Shown piece after piece: positions 1 to 64,000 of a DNA stretch of 64,000 nt (position 1 is its first letter; each line of letters starts with the position of its first letter). The stretch comes from Chrysophaeum taylorii (taxonomy: Eukaryota > Sar > Pelagophyceae > Pelagomonadales > Pelagomonadaceae): the NCBI GenBank assembly GCA_029834535.1, contig JAQMWT010000040.1, forward strand, positions 62,001 to 126,000, in the 5' to 3' direction. The position numbers and the translations under genes were made by a program. The notes beneath the pieces are model-generated. The model was not told the origin of the DNA. It saw only the letters and a program-made list of their open reading frames with translations, and searched no databases.

Positions 1-281
1 AAATAAAAAGGGCTTGGGCACATAGCAAACTTTTTAAAAAGCCAGTCCGCTATGAAGGAAGGAAGGGAGGCAGGAAGATGCACGTCGAAGAGAACGAATG
101 AGCAAACTGTCAAAAGCGCCACGCACATCTCCCAAGCAAGAAAAAAAAAAGGAGAATTTATAATGGTGCCACCATCATCACCCTACATAATAATATGAAG
201 AAGGCAGTCAGTCAGTCAGTCTACCGATGTTGAAATCGGCCTTATTGCACTAAGTAGCTCCGGCGCGGGGCGTAGAAGAGA
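1..281. other. 3' flank of the anoctamin gene
   Basis: No gene is visible. The stretch is A-rich at its left end and holds a short (CAGT)n run at about 205-221. It presumably contains the 3' untranslated region and poly(A) signal of the minus-strand anoctamin gene that ends at 282. Confidence 0.5.
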
Positions 282-2808
282 CTAGACGGCCGCGCGATCG
301 GGGTTTGAGGGCATGGCGAGGCGGCGGGTCGTGTCGTGATACTCTTTTTCGAGGTTGTCGTCGAGGAGGTGGACGGTGAGATCCGGTTGGACGGTGGTGA
401 GGTTGGGTTCCCAGTCGGGCGCGTCGTCGAGGTCGACCGGATCGTCGGGAACGTTCAAGAGAACCTTGGAGGTAATGAATTCGGCGCGAGCGAGCTGCAT
501 CTCGACGTCGGGGTCGACGCGCGACGAGACGAGGTGGACGACGAATTTAGCGAAGAAGACGAGGTGCTCGAACAAAAGAAAGAGCGCGAGGCGATGGACG
601 CCAGCGAGGTTTTCGAAGAAGAGTCCGGTGAAGCAGACGAGCATGGCGTTCGTTTGGACGGCGAGGAGGGAGAGGGCGGAAATGATGGTCTGCCAGGTCC
701 CGATCGTCTCGGCGCTCGCGGGCTCGGCTCGCTTCGTCTGTTGGCAGAGTTTCCACGCGTCGACCCTAATTTCGACGTAGTTGTTTATCATCGCGAGGAG
801 GGGCGCGAGAGGAAACGCGGCCGAGAAGAGCGTCGCGTACCCGAACTGGATCATGAGCTCGACGTAATCCTTGAAGAGGGTCTCTTCGATCGTGTAGTCC
901 TGGAGCAAGAACTGTTCCTCGACCGAAGTGAGCTGGACGTAATACTCGTTATCCTCGTCTTCGTCGACGACGGCCGCGCGGTCCAGCGCGAGGTAGTTCT
1001 GGAACGCGGGCTTCCCGATCTCCTGGAGGTTGTTGACGACGAGGCCAAACCCGAAGATGGAACCGAGCTGCGCGGAGAGCTCGGCGATGCAGTCGTGGTC
1101 GTCCGCGCCCCCGACGCAGGGTGTGTCGGTGAAGGGCTTGACGAAGGCGATGTAGACGAGGGTGGAATACGAATTGACGAACGAGAACAAAACCGTCTTT
1201 AAAGCGAGGGCGTCGTCGTACTCGGATTGGGTGCGGTGGTTCTCGAGGTCGTTGAGCTTGCGCGCGACCTTGTCGTACACAAAGTTCATGGCCGAGATCT
1301 GGGCGGCCGTGATGCCGCCGAACAACGTCGGCACCGAGACGCGCCACCATCTCCTGCGTTTCTTGTAGTTGTAGACGTAGGTCTTGGATACGAACTGCGC
1401 GGCGACGAGGGCGACGACGGCGGCGACCAGAACGACGATGACGCAGTAGGCCCGGACGCACAGGCTCCGACGCTTGTGGGGTGGGACCCACCGCATGCTT
1501 CGTCCGGTCACGGGCGAGGGAACGACGCGTCCGAGGCCCGACTCGACGAATTCGAGGCGCTCGAACTCGAACTTGGCGAGGTCCTTGGAGCCCCAGCGCA
1601 TCGCGAACTGCGACTGCCGCCGCGCCCACGCGATCTCGAACGAGGTCGACCACACCGTCGCGAACAGCGCGAACAACGCGACCCCCACGGCGTTGGACGA
1701 CCGCTCGGCGGCCGACCAGACCCACGCGACGAACCCCGCCCCCGCCGCGTACGAGAGGTAGGTCGTGTAGTGGGCCACCCACGCGAAGTAGAGCGTCAGC
1801 CGCTCGCCAAAGTAGGCGGCCATGGTATCGAACGGCTGATTGTTCGGGAGCTGCCAATACCGCAGCCACTGCTGCTCGAGCTCGAACAGCTCGTCGTGGT
1901 CGTGGAGCGGGAACGCGGCGACTACGCACTTAGCTCTCTTCAGCTTTGCGATCGACAACGCCGCGCCCCCCTGGGCCTGCTCGGTCTCGATCGCGCTCTT
2001 CAGGAGCTTGATGCGGTCCGAACCCCGGAACACCGACGCCCCTCCGTACCGCCGCCACAGATCCCGACCCGCCTCGTCCTCTCGCTCGCGGTAAGCCGCG
2101 AACGCGTGCTCGAACGGCTCGTATCGGCATATCTTCTTCGGATCCCGTATCCGCAGAGGCCGCCAAACCCACTCGTCCTTCGTCCCGGGAACCTTCTTCC
2201 CCATCGACGCCTTGGACTCGAGCCGCACTGGGTCTAGCTGAAGCCGGTACTTGTTCAGAGCTGCCTGCCGCGCGAGCCGCTCTTCACTCGCGCGAACCTT
2301 CACCGCCACCTCTTCGAGCCGAGCCGTGAAGCACATCTTCGTCTCGAGACCCGCGGCGGTCAATTTCTCGACCACGCATCGCACCGAGTTCTTCCGTTGC
2401 TCCCTGCGTACCGTCTCTCCCTATTACAACGATAATAAATAAATAAATAATTACCTCGAAAGTCGCGCCGACGCCTCGTGCACCTTGAACACCAGGCACC
2501 AGTCCCAAGAATATCCGTAACGCCCGTAAAACCCGTCGCGCTCGTTCCGTCGCCACTTCTTCACCATGTTCTCGCGCGCCATCTCGATGAGCCGCCCGAG
2601 CATGTACAGCATCAGACACGCCGCCAACAGGTACGCGATACCGTACACAACCTACCACTCGTCGCTTCTTATGACATTCCTTCCTTACACCTACGATCTG
2701 CATGTACTGCTCGTCATCCGAGTCATCGTCGTTGCTACTACTACTACTACTCGTGCTGCCGGAGGGGCCCGCCGTCGTCGGGACACCCGTCGGCGCCGCT
2801 GTTGCCAT
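282..2808 (-). CDS. anoctamin / TMEM16 family membrane protein
   Basis: TMEM16 proteins are ten-helix dimeric membrane proteins acting as Ca2+-activated chloride channels or lipid scramblases. The 812-residue model joins three exons (2808-2689, 2651-2455, 2403-282) across introns of 37 and 51 bases with GTAAG..TAG and GTAAT..CAG borders. Joining them keeps one frame through the N-terminal cytosolic domain (WDWCLVFKVHEA, then VEKLTAAGLETK). YFGERLTLYFAW near residue 300 opens the membrane region. DYVELMIQFG, FPLAPLLA and NNYVEIRVDA near 615-660 form the family signature. The D/E pair of DYVE and the E/D pair of EIRVD match Ca2+-coordinating positions known in animal TMEM16A. Length is normal for the family. 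The first 35 residues are Ser/Asp-rich and probably disordered. Channel versus scramblase cannot be decided. It diverges from the giant gene starting at 3462. Confidence 0.92.
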
Positions 2809-3461
2809 TATTTTTCTTTCTTGAGGACCGCGTACGCTTCTAGTACCGCGTACCCTTCTAGTACCGCGTACCGGAACCGGGGCGTGGTGTCTGCAAGAGA
2901 TGATTACATTATCCATCAGACGACGACCACGACGACCACGACGACCACGACGACCACGACGACCACGACGACCACGACGACCACGACGACCACGACGACC
3001 ACGACGACCACGACGACGACATCAAAAAGTCAAGTCTGGGGTGTTTATTCAGGTGAGTTGAGGACCCCGAGGCGGCGCGAGTCGGTGTCGGCGGGTCCTC
3101 CGTCGAGGAGAAGGGGTCCGCCGAGGCAGGCAGGCGATGAGGAGCAATCAATGTGCCCTGCCTCACAGCAACGGCAGAGGATTAACGGACAAAGGATCCT
3201 ACGCTGACGTCACTGTGCGATATCTATTAAGAGGAGGATTCCTTGCGATGGTGAAGCCACGACTTGGTGGTACGCCGTGGATGGACCACCAAAGGAAATC
3301 CGTACACACTCGACGACCTGTGACAGGTTTCGCCGCTTGATTGAACACGAGGGCGTGAAGCTCGTGGCGGACTTGATTGCGACCTCTGCGCAGAGCATCT
3401 GCTGCTGCTTTGAGCGCGCGATCATCTCGAGAGTGAGTCACATTGCTCGGCAGCTACGACC
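2809..3461. other. divergent intergenic region with a minisatellite
   Basis: This region lies between the divergently oriented anoctamin and giant-repeat genes and must hold both promoters. A tandem array of a 9-base unit (GACCACGAC) occupies about 2921-3020. CGTACC-type short repeats lie near 2830-2875. No conserved coding stretch was found: the open frames over the array (poly-Thr, poly-Ser-Trp) are products of the repeat. Confidence 0.6.
2921..3020. repeat. 9-base minisatellite (GACCACGAC)n
   Basis: About eleven near-perfect head-to-tail copies of a 9-base unit in the divergent promoter region. It is open in several frames, giving artificial Thr-only or Trp-Ser-Ser peptides. Confidence 0.9.
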
Positions 3462-6400
3462 ATGCCCCGCGCGATGCGGTACACAACCACTCTTGGCTTC
3501 GTGATTTTGGGCCTCGCGGTCATCTACTTTCGACGCGATGCCGGTAGCGTTCCAACGTCGCCCGCGCCGAAGACAACCGCGTCAGAGACTCGCGAGAAGC
3601 AAGAGTCTGGTGGGACGAAAGCGCTGGCACCTCAACCTGCAGAGCAAATATCGCGCCGCGCACTCGACAATGACGGCTTGAGTCGCTATGTGCTTAAGTA
3701 CAGCTGGTCCTATTCCTTCGACCTTCGAACTGTCGACGATGCTCGCGCGCAATATAGCTATTATTCATACGCCACGTCGTATTTCGATCTCGACATCCCC
3801 AATCCGCAACAGCATATTTTCGATGACAATGCTCAAAGTTACATACACATGCGGACATGGTACGCATCCTCGTCGTTCAGTTATTCGTACGACAAGGTCG
3901 TATTTGGACGCCTTGCACTTTTTGACGAAGACGAAGTCGAGACAAACTTACTGCACAAGGAAACTTGGGCTGGTTGGAGCCGCAGCTTGTCGTACACTTA
4001 TGGCGCCGGTCTCGCTGCGTCAGGTTCCGCCAGTGTGGTGCTCTTTGACTACCACCAAGTTTTGCATAGCTATTCCGCGCTCTGCTACTCTGTCGCAAGC
4101 TGGAAAGGCGGCTTCCTCAGCTTAAACTACGACAGCCTAGAAGATGACGACACACTGCTGGATGTCTACACGCATAGCCATTTATGGCACAGCATTTCAT
4201 TCAGCACACTTTTCAGTCTGTCCTTTGATGCTTCTCTGCGCGACGACGACATGTTGAGTGTGTACTTGATGAAAAGTGCAGCGCAAAAAGCAAGCTACAG
4301 TCAACCTTATCTCCAGGATGGACTCGTGGATGATGATAAAGTCGCGTTAAGCTATCCAGCCCCGTCGAGTTATGCGTGGCACAGTGGTTCGTACTCGATG
4401 TCGTCTGATGGTTTGCGCAACGACGACGAGTGGGGTTTGTTCTCAATGATGAGTGCAGCGTACAGCACAAGCTACAGCCAATCTCTCTTGCTGGATGGTC
4501 TCGTCGACGACGACGCGCTGATGTTTAGCTATCCAGCCCCGTCGAGTTATGCGTGGCACAGTGGTTCGTACTCGATGTCGTTCGATGGTCTGCGCGACGA
4601 CGACGAGTGGGGTTTGTTCTCAATGATGAGTGCATCGTACAGCGCGAGCTACAGCCAATCTCTCTTGCTGGATGGTCTCGTCGACGACGACGCGCTGATG
4701 TTTAGCTATCCAGCCCCGTCAAGTTATGGGTGGCACAGTGGTTCGTACTCGATGTCGTTCGATGGTCTGCGTGATGATGATGAGTGGGGCTTGTTCTCGA
4801 TGATGAGTGCATCGTACAGCGCGAGCTACAGCCAATCTCTCTTGCTGGATGGTCTCGTCGACGACGACGCGCTGATGTTTAGCTATCCAGCCCCGTCGAG
4901 TTATGCGTGGCACAGTGGTTCGTACTCGATGTCGTTCGATGGTCTGCGCGACGACGACGAGTGGGGCTTGTTCTCAATGATGAGTGCATCGTACAGCGCG
5001 AGCTACAGCCAATCTCTCTTGCTGGATGGTCTCGTCGACGATGATGCGCTGATGCTAAGCTTTCCAACCTCGCTGAGTTATTCGAAAATATGGCATAGTA
5101 GCTCGTTTTCGATGTCGTTCGATGGTCTGCGTGATGATGATGAGTGGGGATTGTTCTCGATGATGAGTGCATCGTACAGCGCGAGCTACAGCCAATCTCT
5201 CTTGCTGGATGGTCTCGTCGACGATGATGCGCTGATGTTTAGCTATCCAGCCCCGTCGAGTTATGCGTGGCACAGTGGTTTGTACTCGATGTCATTTGAT
5301 GGTTTACGCGATGACGATGAGTGGGGTTTGTTCTCGATGATGAGTGCATCGTACAGCGCGAGCTACAGCCAATCTCTCTTGCTGGATGGTCTCGTCGACG
5401 ACGACGCGCTGATGTTTAGCTATCCAGCCCCGTCGAGTTATGCGTGGCACAGTGGTTCGTACTCGATGTCGTTTGATGGTTTACGCGATGACGACGAGTG
5501 GGGCTTGTTCTCAATGATGAGTGCATCGTACAGCGCGAGCTACAGCCAATCTCTCTTGCTGGATGGTCTCGTCGACGATGATGCGCTGATGTTTAGCTCT
5601 CCAGCCCCGTCGAGTTATGCGTGGCACAGTGGTTCGTACTCGATGTCATTTGATGGTTTACGCGATGACGACGAGTGGGGTTTGTTTTCAATGATGAGTG
5701 CATCGTACAGCGCGAGCTACAGCCAATCTCTCTTCCTGGATGGTCTCGTCGACGATGACGCGCTGATGTTTAGCTCTCCAGCCCCGTCGAGTTATGCGTG
5801 GCACAGTGGTTCGTACTCGATGTCGTTTGATGGTTTACGCGATGACGACGAGTGGGGCTTGTTCTCGATGATGAGTGCAGCGTACAGCGCGAGCTACAGC
5901 CAATCTCTCTTGCTGGATGGTCTCGTCGACGACGATGCGCTGATGTTTAGCTCTCCAGCCCCGTCGAGTTATGCGTGGCACAGTGGTTCGTACTCGATAT
6001 CGTTTGATGGTTTACGCGATGACGACGAGTGGGGTTTGTTCTCGATGATGAGTGCAGCGTACAGCACAAGCTACAGCCAATCTCTCTTGCTGGATGGTCT
6101 CGTCGACGACGACGCGGTGAAGTTTAGCTATCCAGCCCCGTCGAGTTATGCGTGGCACAGTGGTTCGTACTCGATGTCGTTTGATGGTTTACGCGATGAC
6201 GACGAGTGGGGCTTCTTCTCGATGATGAGTGCAGCGTACAGCACAAGCTACAGCCAATCTCTCTTGCTGGATGGTCTCGTCGACGACGACGCGCTGATGT
6301 TTAGCTATCCAGCCCCGTCGAGTTATGCGTGGCACAGTGGTTCGTACTCGATGTCGTTCGATGGTCTGCGCGACGACGACGAGTGGGGCTTGTTCTCAAT

Positions 6401-9400
6401 GATGAGTGCATCGTACAGCACAAGCTACAGCCAATCTCTCTTGCTGGATGGTCTCGTCGACGATTATGCGCTGATGTTTAGCTATCCAGCCCCGTCAAGT
6501 TATGCGTGGCACAGTGGTTCGTACTCGATGTCGTTCGATGGTCTGCGCGACGACGACGAGTGGGGCTTGTTCTCAATGATGAGTGCATCGTACAGCGCGA
6601 GCTACAGCCAATCTCTCTTGCTGGATGGTCTCGTCGACGACGACGCGCTGATGTTTAGCTCTCCAGCCCCGTCGAGTTATGCGTGGCACAGTGGTTCGTA
6701 CTCGATATCGTTTGATGGTTTACGCGATGACGACGAGTGGGGTTTGTTCTCAATGATGAGTGCATCGTACAGCACAAGCTACAGCCAATCTCTCTTGCTG
6801 GATGGTCTCATCGACGATGATGCGCTGATGTTTAGCTATCCAGCCCCGTCAAGTTATGCGTGGCACAGTGGTTCGTACTCGATGTCGTTCGATGGTCTGC
6901 GTGATGATGATGAGTGGGGTGTGTTCTCAATGATGAGTGCATCGTACAGCGCGAGCTACAGCCAATCTCTCTTGCTGGATGGTCTCGTCGACGACGACGC
7001 GCTGATGTTTAGCTCTCCAGCCCCGTCGAGTTATGCGTGGCACAGTGGTTCGTACTCGATATCGTTTGATGGTTTACGCGATGACGACGAGTGGGGTTTG
7101 TTCTCGATGATGAGTGCAGCGTACAGCACAAGCTACAGCCAATCTCTCTTGCTGGATGGTCTCGTCGACGACGACGCGCTGATGTTTAGCTATCCAGCCC
7201 CGTCGAGTTATGCGTGGCACAGTGGTTCGTACTCGATGTCGTTTGATGGTTTACGCGATGACGACGAGTGGGGCTTCTTCTCGATGATGAGTGCAGCGTA
7301 CAGCACAAGCTACAGCCAATCTCTCTTGCTGGATGGTCTCGTCGACGACGACGCGCTGATGTTTAGCTATCCAGCCCCGTCGAGTTATGCGTGGCACAGT
7401 GGTTCGTACTCGATGTCGTTCGATGGTCTGCGCGACGACGACGAGTGGGGTTTGTTCTCAATGATGAGTGCATCGTACAGCACAAGCTACAGCCAATCTC
7501 TCTTGCTGGATGGTCTTGTCGACGATTATGCGCTGATGTTTAGCTATCCAGCCCCGTCAAGTTATGCGTGGCACAGTGGTTCGTACTCGATGTCGTTCGA
7601 TGGTCTGCGCGACGACGACGAGTGGGGCTTGTTCTCAATGATGAGTGCATCGTACAGCGCGAGCTACAGCCAATCTCTCTTGCTGGATGGTCTCGTCGAC
7701 GACGACGCGCTGATGTTTAGCTCTCCAGCCCCGTCGAGTTATGCGTGGCACAGTGGTTCGTACTCGATATCGTTTGATGGTTTACGCGATGACGATGAGT
7801 GGGGTTTGTTCTCAATGATGAGTGCATCGTACAGCGCGAGCTACAGCCAATCTCTCTTGCTGGATGGTCTCGTCGACGACGACGCGCTGATGTTTAGCTC
7901 TCCAGCCCCGTCGAGTTATGCGTGGCACAGTGGTTCGTACTCGATGTCGTTTGATGGTTTACGCGATGACGACGAGTGGGGTTTGTTCTCAATGATGAGT
8001 GCATCGTACAGCGCGAGCTACAGCCAATCTCTCTTGCTGGATGGTTTCGTCGACGACGACGCGCTGATGTTTAGCTCTCCAGCCCCGTCGAGTTATGCGT
8101 GGCAAAGTGGTTCTTACTCATTGTCGTTCAATGGTCTGCGCGATGACGACGAGTGGGGCTTGTTTTCGATGATGAATGCAGTGTACAGCGCGAGCTACAG
8201 CAGTTCTTTCCAGCTAGATGAGCTCGTCGACGACGACGCGTTGATGTTTAGCTATCCAACCTCGTTAAGTTATACGAAAGTATGGCATAGTACCTCGCTT
8301 TCGATGTCGTTCGATGGTCTGCGTGATGATGACGAGTGGGGCTTGTTCTCGATGTTGAGTGCAGCGTACAGCGCAAGCCACAGCCATTCTTCCTTGCTGG
8401 ATGGTCTCGTCGACGATGACGCGCTGATGCTAAGCTATCCAACCTCGCTCAGTTATGCGAAGCTGTGGCAACGTGGTTCTTACTCAAAATCGTTCAATGG
8501 TCTGCGCGATGACGACGAGTGGAGCTTGTTTTCGATGATGAGTGCAGAATATAGCGCGAGCTACAGCCAATCTCTCCAGCTAGATGGTTTCGTCGACGAT
8601 GACGCGCTGATTATTAGGTATCCATTATCGATTAGTTATCCGAGCATATGGCACGGCGGTTCGTACTCGATGTCTTTTGAGGGTCTGCGCGATGACGACG
8701 AGTGGGTTTTGTACTCGATGATGAGTGCAGCGTACAGCACGAGCTACAGCCAATCTTTCTTACTGGATGGTCTCGTCGACGATGACGCGCTGATGTTTAG
8801 CTATTCTACCTCGTTAATTTTTGCGAGCGATTGGCACAATGGTTCGTACTCGATGTCGTTTGATGGTCTGCGCGATGACGACGAGTGGCGTTTGTATTCA
8901 AGGATGAGTGCAGCGTACAGCGCGAGCTACAGCCAATCTCTTCTACTAGATTTTCTCGTCGACGATGACGCGCTGATTTTTAGCTATCCATTCTCGCTTA
9001 GTTATGCGTGGCACGGTGGTTCATCCTCGATGTCATTTGATGGTCTGCACGATGACGACGAGATGGGTTTGTACTCGACGATGAGTGCAGCGTACAGCGC
9101 GAGCTACCGTCAATCTTTTCTGATAGATGGTCTCATCGACGACGACGCGCTCATGTTTAGCTATCCTACCTCGCAGAGCTATGCGAACACGAGGCATATT
9201 GGCACGAGGCATATTGGTTCGTATTTCATGTCGTTCGATGAGCTTCGCGATGACGACGGGTTGAATGCTTACTCGATGAGTGCAGCGTACAGCGCGAGCT
9301 ACCGTCAATCTTTCTTGATAGACGGTCTCGTTGACGACGACGCGCTCGTGTTTGGCTATTCTGCCTCGCTGCGTTATACGGACGCAGGGCTTAGCGGTTT

Positions 9401-12400
9401 GTTCTCCATATCGTTTGATGCGCTTCGTGATGACGACGAGCTGCGTGCGTACTCGATGCGGAGTGCAAGGCACAGTTCGAGCTATGTCCAATCTCTTCTG
9501 TTGAATAGTTTCGTGGACGACGACGGGCTCGTATTTAGCTATCCTGTTTCGCAGAGTTATTATGCAAACGCAAAGCGCATTGGCTCATATTCTACGTCGA
9601 CTTATGATCTGCACGATGATGACGAGCTGAGTGTGTACTCGCTTAAAAGTGGAGATTACAGCGCAAGCTACAGTCAATCTCTCCTGCTGGATGGACTTGT
9701 CGACGACGACTCAATTGTGTATAGCTATCCTGACTCGCTTAGTTATGCGAATGCACGGCACAGTGGCTCGTACTCCATCCTGAATCTTGGTATTCGCGAT
9801 GGCGACGAATTGGACCTCTACTCTTTTAGTAGTGCAGCATATCGTGCGAGCTACAGCCATTCTCAAGCGCTGGATGGACTCGTCGATGACGACGCGCTCA
9901 TGTTGAGCTATCACTGGTTGCGGAGTTATGCGAATGCATGGCACAGTGGTTCGAATTCCATGTCATTCCTAGGTCTTCGCGACGACGACAAGCTGGGTGT
10001 GTACTCCAGAAGAGATGAATTTTTCAGTGCAAGCTACAGTCATTCACTCCTGCTTTATGAACTCGTCGACGACGACACGCTCTTGTTAAGCTACGCCGCT
10101 TCGACTAGTTACGCGTACGCTTGGTATAGCGGGTGTTATTCTGTGTCAATGGAGCGCCTTCGCGACGACGACGAGTTGCGTGCGTTCTCGACAAGAAGAT
10201 CACGTTACAGCTTGAGCTATAGCCAATCATTCTTGCTTGATGGACTTGTCGACGACGACGCTCTCATGTTTAGCCATCCCGTGTTGTTCAGTTTTGGGAG
10301 TGCTTGGTACAGCAGCTCATTTTCCTCATCGTTTTATGGTCTTCGCGATGATGATGAGTCTGGTATGTACTCTCTGAGGAGTGCGACTCGTAGGAAGAGC
10401 TACAGTCTATCACACCAGAATGGATTCGTCGATGACGATGCGCTTATGTTTCCCTATTCTGCATCGCTCGGCTTCGGCCGGGGCTGGCGCGGTGGCTCAT
10501 ATTCCTTGTTGTTTGAAGGTCTTCGCGATGACGACGGTTTGGGTGAGTTCTCTTCGAGAAGTACATTCTATAGCACGAGGAACAGCCAATCTCACGTGAT
10601 GGATAGACATCTTGACGATGATGCGCTGCTGTACTCGTTGGGAAGTGCCGGAAACACTGTGAGCTATAGTCAATCACTCTTGCTGGATGGACTCGTTGAC
10701 GACGACGACGCACACATGTTTAGCTATTCCATGTCGCTCGGCTTCTCACGCTTCTGGCAAGGCGGCTCATATTCAATGTCGTTTCATCGTCTTAGCGACG
10801 ACGACGAGTTGGATACGTTCTCATTGAGAGTTGCGGCGAATATCGCGAGCTATAGTCAATCTTACCTACCGAATGGTCTCGCGGATGATGACGATCACAT
10901 GTTTAGCTACTCCACTTCGCACAGCTTCACCCGGTTCTGGTATGGTGACTCTCATTCCATGTTGTTCGATGGTCTTCGCGATGACGACGAGTTAATTGTG
11001 CATTCGCTTAAAAGTGCAGGGTATAGTGCGAGCTTTGGTACCTCCTACCAGGCAGCTGGGTTCGGCGACGACGATGCTCTAGTGTTTCGCTATGCCACTT
11101 GGCTCAGTTATGCGAGCGCCTGGCACAGTCAGTTAACTGGTCCTAGCTACGGCGACGATGTTGTTCGGGTCTTCTCATTCAGCACGAGCTTAGGCATTTC
11201 GTACCGGTTGGATGGGCTTGCAGACGATGATGCGCTGGATTTCGAATATCCCGCTTCATTCAGTTATGGGAGTGCCTGGCATAGCCAGTCATTCGGCCCA
11301 AATCTCGACGACAATGCCCTTGGCGTTTTCTCATTCAGCACCAATCGATTCAGCGCAAGTTTCGACGCTTCGTACCAGCGTAGGAGCATGCAAGATGATG
11401 ATACCTTAAGTGCACACTCATTGAAATCCACTGGGTACGGGACCAGCCTGAGCACCTCGTACATGCCAATTGCTCTAATGGACGATGACGCAATGGGTCG
11501 TCACAGCACTAGTTTGGAGTTCGATCAATCCTACTACTCATTCTTCAGGGAGTCAATCGCTACGACTGCATTCACGGATGATGATGCAGTCGACAGTTAC
11601 TCCATGTTCAAGAGCTCCTTTGGCTCAGCTTACAGCGTGTCATCCGAAGCAACCTTCTTGCTGGACGATGACACGGTCGCGAGTTATCGCACCTCTCACG
11701 ACTACAATTTTGCAGGATATAGCGCCTCGTTCAAAAAAATGGTCGAAGTCTACGGGCTGAGCACCACGTTCTTGAGCTATTCTTGGTCAGGGTATGTGAC
11801 GAGCGAGTTGAGAGACGACGACGCAGTGAACTATGCGTGGAGCTACGGTTCTGACAGAAGCTACACCTCCTCTTTCCGCTTTGGCAATTTCCTGGGAGGC
11901 TATGAAGAACTCATGCCTCTGGCTTCTCCTTACTTGCTTTCGAGCTTGTCGTACAAAACCGATGGTCTGGTTGACGACGACGCACTCGGAGATGGAAGTT
12001 ACGACATATCGTACTCTTCAGGCACTTTTTTTGCCAACTATCATAGCGCCGTGCTGGAGCCTTCATTCAGCATGAGCTTCAACCCATCGGATGGCACGGA
12101 TAGGATGATGGATGACGATTTAGCCAAGAAAAGAAGCTACAGCTATGATTTTCGCACGTCACCAAAAGACAGCTATCAGACGCTTGTGATACCCGACGTG
12201 TCCACATGGTACAGTACCTCGCTAGGCGAATCATTTGGTTTCATGACCGACGATGACGCTCTCGGCTCATTTTCACATGACAAGTATATGTTTGCGTCTT
12301 ACACTTTTTACTTCACGATTGAGGATTCTGTGGACGACGCCGACTCGCTCAGGTACTCGTCAAACATCGGGACGTTCTCTGCGAGCTATGGCACTGGTGT

Positions 12401-15400
12401 GTCTTACGAGTCCAGCGTGGCTTACGCGGCATCTGAGCTGATGTTGGATGACTTTGGAAGATATGGTAAGGGTTACTCAATGCCACACAGCTACTATTGG
12501 CAGTCTGTGGTGTTGTCGGCAACTTACGACATCACCGGTAAATCAGTCAGCGCTACCCCCAGCATGTCATACATCACGGAAAGCCTCACCGATGACGCCG
12601 ACGACAAAGAGCCAGGGGTTACAAGCTACGCGACATCACTTCGCTTTGATGCCTTCTCCGTGAGCTACCCTGGCATTCCTAGGCATTCATCATACAGCTT
12701 GATGTCGTACCTAGTCGACGACAATGATGATGCCGATGAGCTCGAAACGCAAAGCTATTCATCCTCGAGAGTCTTCATTCATATGATTGACGGCGCTTCA
12801 TACGCGATGTCGCACCAAAACACGATGAGCTTACAATACAATTCATACATGCTTATCGATGATGATGCCCGACAGTACAGCTCACCGCAACTCCCCCATG
12901 CGAGGGATGGTGGGGAAGAGTTCGCGTCTTTCACATACTCGTATTCGTCTCCTGGCAAGAGCGGTACAGCGGTATCCTTCGTATACAAGGACGACGACGA
13001 TGCTGCAGAGCGCCCATCCTACCTTGTATCCGGCAGTTATTCGACTTTCGGAGACCCTGAGGGCGAGTACAACATTGGTGAGCCGTATTATAAGGCTCCC
13101 ATGTCGTTCTACAGCGGCGCTCACTACTCTTGGTCATCTATTTATGAAGATGATCGCTTTGCAAACCTTGTCGACGATCGAAATCAAGTCACCAGCTTCA
13201 GTTACACAGGATTGACGTCCATGGCAGTCAGTGAGGCTTACGGTTCATTCGACTTCTCGCATTTGTATGCGCAGAGTTCAAACACATACACCGCAGTCAT
13301 AATGGATTCATTCACCTATGCGCATGCCGGTGGCAATTCCCAGCTCGATTCATACTCGGCTGGACGCGCCGGCGGTTTGGGTTCACTTCGGTACAGGCTC
13401 GTGGAGACGCCCAGCTATTCGTTAGCTGTGGACGGTCGGACTGACGATATCGCCGCTTGGTTTGGAAGCTACTCGAGTTCCTCGATGAGCGTTGAGGAAC
13501 AGAGTGGGAGCGACAACTTGACTTCTTACGTTGTTGGCTACTCAAGCAAGGACCTCCACGTGAGATACTCGCTTTCGGACATGGAAGCTAACAGTTATTC
13601 CGCGGCTTATGACGCGGAGCTTAGCTATGAGTACCACTCTGCTTCTTTTGATTATTCATCCGTTTTTGGGATCTCGTACTCAAGCCTGGCCGCGTTCTCA
13701 ACAAATGTCGGCTTCTCTATGGCGACTTACGTGACTCGTGGGGTGGAAGACGCTTACTCGAGTCTAGTTCCCACATCTTACGAGACTGGGTCCAAGTTTG
13801 TCACCAGCTATTCAACACGCGCTGAGGCGATCGAGATGGATTCCTATAATTTTGACACGGGCGCCGGTCCCTATTTTCAGCGAGATAACAATGCAAGCTT
13901 CGTCTCTTATGATAGAAAAGGGAGTATGAGCTACGAGGACGGCCGGGAGTATGACGATGAGCCTTCAATTCCGTCGAACATGCCGACTCAACTTGCCCGT
14001 CAGCCGTCTCCAGTGCCCACGACGATACCAACCCCATTGCCTTCGCCATTCCCAACGCCCATCCCGTCTCCATGGCCTTCGCCATTCCCATCGCCTATGC
14101 CGTCTCCACTTCCAACTGCCATGCCAACAGAGGCACCAACAGTGCCAGCGACAGTGATGATGGATGTCACCTTCAGCGGGATGAATGCGACAGAAGCCAG
14201 AGCAAACGAGGCTGTCTTCGTCGCCGCGTTCGCGTCTGCGGTCAACTTATCAGAATCGTACGTCGACGTTTCATTCACATCTGCACGACGTCGAAGACTA
14301 ACATGGACTAACGCAAGCAGCGTCGTGGCGACATTCACTGTGTCAGTTGCCAGCTCCGGTTCGTCTTCGGTGAGTAACGCGCTCTCGTCCCTCAATTCTA
14401 CCGACATTGAGAGTGCACTGAGCACCGCTGCCGAAGCGTACAACGCGACTAGTACATTCGCGGCCATCTCTACCACCTCTCTTTCCGACGTCACGATCAT
14501 TATGCCACCAACACAATGCCCCACCGAGATGCCGACGCCCATACCGACGAGGCGTCCTTCAACGTTCCACCGCCCCACTCCAGCCCCCACACCGAGCAGT
14601 GAGTCTCCTAGTAGCCAGCCATCTGCCCTTCCAAGCTCCCCGCAACCGTCGCAAAGCCCGAGCTTGTGTCCGAGCTCAAGGCCATCCCCAGCGCCGACAG
14701 TGTTGCCATCACCAGCACCGACAGAGCTACCTTCGTTCGAGCCATCGACACGACCTTCGTCAAGGCCGACCTCGACGCCGACGCCTGCACCCACGACAGA
14801 CACTCCAACGATAATCCCCACAATGATACCTTCGCGCTCACCATCGCACCAGCCCACGATTGGTCCGACGCTTCGTCCAACGGCATATCCCACGGCACTC
14901 CCGACGCCGTTTCCAACACCGTTACCGATCCCACTGCCGTCGCCACTCCCATCGTCCCCCACTCCGACGACGTTCGAGCCTTCGAGCTCACAACCTTCGC
15001 TCCCACCATCTTCTGTACCTTCGCTCGAGCCCTCCTCAATGCCGTCGTTGCAGCCGACTGGGCTCCCATCCGCGGCGCCATCCTTGCCACCAAGCATTGG
15101 ATCTACGACGGCGAATCCGTCTACGCCGTCACCTTCCGCATTGGCGTGCCGAGACGGCGTGCAAAACGGGTTCGAATCAGACGTCGATTGCGGCGGCAGC
15201 GAGTGTCCAGGGTGCGAAATCGGCGGTATTTGTGCAGCCGACGCCGACTGTCTTTCGAATCTATGCTTCGAATACGTATGCATGGCTGTACCTACGCTCG
15301 TACCGTCGCCAGTCCCGAGCTCGGCCCCGACTTTCACGGCTTGCGAAAACCTGATCGAGCCCCCAACGCCATATCTCGATTCCGCTCGCTTCACTTCGAC

Positions 15401-18400
15401 TGGCGCACAGCTTGAGATCGTGCTCGGAGGCCCGGAGACAGACCGTGCCTCCCTCGCAAGTGGCTCGTCGTGGAGCTGCGATACCGTGCTGGACTTCGTT
15501 GGTGACGAGGCGGCGTCGTGCTATTGGCTTTCGAGGAGCGAAATCATCGCGACGCTTGGCAGTTCCGCCACAATTGCGCCAGGAGACACGGTCGAAGCGC
15601 GTTCGGGCAAAATAAGAGCGCAGTGTTCGTACAACGACTGCTCGTGTTGGAACAGTACCAGTGGCTTGATCGTGGTTGAGGCACCGTCGCCGCCTGTCCT
15701 CGTCACGGCTGTCGTTGAGGCTCCAGATGCTGTCGGTGTTTGCTCTGACCTGGAGATCAGCGCGGCGTCGTCCTCAGGCGGCGGAGGCCGCGATCTTCAT
15801 TTTTCGTGGAATTTGACGACGGCTGCGGCCCGCGAGAACTGTACATCGTCAACGCTGCAAGCCGCCCTTGGGGACGAGAACGCCACGGCGTCTAGTGTCC
15901 AGTTAGAAAGTTCTGTCATCGAGCCGTGTGCCGGGATGACGATCTTCTCGATGGTCGTTGTCTCAAACTTTTTCGGCGCCGAGTCGACGGTCACCAATGC
16001 CGTAAGAATCCTCCCAGGGGCCGCTCCTGACATCAAAATAGTTGGCGGCTCGGATCTCTCGACCCTCGCGAGTAGGAAAGTGCAATTGCGCGCGACAGCG
16101 CAGGCGACAGCATGCGACGGGGTTGCGAAGAATGTAGTGCTCGTGTACTCGTGGACCGTTCTCGTAAAGTACAGCGCTACCGACGCATACGTGGAAGGTC
16201 CTTCGTCGACGCGAAGCGATCCTCGAGTGTACGAGCTTGATCCATACACGTTGAGTGCCGGCGACGAACTGAGTCTCACCGTTACCGTGAAAGAAGAAGT
16301 CTCGGGCGGCCTGAACAACTCGGCCGTTGGCCGATTGGTCGTGCGTCCATCGGATCTCGTCGCGATCATCGAAGGTGGGGATCGCACGATCGACTCGATC
16401 TCTGAGCTGACAGTGGACGCTTCCAGCTCTTACGATCCCGACGGGGGAGACGCGAGCAATTTCGGGTTCGAATGGACTTGCAGCGACGCGTCGGTCGACG
16501 TCTCTTCTGGCGGGAGCGTCCTTGTCGTTGCACAAGGCCAGATGCAGGCTGATTTGTCGCCATACACGTTTAGCGTTTATTTTTATAGTCTGAGCGGCAC
16601 ACGCAACGCGACCGCGGCGGTAACCATCACAGTGAGTGCTGCGACCGTTGTCCCAGTGATCTCTATCGCATCGATATCGGGCAAAGTCAACCCGTCTTCA
16701 CGACTCGTGATCGAAGCCACGGTCGACCAGGAGCCAATCGCCCTCGAGGCAACCTGGTCCATGCTTGGCGACCTCAGCGACAGCGCTGCTCTGTCCGACG
16801 TGGCACTTACCTCGTTGTCTACCTCGATCGACATTGGTGACGACACAACCGGGGTCTACCTCGTGCTTCCAGCCGACATTTTGGTGTCGGGTGCTTCGTA
16901 TACATTTTTTCTCTCAGCCACGGGCGAAAGTAACGCCGAGGGCCAATCCAGTGTCACTTTCGTGACAAACAAGGCACCGGTACCCGGAATCCTCGAAGTG
17001 GATCCGTCGGAGGGGACGGTACTCGCGACGAGCTTCACTCTATGCGCCAAGTTTTGGTCGGACGACGTGGACGACCTGCCGCTCGTGTATGCGTTTAGGT
17101 ACATAGGCAGTTCGGGCGAGACGGTTAGCCTTCGCGAGTCGACGCCGAGCTCGGAATATGCGGACGTGTTGTTGCCCGCTGGTAGCGGCGATGACTCTTC
17201 TCTCGTAGCGGTCGTGCGGACGTACGACCAGCTCGGCGCGAGCGACATCGCGACGTTTTCGGTAGTGGTAGAGTCGAACAGCGACTTGAGCGGGTTAGCA
17301 AATTCCACCGATTCGCTTATTGGCGACGCCTCGGCTTCGGGCGACACAGAAGCGGTGTTTCAAGTGGCAAACGCCGTCACGTCTATGCTCGTGGTCGATG
17401 ACGACATCTTGTGCGAAGTCAACTGCTCGAGCCTAGGGCGCGCGACTTGCGAGGACGGCGAGAGCACGTGTGGCGACTGCATCTCGCCGCTGGTGGGCGA
17501 GGTAGGTCCGAGTGACGAGGAGTGCGTCGAGGCGGTCGGTAGCTGCCACGACGGCGTGCAAGGCGAGACAGAGACCGACGTCGACTGCGGCGGGGACTGT
17601 TTACAGTGCGCTAATGACGCTGCGTGCCTCATCGCTGCCGACTGTCAGAGCGGGCGGTGCATCAATTCGATCTGCGAGGCCCCGATAAAAGCGTGCGATG
17701 GTGGGTGCGGCAACGGGACGTGTGTCCACACCAACACGCTTGACGAGATCATCCCGCCCGGGGATTGCCTTGAGACGGACACCTGGTGCACAGCAAGTTG
17801 CGCGTGTCCTGATGACAGGTATGGCGAGTCGTGCGAATACAACGAAGAAGAATGGGAAACTCAAGTTAGTCTCCGGTCTTCCATCCTCACGGCGCTGCTG
17901 TCCACCTCGCAGTCGATGGACGCCACGTCAGACGCGGCAAACATGCAAGCCTCAACCTGTTCGAGCATCACGAGCAACGCTGCTGCATTGACTTCAGACT
18001 CAGCAGACGCCGCCTTGGGCATACTTACCATCGCCGTGAACACGACGTCTTCGAGCGGCTTCGACGGCGGTACGAAAGAACACATGGCCTCAGCCATCAG
18101 CAACCTCATGTCTAGTGGATTGGTCGGCGATGGCGACACGGGCAATGTACTTGATTCCATAGGCTCCTCTTCACTCGCTGGGACAGTTGTGGGCGAGGAC
18201 GCGCAAGACTTATGCTCGGACCAGTTTTGCATGACGTCGGCTCGAAATTCGGCGGAGGATCTCGCATCGACAAGCTTCACGTCGCCTGCCGGGTCAGGCC
18301 CTGGTCTCTCGCTTGCAGTCGAACCCGGGTCGTCGTCTGACATGGACGTGTCGATTGTCGAGTTTTCCGGAAGCCGCGGCAACGCGACCGCCCGAGATTC

Positions 18401-21400
18401 GAGCATCGCTCGCGTCAACGTGAAAGGGAGCGCCGACAACGAACGGCGGCGACGCAGGCTCCAAGACGGCAGTAGTGGGAGCGGGATGAGCGCGCTGCAG
18501 TTGACGCTCAACAATTACTATCCTGTGACCTATTACGAGCCGAGCGTCAACGACTCGTCGACCGTCGATTGCTCCGGCATCGACAGCATGATCAACGTCT
18601 CTTGCGCTGACAACAACACCACCCCGTTCAACTGCACCGGCTACGACGGCCTCGTCAACCCTTGCGGTGCCATCGCCGTCTGCAAGTTTTGGAACGAAGC
18701 GCTGTCGGCGTGGGATTCTGACAGCTGCACGCTGGTCAACTTCACGAGCGACAACACGACGTGCAGGTGCCTGGTTCCAGCCGACACGTCGGCTTCTGTC
18801 GAGATCACCTCGTCCTCGTTGCTGGTCGCCCAGCAGTTCGCCTCGGTCTTTAGCCGAAACCCGTTGAAAAACTTGGCGCAGACGGCACTCGTCCTCTACG
18901 TCTTTGGCGCGATCGCGTGCATCTCCGTCGCGGCGGCAGTTTGGGGTGTCCAGCAAGACCGACGTGATCGCCAATCCGAGGAAACGAGGATCGTGCCGAT
19001 GGCGCCGGGGGGGGCCCCCGACTCGAGTCCGAGAGCACATAAAAAAGCAATTGATGACGGTCCCACTGCGACCGCAAACGATGGTGGCGGGATTGAGCAC
19101 GAGGTCAAAAGGAAAAAGTGGTGGAGGTCGCGACGCGAAAAGAAATATTCGCCGCAAACGCATGAACACGAATCATCACGACCACGTTCGCCCTCGCCGA
19201 GCAGTCCGACGTCGCCGACGAGCCGCATGGAACGACAACGCGACAACGCCGTGCGAGCCCTTAACGAGTCATTGCCGGGGTGGGTGCGCGACAGGAGCCT
19301 CCGGGGCACGTTCTACCGTCGGATGCGAACGGAACACTCGCTGCTGCAGTATGTGTGCATCTACGACGGGTCGCGGTCGCGGCCGCTCCGCGCGCTCAAG
19401 CTCTTCAGTGAATACGTATGGCTGCTCGCAGGGGAGGCAGCCTTGTACCTGCTGGCGTTTCCGGACCTCGGGTGCGATGACTACGTCACCGAAGACGACT
19501 GCGGCAAACCAAAATCGCCGTATTTCCCTTCGATCCCGGCCTGCAAATGGAACGAGGACTACGACCCGCAGTGCCAAGCGAACGCCTCGCAGGGCGCGGC
19601 TCTCACGACCTACGTCATTCTTCTCTGTTTCCTCTCGATGGTCCTCATCCCGCTCTCGATGATCATCGACGCGCTCATTGGAGTATTGACGCTCCCGGTC
19701 CGCAAAATCAGCAGCGCAAACAACGTCGCCGCGGTCTCGCCGATTCTTCAGCACGAGTCTCCCGTTGCAGTCAAGGGAGAAGGCGAAGCCAAGACGACGA
19801 AAAAGAGCCCGTTGGAGGCCATATGCGACTCGAAGCTAGACTTTGACACGCGGGTCTCCATGGTGGCAGAGGTCACGTTGCAGTCGCTGCGGCAGCGGCA
19901 CGCCGAGCTCAAGAAGGCGATTGCTGATGGCGACGACTCGGTTCGGCACGCCCTCGGTGCCTTCGAGCGACGCTACGGATTGCGGAGAAAACATCGCTGG
20001 ACATGGCGGGTTTTGTTTTTTGAGCGCGAGGACGACGATGCGCGGTTCGTTCGCAAAGTTCGGCGTCGCGTCAACCACGACCTTCAGCGAGCTGACCGCA
20101 TTAACGTCGAGTTGAGCGAGCTCAAGCACGAGGTCGACAAGTCGCGAACGCTGACGGAGTTTGCGCGCCTCGAAAAACTCTCCAAGATTGAGCAGAACAT
20201 CTACATGAAAAACAAGGTCGACGCGGACAAGAGTGAGGACGAGCTGTACGTGACCAAGCGAGGCCGATGGGCAGCGATTTTCATGATGACCATCCTGATT
20301 CTCTTCCCAATGTACTACACCTTGGTGGTCTTCGCCGAGCTCTCGGCGAGATCAACTGCCACGGCCAACGGATGGCTTCGGGGCGTGTGTCTCTTCATCA
20401 TCTTCGACGCCATCTTCTACCAGCCCTTCGGAATTGTTTTCTTTTTCGTCTACCTCCCGTCGCTCATCAGGATCAAGCTTCGGGCGCTGGGGGACCCAAC
20501 CGACCGTGATATCAACTTTCGCTTTACTACGCCACTCATCGAAGGCGCCGCGTCGTACTGCGCTGTCCGCCACAGCGAGCTCTCGATCGCGCCGGCCATC
20601 CTGCACCGCCACGCGACCAAGAATGTCGCGCGTGAAGAAAACAGTGGCAATTTGGCCGACGTCGCCCGAATATCTCTTTCGCTCTGGATCTGGGGCGCGA
20701 TCCTCGTCCTTCCGGACGTGCTCCAAAACCTCGTTGTCAACGAGCTCATCGTGTTCGCCGTCAACACAGTGACTCTTATCATCCTCTCTATTGCGCCCGC
20801 CGTCGTCGGCGTCTGGTACGCGTTACGCGCCTTGGCCTCGGGTGACCAAGCAGTCTGGGTCTGGTTGACGGTCGTCAATGTTGTCGCTTCCGTCGCCTTC
20901 CTCGTTGGTGTTTGTTTGCTTCGGCCCGAATGGCTTCGACCTCGAGGCCAGCAGCGAGCTTCGCGCGAAAGTTTCGCAGTCAACATGCCGGAGTGGCTGC
21001 GCAAATTGACGACTGGCGCCTCGGACGACGTCGCGGTCGCGTCGGAGTCGTCTGCGGCGGCGTCCTCGGTCAAAGCGGCGCTCCGGGACGTCGATAACGC
21101 GTCGATTTGGCTGCCGGAGGAGGCGTCCGAGTCCAAGTCCCAAGCCTCCTGCGAGGCGTCCGCGAACAAGAAAAAGAAAAAGAAGCGCCGCGGAGACAAG
21201 AGTCCCACGGGTACCTCGACCGATCCGGTCATTATGCTCAAAGAGCCCGAGCTCGGCACCGAGGAAGCCAAGCGCCATCGGAACTTTATCTCGCGCTCTG
21301 GCAGCGGGGACATCAAGGAACTCGCAAAGCGCCTCAACGAAGCGGATCAGGGACAAAGTGTCGAGGTTAGCCCCTGGGGCGTCACGGGCAAGAAGGCCGC

Positions 21401-21941
21401 TGCGTTGCCGGCGCTCGCGTGGGACGCGGGGAGGTCGATGCGCAAGCTCCAGAAGCTGACCGAGCTCGACTCGGACGCGTCGAGCGAAGCGTCGTCGCAA
21501 AGACCCGCCTTCATGAACCGCCCGGCGCCGCTGCCCGATATCCGCAGGAAAGCTGGCGCGCGCGTGCACGTCAACAATTCCGACGGTGCCCCTCAATCAA
21601 ACGCCGTATCGACCGGTCAGAATCATGACATCTTCATGCGCCGCCCAAACCAGCCGGCGGCGGCGCGACCACCGGGCTACACACAGCCTACGGCGGCGGC
21701 TCGCCCGAGCGGCCGGCGACCTGCTCCACTGCGGATCCGAGTAAACGATGCCTCGGGCCTTCCTCGCAACAACGCAGACCGAGGAGGAGCTCGCTCGTCC
21801 GGTTCGCCACGACAACAGGCGCGGCGCCAGCGAGTGGCCTCGCGAGCGAGGTCAACCGCACAACCCGCGCAGCCTGGAAGCACGGCGCGTTCCTTGCCAA
21901 AGGTCGAACCGTCCTGGGCGGACGAACTCGAAAAGATGTAG
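3462..21941 (+). CDS. giant membrane protein: Tyr/Ser/DDD repeats, REJ and GPS modules, multi-pass C terminus
   Basis: Uninterrupted 6159-codon frame, no intron needed. Order: hydrophobic anchor or signal (residues 7-24). Repeats with DDD cores flanked by Tyr/Ser (about 110-3490). PS/PT-rich linker (about 3500-3560). A small SEA-like stretch with an RRRR site (about 3565-3685). A second PS/PT linker. A cysteine module with DVDCGG (about 3895-3945). An REJ region with a PKD-like segment (about 4080-4590). Cysteine/EGF-like modules (about 4650-4800). A GAIN-like region ending in a degenerate GPS (CKFWNEALSAW..CRCLVPAD, 5074-5109). One membrane helix near 5143, then seven more between 5319 and 5825, and a basic disordered tail. 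REJ plus GPS plus membrane helices is polycystin-1-like, but I see no PLAT or channel pore. Likely a giant cell-surface adhesion or mechanosensory receptor (inference). Function of the repeats is unknown. Confidence 0.85.
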   Translation: MPRAMRYTTTLGFVILGLAVIYFRRDAGSVPTSPAPKTTASETREKQESGGTKALAPQPAEQISRRALDNDGLSRYVLKYSWSYSFDLRTVDDARAQYSYYSYATSYFDLDIPNPQQHIFDDNAQSYIHMRTWYASSSFSYSYDKVVFGRLALFDEDEVETNLLHKETWAGWSRSLSYTYGAGLAASGSASVVLFDYHQVLHSYSALCYSVASWKGGFLSLNYDSLEDDDTLLDVYTHSHLWHSISFSTLFSLSFDASLRDDDMLSVYLMKSAAQKASYSQPYLQDGLVDDDKVALSYPAPSSYAWHSGSYSMSSDGLRNDDEWGLFSMMSAAYSTSYSQSLLLDGLVDDDALMFSYPAPSSYAWHSGSYSMSFDGLRDDDEWGLFSMMSASYSASYSQSLLLDGLVDDDALMFSYPAPSSYGWHSGSYSMSFDGLRDDDEWGLFSMMSASYSASYSQSLLLDGLVDDDALMFSYPAPSSYAWHSGSYSMSFDGLRDDDEWGLFSMMSASYSASYSQSLLLDGLVDDDALMLSFPTSLSYSKIWHSSSFSMSFDGLRDDDEWGLFSMMSASYSASYSQSLLLDGLVDDDALMFSYPAPSSYAWHSGLYSMSFDGLRDDDEWGLFSMMSASYSASYSQSLLLDGLVDDDALMFSYPAPSSYAWHSGSYSMSFDGLRDDDEWGLFSMMSASYSASYSQSLLLDGLVDDDALMFSSPAPSSYAWHSGSYSMSFDGLRDDDEWGLFSMMSASYSASYSQSLFLDGLVDDDALMFSSPAPSSYAWHSGSYSMSFDGLRDDDEWGLFSMMSAAYSASYSQSLLLDGLVDDDALMFSSPAPSSYAWHSGSYSISFDGLRDDDEWGLFSMMSAAYSTSYSQSLLLDGLVDDDAVKFSYPAPSSYAWHSGSYSMSFDGLRDDDEWGFFSMMSAAYSTSYSQSLLLDGLVDDDALMFSYPAPSSYAWHSGSYSMSFDGLRDDDEWGLFSMMSASYSTSYSQSLLLDGLVDDYALMFSYPAPSSYAWHSGSYSMSFDGLRDDDEWGLFSMMSASYSASYSQSLLLDGLVDDDALMFSSPAPSSYAWHSGSYSISFDGLRDDDEWGLFSMMSASYSTSYSQSLLLDGLIDDDALMFSYPAPSSYAWHSGSYSMSFDGLRDDDEWGVFSMMSASYSASYSQSLLLDGLVDDDALMFSSPAPSSYAWHSGSYSISFDGLRDDDEWGLFSMMSAAYSTSYSQSLLLDGLVDDDALMFSYPAPSSYAWHSGSYSMSFDGLRDDDEWGFFSMMSAAYSTSYSQSLLLDGLVDDDALMFSYPAPSSYAWHSGSYSMSFDGLRDDDEWGLFSMMSASYSTSYSQSLLLDGLVDDYALMFSYPAPSSYAWHSGSYSMSFDGLRDDDEWGLFSMMSASYSASYSQSLLLDGLVDDDALMFSSPAPSSYAWHSGSYSISFDGLRDDDEWGLFSMMSASYSASYSQSLLLDGLVDDDALMFSSPAPSSYAWHSGSYSMSFDGLRDDDEWGLFSMMSASYSASYSQSLLLDGFVDDDALMFSSPAPSSYAWQSGSYSLSFNGLRDDDEWGLFSMMNAVYSASYSSSFQLDELVDDDALMFSYPTSLSYTKVWHSTSLSMSFDGLRDDDEWGLFSMLSAAYSASHSHSSLLDGLVDDDALMLSYPTSLSYAKLWQRGSYSKSFNGLRDDDEWSLFSMMSAEYSASYSQSLQLDGFVDDDALIIRYPLSISYPSIWHGGSYSMSFEGLRDDDEWVLYSMMSAAYSTSYSQSFLLDGLVDDDALMFSYSTSLIFASDWHNGSYSMSFDGLRDDDEWRLYSRMSAAYSASYSQSLLLDFLVDDDALIFSYPFSLSYAWHGGSSSMSFDGLHDDDEMGLYSTMSAAYSASYRQSFLIDGLIDDDALMFSYPTSQSYANTRHIGTRHIGSYFMSFDELRDDDGLNAYSMSAAYSASYRQSFLIDGLVDDDALVFGYSASLRYTDAGLSGLFSISFDALRDDDELRAYSMRSARHSSSYVQSLLLNSFVDDDGLVFSYPVSQSYYANAKRIGSYSTSTYDLHDDDELSVYSLKSGDYSASYSQSLLLDGLVDDDSIVYSYPDSLSYANARHSGSYSILNLGIRDGDELDLYSFSSAAYRASYSHSQALDGLVDDDALMLSYHWLRSYANAWHSGSNSMSFLGLRDDDKLGVYSRRDEFFSASYSHSLLLYELVDDDTLLLSYAASTSYAYAWYSGCYSVSMERLRDDDELRAFSTRRSRYSLSYSQSFLLDGLVDDDALMFSHPVLFSFGSAWYSSSFSSSFYGLRDDDESGMYSLRSATRRKSYSLSHQNGFVDDDALMFPYSASLGFGRGWRGGSYSLLFEGLRDDDGLGEFSSRSTFYSTRNSQSHVMDRHLDDDALLYSLGSAGNTVSYSQSLLLDGLVDDDDAHMFSYSMSLGFSRFWQGGSYSMSFHRLSDDDELDTFSLRVAANIASYSQSYLPNGLADDDDHMFSYSTSHSFTRFWYGDSHSMLFDGLRDDDELIVHSLKSAGYSASFGTSYQAAGFGDDDALVFRYATWLSYASAWHSQLTGPSYGDDVVRVFSFSTSLGISYRLDGLADDDALDFEYPASFSYGSAWHSQSFGPNLDDNALGVFSFSTNRFSASFDASYQRRSMQDDDTLSAHSLKSTGYGTSLSTSYMPIALMDDDAMGRHSTSLEFDQSYYSFFRESIATTAFTDDDAVDSYSMFKSSFGSAYSVSSEATFLLDDDTVASYRTSHDYNFAGYSASFKKMVEVYGLSTTFLSYSWSGYVTSELRDDDAVNYAWSYGSDRSYTSSFRFGNFLGGYEELMPLASPYLLSSLSYKTDGLVDDDALGDGSYDISYSSGTFFANYHSAVLEPSFSMSFNPSDGTDRMMDDDLAKKRSYSYDFRTSPKDSYQTLVIPDVSTWYSTSLGESFGFMTDDDALGSFSHDKYMFASYTFYFTIEDSVDDADSLRYSSNIGTFSASYGTGVSYESSVAYAASELMLDDFGRYGKGYSMPHSYYWQSVVLSATYDITGKSVSATPSMSYITESLTDDADDKEPGVTSYATSLRFDAFSVSYPGIPRHSSYSLMSYLVDDNDDADELETQSYSSSRVFIHMIDGASYAMSHQNTMSLQYNSYMLIDDDARQYSSPQLPHARDGGEEFASFTYSYSSPGKSGTAVSFVYKDDDDAAERPSYLVSGSYSTFGDPEGEYNIGEPYYKAPMSFYSGAHYSWSSIYEDDRFANLVDDRNQVTSFSYTGLTSMAVSEAYGSFDFSHLYAQSSNTYTAVIMDSFTYAHAGGNSQLDSYSAGRAGGLGSLRYRLVETPSYSLAVDGRTDDIAAWFGSYSSSSMSVEEQSGSDNLTSYVVGYSSKDLHVRYSLSDMEANSYSAAYDAELSYEYHSASFDYSSVFGISYSSLAAFSTNVGFSMATYVTRGVEDAYSSLVPTSYETGSKFVTSYSTRAEAIEMDSYNFDTGAGPYFQRDNNASFVSYDRKGSMSYEDGREYDDEPSIPSNMPTQLARQPSPVPTTIPTPLPSPFPTPIPSPWPSPFPSPMPSPLPTAMPTEAPTVPATVMMDVTFSGMNATEARANEAVFVAAFASAVNLSESYVDVSFTSARRRRLTWTNASSVVATFTVSVASSGSSSVSNALSSLNSTDIESALSTAAEAYNATSTFAAISTTSLSDVTIIMPPTQCPTEMPTPIPTRRPSTFHRPTPAPTPSSESPSSQPSALPSSPQPSQSPSLCPSSRPSPAPTVLPSPAPTELPSFEPSTRPSSRPTSTPTPAPTTDTPTIIPTMIPSRSPSHQPTIGPTLRPTAYPTALPTPFPTPLPIPLPSPLPSSPTPTTFEPSSSQPSLPPSSVPSLEPSSMPSLQPTGLPSAAPSLPPSIGSTTANPSTPSPSALACRDGVQNGFESDVDCGGSECPGCEIGGICAADADCLSNLCFEYVCMAVPTLVPSPVPSSAPTFTACENLIEPPTPYLDSARFTSTGAQLEIVLGGPETDRASLASGSSWSCDTVLDFVGDEAASCYWLSRSEIIATLGSSATIAPGDTVEARSGKIRAQCSYNDCSCWNSTSGLIVVEAPSPPVLVTAVVEAPDAVGVCSDLEISAASSSGGGGRDLHFSWNLTTAAARENCTSSTLQAALGDENATASSVQLESSVIEPCAGMTIFSMVVVSNFFGAESTVTNAVRILPGAAPDIKIVGGSDLSTLASRKVQLRATAQATACDGVAKNVVLVYSWTVLVKYSATDAYVEGPSSTRSDPRVYELDPYTLSAGDELSLTVTVKEEVSGGLNNSAVGRLVVRPSDLVAIIEGGDRTIDSISELTVDASSSYDPDGGDASNFGFEWTCSDASVDVSSGGSVLVVAQGQMQADLSPYTFSVYFYSLSGTRNATAAVTITVSAATVVPVISIASISGKVNPSSRLVIEATVDQEPIALEATWSMLGDLSDSAALSDVALTSLSTSIDIGDDTTGVYLVLPADILVSGASYTFFLSATGESNAEGQSSVTFVTNKAPVPGILEVDPSEGTVLATSFTLCAKFWSDDVDDLPLVYAFRYIGSSGETVSLRESTPSSEYADVLLPAGSGDDSSLVAVVRTYDQLGASDIATFSVVVESNSDLSGLANSTDSLIGDASASGDTEAVFQVANAVTSMLVVDDDILCEVNCSSLGRATCEDGESTCGDCISPLVGEVGPSDEECVEAVGSCHDGVQGETETDVDCGGDCLQCANDAACLIAADCQSGRCINSICEAPIKACDGGCGNGTCVHTNTLDEIIPPGDCLETDTWCTASCACPDDRYGESCEYNEEEWETQVSLRSSILTALLSTSQSMDATSDAANMQASTCSSITSNAAALTSDSADAALGILTIAVNTTSSSGFDGGTKEHMASAISNLMSSGLVGDGDTGNVLDSIGSSSLAGTVVGEDAQDLCSDQFCMTSARNSAEDLASTSFTSPAGSGPGLSLAVEPGSSSDMDVSIVEFSGSRGNATARDSSIARVNVKGSADNERRRRRLQDGSSGSGMSALQLTLNNYYPVTYYEPSVNDSSTVDCSGIDSMINVSCADNNTTPFNCTGYDGLVNPCGAIAVCKFWNEALSAWDSDSCTLVNFTSDNTTCRCLVPADTSASVEITSSSLLVAQQFASVFSRNPLKNLAQTALVLYVFGAIACISVAAAVWGVQQDRRDRQSEETRIVPMAPGGAPDSSPRAHKKAIDDGPTATANDGGGIEHEVKRKKWWRSRREKKYSPQTHEHESSRPRSPSPSSPTSPTSRMERQRDNAVRALNESLPGWVRDRSLRGTFYRRMRTEHSLLQYVCIYDGSRSRPLRALKLFSEYVWLLAGEAALYLLAFPDLGCDDYVTEDDCGKPKSPYFPSIPACKWNEDYDPQCQANASQGAALTTYVILLCFLSMVLIPLSMIIDALIGVLTLPVRKISSANNVAAVSPILQHESPVAVKGEGEAKTTKKSPLEAICDSKLDFDTRVSMVAEVTLQSLRQRHAELKKAIADGDDSVRHALGAFERRYGLRRKHRWTWRVLFFEREDDDARFVRKVRRRVNHDLQRADRINVELSELKHEVDKSRTLTEFARLEKLSKIEQNIYMKNKVDADKSEDELYVTKRGRWAAIFMMTILILFPMYYTLVVFAELSARSTATANGWLRGVCLFIIFDAIFYQPFGIVFFFVYLPSLIRIKLRALGDPTDRDINFRFTTPLIEGAASYCAVRHSELSIAPAILHRHATKNVAREENSGNLADVARISLSLWIWGAILVLPDVLQNLVVNELIVFAVNTVTLIILSIAPAVVGVWYALRALASGDQAVWVWLTVVNVVASVAFLVGVCLLRPEWLRPRGQQRASRESFAVNMPEWLRKLTTGASDDVAVASESSAAASSVKAALRDVDNASIWLPEEASESKSQASCEASANKKKKKKRRGDKSPTGTSTDPVIMLKEPELGTEEAKRHRNFISRSGSGDIKELAKRLNEADQGQSVEVSPWGVTGKKAAALPALAWDAGRSMRKLQKLTELDSDASSEASSQRPAFMNRPAPLPDIRRKAGARVHVNNSDGAPQSNAVSTGQNHDIFMRRPNQPAAARPPGYTQPTAAARPSGRRPAPLRIRVNDASGLPRNNADRGGARSSGSPRQQARRQRVASRARSTAQPAQPGSTARSLPKVEPSWADELEKM
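4260..8140 (+). repeat. homogenised 177-base (59-residue) coding repeats
   Basis: About 21 nearly identical 177-base units inside the giant gene, each made of two related half-units of about 29-30 residues: SYSQSLLLDGLVDDDALMF and SMSFDGLRDDDEWGLFSMM. Differences between units are mostly single bases (Tyr/Ser after MFS, Ala/Ser after MS). From about 8100 onward units continue with the same period but are strongly diverged, and the pattern fades towards 13960. The gradient points to recent unequal exchange or gene conversion in the 5' part of the array. Confidence 0.95.
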
Positions 21942-22279
21942 CGCCTTTTCACCCCGGGTGTTGATTGTTCAAACACGCGGCGTGGGTGGTTCTCGCGACC
22001 GCGGCTCTCGTGCCAACCCTGTTGCAGGAGGTTTTGAGATTCTTTAATAAATAAACTCCGCGAGAAGAAGACTTCGAGGTGGTGTGAAGTGGTATAGTGG
22101 ATGAGCGCGGGGAGGTGGAAGGAACCCGCCCGCGCATGTCTTTCGAATTTTAGAAAACCCCGCGAGTTTCCGGTTATTCCAGCAGAACAAGAAACACGAC
22201 GGGCCACGCAGAAACACCGCGCACGCACACCCCCTCCTCTTAGCAGTCCTAACTACTAATCGACAGATGTTTGTCTGTC
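21942..22279. other. 3' flank of the giant gene
   Basis: No gene seen. TAATAAATAAA at about 22046-22055 could serve as a poly(A) signal for the giant plus-strand gene. GTTTGT-rich sequence starts at the right end. Confidence 0.4.
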
Positions 22280-22650
22280 TGTTTGTTTGTTTGTTTGTCT
22301 TTAAATGTCGACTGCTAAGAGGGGTGTGTGTGTGGGGAGCACGAAGGATGTGGGTGGGTTTGTGGGGTAGGAGGGATGTGCCTGACGGGCGGAGATAAGT
22401 ACGCGGGACCAACAACAGTTTGTTTGTTTGTCTTTAAATGTCGACTGCTAAGAGGGGGGTGTGTGTGGGGAGCATGAAGGATGTGGGTGGGTTTGTGGGG
22501 GAGGAGGGATGTGCCTGACGCACGAAGCTTGTTTGTTTGTCTTTAAATGTCGACTGCTAAGACGGGGGTGTGTGTGGGGAGCATGAAGGATGTGGGTGGG
22601 TTTGTGGGGTATGAGGGATGTGCCTGACGGGCGGAGATAAGACTGCACTT
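22280..22650. repeat. three tandem copies of a ~110-130 base unit
   Basis: The unit begins with GTTTGT repeats and CTTTAAATGTCGACTGC, continues with a GT-rich stretch, GGGAGCATGAAGGATGTGGG and ends in GATGTGCCTGACGGGCGG. The shared core GTCGACTGCTAAG occurs at 22307, 22440 and 22549 (spacing 133 and 109). Copies are highly similar, so the array is recent. No coding content is credible. Confidence 0.9.
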
Positions 22651-22769
22651 GTCGGTCTTTAAAAACCCCTGACAGGGTGCGCAACATTATGAAGGTGAAG
22701 CTGCGGACTCATACGGAGTCTGCGGAGTCAGAATTTAACAGAAAGACTGCAAGAAATGAGGACCGTGCT

Positions 22770-23395
22770 CACGGCCGGCAGCGTGGAGTGAGACACGGCG
22801 CGCGCCTCGGACGAGGCCTTCTTCGTGCGGGGGAGGCGCTTCGAGCAAGGGGATATAAGTGTCCCCTTGATTCGAGGAGGACACTAGACGCGGGAGGTCG
22901 TCGCCGTCGATCTCTTCGCCATCAATGGGTTCAGTCGATGCGAGATGTGCGTCTTCTACTACAACGTGGCCGCGCGCACTATGGTACCGGCAAGAGCAGA
23001 GTGCGAGTAGCGCCAAGAGGGGCGGCAGTCGATCTCGAAGGAAGAGCGCGCCTTGGGCCTTCGCTTTGCTGCGAAATTGATGCCCGCGTCCAGGAGTGCT
23101 TCCTGCACCCGCTCATACGCGAGGCGCGCTCCTCGGTCAACTGGAACACCGAGCTTGAATGCGAGAAGCTCAGAGTACCGCGAGAGGTTGCGACGCGACG
23201 CCGGGTTGTATACCCCGGCGGTCTGTCTCCGACGTTGTCGACTTGCTTGGCGTCATCTCGACGAAGATGGTTCAGACGCTCCTCGGCCGCCCGAGCACCT
23301 GCAAGCCACGACAGGACGACCACCTTCCGGATTTCGTCAAAGAGGTTTGCGTGGCTGCCGCCCCGAAGCTCCTCTCTCCCGGCTAAACAAACGAG
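22770..23395 (+). pseudogene. degenerate coding-like segment, origin unknown
   Basis: Several protein-like fragments lie in different plus-strand frames separated by stops: RASDEAFFVRGRRFEQGDIS, then EVVAVDLFAINGFSRC with YYNVAARTM near 22890-22985, and DLLGVISTKMVQTLLGRPS near 23235-23290. The minus strand over 23060-23220 also reads protein-like. No family recognised; a decayed transposon or gene copy is the simplest reading. Strand is uncertain. Confidence 0.25.
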
Positions 23396-24060
23396 GGTCC
23401 TGCGCTAGAATCGATGGCCAGAGGTTGTTAGAAGACAACCGATATTCGTTTGTCTTATAAAATATATTCAAAGAGAAGCTTCCTTAGCCTTAAAGTCGGC
23501 TTGCCAACTTCAAAAACTCCAAAGACAAACAGCCCGCTAAGCACCGTGTCGCGCTCGCCTTAGAAGTAATTAATGGTGTGAGAGAAAGAAACCCGGGGGT
23601 TTGCGACCTACAGACGCGCCGCCGGCTTCTAGCCCTCGGCCGAGTCATGGGGGGACCTGGTTGAATGTCGGCCATCCTCGCCAGTGACATCTTCCCCTCA
23701 CACACGCGTCTTGTATAACCGACGCCCACACATTACAAAGAGCACTTTCCGCTAATGTGTCGGCCAACCGCCATACACAAGTTGCACATAACGGTACCTG
23801 GCTGGGAAAGGTCAGAATTTAGTTAGTTAAAAAAAATGGGCATGGCGAGGGGGCGTGTGGTGGGTGTAGCGAGAGAGGAGCAGACTCACCATCACCACAA
23901 CGCGGGCTTGACCACGTCAGACTCTGTAGCGGGCGCGAAACGTGCGGAAACGTCGAAAAAGCAAGGGGCACGGATGTCGAGACGTGACCTCAGAGGGTAA
24001 CCAAATCGCATGATGGGCAACGTTCAGGAGGATTGCTCGCTCGCTCGCTCGGTCGCTCGC
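23396..24060. other. intergenic, nothing recognised
   Basis: No credible coding frame, repeat array or RNA gene was found. A short GCTCGCTC run lies at 24036-24060, just beyond the stop codon of the minus-strand gene, and the stretch likely includes its 3' untranslated region. Confidence 0.5.
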
Positions 24061-24702
24061 TCAAGGAGTGTACGGAAGGGACGAATGGTGGGTGACAATC
24101 TTGAGCTTGCAGTCGGTGGTGGGATCCGAGTTCATCATGTACTGAAATGTGTACCTGTAACGAGATTGACATCGTCAGCTTATTAGCAAGATTTGGGACA
24201 CAACGTACTCGACTTTAGTCTCGTTGCCATCGAGGCCCGTGAACCAGTACTCGCCCATCGCAGTGGCCGAGTCTGAGTCAATGAAAACACCAGGAATCTC
24301 ATAGCGCACGGCAGTATATGGTGCGATGGCAAATCCGTTGTCTTCATCAATGTAGCCTTCTTCCGAGGGGTCGGCAACAAAGTACGAGAGCGCTCCGCCA
24401 AAGGTCGGGCGGAACGGTACCTCAGACGCGAGCGTTGGCTTAAAGAGCACCGAGTTTGGGTCCTCGACGACGTCGTACGCGTAGAGGTCGTTGATGTGAG
24501 TCTTGGCCGCGGCCGTGTAGTCCCCGCCATCTTGGTAGACTGAGCCGATCGTCACAATCCCGTCCGACCAGACTTGCAGGCAAGTATCGACGTCATCAAA
24601 AGTGATCATATCGTGGCCGTACATCATGCCGAAGCGCAAGTTTCGGGACGCCGAGGCGGACACAGCGAGCACGATGGCGCAGAGGGCTTTGAGGTTCGAC
24701 AT
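24061..24702 (-). CDS. secreted NTF2-like (SnoaL/CaMKII-association type) protein
   Basis: 195-residue model from two exons (24702-24209 and 24154-24061) joined over a 54-base intron (GTACGT..TTACAG). Without the splice the frame runs into an unrelated tail; with it the protein ends in KVEYTFQYMM..CKLKIVTHHSSLPYTP. That closing strand pattern (YTF.Y, then IV.HHSS.P) is typical of SnoaL-like / CaMKII-association-domain NTF2 folds, as in SgcJ/EcaC-type proteins. The Met at 24702 is followed by a signal peptide (KALCAIVLAVSASA), so export or plastid/ER entry is likely; an in-frame upstream Met at 24792 would hide it. NTF2-like domains bind small ligands or form oligomers; no catalytic residues can be assigned. 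Some algal relatives may carry the label phosphoribosyl-AMP cyclohydrolase, for which I see no support here. Confidence 0.68.
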
Positions 24703-24865
24703 TTTCTGAAAACCTGATAGCGGATGGCTTGTCTTCTTGTGGGCGTCTTTTTTCTTGGGAGTCTTAAGGTCTGTGGCAAGTTTGGGCAACACTACTCGTG
24801 TACATACAGAAGAACGAACAGCGAACGGTTCAACTTCAAGGCTTGTCAGGTACTACGCACGTTGG

Positions 24866-24926
24866 TTCTTAAGTCTTAATCAGAAAAGGAGAGAGAGAGT
24901 CTTGTGTCTTAAGTCTTAATCAGAAA

Positions 24927-24957
<31 letters not shown>
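24866..24957. repeat. duplicated 30-base segment with (GA)n tract
   Basis: The segment TTAAGTCTTAATCAGAAAAGG followed by GA repeats occurs twice in tandem (about 24869-24899 and 24909-24957); the second copy has a longer GA run. It lies upstream of the NTF2-like gene start. Confidence 0.85.
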
Positions 24958-24965
<8 letters not shown>

Positions 24966-25064
24966 TGCGTCATCATCACCCTCAGAGGAGCAAGATGTGA
25001 GGATGTGAGGGCGGAACCATCGCCGACCCCCGCCTGAATCGCGTCGAAACGCCCTAGTTCGTTG

Positions 25065-26290
25065 AGTTGCCTGGAAAGGGCAACGCCGCCAAGATGAAAT
25101 CCGCGGCCGGCGTCGACGACATTTGTATCGTGGCGGCCACCGTCAACCGCGAGCGCAATACTGTCGTGGTGTGATGGGGCCTCGACGGTTCCAAGTACGG
25201 CCTCCTCCAGTTTATCGTCGCGCGCTAGACCATCGCGGAAAGCCTCGCCCCCAACGACCTCGCCGTATTCAAGAGAGAGGATTTCAAGTTGAGCTCGCAC
25301 GCCATCCCGTCGAATGCCGAACGCGGCGAGCCGCGTCCTTCCTCGACCGCGGATGATGAAGCTGCTGGACGAGGATCTCACGCCGCGCGAGGTCTCCCGA
25401 CCCGTCGTCGTCCTTTCGGACAACCACGCCAGCCGCAAGGACCCCGAGGTCGTCAAGTGGTGCCTGGACCGGGGGCTTCCATCCGCCCCTTCTTCGAGCC
25501 GTCCAACGCGTCGGGCTTCGAACGATCAAAACAAAAAATTCCACGAGGCCGATGTCAAGGCAAAAAATGTCTACAAGAAGGGCGTCGGCCTCCGCGTCCT
25601 TAGCACCGCCGACCAACACAAGATCCGAGATCTGGCCGTGCGTTCTATCGGATCCGCCTCGGTTGTCTCCACCGCAGGAATTGGAGTAATCCAAACGACC
25701 ACGCCAACTCCTTCTAAAAGGTCGGGATCGAGCCTCGCGCCGATCGTTCCAAGTTTGTCATGGCTTCGCCGCCGCCGCCGGTCGGCAAGAAGAACTTGGT
25801 CGATCTGACCATCGCGTCGGGGGGGGCGTGCCCGAGGACGAGTACTTTAGGTCCAAGCTCGAGCAAGCCGAGTGCATCATCAAGCGGTAGTCCGAGCATG
25901 AGGTCAACCCAAAGGAGGCGGGCATTCTGAATGGCTAAGCCGACCAGGAAGAGTGAGCGTGCCTCGCGTTTGGATCACCGACGGGCTTGGTTCGGCCAAG
26001 CTGTCGTCGGACCTCTTGGGGAAGCGCAAAGCCCAGGAAGCTGCCTGCTCCGAGGAGGACGAGGCGCGCCTAGAAGCGGTCCAAGCAGGACGCGGCCTAC
26101 TCCTGGCCGCGTGGACGTACGAGATGCCAGAAGAAACGGCTGCATCTGCGAGGATCTTCCGATCGACGCGGAGGCTTGCGACGCCGGTTGCCTCATCAGG
26201 TGCGAGACCTGCTTCGACTCGAAGAAGAAGAAGCCCTGTGGGAAGAAGAAGTGCAGAGTCGCCGCCGCTGCAGACGTCGACCATCAACGT
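25065..26290 (+). pseudogene. DDE-type transposase relic with Cys-rich tail
   Basis: Protein similarity hops between three plus-strand frames and crosses stops, so the gene is dead. Recognisable pieces: VDDICIVAATVNRE and WGLDGSKYGLLQFIVAR near 25110-25230; PVVVLSDNHASRKDPEVV near 25400-25455 (second catalytic Asp context of a DDE transposase); IRPFFEPSNASGFE; KKFHEADVKAKNVYKKG; then VGKKNLVDLT, NPKEAGIL and a tail with CICEDLPIDAEACDAGC and CETCFDSKKKKPCGKKKC near 26140-26255, probably a zinc-binding knuckle. A related relic with the same tail order lies at 50.3-51.3 kb. No terminal repeats were identified. Confidence 0.6.
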
Positions 26291-26901
26291 CGTCGAAGGT
26301 GGCGGGCCTGCGGATATGCCGGCGACGGGCCTGCAGACTCCGACTAGGTCGGCCAGATATTTCGACGCTCGTCCTCGTGCAGCCGGCTTTCAGACGCCCA
26401 CTGAACCTCCTCGACCCCGCGGCGCTGCTCCTTTGTTTTTCTCGTGGCTAGCACAATCTGGAGCTTCTCAGAAGAGCTTTTTTCGTGTCGTCGTCGTCGA
26501 GTTCCTGTCGTTGAGGCTCAGCCCGTCGTCGAAACTCGTTCAGCTCGGAGTACGAGCTGCTCCGGGCCGCACGTGGGGGGGGTGTCCTTGGTCGTGTCGG
26601 CGACCTCGCGCGTGGCTTATGGGCTCCGGTATGTCACCGGCAGAAAAAGTGGAGTCCCCCCGCCTGTACGTTATTCAGGCCCGAGATAAGGATGCGAATT
26701 TGAGCACGACGCAGAGCGTTCTGTGGTTTGGGGAAGCGTGTATGGTGCCTCGCAGGCAGGCAGGCAGGCGGGCGGATGTACCCCGAGGCGGGTCTTTGGG
26801 TTGTTGTTGTTGCCGTTATTGTTGTTGTTACACGTATGTACGGTTGACGGGCCCTCCACTATTTTCAGACGATGAGGCAGCGGCACAGACAGCGCAGGAT
26901 G
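26291..26901. other. intergenic region between transposase relic and GSS gene
   Basis: A plus-strand frame stays open from 25953 to 27038 but its composition is Arg/Ser-rich and it runs into the antisense of the GSS gene, so I do not call it. A (GGCAGGCA)-type run lies at about 26752-26770 and a GTT-rich run near 26800-26830. The right part should hold the GSS 3' untranslated region. Confidence 0.5.
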
Positions 26902-28572
26902 CTAGTCGGATGGGGTTTCGACGAGGAGGGGGGAATCAAGGACAGCGTTGCCACGGCAGATGCCGCCGTCGTTCGCGTCGACGTGCTTCGAGCGCACGAG
27001 GTGGCCGACTGATCTGGCGTAGCGACGATCGGGGGTAACGAGCGCGGTGGCGAAGATGCCGAGCTCAGGGACGGAGGGTCTCGAGGAGACGAGGAGGTTG
27101 TCATCGCCCCCCTCGAGGACGAGCGAGGGTCGGGGGCGAGGGCACGCGCGAGCCTGTACGATCCAGCCGCGGGCGTCTCGGTTGGTCGTTCCGGCGAGGG
27201 TTGCCCGCGTGGCGAGATTGGCTATCGCAGCGCGGTCGAAGATGTGGCCGCCGGAGAAGCCGTCGCGTCCTGGTTTGGCGACGAAGGGGCGGGATTGGTC
27301 GAGGTTGACGGCGGCCTGCGCGCGGACGGCGGAGGCGGCGTCGTCGAGGGCAAACTGGGGGAGCGCGACTCCGAGGAGAGCATTTCTGTCGTCGTCGGAT
27401 ACACCCGGCAAGCGGTCGAGCCCCCGTTTGCAGGACCATTCGACCTGCGCCCTCTTGAGGCCCGCGAGGTGCGCGGCGGCGCTCGGGACCTCGACGGTCC
27501 TGGACCTAGCGATCGTCTCGCGCGCGCTCCAGCCGTCCGGACCGTAGCGGTCCCACGCGCAGAGACGAAAGTAGCACACGGCAACCTCGAGGCCGTCGAC
27601 GACGAGGACGTTGCCCTGGAGTCTTTTTGCCACGAGCTGGGCGACGGTGTACCGCACCGAGACGAGGCGGTGCGCGTCCCAGAGGCGTCGCTCGAGCTTG
27701 CGATGGTCGAGCTCGTTGTCTTCCTCGGCGACCGTCGCGAAGAGCACCACCGTCGCCGTCGTCCGGAATCGGTGCTGGTAGGCTTTCGCTGCGTCGGCGA
27801 GCGCGTCGGCGAGGCCGTCGGCCGCGCGGTTTGGAGGGATAACGGCGTCGTCGATCGAACCCCCGCAGTACTTGCCGACGAGTCGCCGGTGCGTCGCCGA
27901 AACCGCGTCCGCTTGGCCCGCGAGCGAGGCCGCGTAGGTGTTCACCTCGATCATCGAGAGCTTGGTGTCGAACATGTAGTCCGCGCGAACGCAGTAGCAT
28001 CGGATCTCTTTGCGGACCTTTGCGAGCTCGAGCATGCGTCGCGTCCAATCGTCGATTTTCGCGAGCTCGCAGAAAGTGACGTCCAGCCACTCGGGGTCCG
28101 TGGCAACGGCATCCAAAACCCGCAGTACCGCGCCGCCCGACACCGCGCGTGCCTCGGCGTACATGCGGCGCTCGATCGGCGCGGGCAGCAACGCCATCGG
28201 CGCCGCGCGCCACCGGTCCACCTTGAACCTCGGGTCGACGACCTCGCGCCGACCGTAGTCGATTCTACCAGTCGTCGGATCGCGTTCGTACGCGATGAAC
28301 AACCCGCCCTCGCACGCGACGTGCGCGAGGGCGTCGTTCGCGAGGACCTCCCACCGTCCGTCCTCGTGGGCGGACAGCGCGGCGCACGCTGCGGCGACAG
28401 CAACGGCCCGTTCCAGGGCCTCCTCTTCTTCGAGTGCCTTCCTCGCAATCTCCTCCTCCTCCTCTTTCCGCGCACGCCGTCGTCGTCGTCGTCGTCGTCG
28501 TCGGACCAACGCCACACCAACGCCCGCAATCGTCGTTATGGCCATCGCCGCAACAGAACTGCGTCCGACCAT
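26902..28572 (-). CDS. GSS: glutathione synthetase (eukaryotic ATP-grasp type)
   Basis: Catalyses ATP-dependent joining of gamma-glutamylcysteine and glycine (EC 6.3.2.3), the last step of glutathione synthesis. 556 residues from the ATG at 28572; family members are about 470-520, the excess being an N-terminal hydrophobic helix (SVAAMAITTIAGVGVALV), an Arg run encoded by a CGT/CGA repeat and a Glu-rich stretch. Diagnostic motifs: MIEVNTYAASLAG (metal-binding Glu and Asn), VEVPSAAAHLAGLKRAQ (equivalent of the CPDIPTQLAGTKKVQ segment), FVAKPGRDG in place of the family's VLKPQREGGG loop, GIFATAL, and GHLVRSKHVDANDGG with NAVLDSPLLVE at the C terminus. The altered glycine-rich loop is unusual. 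The helix may anchor it in a membrane or be part of a targeting pre-sequence (inference). It diverges from the gene at 28729, 156 bases away. Confidence 0.88.
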   Translation of the reverse strand: MVGRSSVAAMAITTIAGVGVALVRRRRRRRRRRARKEEEEEIARKALEEEEALERAVAVAAACAALSAHEDGRWEVLANDALAHVACEGGLFIAYERDPTTGRIDYGRREVVDPRFKVDRWRAAPMALLPAPIERRMYAEARAVSGGAVLRVLDAVATDPEWLDVTFCELAKIDDWTRRMLELAKVRKEIRCYCVRADYMFDTKLSMIEVNTYAASLAGQADAVSATHRRLVGKYCGGSIDDAVIPPNRAADGLADALADAAKAYQHRFRTTATVVLFATVAEEDNELDHRKLERRLWDAHRLVSVRYTVAQLVAKRLQGNVLVVDGLEVAVCYFRLCAWDRYGPDGWSARETIARSRTVEVPSAAAHLAGLKRAQVEWSCKRGLDRLPGVSDDDRNALLGVALPQFALDDAASAVRAQAAVNLDQSRPFVAKPGRDGFSGGHIFDRAAIANLATRATLAGTTNRDARGWIVQARACPRPRPSLVLEGGDDNLLVSSRPSVPELGIFATALVTPDRRYARSVGHLVRSKHVDANDGGICRGNAVLDSPLLVETPSD

Positions 28573-28728
28573 TCTTTCCGCGTTTGTAACGGACGTCTCC
28601 AAGCTCAACGAAACTAAAATTGGCTCGAAGGGGTAAGGATTCGAAACAAAAGAAACTTCAACGTATCTCTATCTCCTACCCAAAAAGATTTCTTTCTTCT
28701 CGTCCTACGCCGCCGCTGCCTGCGCGTG

Positions 28729-30081
28729 ATGCTGGGATGCCGCCGCGTGACATCCACGACCACGCCGCATCTGCCAAGCCATCGCGCGAAACCGGACTTC
28801 CGGACGGCACAGAAGAAGTGGCAACAGGCGTGTTGCATGGTGAATCTTCCCGGCCGTCGGTCTTGCACGGGCACGCTGCTGATCGCCAACGGAACCTGCG
28901 CCATTCTGTGCTCGAACATCGATTTTCCGACTTTGGCCATCGCCTCGCGTGCGTCGGCGTTGTTTTATTGCGACGGCGGGTCGAGGCCGACGGTGGTGGC
29001 CGAGCTCGTTCCCGAGGTCCTGTTCGCACAAATGCCAAAATACTCGCTCGTTCTCGTCGCCGTCGACCAGGAGCCTCTCGTCGCCAGCAAACTCTGCCCA
29101 TTGCTGCCGTCGCCAGAGGTCCTGCCCGACCTCGCCAAAAACTTGACGCACGTGGGCACCGGGCCAGAGCTTCACGTCGTGGTCCACCTCTACGCCCGGC
29201 CCAAGGCGCTCCTCTCTTTCTACCTCGACGACTACGACGCGAGGACCCACCGCATCTATTTTCAAACCCCTGGCGCGCCGATCGAGAGCCACGGCGCGCC
29301 GGTCTTTTACGGCAGCCACTGGGTCGGCGTCGTCGTCGAACAAAGCGAACGTTCGTCCGAGAGGACGACGGACTCGATGGAATTCCCCCCTTTGTACGCT
29401 CGCAACGCCGAGCACGGCGTCGGCATTGCGTGCGTCCTCGAAGATTACTCGGTCCTGGGGGGGATCAATACGGGGAATCTCTCCAAGCTCGAACGCGAGC
29501 CGCTCGTAACGACGTTTTTGCAGCCGCGACTCGCGACGTGCCCTTTCGACGGCAAAGCGAGCTTCGACGTCTTCGATGCCGCGGGCGGACTCGATCTCGC
29601 CGCGCACGGCCTGTGTCTGAGCAACTCGGATATTCGCCAAGACGAAAAGGGAAAGCACCACCTTCCGACGCTCGCGATAAAAGCCGTTTACGAAGCGAAC
29701 GTTAGCGCGCTGAGCGACCTCGTCGACCGTTGCGGCCACAATTTCTTGGCGGACGTGCGCGTTGCGAACGGCTGGTCGCTCGCGCACGTCTGTGCGAGCG
29801 CCGCAACGAACGGCACGATGCTCCTGCCGCTGGAGGGGCTGGGCGTCCCTCTCGACGCCCGCTCAACGTTGGGCGACACCGTGGCACACGTCGCCGCCTA
29901 TCACGGCAACCTCGGGGCGCTCCGCATTCTCTTTACGCGCGACGCTCCGATCGACGACAAAAATTCGGCAGGCGAGCGGCCTGTGCACAAGGCGCTCCAG
30001 CGACGCCACGACGACCTTGTTTCTTGGTTCCGAAATAAAGGGATCGACATCCCAGACCTCTGTGAAGAAGTCGTCACCTAG
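28729..30081 (+). CDS. trypsin-fold (probably inactive) plus ankyrin-repeat protein
   Basis: 450 residues from the ATG at 28729. Residues about 45-230 resemble a trypsin-like peptidase fold: CTGTLLIANGTCAILCSN corresponds to the GxGxLI..g..lTn strand pair and GAPVFYGSHWVGVVVEQ to the GxSGxPl..g..vGi strand pair. The catalytic His after the first pair and the Ser in the GxSG position are not present, so proteolysis is doubtful. The C-terminal 130 residues hold at least three ankyrin units (LPTLAIKAVYEANVSALSDL, NGWSLAHVCASAATNG, LGDTVAHVAAYHGNLGALRI, ERPVHKALQRRHDDLVSWF). Likely a cytosolic protein-interaction scaffold (inference). No signal peptide. Shares a short divergent promoter region with the GSS gene. 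Confidence 0.65.
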   Translation: MLGCRRVTSTTTPHLPSHRAKPDFRTAQKKWQQACCMVNLPGRRSCTGTLLIANGTCAILCSNIDFPTLAIASRASALFYCDGGSRPTVVAELVPEVLFAQMPKYSLVLVAVDQEPLVASKLCPLLPSPEVLPDLAKNLTHVGTGPELHVVVHLYARPKALLSFYLDDYDARTHRIYFQTPGAPIESHGAPVFYGSHWVGVVVEQSERSSERTTDSMEFPPLYARNAEHGVGIACVLEDYSVLGGINTGNLSKLEREPLVTTFLQPRLATCPFDGKASFDVFDAAGGLDLAAHGLCLSNSDIRQDEKGKHHLPTLAIKAVYEANVSALSDLVDRCGHNFLADVRVANGWSLAHVCASAATNGTMLLPLEGLGVPLDARSTLGDTVAHVAAYHGNLGALRILFTRDAPIDDKNSAGERPVHKALQRRHDDLVSWFRNKGIDIPDLCEEVVT

Positions 30082-30568
30082 CGCTTGAACAATGTTGACG
30101 AGCATGGATTCGGCAGGAGTTGATATTTTACGAGCCACTGCGCAAGGCAGGAGGGAGGTCGCAAGCCCTTCAGTCAGTCAGTCAGTCAGTCAGTCAGTTG
30201 GGGGACCGGTGGGTACGCGGCGGCGACGCGAGGAGTCTGACTGACTACTTTGGTATTGTTTTTGTTGTTGCCAGTTTCGGTGAAGTCTGATGAGTCCGCC
30301 CAAACTCTGGGTAGAAGAGAAAGAACACCGAAAGCATGCGAGTGTCCTCACGCATTCATTGCCGTTGAGCGCCCGGGTTGGCGGCCGCGACTACAGCTCG
30401 TCGTCGCCTTGGACCCGGATGATCGATAAAATACATCAATCATGATTATTATATTCCGATCCAATAATAATTTACCTCTATCACTTTTTTTTTCGCAGTC
30501 GTTTTTTTTGCACGACCGAGAGCATCCGAGCATTATTCGAATTCTCGAGGATCTTTTGATAATAATAA
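30082..30568. other. intergenic with (CAGT)n run, left flank of MULE
   Basis: A tetranucleotide (CAGT)7 tract lies at 30171-30198. The 3' untranslated region of the ankyrin gene must be here. The right border is the 9-base TAATAATAA (30560-30568) that abuts the first Mutator-like element. Confidence 0.6.
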
Positions 30569-30910
30569 GGGATCCGTGAAGTTTGGTCAAAAAGTTTGGT
30601 GAATTTCTCTCATGTTTGCTCGATTTTGATGTATGATTAAGGAAAAACTCACATGTGTGGTCACTTTCCATAGAAGTTAGGTCAGTTAAGTTTGGTCACT
30701 CCGAAGTTGCATTAAGTTTGATCAATCAACCCTTCAAGTTTGACTAATTTCCTTGTAAGTTTGGTCAACAAGTTTGGTCACTACTCCTCAAACTTCCACA
30801 GTATTGACCAAACTTCGGCCTTTTAAATCAAACTTAAGGAGGCTTTTTAAGGGGGCGCGTGAGCGCTTTTGGTGCGAAAATGCTTTTAAAACGAAAGCTA
30901 GGTGCTGCAG

Positions 30911-31621
30911 CTACGCAGAATCTACCGTGGCGTTACACGCGCGGCATGGACACCCCCCCATGACCGCCTTAGAAGGAGATCCTAAGGCAGCGCGGCGATA
31001 CGCAAGGAGCTTCGCATATTGAGGGCTGCGACGCGCGGCCTCGCCAGCAGTTTCCCACGGCTTGACGCGGTTAAGCTGGGCCCATTCTCGCACCTTCCAT
31101 CGTAGGAGCATCCCATACCGCGACTCACCATGGTGCTGTTGCCGTGGTCGTCCGCCATTCTTCGGCAAGAGGCAGACGCCAAAAGACAAAGGTAAATGGT
31201 CAGCGTGACACGGATCACCCCATTCTGGATCCCAAAATCCGAGAGGGAGAGCGTCTTTGCGAATCGATTCAGGGTCGAGAGCGCGCATCAGAGGTTCTAA
31301 GGAGGGTGCCTCTTGATAGTGTTGTGGAGGTTGTCGTCGGCGGTCTTGTCGAGGCAACCACACTGCTACGTCGAAGTGCCCCCCGGGCGTTAATGAACCA
31401 TGGATTTGAAGTCGACGCGGGAGCTTGGAAATAAACAAGTCACCTGTGAGCCTTGTTGAACGAGCGGAAAACATGGCGCACTGGGTCCTTTTCTTGGAGC
31501 GAGGCTTTCCGGCCGGTGGAGCACGCGTAGGCCGTCCTGATTGATTGGATTCCTGCACGAAGCCAGTTGTTTCCGTGTCGAGTGCGTTGGGTGTACATGC
31601 CCGATAGGACCGTGGGGTCAC
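30911..31621 (-). CDS. second MULE-encoded protein, unknown function (possibly defective)
   Basis: Open frame of up to 236 codons downstream of the transposase gene in the same orientation. The C-terminal half is shared with copy 2 (35958-36242): PESIRKDALPLGFWDPEWGD here against PESIIKDALPLEFWDAEWGD there, followed by a conserved HH/QHH GESR segment. The frame ends with a CPCRAC cysteine cluster. Conservation between otherwise diverged copies suggests it was a functional part of the element, either an accessory protein or a terminal exon of the transposase. No family recognised; the N-terminal half is less certain. Confidence 0.45.
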   Translation of the reverse strand: MTPRSYRACTPNALDTETTGFVQESNQSGRPTRAPPAGKPRSKKRTQCAMFSARSTRLTGDLFISKLPRRLQIHGSLTPGGHFDVAVWLPRQDRRRQPPQHYQEAPSLEPLMRALDPESIRKDALPLGFWDPEWGDPCHADHLPLSFGVCLLPKNGGRPRQQHHGESRYGMLLRWKVREWAQLNRVKPWETAGEAARRSPQYAKLLAYRRAALGSPSKAVMGGCPCRACNATVDSA

Positions 31622-34600
31622 ACGAGCTCGCTGCTACAAACATTCTTGGACACTCCCATAAAAACACACATCATTGAACTCGGCTTCAAATATCGCACCG
31701 AATCGTTCTCGAAAGGTAAGAAGTACCCCATACTCAGCTCGGCAAGGATTCCCTTGTCTTCGTCGTTCGCATCATATCGCTCCGTATCGTCCCCGTTGTC
31801 GTACGTGACGGCGAACTTATTTCTGGCGTAGGTGACTGTTACAGGAACGTAGTGTTTAGGCTGCGCAGCGGGATATGGCACATCCGAAGCCATCACCCGG
31901 ACTGATTTGAAACTCCTTCCGCGCGCCGAAAGCATATTGAGGGTGGTGGTGAGCTCGGCGCGCGCACGGTCCCACGCTTCTTTGTCTGTTGGCCACCAGG
32001 GAGGAAACGAGCTTGTAGACGACTCTTTCTGCTGCTTGTTTGGGGGCTCGGTCGACGCGGGAGGCTCGGTATACGCGGGAGGCTCGGTCGACGCGGGAGG
32101 CTCGGTCGACGCGGGAGGCTCGGTATACGCGGGAGACGCGGGAGGCTCGGTAGGCTTGGTAGACGCGGGAGGCTCGGTAGGCTCGGGAGGCTCGGTAGGC
32201 TCGGGAGGCTCGGTTGCTTTGCGGCCTCCTTTCCTCCGCTTTTTACTGGCGACCCGGGCTGCAGTTCCTTCTGGGTCCAACCCGGCGAACGTCTTGGCCA
32301 TTTCTTTTCGTGCTCGCTTCCGGTCCTTCTTTGACCCCGACCCCGTATTCTTCCGCAGCGAGGATTCTTGGCGTTGGTCGGTCTTTGGCCTGCCTGTCCG
32401 TCGGGGCCCGATCGCGGATGGCAGCCAAGGCTCAAACTCCTCACCAGCTTCTTTGCATTCGGCTTCAATTTCTCCTTGCGCCGACTCAATTTCCGTTGCG
32501 TTGAGAATCGGAAACACCCCCCCGACCCGATATTGATTTTCCCAACGCTGCGTCGTGGTCCAAAGTGGATAGAGATCCTCAGCATGCTCACCGCGAGCTA
32601 TCTGAGCTCCAATCATGCAAACGCACGGCAAGCGAGAGAACGCGTAGTTGCCACAGCTACAGGAAAGTACGTCGAGTTGCTCCGAATCTTCAAAATTCAC
32701 GTATCCCTTCTGCCCGATAACAACGACGGACGTAAGTTGCTGATTGTTGTCACCTTTGACATACACCAAGAACGTCCCCTTATTGGCGCCAGCGCCGCCG
32801 CCGTAAGGCTGAACTCTTGTTATCCGGGTCTTGCTTTTTGCAACCTTGACTTGGGCATCATTATTGTAGTTGGGCCTACGGTTCACGCTTAGATATCACA
32901 TAGAACAACCCGACAAGTGTGAACATAACAACGGGAGTGTGATCTGAAAAGACAAAGGCCCGTAGGCCCGTACGTATTTGAGATGGTTGAGACCCTTGAG
33001 ATTATTGGCCGAAAACACGCCATTTTGATCGAAGACAAGACGAAACTAATGACGCAACAATTTGCATCCGAACACGAGGAACACTCACGTGAGCCTCTCG
33101 CCGGTTTTTGCGCACCGGATGGCCGCTGCGCTCGTATCCGCGTAGGTCGTTGCCTGCTCAGCGAACAAGGTCTGGAGGGACTTGGGTCCGTTGCATAACC
33201 TCGCGTTGATGTGCTTCTTGTTGAAAGCCTCCGCCGGGTTGTTCGTACTCGTGCCAAAGAGTGCCCTGGGCCCGTCTAACACTGTGACGGTGTCTGCTTC
33301 CTGATCGTTCAGATGCTTTCGCGCATATTCGCGCCGACTGGCAACCTGTAGTGCCAGAAAACTCAATGCCACGAGGAGATTATGACTCACCCAACGCTGG
33401 GCCTTGGGAGAAAGTTCGGCATGAAAAGCGTCGCTGGCCGCCTTCGTAGGCGCCTCAACAAAGCGACGAAAGATAGCGGCATCCCCGGATTCCGCGATCT
33501 TTGCGATGTTCTCGCTGCCGTGGTTCACTGTGAATAGGACGTATTCACGAAGAGTAAACAGTTCATCAAAGACTTACTGCACGAGAAGGCGTCGGCCTCG
33601 GGCGTATGCTGCGCAGGAATCGGAATTAGACGAGGAATCAAATGGTGCTAGCGAGGTCACTCACGGTGACGTGCGCTATGAGGCTTCCCTTTTGGAAGTC
33701 CTGTACTATGACGAATCCCTGACAGTTTCTGTGCGGGATGTTCTCGACGGTCAGTTTAATGACCTTGCCGATCGATTCCGCAGACTCGGTCATGTTCCAC
33801 CACGAAGTGGATATCATCACGAGGTGGTTGTTGGCATCACGGCCGGTCACAGAAATCATCACCTGGTTGTCGAGGCAGTGAACGCCGTCAATAAACGCCT
33901 GCCGGCGCAGGAGGCCCGCATTCATCATGCGTATGGCGGGTTTCGACACGACGACATAACCTAAGAAGAACTTCCTATCAGCCAAGGCAGGTGACTGCAG
34001 CGTTTCAGGGATCTTGTAGTCGTTGAGGTCTAAGCTCTTGTACCGGCTCCTGTCGGAGCCATGCCTGAACTCTTGTTCCGACTTGTGCTCAGACTTGAGC
34101 CTCTTCATGAATACCTTCAGGAGATCTCCTTGTTTCGCGCCATACAACTTAACCGCATGACCGTGGGCTCGCAACGCGCGCTGGCAAGCGTGCAACTCCG
34201 CCTAAGAGAATGACAAGTGTGACTTTGATGCACACACGTGAATGTAGATGTGGCGAAGTATACTAACACACTAAGCTACGATTTTCAAGTGTGGTCACGA
34301 AACCAAAAGAGTTTGATCAGAAAGCTACAAGTTTAATCACAAAGTTTGATCACACGAACATAAGTTTGATCATTAAGTCACAAGTTTGGTCACCAAGTCA
34401 AAAGTTTGGTCATAAAGTCACACGTTTGGTCATACAGTCACAAGTTTTGTCACAAAGTTTGGTCAGAACATTACAAGTTTGATCACACACATGCACCTCC
34501 TCGCAGGACAACAGCCACAAACAAGACCTGCGCAAGACACCGCTGATACCGCGTTCCTCTCCTCGTTTCCCAAGAGCGCTAGGATGACTTGAGCTAGATG

Positions 34601-35271
34601 TTCTCGACGGATGAGAGTGTATGCTCACGGTTCGTCATCTCATTGAGCCTTTCCTTGATGACGTTGTTGTGGACATCTACCAGACGCCTTTCCGAGTAGT
34701 GCCTCCTGACTTGCTCTCCATAGAGCCCTTCTTGATGATGGTCGTCACGGCCTCTAAGAAGTGCTCTGCGCGGTAGTTCGACTTGGGCTGGGTTTTCGTC
34801 GGTGTAAAAACTCCTGTGTGAGGTTCATCATGCGTGACGACGAAGTCTATAAGCCCATCACGACGAGCAGCGCGCTTAAAGAAGCCGCAGCCCTCTACTT
34901 TACACTTGAACGACAACGCCGTCGCGGTATTGATCATGTTATGCACGCTGTTGCTTCCCCCCCGTGTCGACCATCTTCTGCTGCAACTCGGCCTCTTCCC
35001 GAACGCACATACTAAATTCGGATTTCGTCGGGTAGCGTGAAAGCAGCGAAACGTGGTGCTTGAACATTCTGAGCTGCGACAGCGTACGCGGCGATCTGTC
35101 ACAGTCGTTAACCTTCGTCAGGCCACGCTTGCCGTTCTTGGTGTCGTCGTCGCCCGACGTCAGCGTGATACCAGCACGGTCCCGCTCGACCTGAGCGAAG
35201 CCCTCGTCGATATCGACCTCCTCGTCATCCGTGTCGAAGTCGAAGGACGCTCCGGAGTCACGACGCGACAT
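31618..35271 (-). pseudogene. MULE transposase with zinc finger and SWIM domain (frameshifted or spliced)
   Basis: Pieces in order from the ATG at 35271: acidic N terminus (FDTDDEEVDIDEG); a MuDR/FLYWCH-like zinc finger (CKVEGCGFFKRAA..HDEPHTG, about 34800-34940); the RNase-H-like transposase core (AFIDGVHCLDNQVMISVTG and VIVQDFQKGS, 33638-34195); a helical part with TSTNNPAEAFNKKHIN (33085-33528); a SWIM zinc finger (SCSCGNYAFSRLPCVC, with Cys in place of the usual final His, near 32650); a Pro-rich TEPPAS repeat; and a basic to acidic C-terminal domain. Frame changes between pieces may be introns, but the change in the G7 run near 34972 looks like a real frameshift. Probably inactive. Confidence 0.75.
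34285..34490. repeat. internal array of AAGTTTGGTCA-type motifs
   Basis: About ten imperfect copies of (C)AAGTTTGGTCA / AAGTTTGATCA spaced 15-25 bases lie inside MULE copy 1, between two transposase exon-like blocks. The same 11-base word fills the subterminal regions at 30577-30830, 35473-35720 and the right ends. It may be an intron derived from terminal sequence or a transposase-binding array. Confidence 0.8.
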
Positions 35272-35957
35272 GCAGAACCTCCAAATGCTTGATCACAGCG
35301 GGCCTTGTTTTGTCAGCGAGCCCTATCCTTGCTTTCCTCAAGCATAAGTTTAGTCAGCCAAGATACGGATTGACTAAACTTAAGTGACCAAACTTGTTGG
35401 GGATTTACGGTGACCAACATACATGGTGGTTGGAAACTTGACTTTTCCCTAATAATAATAAGGGATCCGTCAAGTTTGGTCAAAAAGTTTGGTGAATTTC
35501 TTTCATGTTTGCTCGATTTTGATGTATGATTAAGGAAAAACTCACATGTGTGGTCACTTTCCATAGAAGTTAGGTCAGTTAAGTTTGGTCACTCCGAAGT
35601 TGCATTAAGTTTGATCAATCAACCCTTCAAGTTTGATTAATTTCCTTGTAAGTTTGGTCAACAAGTTTGATCACTACTCCTCAAACTTCCACAGTATTGA
35701 CCAAACTTCGGCTTTTTAAATCAAACTTAAGGAGGCTTTTTAAGGGGGCGCGTGAGCGCTTTTGGTGCGAAAATGCTTTAAAAACGAGAGCTAGGTGCTG
35801 CAGCTACGCAGAATCTACCGTGGCGTTACACGCGCGGCATGGACACCCCCCCATGACCGCTTTAGAAGGAGGTCCGTCCTAAGACAGCACGGCGATACGC
35901 AAGGAGAGCGGGCAGCGACACGCGGCCCCGAGAGCAGATTCCCACGGCTTGGCGTAC

Positions 35958-36242
35958 TTAAGCTGGGCCCATTCTCATACCTTCCATCGTTCGTAGAAGC
36001 CACCCAAACCGCGACTCACCACGGTGGTGTTGCCGTGGTTGTGCGTCATTCTTCAACAACAAGCGGACATAGGACACCAGACTTACACGGTCTGCGTGAG
36101 ACGGATCACCCCATTCTGCATCCCAAAACTCGAGAGGGAGCGCGTCTTTGATAATCGACTCGGGGTTGAGAACGCGAAACTCGACGACCTCGAGAAACTG
36201 CGCGAGCAACGCCCCTCGAGCACCCAAAGATTGTAGTCCCAC
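35958..36242 (-). pseudogene. remnant of second MULE protein (copy 2)
   Basis: Aligns with the C-terminal half of the frame at 30911-31621 (NPESIIKDALPLEFWDAEWG, then HRGESRFGWLL) but stops early. It is truncated relative to copy 1. Confidence 0.55.
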
Positions 36243-37339
36243 ACTTGTGCGGGACCGTACAGGACCACGTTCAGGAGTTCCTCACCGTCGCGTACCCGAC
36301 CCGGAGTTAGCTGTCCAGCTTGATCATGGGACGGCAACGCGAGCACGTGCCGTTACGCCAGCATAAACAACTCGCACGACCGTAAGAGAACACCTCCTTA
36401 TCCTCCTCCTCCTCGCGCATCTCGACAACCCCGCCCTGCCGCAAGATCTCCCCGGGAGCTGCTGCTGCACCGTCGAGCACTGTACGAGAAAGTCGGCAAA
36501 TACAAGCTGCGGCGCGAAGGGATGTCAAGACGTCGACAGCCTCGTTCCGGAAGATCGCCGACACCACCCCTGTAATTCTAACCCTGTCATCCAGTACGAG
36601 TCTAAAATATGACAAGTTTGATGTGATTGTTCGAAATTTGATCACACCAAATTGAATGCCTCCAAGTTTGACCATACACACGCATCAACATGCGAACACT
36701 CGCAGAACAACATATACAAACAAGGCCTGCGCAAGACAACGCTGATACCACGCTGTTTCGTCGCCCAAGATTATTCGGATGCGCCTTATTAGTTCGATGT
36801 TTATGACAGACTACAGCGAACGATCCCGGTTCGTCATCTCGTGCCTTTAGCGGATGACATTGTTGCAGATGTCTATCAAACGCATATGCCGAGAAGAGCC
36901 GCCTGACTGACTAACTAACTAACTTCAGACCTCTCCCGAGCATGGGAGCCAGGCCGGACCGGCAGGAGCCGGTACGGAATCACGGAGGAAAATCACGCAG
37001 TTGGGGCAGAGGCGAGGGACGAGGACGGACTTGTTGAAGGTGGACCGCCACTGCGCCGTCTTGTGCGAGGTCGTGCAAAAGCGTCGCAGGCCGCGGACGT
37101 GTTGGTCCACGAACAATCGACCTGTCCGTCGCGCTCTGCCCAACCGAGCGAACCCCATCCCAACACGGACTTTCCGGGTGCTAACCGGCCAGCGAGCCGC
37201 CTGACTTGCCCTCCATAAAGCCCTTGATGAGGACCGACACGGCCTCGCAGAAGTGCTTCGCGCGATAGCTGGATCTTTGTCGGCAAGAAGGTTCGGAGCA
37301 GGTGTGCCTTTTAGCACACGCGACGGTATTTTCTACTTG

Positions 37340-37770
37340 CACATCACAACGAGCAGCACGCACATAAACGCTGCATCTTGCATATAGCACTTGAACGACA
37401 GCGCTGTCGCGCTGTAGACCATGTTGTACACGCCGTCAACTTGCCGCCCGTGTCGAACATCATCTGCTGCAAGTCGGCCTCGAGAACACACCTGCTGAAC
37501 TTGGCATCTTGGTCAGATCGAGTAAAGTGGAGCCTCGTATTTGCGCGCTCTGAGCTGCGACAGCGTACTCGGCGATCTCTCATAGTCGTTTACCTTCGCC
37601 TGGGCACGCGACTTCTTGTTTTCTTTCTCGGCGTCGTGGTCAACCGACGTCGGCGTGTTACCACCACGCTCCCGCTCGACCTGAGCGAAGCCCGCATCGA
37701 TACCGTGTTCGTTTCGAAGTCGAAGGACGATCCGGAGTCACAGCGCGACGTGCAGAACCGCTGAAAGCTT
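37340..37770 (-). pseudogene. remnant of MULE transposase N terminus (copy 2)
   Basis: Matches the copy 1 N terminus: AGFAQVERERGGNTPTS, KVNDYERSPSTLSQLR, and NMVYSATALSFKC after a frame change at the same place as in copy 1. The zinc-finger histidines and everything beyond are missing. Confidence 0.65.
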
Positions 37771-37929
37771 GATCACGGCGGGCCTTGTTTTGTCATCGAA
37801 CCGTATGTTTGCTCTCTGAGAGTACAAGTTTAGTCAACCAAGAGACGGATTGACCAAACTTAAGTGACCAAACTTATTGGGGATTTACGGTGACCAACAT
37901 ACATGGTGGTTGGAAACTTGACTTTTCCC

Positions 37930-38115
37930 TAATAATAATAATATCTGTACAAATTATTATCTGCGCCAAAAAAAAAAATGCGATGGATGCCTCCAAAACC
38001 CCATCGGCTCTGGTGTCGAGGTCTCGCTCCTAGCCGGCTCCTACAAATTAAATTATCTCATCATTGCCAGCACGGGCGGCGAGCTGGTTCCAATCGACAA
38101 GGAACATCGCAACCT

Positions 38116-38161
<46 letters not shown>

Positions 38162-38596
38162 TAGGTCGCCTATATCGACGTATCCTGTGCATTTGAACTT
38201 CGGGGGAGGAGCGCATGTGCGGCGAGCCGTGGTTGCGAGTTTGCTTCTTCGAACCGAGGTTGTTGTTGTCTGCATCTCCGCCCTGCGACGACCGACCGCA
38301 AAAAGAGCATATAATAAGGCAGAGGAAACAAACCAGCAACGCCAAGGTCGCTCGCTGCCGGTGCTCGACCTGGTGCTACGATAATAATCATCGGCTAAAA
38401 GAAAGGAGACGCATCGTAGTTCGCAGTTCTCAACCCCACCCTCCGAACCAAGGAGCCGGCGGCGGCGGCGGCGAGGATCACAAAAAAAAATCCCAGGCGC
38501 GGACGGCACGAATTTATTAATTAAAGGGAGATACGAGCACCAGCATGCTGCAAAAAAAAGTCTCACGCCCATACAGGTAAAAAAAACCAAAATCAA
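37930..38596. other. intergenic with (CAG)14
   Basis: A perfect CAG tract at about 38117-38159 dominates the region and produces poly-Gln, poly-Ser and poly-Ala frames that are not credible genes. The right end must include the 3' untranslated region of the O-fucosyltransferase-like gene. Confidence 0.6.
38117..38159. repeat. (CAG)14 microsatellite
   Basis: Fourteen uninterrupted CAG triplets; open in all frames of both strands. Confidence 0.95.
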
Positions 38597-39800
38597 TCAT
38601 ATTTTGGGGGGGATCCGCGCGGCGTCGGCGTTGATGTGAGCGCAGTCGAGGTACTGCGTGGATGGGGGGGCGTTCGGCGGGTCCCCGACCTGCGAAGAAA
38701 GAGAGAAAGGCGTGACGACACGAGTCGTCGTCATCGGTCCGACTTACGATGAACTCGGAGAAGGTGCCGGAGCCGAAGCGAAGGACGCGTCTCGCTCGGC
38801 GACAGGCGGCGGCCTCGACCATCGCGCAGTCGGGGTCCCCTTTGGCGAAGCGCGAACAGTAGGCCATGGCGGAAGGGAGGTAGGCCCTGGCGAGGCGCTC
38901 GCCGCGCGGTCGCCAGTCGCGGAAGTGCGCGGAACCCTGATTCGAGGGCGTGCCGTGGTCGGCATCGGTGTCGGTGATGAGGAGGACGGGTTCGGCGGGG
39001 CGCAGCTCGTGGGTTGCGATGGCAGCGACGCCTCGGAGGCAGCGCTCCATGTAGGGGGAATTCCAGGAGCCGTCGTCGGCCTGGCGCCACTGGTCTCGCT
39101 TCTCGCGGCCCGAGGCAGCGCTCGCGAGTTTTTCGGCTCTCAGATGCGCGCACACAAAGGTGGTATTTTTGAGGAAGGCGTTTGCAATGGCGAGCCAGCG
39201 TTGCGCGAGAGGCGGAAAGTCCCGGGGGGGCGCGACCTTCGGGTCGTGGCAGCCGCCGCGCTGCGCGAACGCGTCGCCAAATAGCGGAGAAAGGGCGTCG
39301 CCGAGGCCGACGAGCTTTTGCGACCAGTTGGTGATCATGACGGCGCCCGCGATACGGTTGAGGGCCGTGGCCGAGATCGCGGCGACCAGGTCGAGGCACG
39401 CGTGAGTGGCGCCGGCGGAGACGAGGGGTCGCGTGCGTTTACCGCAGTTTGGCGAGGCGACGCCGAAGGAATCGGGCGTCGCGCCGCCGCGCGGCAATCC
39501 GAGCTGCAGCGCGACGTCGACGATCCGCTTCCCCCGACGCTCTTGTTGGTAGGTCTCGTAGGAGATGGCGCGCAGGCACGGCCAGCGCTCGAGGAGTTTT
39601 GGGACGTCGAAGTACTTGTCGAGGGTGTCGTAGCCCGACGTCGGGAAGCCGACAAAAGCTGGCTCGCCGAAGCGCGCGAACGGCAGCACGGCCGTGCGAT
39701 TCGTGAAGGCGGCGACCTGCAGGAACGCGATGAGTTGGTGCTTGGTCGCCGAGGCGAAGGCCTGCTTGTGGAGCGCGCTGACGAGCAAGTATCCGCTCAT
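38597..39800 (-). CDS. GDP-fucose O-fucosyltransferase-like protein
   Basis: 381-residue model from two exons (39800-38748 and 38689-38597); the 58-base intron has GTAAGT..TTCGCAG borders and splicing replaces a low-complexity read-through tail by GDPPNAPPSTQYLDCAHI. The N terminus (LVSALHKQAFASATKHQLIAF, then AFTNRTAVLPFARFG) resembles the nucleotide-sugar fold start of O-fucosyltransferase-like glycosyltransferases, where a glycine-rich NQ/HQ helix is followed by NRTLVLP. FVCAHLRAEKL matches the HxR motif and LLITDTDAD the following strand. The usual signal anchor is not seen, so an upstream exon or a nucleocytosolic SPINDLY-unlike form is possible. Only 49 bases separate its ATG from the divergent gene at 39850. 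Donor and acceptor are not predictable. Confidence 0.6.
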
Positions 39801-39849
39801 CTAACAACACTCACTAAACCCCGCGCCGTGTCGTTGCCACAATAATAAC

Positions 39850-40191
39850 ATGTCGAGGCAGCAGCGCGCCGTCGAGCGGCTCCACGAACTCGCCCGGGAG
39901 GCTACCTTCTCTGATTCCGAGTCGTCGCTGTCGTCGTCGGCGACGCTGACGCAGGACGAGGGGCCGCCCGAGCCTCGAGTGCGGCGCGCGACCTTCGCGA
40001 CCGTGGACGAGGAGGAGTCGGACTTGACGGAGGAATCGGACAACGATCGGACTGCGCGACCCCCGCGGGATGGACACGTCGACCAACCGCCACCCAAGCC
40101 CCCGAAGAACCCCGACACCAAGAACGTCCGCTTCGCCGAGGACGTTGCGCCGGCGGCTACGCCCAGAACTCGAGAGCAGCGCCGGCGCGAT

Positions 40192-40223
<32 letters not shown>

Positions 40224-40785
40224 GCCCAATCGACAGCCGCCGCGATCGCCTCTCTCGACCCCGCAGAGGCCCCCCCCGACGGGCCGACGACACCCTTCTC
40301 CGGCTGCGGCGTCGCAGAGGGCATCGTTATCCCAGAGTAGTAGTAGTAGTAGTAATAATAATAAAAGCCAACGGCGCCAGTGGGCGTCGTCGCCGCTGCC
40401 GCTGCCGCCGACCCCCCCCCCGAAAGTATTCGTGAAGCCAACCCGTCGCGCGCACCACCACCACCACCACCACCACCACCACCACGTTGGCGACGTCGTC
40501 GAAAAGGGCGACGCCCCCGCCAGCGCCGCCGTCGTCGTCGTCCCCGAGGAGCAGAAAGAGCGCCCCCCGAGCGGACTCCGCGAGATGTTGCGGGAGTACG
40601 AGTATCTCGTCGACGAGCACCACCGCCTCCTGAAGATCGTCGCCACGCGGAACCGCGTCGAGGTCGAGACAGCCCGCCAGCTCGACATCGACCTTTCCCA
40701 GTTCCAGAACGAAATCGCCCAATTGGAGACGTATCGCGCCGACCTTCTGACGAGACAGCCGAGAAGACGGTATCATCATCGCTAG
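39850..40785 (+). CDS. disordered Ser/Pro/His-rich protein with C-terminal coiled coil
   Basis: 311 residues, family not recognised. The first 240 residues are low complexity: Ser/Glu/Asp-rich start, KNVRFAEDV, Ser runs, Pro runs, an Asn run and an uninterrupted run of eleven His (about residues 201-211). Residues about 240-300 are predicted helical and probably coiled coil (LREMLREYEYLVDEHHRLLK, then ARQLDIDLSQFQNEIAQLE). KNVRFAED resembles an RVxF-type PP1-docking motif (inference). Homopolymer tracts follow CAC, TCG and AGT microsatellites, so their lengths may vary between strains. Head-to-head with 38597-39800 and tail-to-tail, 35 bases, with TFB1. Confidence 0.6.
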
Positions 40786-40820
40786 AGAGTAAATGAAACA
40801 AAAACCGGACGGCGACGACT

Positions 40821-42413
40821 TCAAGGTCCCCCCGCCCGCAGGGCATAGGAAATTTGGGCGGCGAGGGGCTGGAGCATCGCGGCTCTCTCGACGGAGACTT
40901 TGGTGGACTGGGCGAGGAGATCGTGGCGCGTCTGGTCGATGTCCCCCTTGAGCTGGGCGAGGCGGGCGTGGAGATTGGCGCGCGAAGTGGCGGGCGATTT
41001 GGCGAGGTTATGATCGAGGTGGAGGAGCTCGAGGACGAGGGCGCACTTGGCCTCGGCCTCAGACCTGAAGGGTTCGTCGGGGGGCGCGTCGGTCCCCGGG
41101 GGCCTCGACTTGTCCCGCAAGACGCGAACGGCCGTCGCGGCAGCATTTTTTGCTTTATCGAGCGCGGCGGCGGGGTCGACGTCGCGGGGTGACCAGAGAA
41201 GCGTACTACTACCGGCGGATGATTTTTTCGTAGCGGCCGCGTGAGTCGGTATCTGCGCGAAGGTGGGGGCCTTCTGGAGGGCAAGCGTATGCACGGGCCG
41301 CGCCGACCGAAGGCGGAGCTCGTCCATGTCGGCCGTCTCGACGAGCTCCGCGTCGGTCGCGGGGGTATCGACCTTGGAGAGAACGATCGAGGCGTGGCGG
41401 TTGAACTTTGCGACGACGAGGTCCGGGCGCGGGTCCAGGGCCCCCGGAAGAGCTCCCGTACTTGTTTCCGGGGGCTCGTCGGGAGCCTCGGTAACGTCGC
41501 GGTCCCCGGCCGTCTTGGTGAGGTCCAAGGCGCGAGATACGCGGACGCGAGAAGGTCTGTCTTCCGGACGCTCGAATCCCGCGAAGATGTCGTCGCCGCC
41601 CTCCTGGAGCTCGCCGGCGCGGCTCGCGGCCACCGCAGCACCCTTGTCGCGCAAGTAATACCGGCTCTGGAAGTACCGGACCCAAAACTCCTTGGGGCTC
41701 ATCGCTTTAGGAACGTTCGCCGCGTACGCCCGCTCGACCGCCGGATACATCTCGAAGATGTACTCGATCTTCTCGGTGTTGAGGGTGTATCGCACCGTCT
41801 TCTCCTCGGCCTCGGGCTCGCCGTCGAGCAGCTCGTTGCTGACGAGGCGGGCAGTGGTCGTCGCGGGCGCGTCCGTCGCGTGCGCCGCCCAGAACTGCTC
41901 CTCGGTCGCCAGCTCGCCGCCGACCACCTCGCGGTACGCCACGGACAGCCGCTCGTCCGCTTGGAGCAGGGCCCGCCGACTTTCCGCGATTCGCGAGGAG
42001 GCTGCCTCGGGAACTACCGCTCCTTCTTCTTCTTCTTCTTCTTCCTCCGAGAGCTTCTTTTTCTTTTGGAAGGCTGCCGCCGACGAAAACGACGACGACG
42101 CGGAGGAGCGCTTCCGTTTTTTTTGGACCGTGCTTATGGTCACCTTGGCGGCACTCAGAACCGCGTAGGCGCGCTCGGGCGTCGCCTCCCGCACCGTCAG
42201 AATTATCGGCTTTCCCGAGACCCGCGACAGCTTGAGCATCGCCTTGGGGTGGTCCTTGGGCGACACCTCGTGCTTCTCGAGGGACGTGAACGGCACCTCG
42301 ACCCCGTTCTCACCGCTCTTCCACGTCACGCCGCGCGCGGTGATCTCGACCGTCCCGTCCTGCTTTTGGTACGCCGCGCGGAACCGATACAGCAGGTCGT
42401 CGCCGGCGGCCAT
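40821..42413 (-). CDS. TFB1: TFIIH core subunit TFB1 / p62 (GTF2H1)
   Basis: Structural subunit of the general transcription and nucleotide-excision-repair factor TFIIH. 530 residues from the ATG at 42413; the frame continues upstream to 42557 but that part is not conserved. Residues 1-105 are the pleckstrin-like domain (LLYRFRAAYQKQDGTVEIT, GVTWKSG, PFTSLEKHEVSPKDHPKAML). A basic/acidic linker follows. Two BSD domains are visible: EEQFWAAHA near 200 and PKEFWVRYFQSRYYLR near 270. The C-terminal part is helical (ALVLELLHLDHNLAKSPATS). Length and order fit fungal and animal p62. Nuclear. Divergent from the gene at 42721. Confidence 0.9.
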   Translation of the reverse strand: MAAGDDLLYRFRAAYQKQDGTVEITARGVTWKSGENGVEVPFTSLEKHEVSPKDHPKAMLKLSRVSGKPIILTVREATPERAYAVLSAAKVTISTVQKKRKRSSASSSFSSAAAFQKKKKLSEEEEEEEEGAVVPEAASSRIAESRRALLQADERLSVAYREVVGGELATEEQFWAAHATDAPATTTARLVSNELLDGEPEAEEKTVRYTLNTEKIEYIFEMYPAVERAYAANVPKAMSPKEFWVRYFQSRYYLRDKGAAVAASRAGELQEGGDDIFAGFERPEDRPSRVRVSRALDLTKTAGDRDVTEAPDEPPETSTGALPGALDPRPDLVVAKFNRHASIVLSKVDTPATDAELVETADMDELRLRSARPVHTLALQKAPTFAQIPTHAAATKKSSAGSSTLLWSPRDVDPAAALDKAKNAAATAVRVLRDKSRPPGTDAPPDEPFRSEAEAKCALVLELLHLDHNLAKSPATSRANLHARLAQLKGDIDQTRHDLLAQSTKVSVERAAMLQPLAAQISYALRAGGP

Positions 42414-42720
42414 CTCGACGAGAAGAAACGAGGGGGTTATTTTTACTCTCCTTGGACGGGCGGGCGGGCGGGTTTGAGCGTTGAAGACAATCAATAAGTT
42501 CAACGGCGCCAGAATCTTCTCGTGTGATCCTGGGGCAACATACGAACGCGTGACCACGTCACGAGGTCTTGAAGTTTTTGCTGCTTGTGTTCATTTGGTC
42601 CATCTTTCCCTGACATCTTCTCTTCCCAAGCGTCGTGCGTAAGTTTGGGGTCACATCACTGGTCTGGCACTGATGTTACCTCCCTTGTCACTCCCAAGGT
42701 GACGACAAACCTGGAGAGAG

Positions 42721-44397
42721 ATGCGCGAGGAGACGTCCTTCGAGAGCCTGGGCGACTGGGGATTTTTTGCCGACGAGCAGCCGGAAACCGGGAGCTCGGA
42801 GGAGAGCGACGAGGAGTCGAGGTCGAGCAGCAACTCGTCGGCGGCCTCCACGGCGGGTCTCGCCGAGCTCAACACGTGGTTGTGGGATTCGTGCGAGCTC
42901 GGGGTGGCCGCCTGGATGCACGCGGGGGTCGACGCGAAGCGCGGGGGCCGGCGGCGATGTTACTTCATGACGGGCGCCGAGAGCGATTGGCGGTGTTACG
43001 GGCACTACCAGCCGACGGGCGGCGCCCCCGGACACCTCCACAACGTCCGCACCGGCAATCCCGACCGGCATCACGAGGACGCGGGGTGTTTTTGCGTCGT
43101 CTCCACGCGACCGCGGCGTCATCTCGTCCAGAGGTCTGGCCGGAGACGGCAGCTCGACGCGCGTCGCGCCGCGCCTCAGCAGCTCTGGTGCGTGACGCCC
43201 TTCGACCCAGACCACGTCCGCGCGAGCCGCTGGGAGTCGATCGAGACGGTCATGACGCCGCGCCTCTGCCCCCGCGTCTTCTCGCGCGAGTTCGCGGGGG
43301 GCGTCATCGTCGGCGCGTCGTTCGGCTCGATCCGCGTCGTCCGGAACCGGCTGACGGGTCTCCGCGCAAGCGAGTTCCTCATGATGGTGAGCGTCGGCGA
43401 CCGCTGCCGCCGCGCGTGGCGCCGCCAGTCCCACTTCGCCGTCCACGCGCGCGCCCACTGGGCGCGGTGGGCCCCCGCCTGCCGCGCGGCCTGGGCTATC
43501 GCCGAGGCCGACCGCCGCTGGCTTCCGAGCCACGACGACTTTCCCTACATCGCGGCGAGGCAGGCCGCCCTCGAGGCCGTCCTGCGCGAGATCCTCTTTA
43601 GCGCCGAGAGCCCCGCGGAGCTCCTCGATCTCTCCGGCAACGACCGCGACAACCTCGGTCCGCCCCCGAGCTTGGCCGAAGTCAAGACGAGGCCGTCTCC
43701 TCGAGGCGCGACCGCCAACCACCTCCCCGCCAACGACGCCGACTACGCCGCGCTCTTCGGCGGCGAGTTTACCCCGCCCTCTTCCCCCCAAAACGGCCTC
43801 CGCGCGCTCGGCGACGCGGTCCTCGCCCCGCTCGCCGGCTGCCAGAAGAGCGCCGGGACGACGACGACGACGACGAAAAAAACGATTTGCGAGGCCCGAC
43901 GGATCGATGCGAGGGGACGCCGCGCCTGCGACGACGACGACGACGACGACGACGACGCCGATTCCAAACTTAGCGACGACAACTGCTCCCCCCCCGCCGA
44001 TGCGGCGGCGGAGGAGGACGAAAACGACGCCGAGCAGAGACGACCCGCGAATGCCGTCTGTCGGCGCCGCCGCCCCGCAGACCTGTCGGGCCTTCGCAAG
44101 CGCGAGGATGCGCTCTGCGTCTTGCCGTCCGGCCTGGCGCGCGCCCTCTTCGCGCACGACGGTCGGAAGCTCCACCGCCGTCGCGACAGATATGTTCCCG
44201 AGCTTCGAAAAGCGTCGAAGCGAGACGATCGGAGGCAAGACCACCTCTTGCCTCCGCTTGTCGCAGCCCTGCGCCCCCCGACCTTCTCGGATAACACGTT
44301 CGTCAACGGCGGGATCACTAGGCCACGCGAGCCGCATCCGCTCTTCGCGCCGCCTCTCCTCGGAGTTCGGCCGCGCGCTCAATTCGTCGCCGCGTGA
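42721..44397 (+). CDS. uncharacterised protein, 558 residues
   Basis: No family recognised. Residues 45-210 look structured, with several Trp and Cys (LNTWLWDSCELGVAAWMHAG, CYFMTGAESDWRCYGHY, GCFCVVSTRPRRH, LWCVTPFDPDHVR, ESIETVMTPRLCPRVFSREF, GGVIVGASFGSIRVVRNRL). Residues 240-310 are helical and rich in Trp/Arg. The C-terminal 200 residues are low complexity, with Thr and Asp runs from ACG/GAC repeats, then basic. I prefer this frame over the antisense frame at 42688-44382 because it has ordinary amphipathic segments and third-position GC bias. The C-terminal part after about 43860 may be partly intronic. Confidence 0.55.
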   Translation: MREETSFESLGDWGFFADEQPETGSSEESDEESRSSSNSSAASTAGLAELNTWLWDSCELGVAAWMHAGVDAKRGGRRRCYFMTGAESDWRCYGHYQPTGGAPGHLHNVRTGNPDRHHEDAGCFCVVSTRPRRHLVQRSGRRRQLDARRAAPQQLWCVTPFDPDHVRASRWESIETVMTPRLCPRVFSREFAGGVIVGASFGSIRVVRNRLTGLRASEFLMMVSVGDRCRRAWRRQSHFAVHARAHWARWAPACRAAWAIAEADRRWLPSHDDFPYIAARQAALEAVLREILFSAESPAELLDLSGNDRDNLGPPPSLAEVKTRPSPRGATANHLPANDADYAALFGGEFTPPSSPQNGLRALGDAVLAPLAGCQKSAGTTTTTTKKTICEARRIDARGRRACDDDDDDDDDADSKLSDDNCSPPADAAAEEDENDAEQRRPANAVCRRRRPADLSGLRKREDALCVLPSGLARALFAHDGRKLHRRRDRYVPELRKASKRDDRRQDHLLPPLVAALRPPTFSDNTFVNGGITRPREPHPLFAPPLLGVRPRAQFVAA

Positions 44398-44879
44398 TAC
44401 GCCCCGCGCGCGTGCTATGTGTATTCGCGCGTGCGGCGGGCCACCGCCATCATTGACACAGCGGAATGGCGTGTGTATTTTGCTTCCGCGACGGCGACAT
44501 GATGATGGTGCACCTCCTTCGTCGAGAAGATCTCTCTCGTATCATATCATATCATATCATATCATATCTGTGTGGGGTCGAGACACTTGTCGTGTTGGGG
44601 AGCACGTCGTGCTGTAGTAGGCATTTATTTATTCATTCGGTAGTAATAATGCGTTGCTCCAAGGGCGGAGCGGAGCTGCTGTAGCCATTTTCGAGGCTCC
44701 CGCCTCTCCACTTTCGCATTGCGGGTCGTCGCTCCCGGGCCTGGAGCTCTATCTGCGCATCGTGCTGAGGTCATGCTGGAGCAGAATCGTCTATGCCGCC
44801 GCACAAGCTGAAATTTGGGGTCGCTTCGTGATGTACTCCCTCGGAGGAGGTACCCGTGAAAGCTGTCCTTGGCAGTAAA
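44398..44879. other. intergenic with (ATCAT)n
   Basis: A pentanucleotide ATCAT tract lies at 44541-44568. No coding frame is convincing. The stretch includes the likely 3' untranslated region of the 42721 gene. Confidence 0.5.
44541..44568. repeat. (ATCAT)5-6 microsatellite
   Basis: Five to six head-to-tail copies of ATCAT. Confidence 0.9.
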
Positions 44880-45645
44880 TAAAAGGCACTGTGCTCGCAC
44901 GTTCTGGCCTCTCGCAGCGTGTGCCACTCACATCGAGCGATATGTGGGATGAGATTGCGCACTTCACACCACGCGAAACGACACAATTTGTGGTTCGTTT
45001 GAGTGCAAGGCCACCCGGAACGTCGCAAATCTTCTTCCCAGTTCACCATTGTCGAGTAGTCTCTCCAACACACCTTGCTGATGGCCTTGTGACGCGAGGC
45101 CGGTGTGGACCGGATGCGGATATCCCTTCTTGCACGCATTTCTGCCATGGCCGACGTTGGTTTGTCGCCTTCCAGCGGCGCCGTCTGTTTGATGGGAATT
45201 GCCCCACTTTGCTGACGAAGCCTGGCATTGCGCGCCTTCGTGCTTATGAGCCAGCCGATGTCCATCCTCTCACTCTGCTCTTCCGGACATCTTTAGTCGG
45301 CCCGCGTAAGTCATTCATGACGCGTGCCATGCTCAGGTTAAGTCCCTCAAGGCGCAATTAGCCACCCGACAGCGCTCTGCTGCTGCCTGGGGATTTGTCG
45401 TCCCTGATCACACCTGTCGCTGTTGTCGCCGCCCTGGTTCTTCCGAGTCGCTTCACATTCTTCTGACTACCTGCCCACATCCCACTTTGAAGACGGCGAG
45501 ACAGAGTTATGTGGTTACTCTGCTGCTCGATCCGCCTGTACTCGCCAGCTTGCCATATTTGCAGGACAGGTTGACTTCCCGTCTCTCTGCTTCCCACACT
45601 GCTCGTGTATTTGATCTAGGACCACGACGTTCGTCTGTCCTACCC
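44880..45645 (+). pseudogene. LINE-like retrotransposon ORF2 C-terminal relic
   Basis: The clearest piece, 45305-45643, reads HDACHAQVKSLKAQLATRQR, then HTCRCCRRPGSSESLHILLTTCPHP (split: CRCC..H..CP knuckle) and ends LPFA before a stop. A CxxC..H..C knuckle followed by a short helical tail is typical of the end of non-LTR retrotransposon reverse-transcriptase proteins. Upstream similarity is broken by stops. Pyrimidine-rich sequence after 45645 could be the element's 3' untranslated region. Assignment rests on the knuckle alone. Confidence 0.4.
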
Positions 45646-46208
45646 TTCGCATAAGGCAACGACACTACTTATGATGTCTTCGTGCGCGGTCGTTTGCCGG
45701 TGGCACTTATTGCCATTCTTGTAGCTTGTGACGTCGATGCTGATGACTTGTGGTTACCTTGTGTTCTCGCGACATTTGGCCGCCTCGCCCGAACCAAATT
45801 AAGGAGACCCGTTTGGGAGGTCTGGCATCATGCTGCAACCGTCGTTTAGCGTCGTCTCCTCGTGTCTGTCTTTCTTCATCACCACGCCTGCCGCTCCTCT
45901 CTCTTCTTCTTTCCCCTTGCCCTCTTTGAGCTCCTTGCGTCACTCCTTCTTGCCTTGCTCCCTTCTTCCTACACCTTACCTCTGAGAGTCTGCGTTCTTG
46001 CTTCATCCTTGTCCCCCTCTGCGAGCATATTATTATCCTTTGTATTCTTGCTGCTTCCGTGTTTCCTCGCGCTCATCAATTCTGGCTCTTAGCGCCTTGG
46101 AGTTGCAAACCATACAAGCATATTCGACCATGAATCACAACAACACAGTGCATGATTTTGTGAGGGTTTAGTGTCAAGTTCGTTGTTCGGCCATACAGAA
46201 GGGCCAAA
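45646..46208. other. intergenic, pyrimidine-rich
   Basis: From about 45860 to 46080 the plus strand is strongly C/T-rich, producing Leu/Phe/Ser-rich frames that resemble membrane proteins by composition only. No gene is called. Confidence 0.5.
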
Positions 46209-46344
46209 GACGCGTCGATCGGCATCCCGGCCTAAGCAGGATTCGTCGATAGCACACATCTAGTCTAGGAGCAAAAACTACTTTTGTCTGTAGAATCTGC
46301 TCAGCGTTGCCACTGCCTTAGGCCAGGGTGCCGATCGACGCGTC
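46209..46344. repeat. foldback repeat (imperfect inverted repeat, ~30-base arms)
   Basis: GACGCGTCGATCGGCA at 46209-46224, continuing TCCCGGCCTAAG, is matched inversely by CTTAGGCCAGGGTGCCGATCGACGCGTC ending at 46344 (given as two halves of one arm). The loop is about 75 bases. It has the look of a small foldback or MITE-like element; no clear target duplication was found. Confidence 0.75.
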
Positions 46345-46452
46345 CTCGACCTCACTTTGACATCCAGTATCAATTTTAACAAAAAACCCTCCCAAATTCC
46401 TGCACGAGTCGTGTCAGGGTGGTGAGCACGCACAGGGCGCTGGGTGGTAAGG

Positions 46453-46545
46453 AGTAAAATTAAAGGGTTAGGGAGTATATTTAAGTGGTAAGGGAGAAAC
46501 TGATAGGGTTAGGGAGTAAATTTCAGAGGTTAGAGTTTGCGGTGT
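46453..46545. repeat. degenerate GGTTAGGG-containing short repeats
   Basis: Three to four imperfect units built around AGGGTTAGGGAGTA(A/T)ATTT. The TTAGGG core resembles telomeric repeat sequence, but units are about 35-40 bases long and not simple TTAGGG arrays. Confidence 0.6.
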
Positions 46546-46579
46546 TGTCTTGATTTTCGCGTGGCGCTGGTAGCGCCTC

Positions 46580-46800
46580 GCTGAGGACCGACGAGCGCGA
46601 CAACATGTCGGCAGCGCATGTACTGGAAGTGCTGCTGGACACTCCTGCAACTGTTGATGGCCTCCACGGACTAAACGCGCTTCACACGAACGAGGCTCCA
46701 CTGGTTTTGCAACTCAGGTGACAAGCGTGACAAGCTTCGTCAAGTAGCGACCAACGTGACAGATCCCGGCGTTTACGACGAAGAAGACGACGACGGCGAC
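46580..46800. other. possible exon fragment upstream of DDE relic
   Basis: A short plus-strand frame from the ATG at 46604 reads HVLEVLLDTPATVDGLHGLN and ends at a stop overlapping a GTGACA donor-like site. It might be an N-terminal piece of the transposase relic that follows. Too short to assign. Confidence 0.2.
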
Positions 46801-46829
46801 AATCATGTCGGCCTCGCGATCGATCCGAC

Positions 46830-47600
46830 AATCAAGCCCCCTTAGAAAAGGTCTTCCTATCTGAGCGCGGCGGCGTCAAGTGGTTCCAGTCTGCGGCTCT
46901 CTAGACGCTCAAGGTTGGCAAGCAGCACCAAGGCTTCTGGGACTCGGACAATTATCTCCTTCAGGTCGAGAACGTCCTCGATGTCATGGAGATTTGGTAC
47001 CTTCGTCACCAGTTCCTAATTGAGGTCGACCACTCGTTGTGACACGTATCACTCGCTCCGCGGCCAGCTCGACAAGTTCGGCGATGTTATTCCGGGGACC
47101 TCAACCAAGGAGATCCTCGGGAATTGCCCGGACTTCAAGAACGATCTCAACCTCCTCCAGCAGCTCGTTCTTGACCGTGGCCACATCCTACTCTCGTCAC
47201 CGAAATGCCACCCAGAGCGCGCTGGCGATGGCGTTGAGTATGGCTGGGGCCAGTCAAAGCGGTACTACTGCAAACATAACACCGGAACAGAACGTGAGAT
47301 GGCGTGCCGACAACGTGAGCGCGTCTCCGACAGCATTGGCCCCAAAAACCTTCCGCCTCTCCGGCTCGAGCGGTTCTCTCGCGTCGCCCGCGAGTACAAA
47401 CTCGTCTATACCGCTGCGAGGACGGGGGCACCGCCGAGTTCGAACACGCCAAAATCGAGCGACAAAGAGAGGCTGCGCGTCTCAAGTGCAAACACTCCTT
47501 CCATCGCGCGATCGACGCGTCAATTCTATCCGCGTTTACTCTGGAGGAGGATAACGTCGCTGACGTTTACTCGGGAGGAGGATAACGTCGCTGGCTAGCT
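46830..47600 (+). pseudogene. DDE-type transposase relic
   Basis: Catalytic-region pieces in shifting plus-strand frames with stops: VFLSERGGVKWFQSAA, YLRHQFLIEVDHS followed by a stop then HVSLA (first catalytic Asp context, usually DHSSGH), KEILGNCPDFKNDLNLLQQL, and DRGHILLSSPKCHPERAG with EYGWGQSKRYYCKHN (third catalytic residue region, normally HPE.. .E..WG..K). This arrangement is seen in large eukaryotic DDE-superfamily transposases of algae and fungi. Premature stops show it is dead. The relation to the relics at 25 and 50 kb is not certain. Confidence 0.65.
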
Positions 47601-47994
47601 ATATGCATGATTCTGGTGATGAACTCGGCACACGAAAAGCGTGGCGAGGGGACTAGGAACAGTCCCCTCGCGTATCGGGGCCGCTCTGCGGTCTGACTTG
47701 AGTCGCTTCCGACCGCTAGCGGCACGTAGGGCGCCGAAATTGGACTCGTAATGCGGACGCCAACTTCAGGCATAGCGTATATAAGTCATACGGGCTCGCC
47801 CGGAGTCGCTTGTACCTTTACGGGCAGCCCAAGAGGACCTCCTCGGAGGCCCGAACGAAACTCCGGTCCAAATCGACCGATTTCCCCCTCAAAAAACCCG
47901 CAGACTCAAAACGGGTTTATGGTCGAATATGCTTTCGTAATAATCATAGTATTTCGTCGAACGAGCACATTTGGTTGCTGATCGGAATCGGGTC
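47601..47994. other. intergenic, nothing recognised
   Basis: Two neighbouring 22-base GAGGATAACGTCGCTG repeats end the transposase relic at 47549-47590. Beyond this no gene, RNA or repeat array is seen. Confidence 0.45.
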
Positions 47995-48097
47995 CGCGCT
48001 CTAGGGTAAGTAATCGGACGAATCTAGAAAGAATCTATCACCAACACGCGCTCTAGGGTAAGTAATCGGACGAATCTAGAAAGAATCTATCTCCAAC
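47995..48097. repeat. 52-base tandem duplication upstream of the 107-residue gene
   Basis: Two almost perfect copies (47995-48046, 48047-48097) of a unit with CGCGCTCTAGGGTAAGTAAT and ATCGGACGAATCTAG. They lie 12 bases before the ATG at 48110 and so fall in its 5' untranslated or promoter region. Each holds a perfect donor-like GGTAAGT. Confidence 0.9.
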
Positions 48098-48109
48098 AGG
48101 ACGACGACG

Positions 48110-48433
48110 ATGGTGCATCCTTCCGCGTTGGGAAACCTAAACGCCGATGCCGTCGCCGAGATGTCAGGAGGCAACAAGACCGACGAAGAGAAGAAGAAGA
48201 TCGGGGATGAGTTGCTCGAGGAGCGGCGGAAAATGCTCGAGGACCAGTGGAACACGGGCAAGCTGTTTCTAGCCGTCGGGTTGAGCATGATACTGATGGG
48301 GTGGCTCCACGGGCGCGTCTCGTGGCATTTCCACTACCTCGCCCGGTTCGTCGGCCTCGAGCGCTTCCCGCTGCCCGAAGACATCTTCGCCGCGGCCGGC
48401 AGGCTCGTCGGGACTGTACGACCGGAGCTCTGA
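48110..48433 (+). CDS. small single-pass membrane protein
   Basis: 107 residues, family not recognised. A charged helical N-terminal half (TDEEKKKIGDELLEERRKML) is followed by one membrane helix (LFLAVGLSMILMGWLHG, about residues 53-69) and an amphipathic tail (FPLPEDIFAAAGRLVGT). No signal peptide, so a tail-oriented organelle or ER membrane protein is plausible (inference). The frame is ordinary in codon use and stops 10 bases before the stop of the convergent AKAP7-like gene, consistent with a real compact gene pair. Confidence 0.6.
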   Translation: MVHPSALGNLNADAVAEMSGGNKTDEEKKKIGDELLEERRKMLEDQWNTGKLFLAVGLSMILMGWLHGRVSWHFHYLARFVGLERFPLPEDIFAAAGRLVGTVRPEL

Positions 48434-48443
48434 AGAAGAATTA

Positions 48444-49109
48444 TTATTTTCGTGTTTTGGTGCTACTGGCCATGTCGAGCGCCTGGGGCCCGAGAGGGAT
48501 GGCGGCGACGACGGGGTAGAAGCCGTCAGAGGCTCCGGCCATCTCGAGGAGAAGGAGTTCTGTGAAGACGACGGGTCCAAGGGGGGTCGTCCGGAGGGCC
48601 TCGAAGTGGGCCGGCTCGATTTTTTTCGGGCGGCGGCGACACTTCGAGGAGGTCCGCCACTTGGAGAGTTTGCAGATCGTGGCGTGCGGCTTCCAGGAGG
48701 TCGGGGGCTCGTCGGATTCGCAGAGGCCGCGGTCTCTGAGGGCGTTCTCGAGGTCGGCGGAGATCCGCGCGAGCGGCCCCGGGTCGTCGTCTTTGTCGTC
48801 CTGGACGCGCGCGAAGAGGACGTTGGTGCCGAAGGCGTCCAGACCGGGCAAGTCGGCGCGGATGGTCGCCGGGGCTCGCGCTGCGACCTCGATGGCGACG
48901 GCGCGCGCCTCGTCGACCTGCGCGTCGTCGATCGCCAGCAAGCCCATGGTCACGTGGAGCTTGGTCGGCGCGACGAGGCACGACTCGAGTGCCGGTTCGT
49001 TCGAAATCAGCAACTCATGCACGCGCCGCACCTGCGCGAGCACGGAAGGGCACGCGATGCGCAACGCGTAGAAGTGCGTGAACGACCTGCGCGACTTGCG
49101 CTTCGTCAT
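48444..49109 (-). CDS. AKAP7 / 2H-phosphoesterase-like protein
   Basis: 221 residues from the ATG at 49109 (KRKSRRSFTHFYALRI). The two HxT motifs of the 2H superfamily are clear: KLHVTMGLLAIDD near residue 62 and SWKPHATICKLSK near 148. FTHFYALRI at the start and the VVFTELLLLEMAG strand near the end fit the AKAP7/ASCC1-type branch of the 2'-5' RNA ligase-like fold. Such proteins hydrolyse or bind 2',5'-linked or cyclic nucleotides or bind RNA; the actual substrate is unknown. The frame stays open upstream to 49373 into a solo LTR, but residues there come from repeat sequence; the chosen start lies at the conserved domain. The solo LTR, in the same sense, ends 65 bases upstream. Confidence 0.85.
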   Translation of the reverse strand: MTKRKSRRSFTHFYALRIACPSVLAQVRRVHELLISNEPALESCLVAPTKLHVTMGLLAIDDAQVDEARAVAIEVAARAPATIRADLPGLDAFGTNVLFARVQDDKDDDPGPLARISADLENALRDRGLCESDEPPTSWKPHATICKLSKWRTSSKCRRRPKKIEPAHFEALRTTPLGPVVFTELLLLEMAGASDGFYPVVAAIPLGPQALDMASSTKTRK

Positions 49110-49174
49110 CGGGATATCCCTAATGCCAGCCCGCGCGGCGTCCAGCGCGACTCCGGCGCACGCGAGTTCGTGCA

Positions 49175-49496
49175 TATGGCGGCACAGAAAAACCTTCCCG
49201 ACCCCCGGGTGACAAAGGGGGTACTCACCGACTCGTCCGAGACCTCGCTGAACGAGGAAAACACGGACGCGGGGTCGGATACGCTCGCCACACACCTTGC
49301 TCACGCTCACCAAGCCTCTCAACAAGATGGAGAGATGGTATATTATAGCAAGGAAACTACAAGTATACAGCAAGAATTCTTCTCACAAAAGAGAGGTATG
49401 ATGTCACTAAGAAGATCGGGAAAGGTGTCCCGTTGACCGGGTATCAAGCCTCGAGAGAGGGTGGGTAAGCCTTAGCGGTCAGGAGTTGCCGCCACA
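49175..49496 (-). mobile_element. solo LTR of the gypsy family, with 5-base target duplication
   Basis: 322 bases similar to the LTR at 54382-54887 and to the truncated one at 63130-63338. Ends are TATGGCG (TGTGGCG in the 54 kb copy) and CGCCACA. It is flanked directly by GTGCA at 49170-49174 and 49497-49501, a 5-base target duplication as expected for LTR-element integrase. No internal sequence is left, so it arose by LTR-LTR recombination. Its sense matches the downstream AKAP7-like gene. Confidence 0.9.
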
Positions 49497-49501
49497 GTGC
49501 A

Positions 49502-50340
49502 TACGCCAGACTCTCAAGTCTCGGATTAAGGATTTGAAAATCAGCCCTCGGTCACCGATTCCAAGCGACAACAGCTACAGAGGGGATCTCAGGTGCGGGA
49601 TCCTGCTGAGTTCGTCGGAGAGACTGGCTCGATATCTGATATGGCCGTCGAGCCTAGCAGCGCATCGCGGGGACGAGGTTTTGCCGATTTAGGTTTGGGG
49701 GGCGTCGAGGGCGTGAATTTTTTCGAAAGGGTCCTTGCGATTTTTTGCTACTCATTGAAAAGGGAACGGCGCGATCTCCAAGGCCAGTCCACTACCCGTT
49801 CTAGCCACAAAGACCGGGCCTTTCCCCGCCGGTGCCGATGCCGCAACAAGAGGCCCGTCGCGAAGCTCGCGACGGGAAGCGATTCGGGCGGTTGTCGTGC
49901 ACCAGGCAACCAAGTGAGGGGTTGATCGACGATCCAGACAACTTCTACGCGGCATCAGTCCTAGGTATCGAACCTGACCTCTGGAAAGCCCATAGTAAGG
50001 CCGCGTTGAGAGCGGCCAATGCCGTGAGAGTAGGCATCGAGACGGGTCCGAGTAAAGGCGAGTTCGATGGCGGCATCTGGTTCTACGTGCCCGCCCGCGG
50101 TTCTGGTATACAGAGGACCGGGAGTCGCAGATTACGTCGACGTTGCGGCGACGATACGGATTTTTACCAGCCAGCAACTCGATGATGAAAGTCGACGCAG
50201 GAGAAGTCTGCGCGGACGAAGTCCCGGACGTGTCGACCGACGAGTCAACACTGGTACGCCCTAGCACAAAAAGTAACTTCACACCAAAAGTTGCCACCAA
50301 TACGTGACCAAGGGCGGTACAACTGTATCGTCGCGAGGCC
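49502..50340 (+). other. unassigned region with coding-like fragment
   Basis: A plus-strand frame at about 49920-50115 reads DDPDNFYAASVLGIEPDLWK, then AALRAANAVRVGIETG and GEFDGGIWFYVP. It looks like real former protein but is bounded by stops and has no recognisable family. It probably belongs to the transposon debris between 49.5 and 51.3 kb. Confidence 0.3.
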
Positions 50341-50354
50341 GAGCGCCTAATAAG

Positions 50355-51340
50355 ATGCCGGTCCCAAAGCCAAAGTCGGCGCGCGAGAAGCGCCGGGCGG
50401 CGATGACCAAGCCTGCGCGCAAGTTCAAGCGAAAACGGCGACGGCAGTCGCTGAGAAGAAGTGGTGTGTGCGCATCACATCTTCGCAGCGACCATCAAGT
50501 ACCGTGTATGAGAAGCAGTGCTTAACCAAGCACTCGAAATGGCACGGCGTCATCGAAGCAGCTCCTGGACCGGCTCAAGGGCGAGTGGCCTCCTCACCAC
50601 TGTGGGACGCCAAGCTGCACTGCACCGCGCAACCAATCGTTGCTCGCAGAGATCGAAGTGAGGGTGCTGGTTGTTGACTGGGTGCTCCAGATAATGAACC
50701 GCTGGGTGCAGGACGCGGTCGGCGAATAGAAGATCGGCGTCAAGGTGCGCCAGGTCTTGGGCGCGTCCAGAACAGAACCGCAGGGGTGGCCGCAAGCACG
50801 CGGGCTTGAGCTACGCCGCGTTCGAGATCCTCAAATGCAACAAAAGGCGCCCTCACACGCGTTTTTCATGCACTCGCCGTCGGCTGTCGGCAAGACGAAC
50901 GAGGTCGACCTGACCAATTGCGTCGCTGGGGGACGTGCCCAAAGATACGATCGAGTACTTCGAGTCCAAAAAGCTCGAGCAGCTTGGAGCCTAGAGCAAG
51001 GTTTGTAGTCGGAGTGCGAGGTCATCCAACCCCAAGGAGGCTGGCATCTTGTAGATGACGAAATCCGATTCGAAAGACCTACCCAGGAAGGACGTTGCCG
51101 AGGGCCCGCGCGCTGCTCAAGGGCCCCAAGAGAAGCAGGGTGCGGCCGAGCTCCTGGTTGCCTGGACGCGATGCAAGAACGGCTGCATCTATCTATCTAT
51201 CTGTGAGGAGGACCTTCCTAAGAGGGGTGCGTGTCCACAAAAAGACGCCCTCTCGTAAAAGCTGGTGCGAGGCGTGCTTCAACGAGAAGCTTAACCGTGG
51301 CCCGCGCTGTCTACGTTGTGGTGCAAAACAAAGTAGTGCG
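50355..51340 (+). pseudogene. relic related to the 25-26 kb transposase (Cys-rich tail)
   Basis: Fragments in several frames follow the same order as in the 25.7-26.3 kb relic: a VGK..VDLT segment (50890-50925), GDVPKDTIEYFESKKLEQL (50931-50990), NPKEAGIL (51029-51052), then KNGCIYLSICEEDLPK, SWCEACFNEKLNRGP and CLRCGAKQ (51177-51330). Cysteine spacing in the tail is comparable although the sequences have diverged. Stops and frame changes show it is dead. A basic segment from 50355 (KPKSAREKRRAAMTK) may be another part. Confidence 0.5.
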
Positions 51341-51372
51341 TTGAGGTGGTGGTCCCAACAAGTAAAGAAGTC

Positions 51373-52083
51373 ATGAGCCGGTCATTGTTTTTCGAGGAGG
51401 AGGACGACCTGCCGACGCTGCGGCGGCGCGTCGTGGAGCTCGAAGGGCTTTTGGCAGCAACGCGGGTGCGGTGTGCGACGCTCGAGGCTCGACTCGCGGA
51501 AGTGGAAGACGCCGAGACGGTGGTGATTCCGACGCGTCGACGACTCGAGCGGCCGGCCGACGACATCGAGTTTAGCAGCGAAGCGAGCGCGAGCGCGCCG
51601 CGGCGACGTCCTCGAAACCGCGCGCCCCTGACAAAAGGACGGCTCCGGCCGCTCGCGCGCGAGCGGCTCAAGTCCTCGAGGCCCGCGACCGAAGCGGCCC
51701 GCGAGCCGGCGGACGAGCCGGCGGACGAGCCGGCGGACGAGCCGGCGGACGAGCCGGCGGACGAGCCGGCGGACGAGGTCGCGGCGCGCGCGACGAGATC
51801 TGTGAGGGCGTGGGCTGCCAACAAGGGTCACGTCGTGGAGATGCTGTGCGCCATCGCCGAGATCCTTCCGGCGGACTTTGTTTGCGGATTCGACGCCGAC
51901 CGGCTCCGGGGCGAGGCGGCCGACGCGCGCGCCGTCCGCCGAGCGTACCTCGAGGTCGCGAGGCGGTGCCACCCCGACAAGCTCTCCGCGGGTCTCGAGC
52001 CCGAGCTTCGCTTGAGAGCCCAGTTTGTCTTTTCGGCCCTCACCGACGCCCTCGACTACTACTACACCTCAAAAGATTGCTAG
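51373..52083 (+). CDS. auxilin-type J-domain protein
   Basis: 236 residues from the ATG at 51373. Residues 10-45 form a coiled coil (LPTLRRRVVELEGLLAATR). A disordered middle contains seven PADE units from a 12-base repeat (51710-51780). The C-terminal 75 residues are a J domain with RRAYLEVARRCHPDKLSA, including HPD, followed by AQFVFSALTDALDYY, the helix pattern of auxilin/GAK-type J domains at a protein C terminus. J domains stimulate Hsp70 ATPase; auxilins use this to uncoat clathrin vesicles, but no clathrin-binding motif is evident, so that role is inference. Its stop lies 24 bases from the convergent ABC1-kinase stop. Confidence 0.82.
   Translation: MSRSLFFEEEDDLPTLRRRVVELEGLLAATRVRCATLEARLAEVEDAETVVIPTRRRLERPADDIEFSSEASASAPRRRPRNRAPLTKGRLRPLARERLKSSRPATEAAREPADEPADEPADEPADEPADEPADEVAARATRSVRAWAANKGHVVEMLCAIAEILPADFVCGFDADRLRGEAADARAVRRAYLEVARRCHPDKLSAGLEPELRLRAQFVFSALTDALDYYYTSKDC
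51710..51780. repeat. 12-base coding minisatellite (PADE)
   Basis: Six to seven perfect copies of GCCGGCGGACGA encoding Pro-Ala-Asp-Glu in the J-domain gene. In-frame unit length means copy number can change without a frameshift. Confidence 0.9.
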
Positions 52084-52107
52084 GAGTAGAGTCGTTTTCT
52101 TTCCCTT

Positions 52108-54249
52108 TTAAGATCGGTCGGTCGCGAGGGGGAGGAGGGCGAGACGGATCGCGCGGGACGCGGCGCGCTCGGCGACCTCGGCCGCGATCTCGGTGGCCAT
52201 TTGGCGGAGCACGGGCTCGTTGGCGACGCGCTGGGCGAGGGGAATGTAGCTTTGGAGGCGGGAGACGGCGGCCGCGGCCGAGTCCAGATCCGCGAGGGCG
52301 GCGAGGGAGCGGGCCTGGAGGGCCTGGGCGGCGCGAAGGAGGGTCCCGGTGGCGGCGGGGGGCGGGTCCTCTCGTTGTTCCGACGTCGACGACGAATGGC
52401 GACGATCCACCCCCGCTGCCGCCGCGGCAGCAACGACGACAAAGGGGGGTCCGACGCCGAAGACGGGCGGGGGCGGCGGAAGGTCGACGCCGGTGGCGAT
52501 CTTGATCATGGACCTGGCCGCGTCGACCCCGAGAGAATCCAACGCGGCGACGACGTCGGTGACGAGGTTGGTCCTCGTCGCGGCCGCCGCGTCGGCGGCG
52601 ACGAGGTCGACGAGGACGTCGACGACTCGAGCCGCGTCGTAGTCGGAGGAGCCCGACGCCCGTTCCAACAACGCCTCGAACCTCGCCCACTGGGGTTTGT
52701 CGTCCTTGAAGAGGAGTCTCGTGAGGGCGGCTTTGAGTTCCGGGGCCTCGTCGGTCAAGAGTCGCGAGGCGATATAGGGGTAGGCGTCGCTGACGATGCG
52801 AAACTCGGGGTCGACCTGGATAGCGACGCCTTCGAGGACGCCGAGGCACCGGATGATGGCGACGTAAAAGGGCGGGAGACGAAAAGGAAAGGTGTACATG
52901 ACGTCGCCGAGGCGACTGACGACGTTCTTGACGTTGAGCTCGGCCACCGAGGCGTCGAGGACGTCGGGCAGCGCGGCGGCCAGGCCGTCGACGATGGGAC
53001 GAACGTCGACGTCCGACGCGATGAAACCCATTCGTACGTAGAGATCGGCGAGGGCGTCGAAGTCGCGATTCACCAAATGCACGACCGCCTCGATGATCGA
53101 GAGGCGCTGATTCTCTTCGAGGTAGGACATCATCCCAAAATCGAGATAGCAGAGGCGACCGTCTTCGGTCGCGAGGAGGTTGCCGGCGTGAGGATCGGCG
53201 TGAAAGTACCCAGACTCGAGCATCTGTCGCAGAGAGCACTGGACGAGCGTATCCACGAGGCGGGCCGGAGCACGAACGTCCCCCGTCCGTCTCCGGAGCT
53301 CCTCTCCGTCCACGAGTCTCGTCCCCTCGATCCACTCCATCGTCAGCACGTCTCCCGTCGTCAGGTGAAAGTAAACCCGCGGCACCTTCACCTGAAAAAT
53401 TTCGCCGTACAGCTCGGCGAACCGCGCCGCGTTCTCGGCCTCGGCCACGTAGTCGATCTCCCGATATATGATATCCCCGAAATCGTCGATCACGCCCACG
53501 AGGTCGAGGTCCCGATTAAACAACAGCTTCAACACGTCGCGGACTTGGCGGGCCCACCACCGCAAAATAAACAAATCCAACGCGATCACCTCCTCGCACC
53601 CGGGACGCTGGACCTTCAAAGCCACGACGTTGTCGTTCTCGCGGAGCTTCGCGCGGTACACCTGCCCGATCGACGCCGCGGCGACGGGCGTGTCCTGCAA
53701 CAGCTCGTACGCGTCTTCGAACTTTTCTAGCCCTAGAGACGCCTCTACTCGTCGCAGCGCGACCTCCGTCGAAAACGGCGGAACGCGGTCCTGCAGTTTC
53801 TGGAGCTCGCGCAAATACTCCGCGGGCAGCAGATCCGGCCGCGACGCGAGCGCCTGACCGGCCTTGATTATGGCCGGACCCAAATCGGATATTATGCGCG
53901 TCAGTTCTTCCGCGCGACGAGACCGTCGCTCCTCCTCGCGTTCCGTCGCGACGTCCAGCCCCACGCTCGCGACGAACTTCCCTAATGGCAGGAATATCTG
54001 CAGGTTCCGGTACAACCACCGCGCCGGCTGTCGCCAGAACAGCGCCTCGGCGGCCAACGGGTCGTAAACACGCCGCGACTTGGCGACGAGCGACGACGAC
54101 ACCACGCTCGTACTACTACTACTACCAGCCGTACCGCTGCTACTGCCGACGACGCTGTAAGTCCAAGGCCGCTGCCGCGGGGGGAACGTCACCGGGTGCC
54201 GGAACCCCAACGCCGCCACCACCACCACCACCCACAGTGCCACCATCAT
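52108..54249 (-). CDS. ABC1/ADCK (UbiB) atypical kinase, probably plastid-targeted
   Basis: 713 residues from the ATG at 54249. An N-terminal hydrophobic stretch (MVALWVVVVVAALGFRHP) ends in ALG-F, which resembles heterokont plastid signal-peptide cleavage sites with Phe at +1; a Ser/Thr-rich transit-like segment follows. The kinase core has the KxGQ motif (IIKAGQALASRPDLLP), the Ala-rich loop (AAASIGQVYRA), the VALKVQRPG lysine, EIDYVAEAENA, HADPHAGNLL and YLDFGMMS, all typical of ABC1K proteins tied to prenylquinone and plastoglobule metabolism. The C terminus beyond residue 540 is helical and Ala-rich. Single exon. The gypsy element's 3' LTR begins 132 bases upstream of its start. Confidence 0.93.
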   Translation of the reverse strand: MMVALWVVVVVAALGFRHPVTFPPRQRPWTYSVVGSSSGTAGSSSSTSVVSSSLVAKSRRVYDPLAAEALFWRQPARWLYRNLQIFLPLGKFVASVGLDVATEREEERRSRRAEELTRIISDLGPAIIKAGQALASRPDLLPAEYLRELQKLQDRVPPFSTEVALRRVEASLGLEKFEDAYELLQDTPVAAASIGQVYRAKLRENDNVVALKVQRPGCEEVIALDLFILRWWARQVRDVLKLLFNRDLDLVGVIDDFGDIIYREIDYVAEAENAARFAELYGEIFQVKVPRVYFHLTTGDVLTMEWIEGTRLVDGEELRRRTGDVRAPARLVDTLVQCSLRQMLESGYFHADPHAGNLLATEDGRLCYLDFGMMSYLEENQRLSIIEAVVHLVNRDFDALADLYVRMGFIASDVDVRPIVDGLAAALPDVLDASVAELNVKNVVSRLGDVMYTFPFRLPPFYVAIIRCLGVLEGVAIQVDPEFRIVSDAYPYIASRLLTDEAPELKAALTRLLFKDDKPQWARFEALLERASGSSDYDAARVVDVLVDLVAADAAAATRTNLVTDVVAALDSLGVDAARSMIKIATGVDLPPPPPVFGVGPPFVVVAAAAAAGVDRRHSSSTSEQREDPPPAATGTLLRAAQALQARSLAALADLDSAAAAVSRLQSYIPLAQRVANEPVLRQMATEIAAEVAERAASRAIRLALLPLATDRS

Positions 54250-54381
54250 CTCCGTCGCCGCCGCCACATCATCGCCTGACTCAGCCCCAACTAGGGTAAT
54301 AAATAAATAATAAGGGTAGCTCGACTCCCGAATTACATAATATGGTATATTATATAGGGAGGGGGTCGTCGTCGTCGTTCT

Positions 54382-54887
<506 letters not shown>

Positions 54888-54902
54888 GGACTCCCCTGGT
54901 GA
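54888..54902 (-). promoter_or_regulatory. candidate polypurine tract
   Basis: Immediately inside the 3' LTR the element strand reads CACCAGGGGAGTCC before TGTGGCG. A short purine-rich run at this place is where plus-strand DNA priming is expected. It is imperfect. Confidence 0.45.
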
Positions 54903-55002
54903 GAACACGAGCTGCCCTCAGCGAGTCCGGCGAGAAGCACGAGCCTTGGCTGAATGAGCATCTCGAGAACGAATCTTATTGTAGGCACGTTCAACGACAA
55001 GT

Positions 55003-56973
55003 TCAGGAACGCGTCCACCACCAAGTGAACTTAGGAATCAACACATCGATCTCATGCGGGGCGAAGTCGGTGACACAAGGAGTGGTACTGTTGTTGACCT
55101 TGGTCTTGTCGGTGAAACTGCGACCGTCCACGTCCTTGTATTCCGGCTTAAGCTTGCGAGTAGAGAGATGTGAAGTAGGCTTGTAATAAGAAACCTTGTC
55201 ATGGGGACCGAGATCAGCATAGAAATGCAGAGCGACTCGATCATTCACAAAATCATAGGGTTCATAAACTTCAGCGACATAAATCTTCTTTCGCCAATCG
55301 GACCGTTTATTATCCGGAATCCGAAAGATAACGAACTTACCATGCTTGTAATCATCCCGAAAGGTCTCCTTGGGCTTGGGCACAGCTCGATCGACCACTG
55401 GAGAAACCATCACAGGGGTAATCTGACTAACATGAACACAACGGCGTTCGGGAGGAGAATCAAGAGACTCAATCCTGTAAGTGACCGGGGACAAGCGTTC
55501 CAAAATAACGAATGGACCGCGCCATTCCGGTCGAAGCTTGTTCTGAAGAAAAGGGATGTAGAGCATGAAGAAGGTTCACATGTTCTGCTCTACATCCCTT
55601 TTCTATAGGCGAGACGTTGTTTACGAAGAGCCTTCTCACGAGCTTCGTTCACCGTAGCGGTATAGAACTTCAGCCTCTCGCGAGTCTCTGCCACAACATC
55701 GGAGCGAGTTTTCGGCAGGCGGCGGACATCAAGATCCATGATCGTGTAATCGGTTGGCAATAAAGGCTGCCGGTTAAGACGAAGCATGAAAGGTGAGATC
55801 TGAGTCCCCGGAATAAATTTACGATTATAACAGAAAGCAATGTACTCCGCGAATTCGGGCCATTCCGTGATCTTGCGGTTTTGAAGGCACGCACGGAGGA
55901 AAGCCTTGATAAAGCGGTTGACCCTTTCCGCAGGATTAGCCTGAGCATGATACGGAATCGTGGTACTATACCGAACATTGAAAAGATGACAAAACTCTTC
56001 CATCAACTTGTTGACGAACTCTTTCCCATTGTCGGTACGAATCCTCTGAGGTAGATAACCTTTGAGTAATATATTCGCGACAAAGACTCGAGGATTGACT
56101 CAGCAGTCTTATGGTGTAGTACGTCAAGAATCAAGAAATGAGAAAATGGATCAAAAAGACGATGAGATATGTCTCGGGACCAGCACTGGGCAAAGGTCCA
56201 AACAAATCCATACAAAGGACGACACAATCACCATCATACACCGGTTGCTGAAGCAGACCTGCTCTCTTTGGTTCAGGCGTACGAGCTTTCTTGCACACTA
56301 TGCAACCAGCAATGTAAGCACCCACCTCATTAGACATATGGGGCCACCAAAAACGTTCACGCATCGACTGCACTGTACTTTGACGACCCATATGACCACC
56401 ATTGAGAGGTGTGTCATGGTACAATCGGATGATGCGCGTCCGTAAAGTTCGGGGTGCGACTATCATCGGGTGCAAGTCGGATGCGGCACGGTAGAGAACT
56501 CCTTTCACCACTTGATAGCGATAATTGGCTCTGTACCGACGAAGAGAATGGCCCTGAGCCATGCGATAACGAATGTCGCAAGTAGCATCAGTGATCTGCT
56601 CTTTGGCTATTTCTTCCAAAGTCAAATTATCCGGAATCTTGTAGATGTACTCTTGGTAATCATCGGCATCACGGAAAATACTAGGCTGGGTCTGAAGTCG
56701 TTGCTTCTGACGTTGTTTCGTAGCATGAGACGTGACCAATTGCATCGGATCATCGAGGTCTTCTTCCTCTTCCTCCACAGGCAACTCAGTCGTAACAAAC
56801 GACAGAATGACATGGCGCCCAGGTAAAGGTACTCCTTCATCATCAACATAACGAGAGGGCTCTTGGCACACTAGATACGCGTGGTTCAAGGGCTCACCAA
56901 ACTCGTCCGTCTCGATGACATGATCTATAGGATTGCGAGAGAGACAGTCAGGGATGCTCATTCCCGGCGACAA
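55003..56973 (-). pseudogene. gypsy integrase (frameshifted)
   Basis: Three frames carry it: 56131-56973 has the zinc-binding module (HMGRQSTVQSMRERFWWPHM, then CIVCKKART) and the first catalytic Asp (CMDLFGPLPSAG); 55590-56006 has the catalytic Glu region (HAQANPAERVNRFIKAFLR) and the conserved WPEFAEYIAFCYN; 55003-55566 has the C-terminal domain (LRPEWRGPFVILERLSPVTY). The second catalytic Asp region falls at the break near 56010-56130. Integrates the cDNA into the genome when intact. Confidence 0.85.
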
Positions 56974-58660
56974 CCTGGCTTGTAACCCAATTCAGGATCA
57001 AAATTGGCGAGCCGCATCGCCCATCGAGCCAACTGCCCAGACGACGAGTGCTTCGCCTTTCGTAAAAACGTCAAGTTGCGATGATCTGTTTCAAGGATCG
57101 TCTTGTGACCTTCAATATAAGAGCGGAAATGCTCTAGAGAAAGAATAACTGCCAGTAGCTCTAGCCGGCGAGGCTCATAGTTCCGCATCTCTTTCGGCAC
57201 AGCTCGGCTCCAATACTCAATTACTCGTTCCTCTCGTGTCACCTTGCCGGTTTCGTCCTTGATTTCCACGAGCTGAAAAAGATACGCACCCAGACCATCC
57301 TTGGAAGCATCCGAGCGGATCTGAAAAGGAAGATCGTAGTCAGAATGATAAACTCCACGAGAATCCACCAAAGCTTCGATGATCGTGTCCCATGCCTTTT
57401 GGCACTCAGGCGTCCACTCAAACTTAACGCCTTCAAGACACAATCGCCTAAGCGGCTCCACAATCTTCGAATAATTCTTCACATATCGGCGGCAATAGTT
57501 GCTCATACCAATGAAAGATCGAATCTGGGTCTTCGGGGACGTATTGGGCAACGTACCGGGAATCGGCATCTGCTGCAACGCTTCTAACGTCTTGGGATTC
57601 GGCTTCAAGCCTTCCGGAGTCGAAACAAGTCCCAAAAACTCGATTTCACCCTTGAGGAGGTGGAACTTCGAAGTTCGTCCACTATATCCTCGCTGTGCTA
57701 AATGGCACAACACTTCAATCAAAACTTGTAAATGTCGATGGAGTTCATCCGATCCCATCATAATATCGTCGACAAACGCGACCAAGTCCTTATACATCCA
57801 TGTGGACAAATCGCTAGCCATCTGCTTACAAAAGAGAGCTCCTGTTGTTTACTACTAGAGGCAAGCGCAAGAAACTATGGGCTCCAAGTGGACTAACCAT
57901 CGTAACAGCGTCCTGAGCAGCGGCGTCCAAACGTAGTTATGATAACCCCATCGAATATCAATGCACGTCCGCCAACGGCGCATGGCAAGAAAAGCCAAAG
58001 CATCATCTTGACGAATATTCGGCCAACTGTCATTGACCAGCTGATCATTGAGCTGACGCAAGTCAACGGCAGCACGAAAAGCATTCGACGTCCCGGCCTC
58101 GGCTCCCTTCTTAGGCAGCATCAGTACAGGAAATCCCCACGGAGAGTTCGCCGGTCGGATGACTCCATCGCGACACCACTCAGTGATCTGCTTTCTGAGA
58201 CACTCGAGCTTTGCTGGCGTCAACCTATAAGGCGTCATCTTGATCGGTCGTGGGTTTGCGTCTTTAAAGCGTAGAGAAACCGGTGGCGAGTCCACGGGTC
58301 TCATAATCGGATCAAAGAAAGCCCACGCGTATTGCACGCAATGGCTCAACATCATCTTCGCATCATCATCCAGATGCGGGTTGTCGGGAATTCCTAGATC
58401 TCGAACAACCTTCTCAACTTCTTCCTTCGTCGGAATTACGACTTTCATCGCATCATTGTCCTTGACGTGCTCGGGAATCTGCGGTAACGGTACACCGTCC
58501 GCATCGCGCGGCGCATCCTTCCATGGCACATCGAACTTTTCTTCGTATTTGAACCTCACCTCAGGGTGGCTCTTATTGATCTTTTCACCTTTGACGCGCA
58601 CATTCGGCTCGCTCCTTACTTTCGGCTCCTGTTCAGGTTCAGGATCCGGCGGAACGTCCA
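56958..58660 (-). pseudogene. gypsy reverse transcriptase and RNase H (frameshifted)
   Basis: Frame 57855-58802 carries the RT fingers (PYRLTPAKLECLRKQITEW, SPWGFPVLMLPKKG, RAAVDLRQLN and IDIRWGYHN); frame 56958-57821 continues with the FVDDI catalytic motif near 57757-57781 and SKFHLLKGEIEFLGLV. RNase H follows (LPFQIRSDASKDGLGAYLF, RRLELLAVILSLEHFRSY, ETDHRNLTFL). Two in-frame stops at about 57848-57860 split the protein between the two frames. Family assignment to Ty3/gypsy is clear. Confidence 0.9.
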
Positions 58661-58934
58661 CTTTTGATTGTCGGGGGGGGGGCAGCAGAAAAAGCATGAG
58701 CCGTCCCCGGCGCATCTGTTGGAAGCGGAAGCATAGGAACTTCTGGCGGTTCCCATTTAGTGGGATCCTGGAGATCATCCTTTGACACCCACTTAACGAC
58801 ACGAGTACGCGTATTTAACAGCGGAATCTCTACGTGACGAAAGGTGGTGTCGGAGATTCGTAAATACTGCTCAAAGGATCGATCTGTCGGGCTCAACGCG
58901 GTCGGCAGGACTTCACCACTTTGGCGGAAACCTC

Positions 58935-59800
58935 TGGTCACGGAGTTGTGCAGATCGACTGCTAAAATCGCAAGAGTATCTGGAGGGACGACAGACGCTA
59001 AATGTTTGAACGAATCTGTCTTAGACAAGCTAGCCCAATCATGATCCACCGGCATCGTGAGCAACTCGGCCGTCATCTTGAGAGTCAAAGGCTGAGTGTC
59101 CGAGCGATGCGGTCCCAAACGAAGAGGAACCCGCGTAACGGTGTAAGCCGTATCTGTTGCTTCTCGGGACGAGCCAAGATTATTCAGCTGGAGAAGGTGG
59201 CGTTCATGAGCATAACCTAAAGCTGCAGCAAATTTTGTTGCATGTTCACACATGTCTTCGGAGCCTCTTGCAAGTGCAGTGGGTGACTGGAAACCAACAA
59301 TCGCACGCGAGAGCTCATCAGAGTAGGTGTGATGTCATGAAAATTGACGACGTATACGTAAGGGTGTAAACGCTATATACGAAATAATGGACGCCTCCTG
59401 TTCAATCAGCCACATCATGAAGCCAGCCATTTTGCACAGCTTCATCGTCCAGTTAGTGGCCGTAACACCCTTGCCAACATCTCTGGATGTCAAGTTGCAG
59501 AGTGCTGAATGAACGCAGGGCGGAGACGCTATACACATCGACGATGACCATTCCGCTTCAGGCAAATAAGCCTTGATCAACCGGAGGGTCGAGTCATATC
59601 GTCCACAGAGCGTGTGCTGGACCACAGGTATCTTCGGAAAATTCTTCTGATGAACCTTGTTGGCAGCTGTTGACGAGTCAAGAGCAAGGACGACTCGAAA
59701 CGACGTCCCGCACAACTCGTTCGCTCGTTGCAGTCCTAAAGTACTTCCTCCGGCGCCGCTGAAGAGCATCACAACCTTGCGATACGTGATCGGCACCCAG
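58935..59800 (-). pseudogene. C5 cytosine DNA methyltransferase domain within gypsy pol
   Basis: Transfers a methyl group from S-adenosylmethionine to C5 of cytosine. Motif I, VVMLFSGAGGSTLGLQRA, lies at about 59734-59790; motif IV with the catalytic Cys, CIASPPCVHSALCN, at about 59505-59540. Then the frame ends at a stop (59335). In the next frame TPTLMSSRVRLLVSSHPL (about 59270-59325) fits motif VIII. The frame of 58639-59253 supplies PLTLKMTAELLTMP and VVPPDTLAILAVDL (58940-59085), matching the end of the catalytic fold and motif X. Motif VI (ENV) is absent, apparently lost with a short deletion near 59370. Frames upstream (retropepsin-like) and downstream (RT) are collinear, so it was part of the polyprotein. 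Now inactive. Confidence 0.82.
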
Positions 59801-60205
59801 TGGACCTTTTCAAACCTTCGGCGAATCTCGCATTCTGTAACTTCTCGGCATTTCTTTTCCTCCTCGTCAGTTCGTCGGTCGAAATCGTCGTTACCGAGCG
59901 ATTCTTGACGAGAATTCTTCTTCTTATCGGCAGAAGGAGACGCCTTCTGCACTGAGCTCAAAAGCATCAGTTCGGGAGCCGCATTGCCTTGAGTAAGATG
60001 GCTTGCGACCGAAACAGTGAATGATAGGTTAGCCTTGTTAGATTCGGCTTCACCATCCTTCGTTAAATCGTCGACCGTCTCAGCATTCAGCTCGTCATCA
60101 AAACGAACAATATCGCCCAAAGCAAGGACTTCACCTTGAGTGATCACGGTCGGCACATCCTGGGTAGAGGATATCGCCACTCGAGCTGCGAACTTATCAT
60201 GATCC

Positions 60206-61228
60206 TCAGGAGAAGAACACATTCCATCGACTAACCCGAGTTGCACGTGCCCAGAAGACGTAGCAACGAAAATTTGCCCAGTTTCCACGGGCTCTGAAAG
60301 AGCGACTGGCACGCATCATCATCGTGCGCGCAGCATAGGCTATCACTTCATAAGCATCGCTGTTCGAACTTTGAGAAGGCGTAACTGGAGGAACTCCCCA
60401 AGTCGTCGAAGCTCCCGCTCGTTTCGGCGGTGGACGCTGGAGGTCTTCAATCTTACACAAGCGAGCGTAGACTCGGTTCTCAACTGTGCTCAGGCTTTGT
60501 TGCATCGCATGGTGCTGTTGCCCATAAACCTGAACTACCACGGGATTGCTCTCGTCATAAGTTGTTCTGAACGTCAAAATCGGAGAATCTACTCGTCGAT
60601 CCTGCACCTTTAACTTCTTGCGCCCGTAAGCGACTTGTGTGCGTAGAAACGCAATGCGATTCCGCGGGTAGTCCACTATGGCCCCAAACACCCGAATATC
60701 GCGCGCTCCCAGCAAAAATAGATGATTAGTATCGGCCACAATAGCAACAACTGGAACGGCTACGTCGTCCGCAAGCGCAATCCGCAATGCAACCCATTTG
60801 TGGATAGTCGTTTTGTTCAATCCTGACCCATACAAAGTGCGCTCGACTGGAAGATCGCCCCGGTCAAGGATGATGCTATCCTTTTCCAGATTTTCAACCA
60901 TCCCACGACAAATATAAGAGACATCAGCCATTCCATCCACGCCTAAAGTCGTTGCAAACTTCGGCCCGTCTCGTCGTCTATAAATATGACCAACTATAAA
61001 CGTCAGGGTACCAGGGTCCAGGCAACCGATGGTGATGAGGTCTTGCTCGATCTTTTCCCCATCACTCGGCGACAGTGCAGTGTGATGACATCGTATCTCC
61101 GGTTTCGCATCGCCCGGCATCTGCATCGTCACCGCTGCTATATCTGGCATTCTACATCTCGCCGCTGAATCTATATTGGCGCTCGCCGCTTCGGCTGCTT
61201 CCTCATTCCCCGGTTTCGCTGACAACAA
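60206..61228 (-). pseudogene. gypsy retropepsin-like region
   Basis: FATTLGVDGMADVSYI stands where an aspartic protease has its LVDSGAxxxFI active-site strand; HLFLLGARDIRVFGAIVDYP and RNRIAFL correspond to the later ILGxDxL..~~~~idy..~~i.f strands. The Asp is present but the Thr/Ser-Gly context is altered (DGMA), so activity is uncertain. The N-terminal 80 residues and C-terminal linker are unassigned. The frame overlaps the methyltransferase frame at 60206-60312. Confidence 0.6.
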
Positions 61229-61502
61229 ATTCTCTCAATTTCTGACACTTCTCAATCGGAGGCACATATATCTCCTCCTTTATCTCTTCTGGTAATCGTC
61301 GTTTCTCGTCCGTCAAATCGGACATTCCCGCCAACTTCTCCTCCATCGGCGCCACTGTGGTCTGCTCTGCTGCGACCAAAACTGTATCGGCTAGAACATC
61401 GGCTAAAACGGCTACGACGGTTTCGGGGCTACAACCGTTTCGGGGGGCCCCGTAGGAAAAGAAGACGTCGTCCCAGACGTCAACTCAAAAGGTCTAACGT
61501 CA

Positions 61503-62698
61503 TCATCGTGAACTGCCCTGCAAGACATGCACATTGACGATTGGCGAATGGGGGGGCACTAGAACCTGCGGCATGGGTTCGTCGGTCTCCGAATCTGAGT
61601 CTTCCCAGTAGTGCGGAGAATCCCAAGTAGCATCTGACATTGCTTCCACATACGATGTAGAAGGCCACCGAACGATCCGAGCGTTGGTGGTATGTTGCTC
61701 CTGTTGCAAACGATGGCTGCTCGTTACAGCGACATCGGAGACTCGGGCAGGGCGCGCCGTCGGGTAAAAGACAACCCCCGACATTGGCGGCGCGTCGCAT
61801 AAAGATTGGAACGGGAAAGTTGCGCTCGAATGTCCCGAACTATCCTGATATCTGCCTCCGTCATACTCGTCATCGTAATGTCGATGACGTCGGCGCCGGC
61901 GCGAATTGCGACTAGAGCTCCGGTGACGGCAAGGACTCGGGCTGCTTTGAGCAGTATGGGCTTTTCGAGCAGGGCTCTGGCTTCGATGTCGGCGTGACGA
62001 TCGTCTAGAAGGTGATCGTCCGTCTCGCTGTCGTGTAGAAAGCGACGTAGTATCCTTGATGCTTCTGACCTCGCTCACCATGGTCGCCATTGTGGTTCCA
62101 AGATCGGTGAGGGTCGTTTGAATTTCATTAGAAGGCTCCGATCTGTGCGTGGCGTTCGCATGAGATGCATCATCACGCTTCGCCCAATCGGACCGCGATG
62201 TGGGCTGCTTCTTCTGCTTACGAATTCACTTCCACATCGCACAGTAGTAACGATCCGGATCGCGGTTGCAAACTACGCGATTTCCGTGTTCATCTTCATC
62301 ATGGGTGGTCCAGAAGAACCCACTGTGCGGGCACGTTCTCTTGCCCCACAAAAAAGGATCTCGCAAGATCAGCGGATCCGTATTCCCAAACGGTTTATCC
62401 GCATCTTGCTGGCAAAACGCTCAGCCAATCGTTCATTTTCGCGACGTCTCTGCTCGAGGTCTTCACGAAGTCGACTTCGGGCTGCAGATCCGCGCTCAAT
62501 AGTAACACGCTCGCCACGGTCCGGAGTCGTTGGACTCAACGGCGAAAAAATGGCAGTATCCGGAGGCACATCAGGGGGCACGTCAGCAACGTCGACTGCT
62601 TCGGCCTCTCTTAATTCACCTTCCTCGCGGCCTATCTCATGGGCGGCGGGAAGAACTGGAGGAGATTCTTCCTCACACACGTCTACGTTTATCTCCAT
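61503..62698 (-). pseudogene. gypsy gag-like frames
   Basis: Frame 62369-62698 starts MEINVDVCEEESPP and has a helical basic end (LREDLEQRRRENERLAERFA). Frame 61503-62090 is Ser/Arg-rich (RRSSRRHRSQSPARK, SRNSRRRRRHRHYDDEYD), a likely nucleic-acid-binding part. No zinc knuckle was found. Position between the PBS and protease is the main argument for gag. Confidence 0.45.
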
Positions 62699-62759
62699 AC
62701 TGTATCAAATATCGATCAAGAATCTCGAAACACGTCCGGATCCGATCACTCGAAGTAAT

Positions 62760-63109
62760 TCACGTTGATTCCAACGACGCTATCTGTCGCTGTAAAAACA
62801 GCACTCGCGGAATTCCAATCCGCTGGCAATTCAAAAATGCCTGTGGGTAGCGATCCCACTCGCTAAACAGCTTCCACCGTGCAGCTATACCAAAATCAAT
62901 TCCCGGGAGAATGCGCTGCGATTTCCAACTCGCACGCGTGTTCGTCGTCACTCGGATCGTACGAACACCAACAACGTTCGCGTATATTCTCAACGCAAAC
63001 CGGTCCAATGGAACTCCGTGTGCTTGATCAGGGCTCACGTACAAATCCGGACCACGTAATACAACACGTACGGCAGCACTCGCTCGTCGGCGACCGATGT
63101 AGTCGCACG
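62760..63109 (-). other. leader region of the gypsy element
   Basis: A 136-codon frame (62760-63170) crosses from the LTR into the leader. It reads GVPLDRFALRIYANVVGVR and SEWDRYPQAFLNCQRIGIP, which might be gag N-terminal coding sequence, but no family is recognised. Confidence 0.3.
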
Positions 63110-63110
63110 A

Positions 63111-63127
63111 TCTCGTGTACTCCACCA
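63111..63127 (-). promoter_or_regulatory. candidate primer-binding site
   Basis: Two bases inside the 5' LTR the element strand reads TGGTGGAGTACACGAGA, starting with TGG as expected for pairing with a tRNA 3' CCA end. The tRNA is not identified. Confidence 0.45.
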
Positions 63128-63129
63128 CG

Positions 63130-63338
63130 TATGGCGGCACAGAAAAACCTTCCCGACCCCCGGGTGACAAAGGGGGTACTCACCGACTCGTCCTAGACCT
63201 CACTGAACGAGGAAAACACGGACTCGGGTCGGGTTTGCTCGCCACACACCTTGCTCACGCTCACCAAGCCTCTCAACAAGATGGAGAGATGGTATATGAA
63301 AGCAAGGAAACTACAAGAATACAGCAAGACTTCTACAA
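63130..63338 (-). repeat. 5' LTR of the gypsy element, truncated
   Basis: Aligns with the first ~210 bases of the solo LTR (TATGGCGGCACAG onward) and loses similarity shortly after ACAGCAAGA at 63329. The missing part is the U3 start, so this copy has lost its promoter half and any right-hand target duplication. Confidence 0.88.
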
Positions 63339-64000
63339 GCAATTGGTGGCGAAGACGGGAGCGACGCGGGCCAGCCGAATACGTAAAACCAAGACAGGAC
63401 GACCTTTTCGTGCCTGCTGCTCCGTCGTTAAGAGTTGCTGCGAGAAGACGAGAAGCGCGACGATAGAAAAGTCTGCGCCGGGCCAATTTGAAAACACGAA
63501 AAGAACCCCCCGGGGCGCTGGCGGTTGTCATCCTACTCACGAGATTCGCACCATCTCGAACGATCTCTTCACCTCGCAGCAGCGGACTCTTATGTGTATG
63601 CTGGAGGTGGCGGTGCTTCGCAGCAGCCGCCGAAAAATAACTAAATAAATAAACGCGCTGTAGGTCCCTCCCCCCACCCCGGTTAACCGCATGGTCGCGA
63701 TGGAAGACGATGCCTCACGAACCCTTCGCCTTACAAGGGCATCCGCCCTCCAGGCGTAGGCTGGCACTTAATTCTTCGCCTCCCGAGCGGGCCGGTTGGA
63801 AGCCGGGTCGTGTGCAGTGGGAAGGGGTATGGCCGGGGGGCTCAGAGAAGGGAAGCTAACGACGAGTCGGTTGTCGGTTACGTCCGCATGGCGATAAGCC
63901 TGATGATGGCCAATTTCCATCGACTCACCACCACTTTCCGGCGCCCCTCGTCCAAGCACCCTGTGATTCTGATCCCGCGCTTGCTTTTCCGAGTTGGCGT
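63339..64000. other. right flank, nothing recognised
   Basis: No convincing gene or repeat. Frames on both strands over 63340-63960 are short and compositionally biased. AACTAAATAAATAAAC near 63640 is a possible poly(A)-like signal. Confidence 0.45.

Follow-up and report, generated by a model that had tools for sequence, protein, structure and literature searches.

A decayed gypsy element with an internal methyltransferase domain

The window, the whole stretch of 64,000 nucleotides that was analysed, contains at 54382-63340 on the minus strand a decayed Ty3/gypsy LTR element. Its parts, in the order of the element, are as follows.

63125..63340, minus strand: 5' LTR, partial or diverged, upstream limit uncertain
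61236..62704, minus strand: gag-like region, frame-broken, middle part missing (tblastn of the L040 open frame)
60296..61234, minus strand: protease-like region and linker (tblastn of L040, 95.2%; recognised by eye)
58963..59775, minus strand: C5-cytosine methyltransferase (MTase) domain, motifs I to X (motifs, PF00145, hhalign)
56973..58679, minus strand: RT and RNase H, frame-broken (RT_RNaseH, PF17917, 1.4e-27; RVT_1, PF00078, 1.1e-5, 25.7 bits, below its cut-off; tblastn 84.5% to L037)
55024..56991, minus strand: integrase with zinc-binding H2C2, core and C-terminal part, frame-broken (Integrase_H2C2, PF17921, 2e-18; rve, PF00665, 1.4e-6, 28.9 bits, below its cut-off)
54888..54900, minus strand: purine-rich tract ACCAGGGGAGTCC, directly 5' of the 3' LTR, the same tract being present in the copies on contig C5
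54382..54887, minus strand: 3' LTR, TGTGGCGG...GCGCCACA, with an internal CT microsatellite

The 5' LTR forms a direct repeat with 54457-54624 (92.9% identity, 168 bp), and its 3' end, CGCCATAC, was read directly as adjoining a PBS-like sequence, GTGGTGGAG, at about 63125. The termini of the 3' LTR are identical to those of the 336-bp LTRs of a C5 copy. In the gag-like region, for which the Pfam search gave no family, tblastn aligned residues 1-98 of the L040 open frame at 94.9% and residues 484-870 at 84.1%, with the junction at 62411. The protease-like region was recognised from VDGMADVSYIC (60908-60940) and FLLGARDI (60695-60718); the former was assigned by eye as the active-site stretch, which in retropepsins usually reads DTGA, and no Pfam match to a protease was obtained in the window copy or in the long open frames of its relatives. 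Downstream of the MTase, RVT_1, RT_RNaseH, Integrase_H2C2 and rve follow on the same strand in the gypsy order, the integrase region matching L037 at 68-85% (tblastn). Since related open frames match the window copy in several frames and its gag has a gap (tblastn), this copy is dead.

A sequence-only reading of the locus had placed a gypsy retrotransposon with a C5 MTase between protease and RT at 58935-59800. The span was correct, the MTase motifs lying at 58963-59775, and the gypsy assignment is borne out by the related copy L037, in which RT, RNase H and integrase stand in this order, all above the Pfam cut-offs, as well as by direct LTRs and a polypurine tract. The position before RT was likewise confirmed; the protease on the other side was recognised by eye, without a Pfam match.

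The MTase domain is divergent but appears catalytically plausible

Seven motifs were located in the domain of the window copy.

59731-59775, minus strand: motif I, VVMLFSGAGGSTLGL
59671-59694, minus strand: motif II, VVLALDSS
59497-59529, minus strand: motif IV (PPC), ASPPCVHSALC
59389-59412, minus strand: motif VI position, WLIEQEAS
59289-59315, minus strand: motif VIII, SSRVRLLVS, in another frame
59050-59088, minus strand: motif IX-like, LTLKMTAELLTMP
58963-58998, minus strand: motif X, ASVVPPDTLAIL

Along the minus strand the motifs run I, II, IV, VI, VIII, IX and X, as expected, and the earlier claim that motifs I, PPC, VIII and X share the strand and order of RT, RNase H and integrase holds. 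Two frame changes interrupt the domain between about 59230 and 59372.

The PF00145 search that the sequence-only reading had proposed gave a divided answer: the motif I piece of the window scored 21.1 bits (E 2.4e-4), below the curated cut-off of 22 bits, but all three isolated domains from open-frame copies passed it (25.5, 26.4 and 27.7 bits). When the long open frames were scored whole, the values were 18.9, 19.2 and 25.3 bits, two of the three being below the cut-off. The Pfam match is limited to the motif I part, and the rest of the gypsy domain has no Pfam match. Profile comparison by hhalign aligned the gypsy copies with canonical C5 MTases (97.3%, E 2.1e-11), and more strongly when metagenomic relatives (see below) were included (98.5%, E 1.9e-15), the match reaching through motif IV to VI. 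The PDB sequences closest to the domain profile were those of DNMT2/TRDMT1, at a non-significant E of 0.29-0.31.

In C5 MTases, the cysteine of the PC dipeptide in motif IV, the glutamate of motif VI and the arginine of motif VIII have catalytic roles. In an alignment of 21 copies, the cysteine and both motif VIII arginines were present in 21/21 and the motif VI glutamate in 20/21. Canonical enzymes read ENV in motif VI and GN in motif X; motif VI here reads EQE in the gypsy copies and EHK in the relatives, and motif X, which reads ASVVPP in the gypsy copies, is without the usual GN. The domain is almost certainly a genuine, selected C5-MTase-fold part of the element, and the enzyme, divergent as it is, looks catalytically plausible.

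The MTase is an integral part of a large gypsy family

Copies were sought in the assembly to which the window belongs (697 contigs, 70.8 Mb in all); the queries were two window MTase pieces and one L037 domain, and merging the results gave at least 241 MTase places on 195 contigs. The underlying lists held 123 of 961, 150 of 1059 and 111 of 1101 candidates scored; one MTase list had 151 matches, 150 of which were merged, and a list obtained with the metagenomic protein P0002 as query (73 places) was left out. The total is approximate in both directions, because the lists hold part of the candidates (too low) and haplotype pairs may be counted (too high). The contig pairs C10/C297 and C25/C521 carry the same matches at nearly the same offsets, and both haplotypes may thus be present in the assembly.

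Among the RT/RNase H matches listed (132 of 1093 candidates scored), 92 have the MTase upstream, that is, on the same strand within 5 kb, with a median gap of 826 bp. Six of the other 40 were sampled over about 1.1 kb upstream, and four of them contained the MTase in broken frames. In a fifth, L060 (C105:118900-120000), the MTase is lost in an internal deletion that brings the gag-like side up to just before RT; the stretch read on C322 held nothing of the element. The MTase is therefore a fixed, integral part of this gypsy family, in line with the sequence-only reading.

Two subfamilies were distinguished, A, to which the window copy belongs, and B. Over the N-terminal MTase piece, B copies are mostly 69-72% identical to the window, and over the whole MTase domain L037 (B) is 76-80% identical to 14 A copies. 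The intact relatives that the earlier reading had proposed to look for were found on C5, where two B copies each have a single open frame, of 3063 and 3067 aa, that includes the MTase (for one C5 copy, 3041 aa in the piece read and 3067 aa in the assembly listing). In the L037 frame, RVT_1 (2001-2165), RT_RNaseH (2260-2372), Integrase_H2C2 (2556-2614) and rve (2632-2725) all exceed their cut-offs. The copy at C5:520043-530330 has 336-bp LTRs that are 100% identical, and the LTRs of C5:544100-554379 are 98.2% identical over 341 bp; the LTR termini are TGTGGCG..CGCCACA, and a GGGGAG tract and a PBS-like site are present. Given these identical or near-identical LTRs, subfamily B moved recently, unless the LTRs have been homogenised. 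Ty3/gypsy insertion produces a short target-site duplication, and a clean one had been expected; no matching 5-bp flank pair was found in the two C5 copies. The outer flanks of these copies (L037 and L038) both read AGGAG in element orientation, perhaps by chance or exchange. Overall, the family is large and recently active, and encodes one gag-pol polyprotein with the MTase between a protease-like part and RT.

Purifying selection on the MTase

Constraint was estimated from uninterrupted MTase domains, a choice that biases towards constraint. Within B, dN/dS was 0.204 (21 pairs of 7 copies), and within A it was 0.230 (45 pairs of 10 copies, drawn from 15 distinct uninterrupted domains, with L016, L020, L021, L022 and L026 left out). 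Purifying selection acts on the MTase in A as well as in B.

Parts of the polyprotein were also compared between A and B, with one pair per part and with dS near saturation (1.4-2.1 for the enzyme parts). The dN was 0.13 for the MTase (L040 or L041 vs L037), 0.115 for RNase H-integrase (L041 vs L037), and, with the decayed window copy, 0.045-0.061 for RT and 0.17 for the N-terminal integrase part, decay being able only to raise the last two values. The protease/linker part gave 0.30 and gag, which aligned poorly, 0.87. By these values the MTase is held about as tightly as RNase H-integrase and less tightly than RT. Within B, the stretch between the protease-like part and RT hardly differs between L039 (C477:1000-10900) and L037 (dN 0.006-0.02), whereas their gag-like parts are far apart (dN 0.42), which gives the impression of a gag exchange.

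Metagenomic relatives and phylogeny

Two protein searches, in which word-sharing candidates of like length were scored (5700 and 7863, from a database of about 5.8 billion), yielded two relatives among the candidates scored, P0001 (E 1.3e-8) and P0002, each derived from a JGI metagenome. The two share 65% identity, and about 25% with the gypsy MTase over 264 aligned columns, with the motifs in register (98.3%). Both have a canonical motif I and PPC; P0001 scores 20.7 bits against PF00145, below the cut-off of 22. The cysteine of PC and the glutamate of motif VI are present in both, as is motif VIII arginine, one of the two arginines being lysine in P0002. Their N-termini resemble the linker-like stretch between protease and RT, and on this resemblance we infer that the two proteins, which contain no RT, are pieces of a second MTase-bearing element lineage.

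Two successive AlphaFold models were poor (pLDDT 33, then 42). In a Foldseek search with the low-confidence P0001 model, whose alignment contained no canonical MTase, the top nine matches were C5 MTases (M.HaeIII, DNMT1 and DNMT3B, including five chains of one DNMT3B entry), with probabilities of 0.94-0.99 and a best E of 3.2e-3, none being below 0.001.

A tree was built from the gypsy copies, P0001 and P0002, host DNMT2 and DNMT5, six viral MTases and three copia domains (the last from a second family, below). Of the groups that the sequence-only reading had wanted in such a tree, DNMT5 was the one included. The gypsy copies and P0001/P0002 formed one branch (99/99), apart from host DNMT2 and DNMT5. 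Descent from either host gene has no support from the tree; a clade of the gypsy MTase with host DNMT2 was not rejected (AU p 0.41) and stays compatible with the data.

Host MTases and a second MTase-bearing family

PF00145 had 57 matches in the assembly, of which L001, L002, L003-L008 and L053 were identified. Two matches, L001 and L002, start at the profile start. L001 is DNMT2 (PDB DNMT2, E 3.9e-39) and has a chlorophyll a/b-binding-type gene beside it. L002, L048 and L059 (C621:16467-22724) correspond to a single open frame of 2086 aa in which DNA_methylase and SNF2 domains occur together with a weak Helicase_C match (19.8 bits against a cut-off of 23.5) and, by eye, a RING-like stretch, a combination by which we assign it to DNMT5. 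Among the nine of the 57 matches that were examined, this six-frame search, which may miss intron-split genes, showed no further host DNA C5 MTase. The compact 70.8-Mb assembly, the SNF2-type DNMT5 and the light-harvesting gene make it likely that the host is neither a dinoflagellate nor a charophyte such as Klebsormidium, in line with the earlier suggestion, and would fit a phototroph of small size, perhaps among the ochrophytes.

L003-L008 and L053 constitute one family with a C5-MTase-like domain (TLPCQHLS, ENV, SKxRY). In L053/L054 (C96:60000-71400; PF00145 8.3e-8), a protease-like LIDGGAS is followed by the MTase-like domain, integrase (rve 17.6 bits, below its cut-off) and RVT_2 (9.7e-40). 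As integrase precedes RVT_2, an order seen in one copy, the family is assigned to Ty1/copia. Its MTase has a dN/dS of about 0.12 (21 pairs of 7). The two families of this genome are alike in being multicopy and in having MTase motifs between a protease-like motif and the enzyme that comes next; they differ in that the copia MTase has a degenerate motif I and keeps ENV, whereas the gypsy MTase has EQE in motif VI. No similarity between the two MTases was detected by hhalign, and their common origin was not rejected in the tree (AU p 0.131).

No CpG footprint in the copies

A footprint of methylation had been expected in the copies. Transitions at CpG did not exceed those at other C/G: they numbered 141/3781 vs 367/7532 in B (ratio 0.77) and 429/12257 vs 1102/29390 in A (ratio 0.93), and no consistent sequence context was found. 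CpG observed/expected was 1.31 and 1.33 in two B pieces, 1.19 in A and 1.15 in the window copy, so that CpG is not depleted overall in these four gypsy pieces; a copia piece gave 1.02 and flanking host DNA 1.30. Values in the older gypsy pieces (1.15 and 1.19) are below those of the young pieces (1.31 and 1.33), a difference that is not necessarily meaningful. This lack of a footprint implies that the mark leaves little mutation, that the copies are hardly methylated, or that the enzyme acts elsewhere than at CpG or on something other than DNA.

Relation to known retrotransposon MTases

Retrotransposon C5 MTases as such are already known. The available text of de Mendoza et al. (PMC5890265) describes them in Symbiodinium (DIRS and LINE) and in Klebsormidium (gypsy, with DIRS-like repeats and a Dnmt3-type enzyme). 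KnitGypsy-Dnmt3 of Klebsormidium nitens is, according to that text, similar to the present element in its gypsy pol domains, in a C5 MTase inside the Pol polyprotein, in occurring in several copies and in purifying selection on the MTase. It differs in its Dnmt3 clade and DIRS-like repeats; the present element has plain direct LTRs (336 bp in a C5 copy), a highly divergent MTase (compared in a tree without Dnmt3), at least 241 merged places and a DNMT5 host. SymbioDIRS-Dnmt3 and SymbioLINE-Dnmt are, in the same text, also C5 MTases of retrotransposons in hundreds of copies, the DIRS version lying in Pol; these are DIRS and LINE elements, the former with a Dnmt3 of tested CG activity, whereas ours is an LTR gypsy element known from its sequence. 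DIRS elements with Dam-like MTases (available parts of PMC5890265 and PMC6338049) share the use of a DNA MTase as an accessory retrotransposon domain, but their enzymes are unrelated N6-adenine MTases in tyrosine-recombinase elements.

As far as the available text of PMC6338049 goes, Dam-/Dcm-encoding gypsy and DIRS elements occur in groups including stramenopiles, with no checkable case given; because of this mention, a case from a stramenopile would perhaps not be entirely new. The accessible part of a 2025 paper (PMC12344493) again has C5 MTases in retrotransposons and names Copia and DIRS for streptophytes and dinoflagellates, that of PMC12477816 describes an Ectocarpus DNA transposon with an MTase of another kind (N4C/N6A), and those of PMC9998398 and PMC3145265 report DNMT5 in pelagophytes and diatoms and mention no MTase-bearing retrotransposon there. 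Among the top matches of full-text searches (12 of 1018 in one case and 20 of 111 in another), in a literature outside which subscription papers and bioRxiv preprints mostly fall, we recognised no report of gypsy or copia elements with a C5 MTase in a DNMT5 alga. What is new here is probably another host lineage, together with MTases in two LTR classes of one genome. The finding would carry C5-MTase capture into one more algal lineage and, in a single genome, into the two main LTR classes, which suggests that elements have repeatedly benefited from this combination.

What the MTase may do

Whether the MTase serves to methylate the DNA of the element's own copies is, in our assessment, evenly poised. 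Its position in Pol, the selection on it and the precedent of SymbioDIRS-Dnmt3, which methylates CG de novo (available text of PMC5890265), speak for methylation of the cDNA or the new copies of the element itself; the missing CpG footprint, the altered motifs VI and X, the low confidence of the AlphaFold models, an evolution faster than that of RT and the lack of DNA methylation by SymbioLINE-Dnmt in yeast count against it. Under this proposal, the protease would release the MTase in the particle, or the MTase would stay tethered to RT, and it would methylate cytosines in the double-stranded cDNA before or at integration. The maintenance-type host DNMT5 could then perpetuate the mark on new copies. 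As a guess, the element might gain by being hidden from a foreign-DNA sensor, or by being silenced to a tolerable degree, so that the host is harmed less.

A possible though doubtful alternative is that the domain methylates RNA in the manner of DNMT2, with the element RNA or the tRNA primer as substrate and a product other than 5mC on DNA. The DNMT2/TRDMT1 sequences nearest in the PDB, non-significant as they are, the unrejected clade with host DNMT2 and the absent excess of CpG transitions are compatible with it, and de Mendoza et al. proposed RNA methylation for SymbioLINE-Dnmt, which gave no DNA methylation in yeast (available text of PMC5890265). However, the leading Foldseek matches of the P0001 model are DNA MTases, though RNA and DNA C5 MTases share a fold, and we noticed no feature that points to RNA.

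It is unlikely that the fold has been kept with its catalysis dead, as a structural part of the polyprotein binding nucleic acid, SAM or host DNMT5. The missing motif VI asparagine, replaced in EQE or EHK, and the missing motif X GN would fit such a role. A dead enzyme would have no need for the conserved cysteine, glutamate and arginine residues, and these are retained not only in nearly all of the 21 copies but also, with at least one of the two arginines, in P0001 and P0002 at about 25% identity.

Chance resemblance of motifs in a fast-evolving linker, to which the lack of a Pfam match beyond motif I might point, is very improbable and was rejected on the hhalign result (E 1e-11 to 1e-15, through motif IV to VI) and on the independent lineage that aligns over 264 columns. 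Insertion of a separate host MTase gene into one element, as the broken window copy with its MTase across frame changes might suggest, is more improbable still: in-frame copies of the element refute it, the position is the same in 92/132 listed RT matches and 4/6 sampled others and in two subfamilies with dS near saturation, and host DNMT2 and DNMT5 lie outside the gypsy branch (99/99).

With this finding it becomes testable why elements carry an enzyme family that is used to silence elements. Also made testable is the source of new methylation in DNMT5 hosts, DNMT5 of Cryptococcus being for maintenance only (available text of PMC10538959). With a maintenance-type DNMT5 as the one host DNA C5 MTase found, the gypsy and copia MTases might be the only candidate de novo DNA MTases of this genome, parasites writing the methylome that host DNMT5 copies, a notion that we regard as rather unlikely.

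Other features of the window

The LTR start of the element, TGTGGCGGCAACTCC, occurs once more at 49496 on the minus strand, perhaps as a solo LTR or a fragment. On the plus strand, 3414-21941 is a 6175-aa open frame with many near-identical repeats (DDDALMFSYPAPSSYAWHSGSYSMSF...), which are followed by a long extracellular-looking part and hydrophobic stretches.
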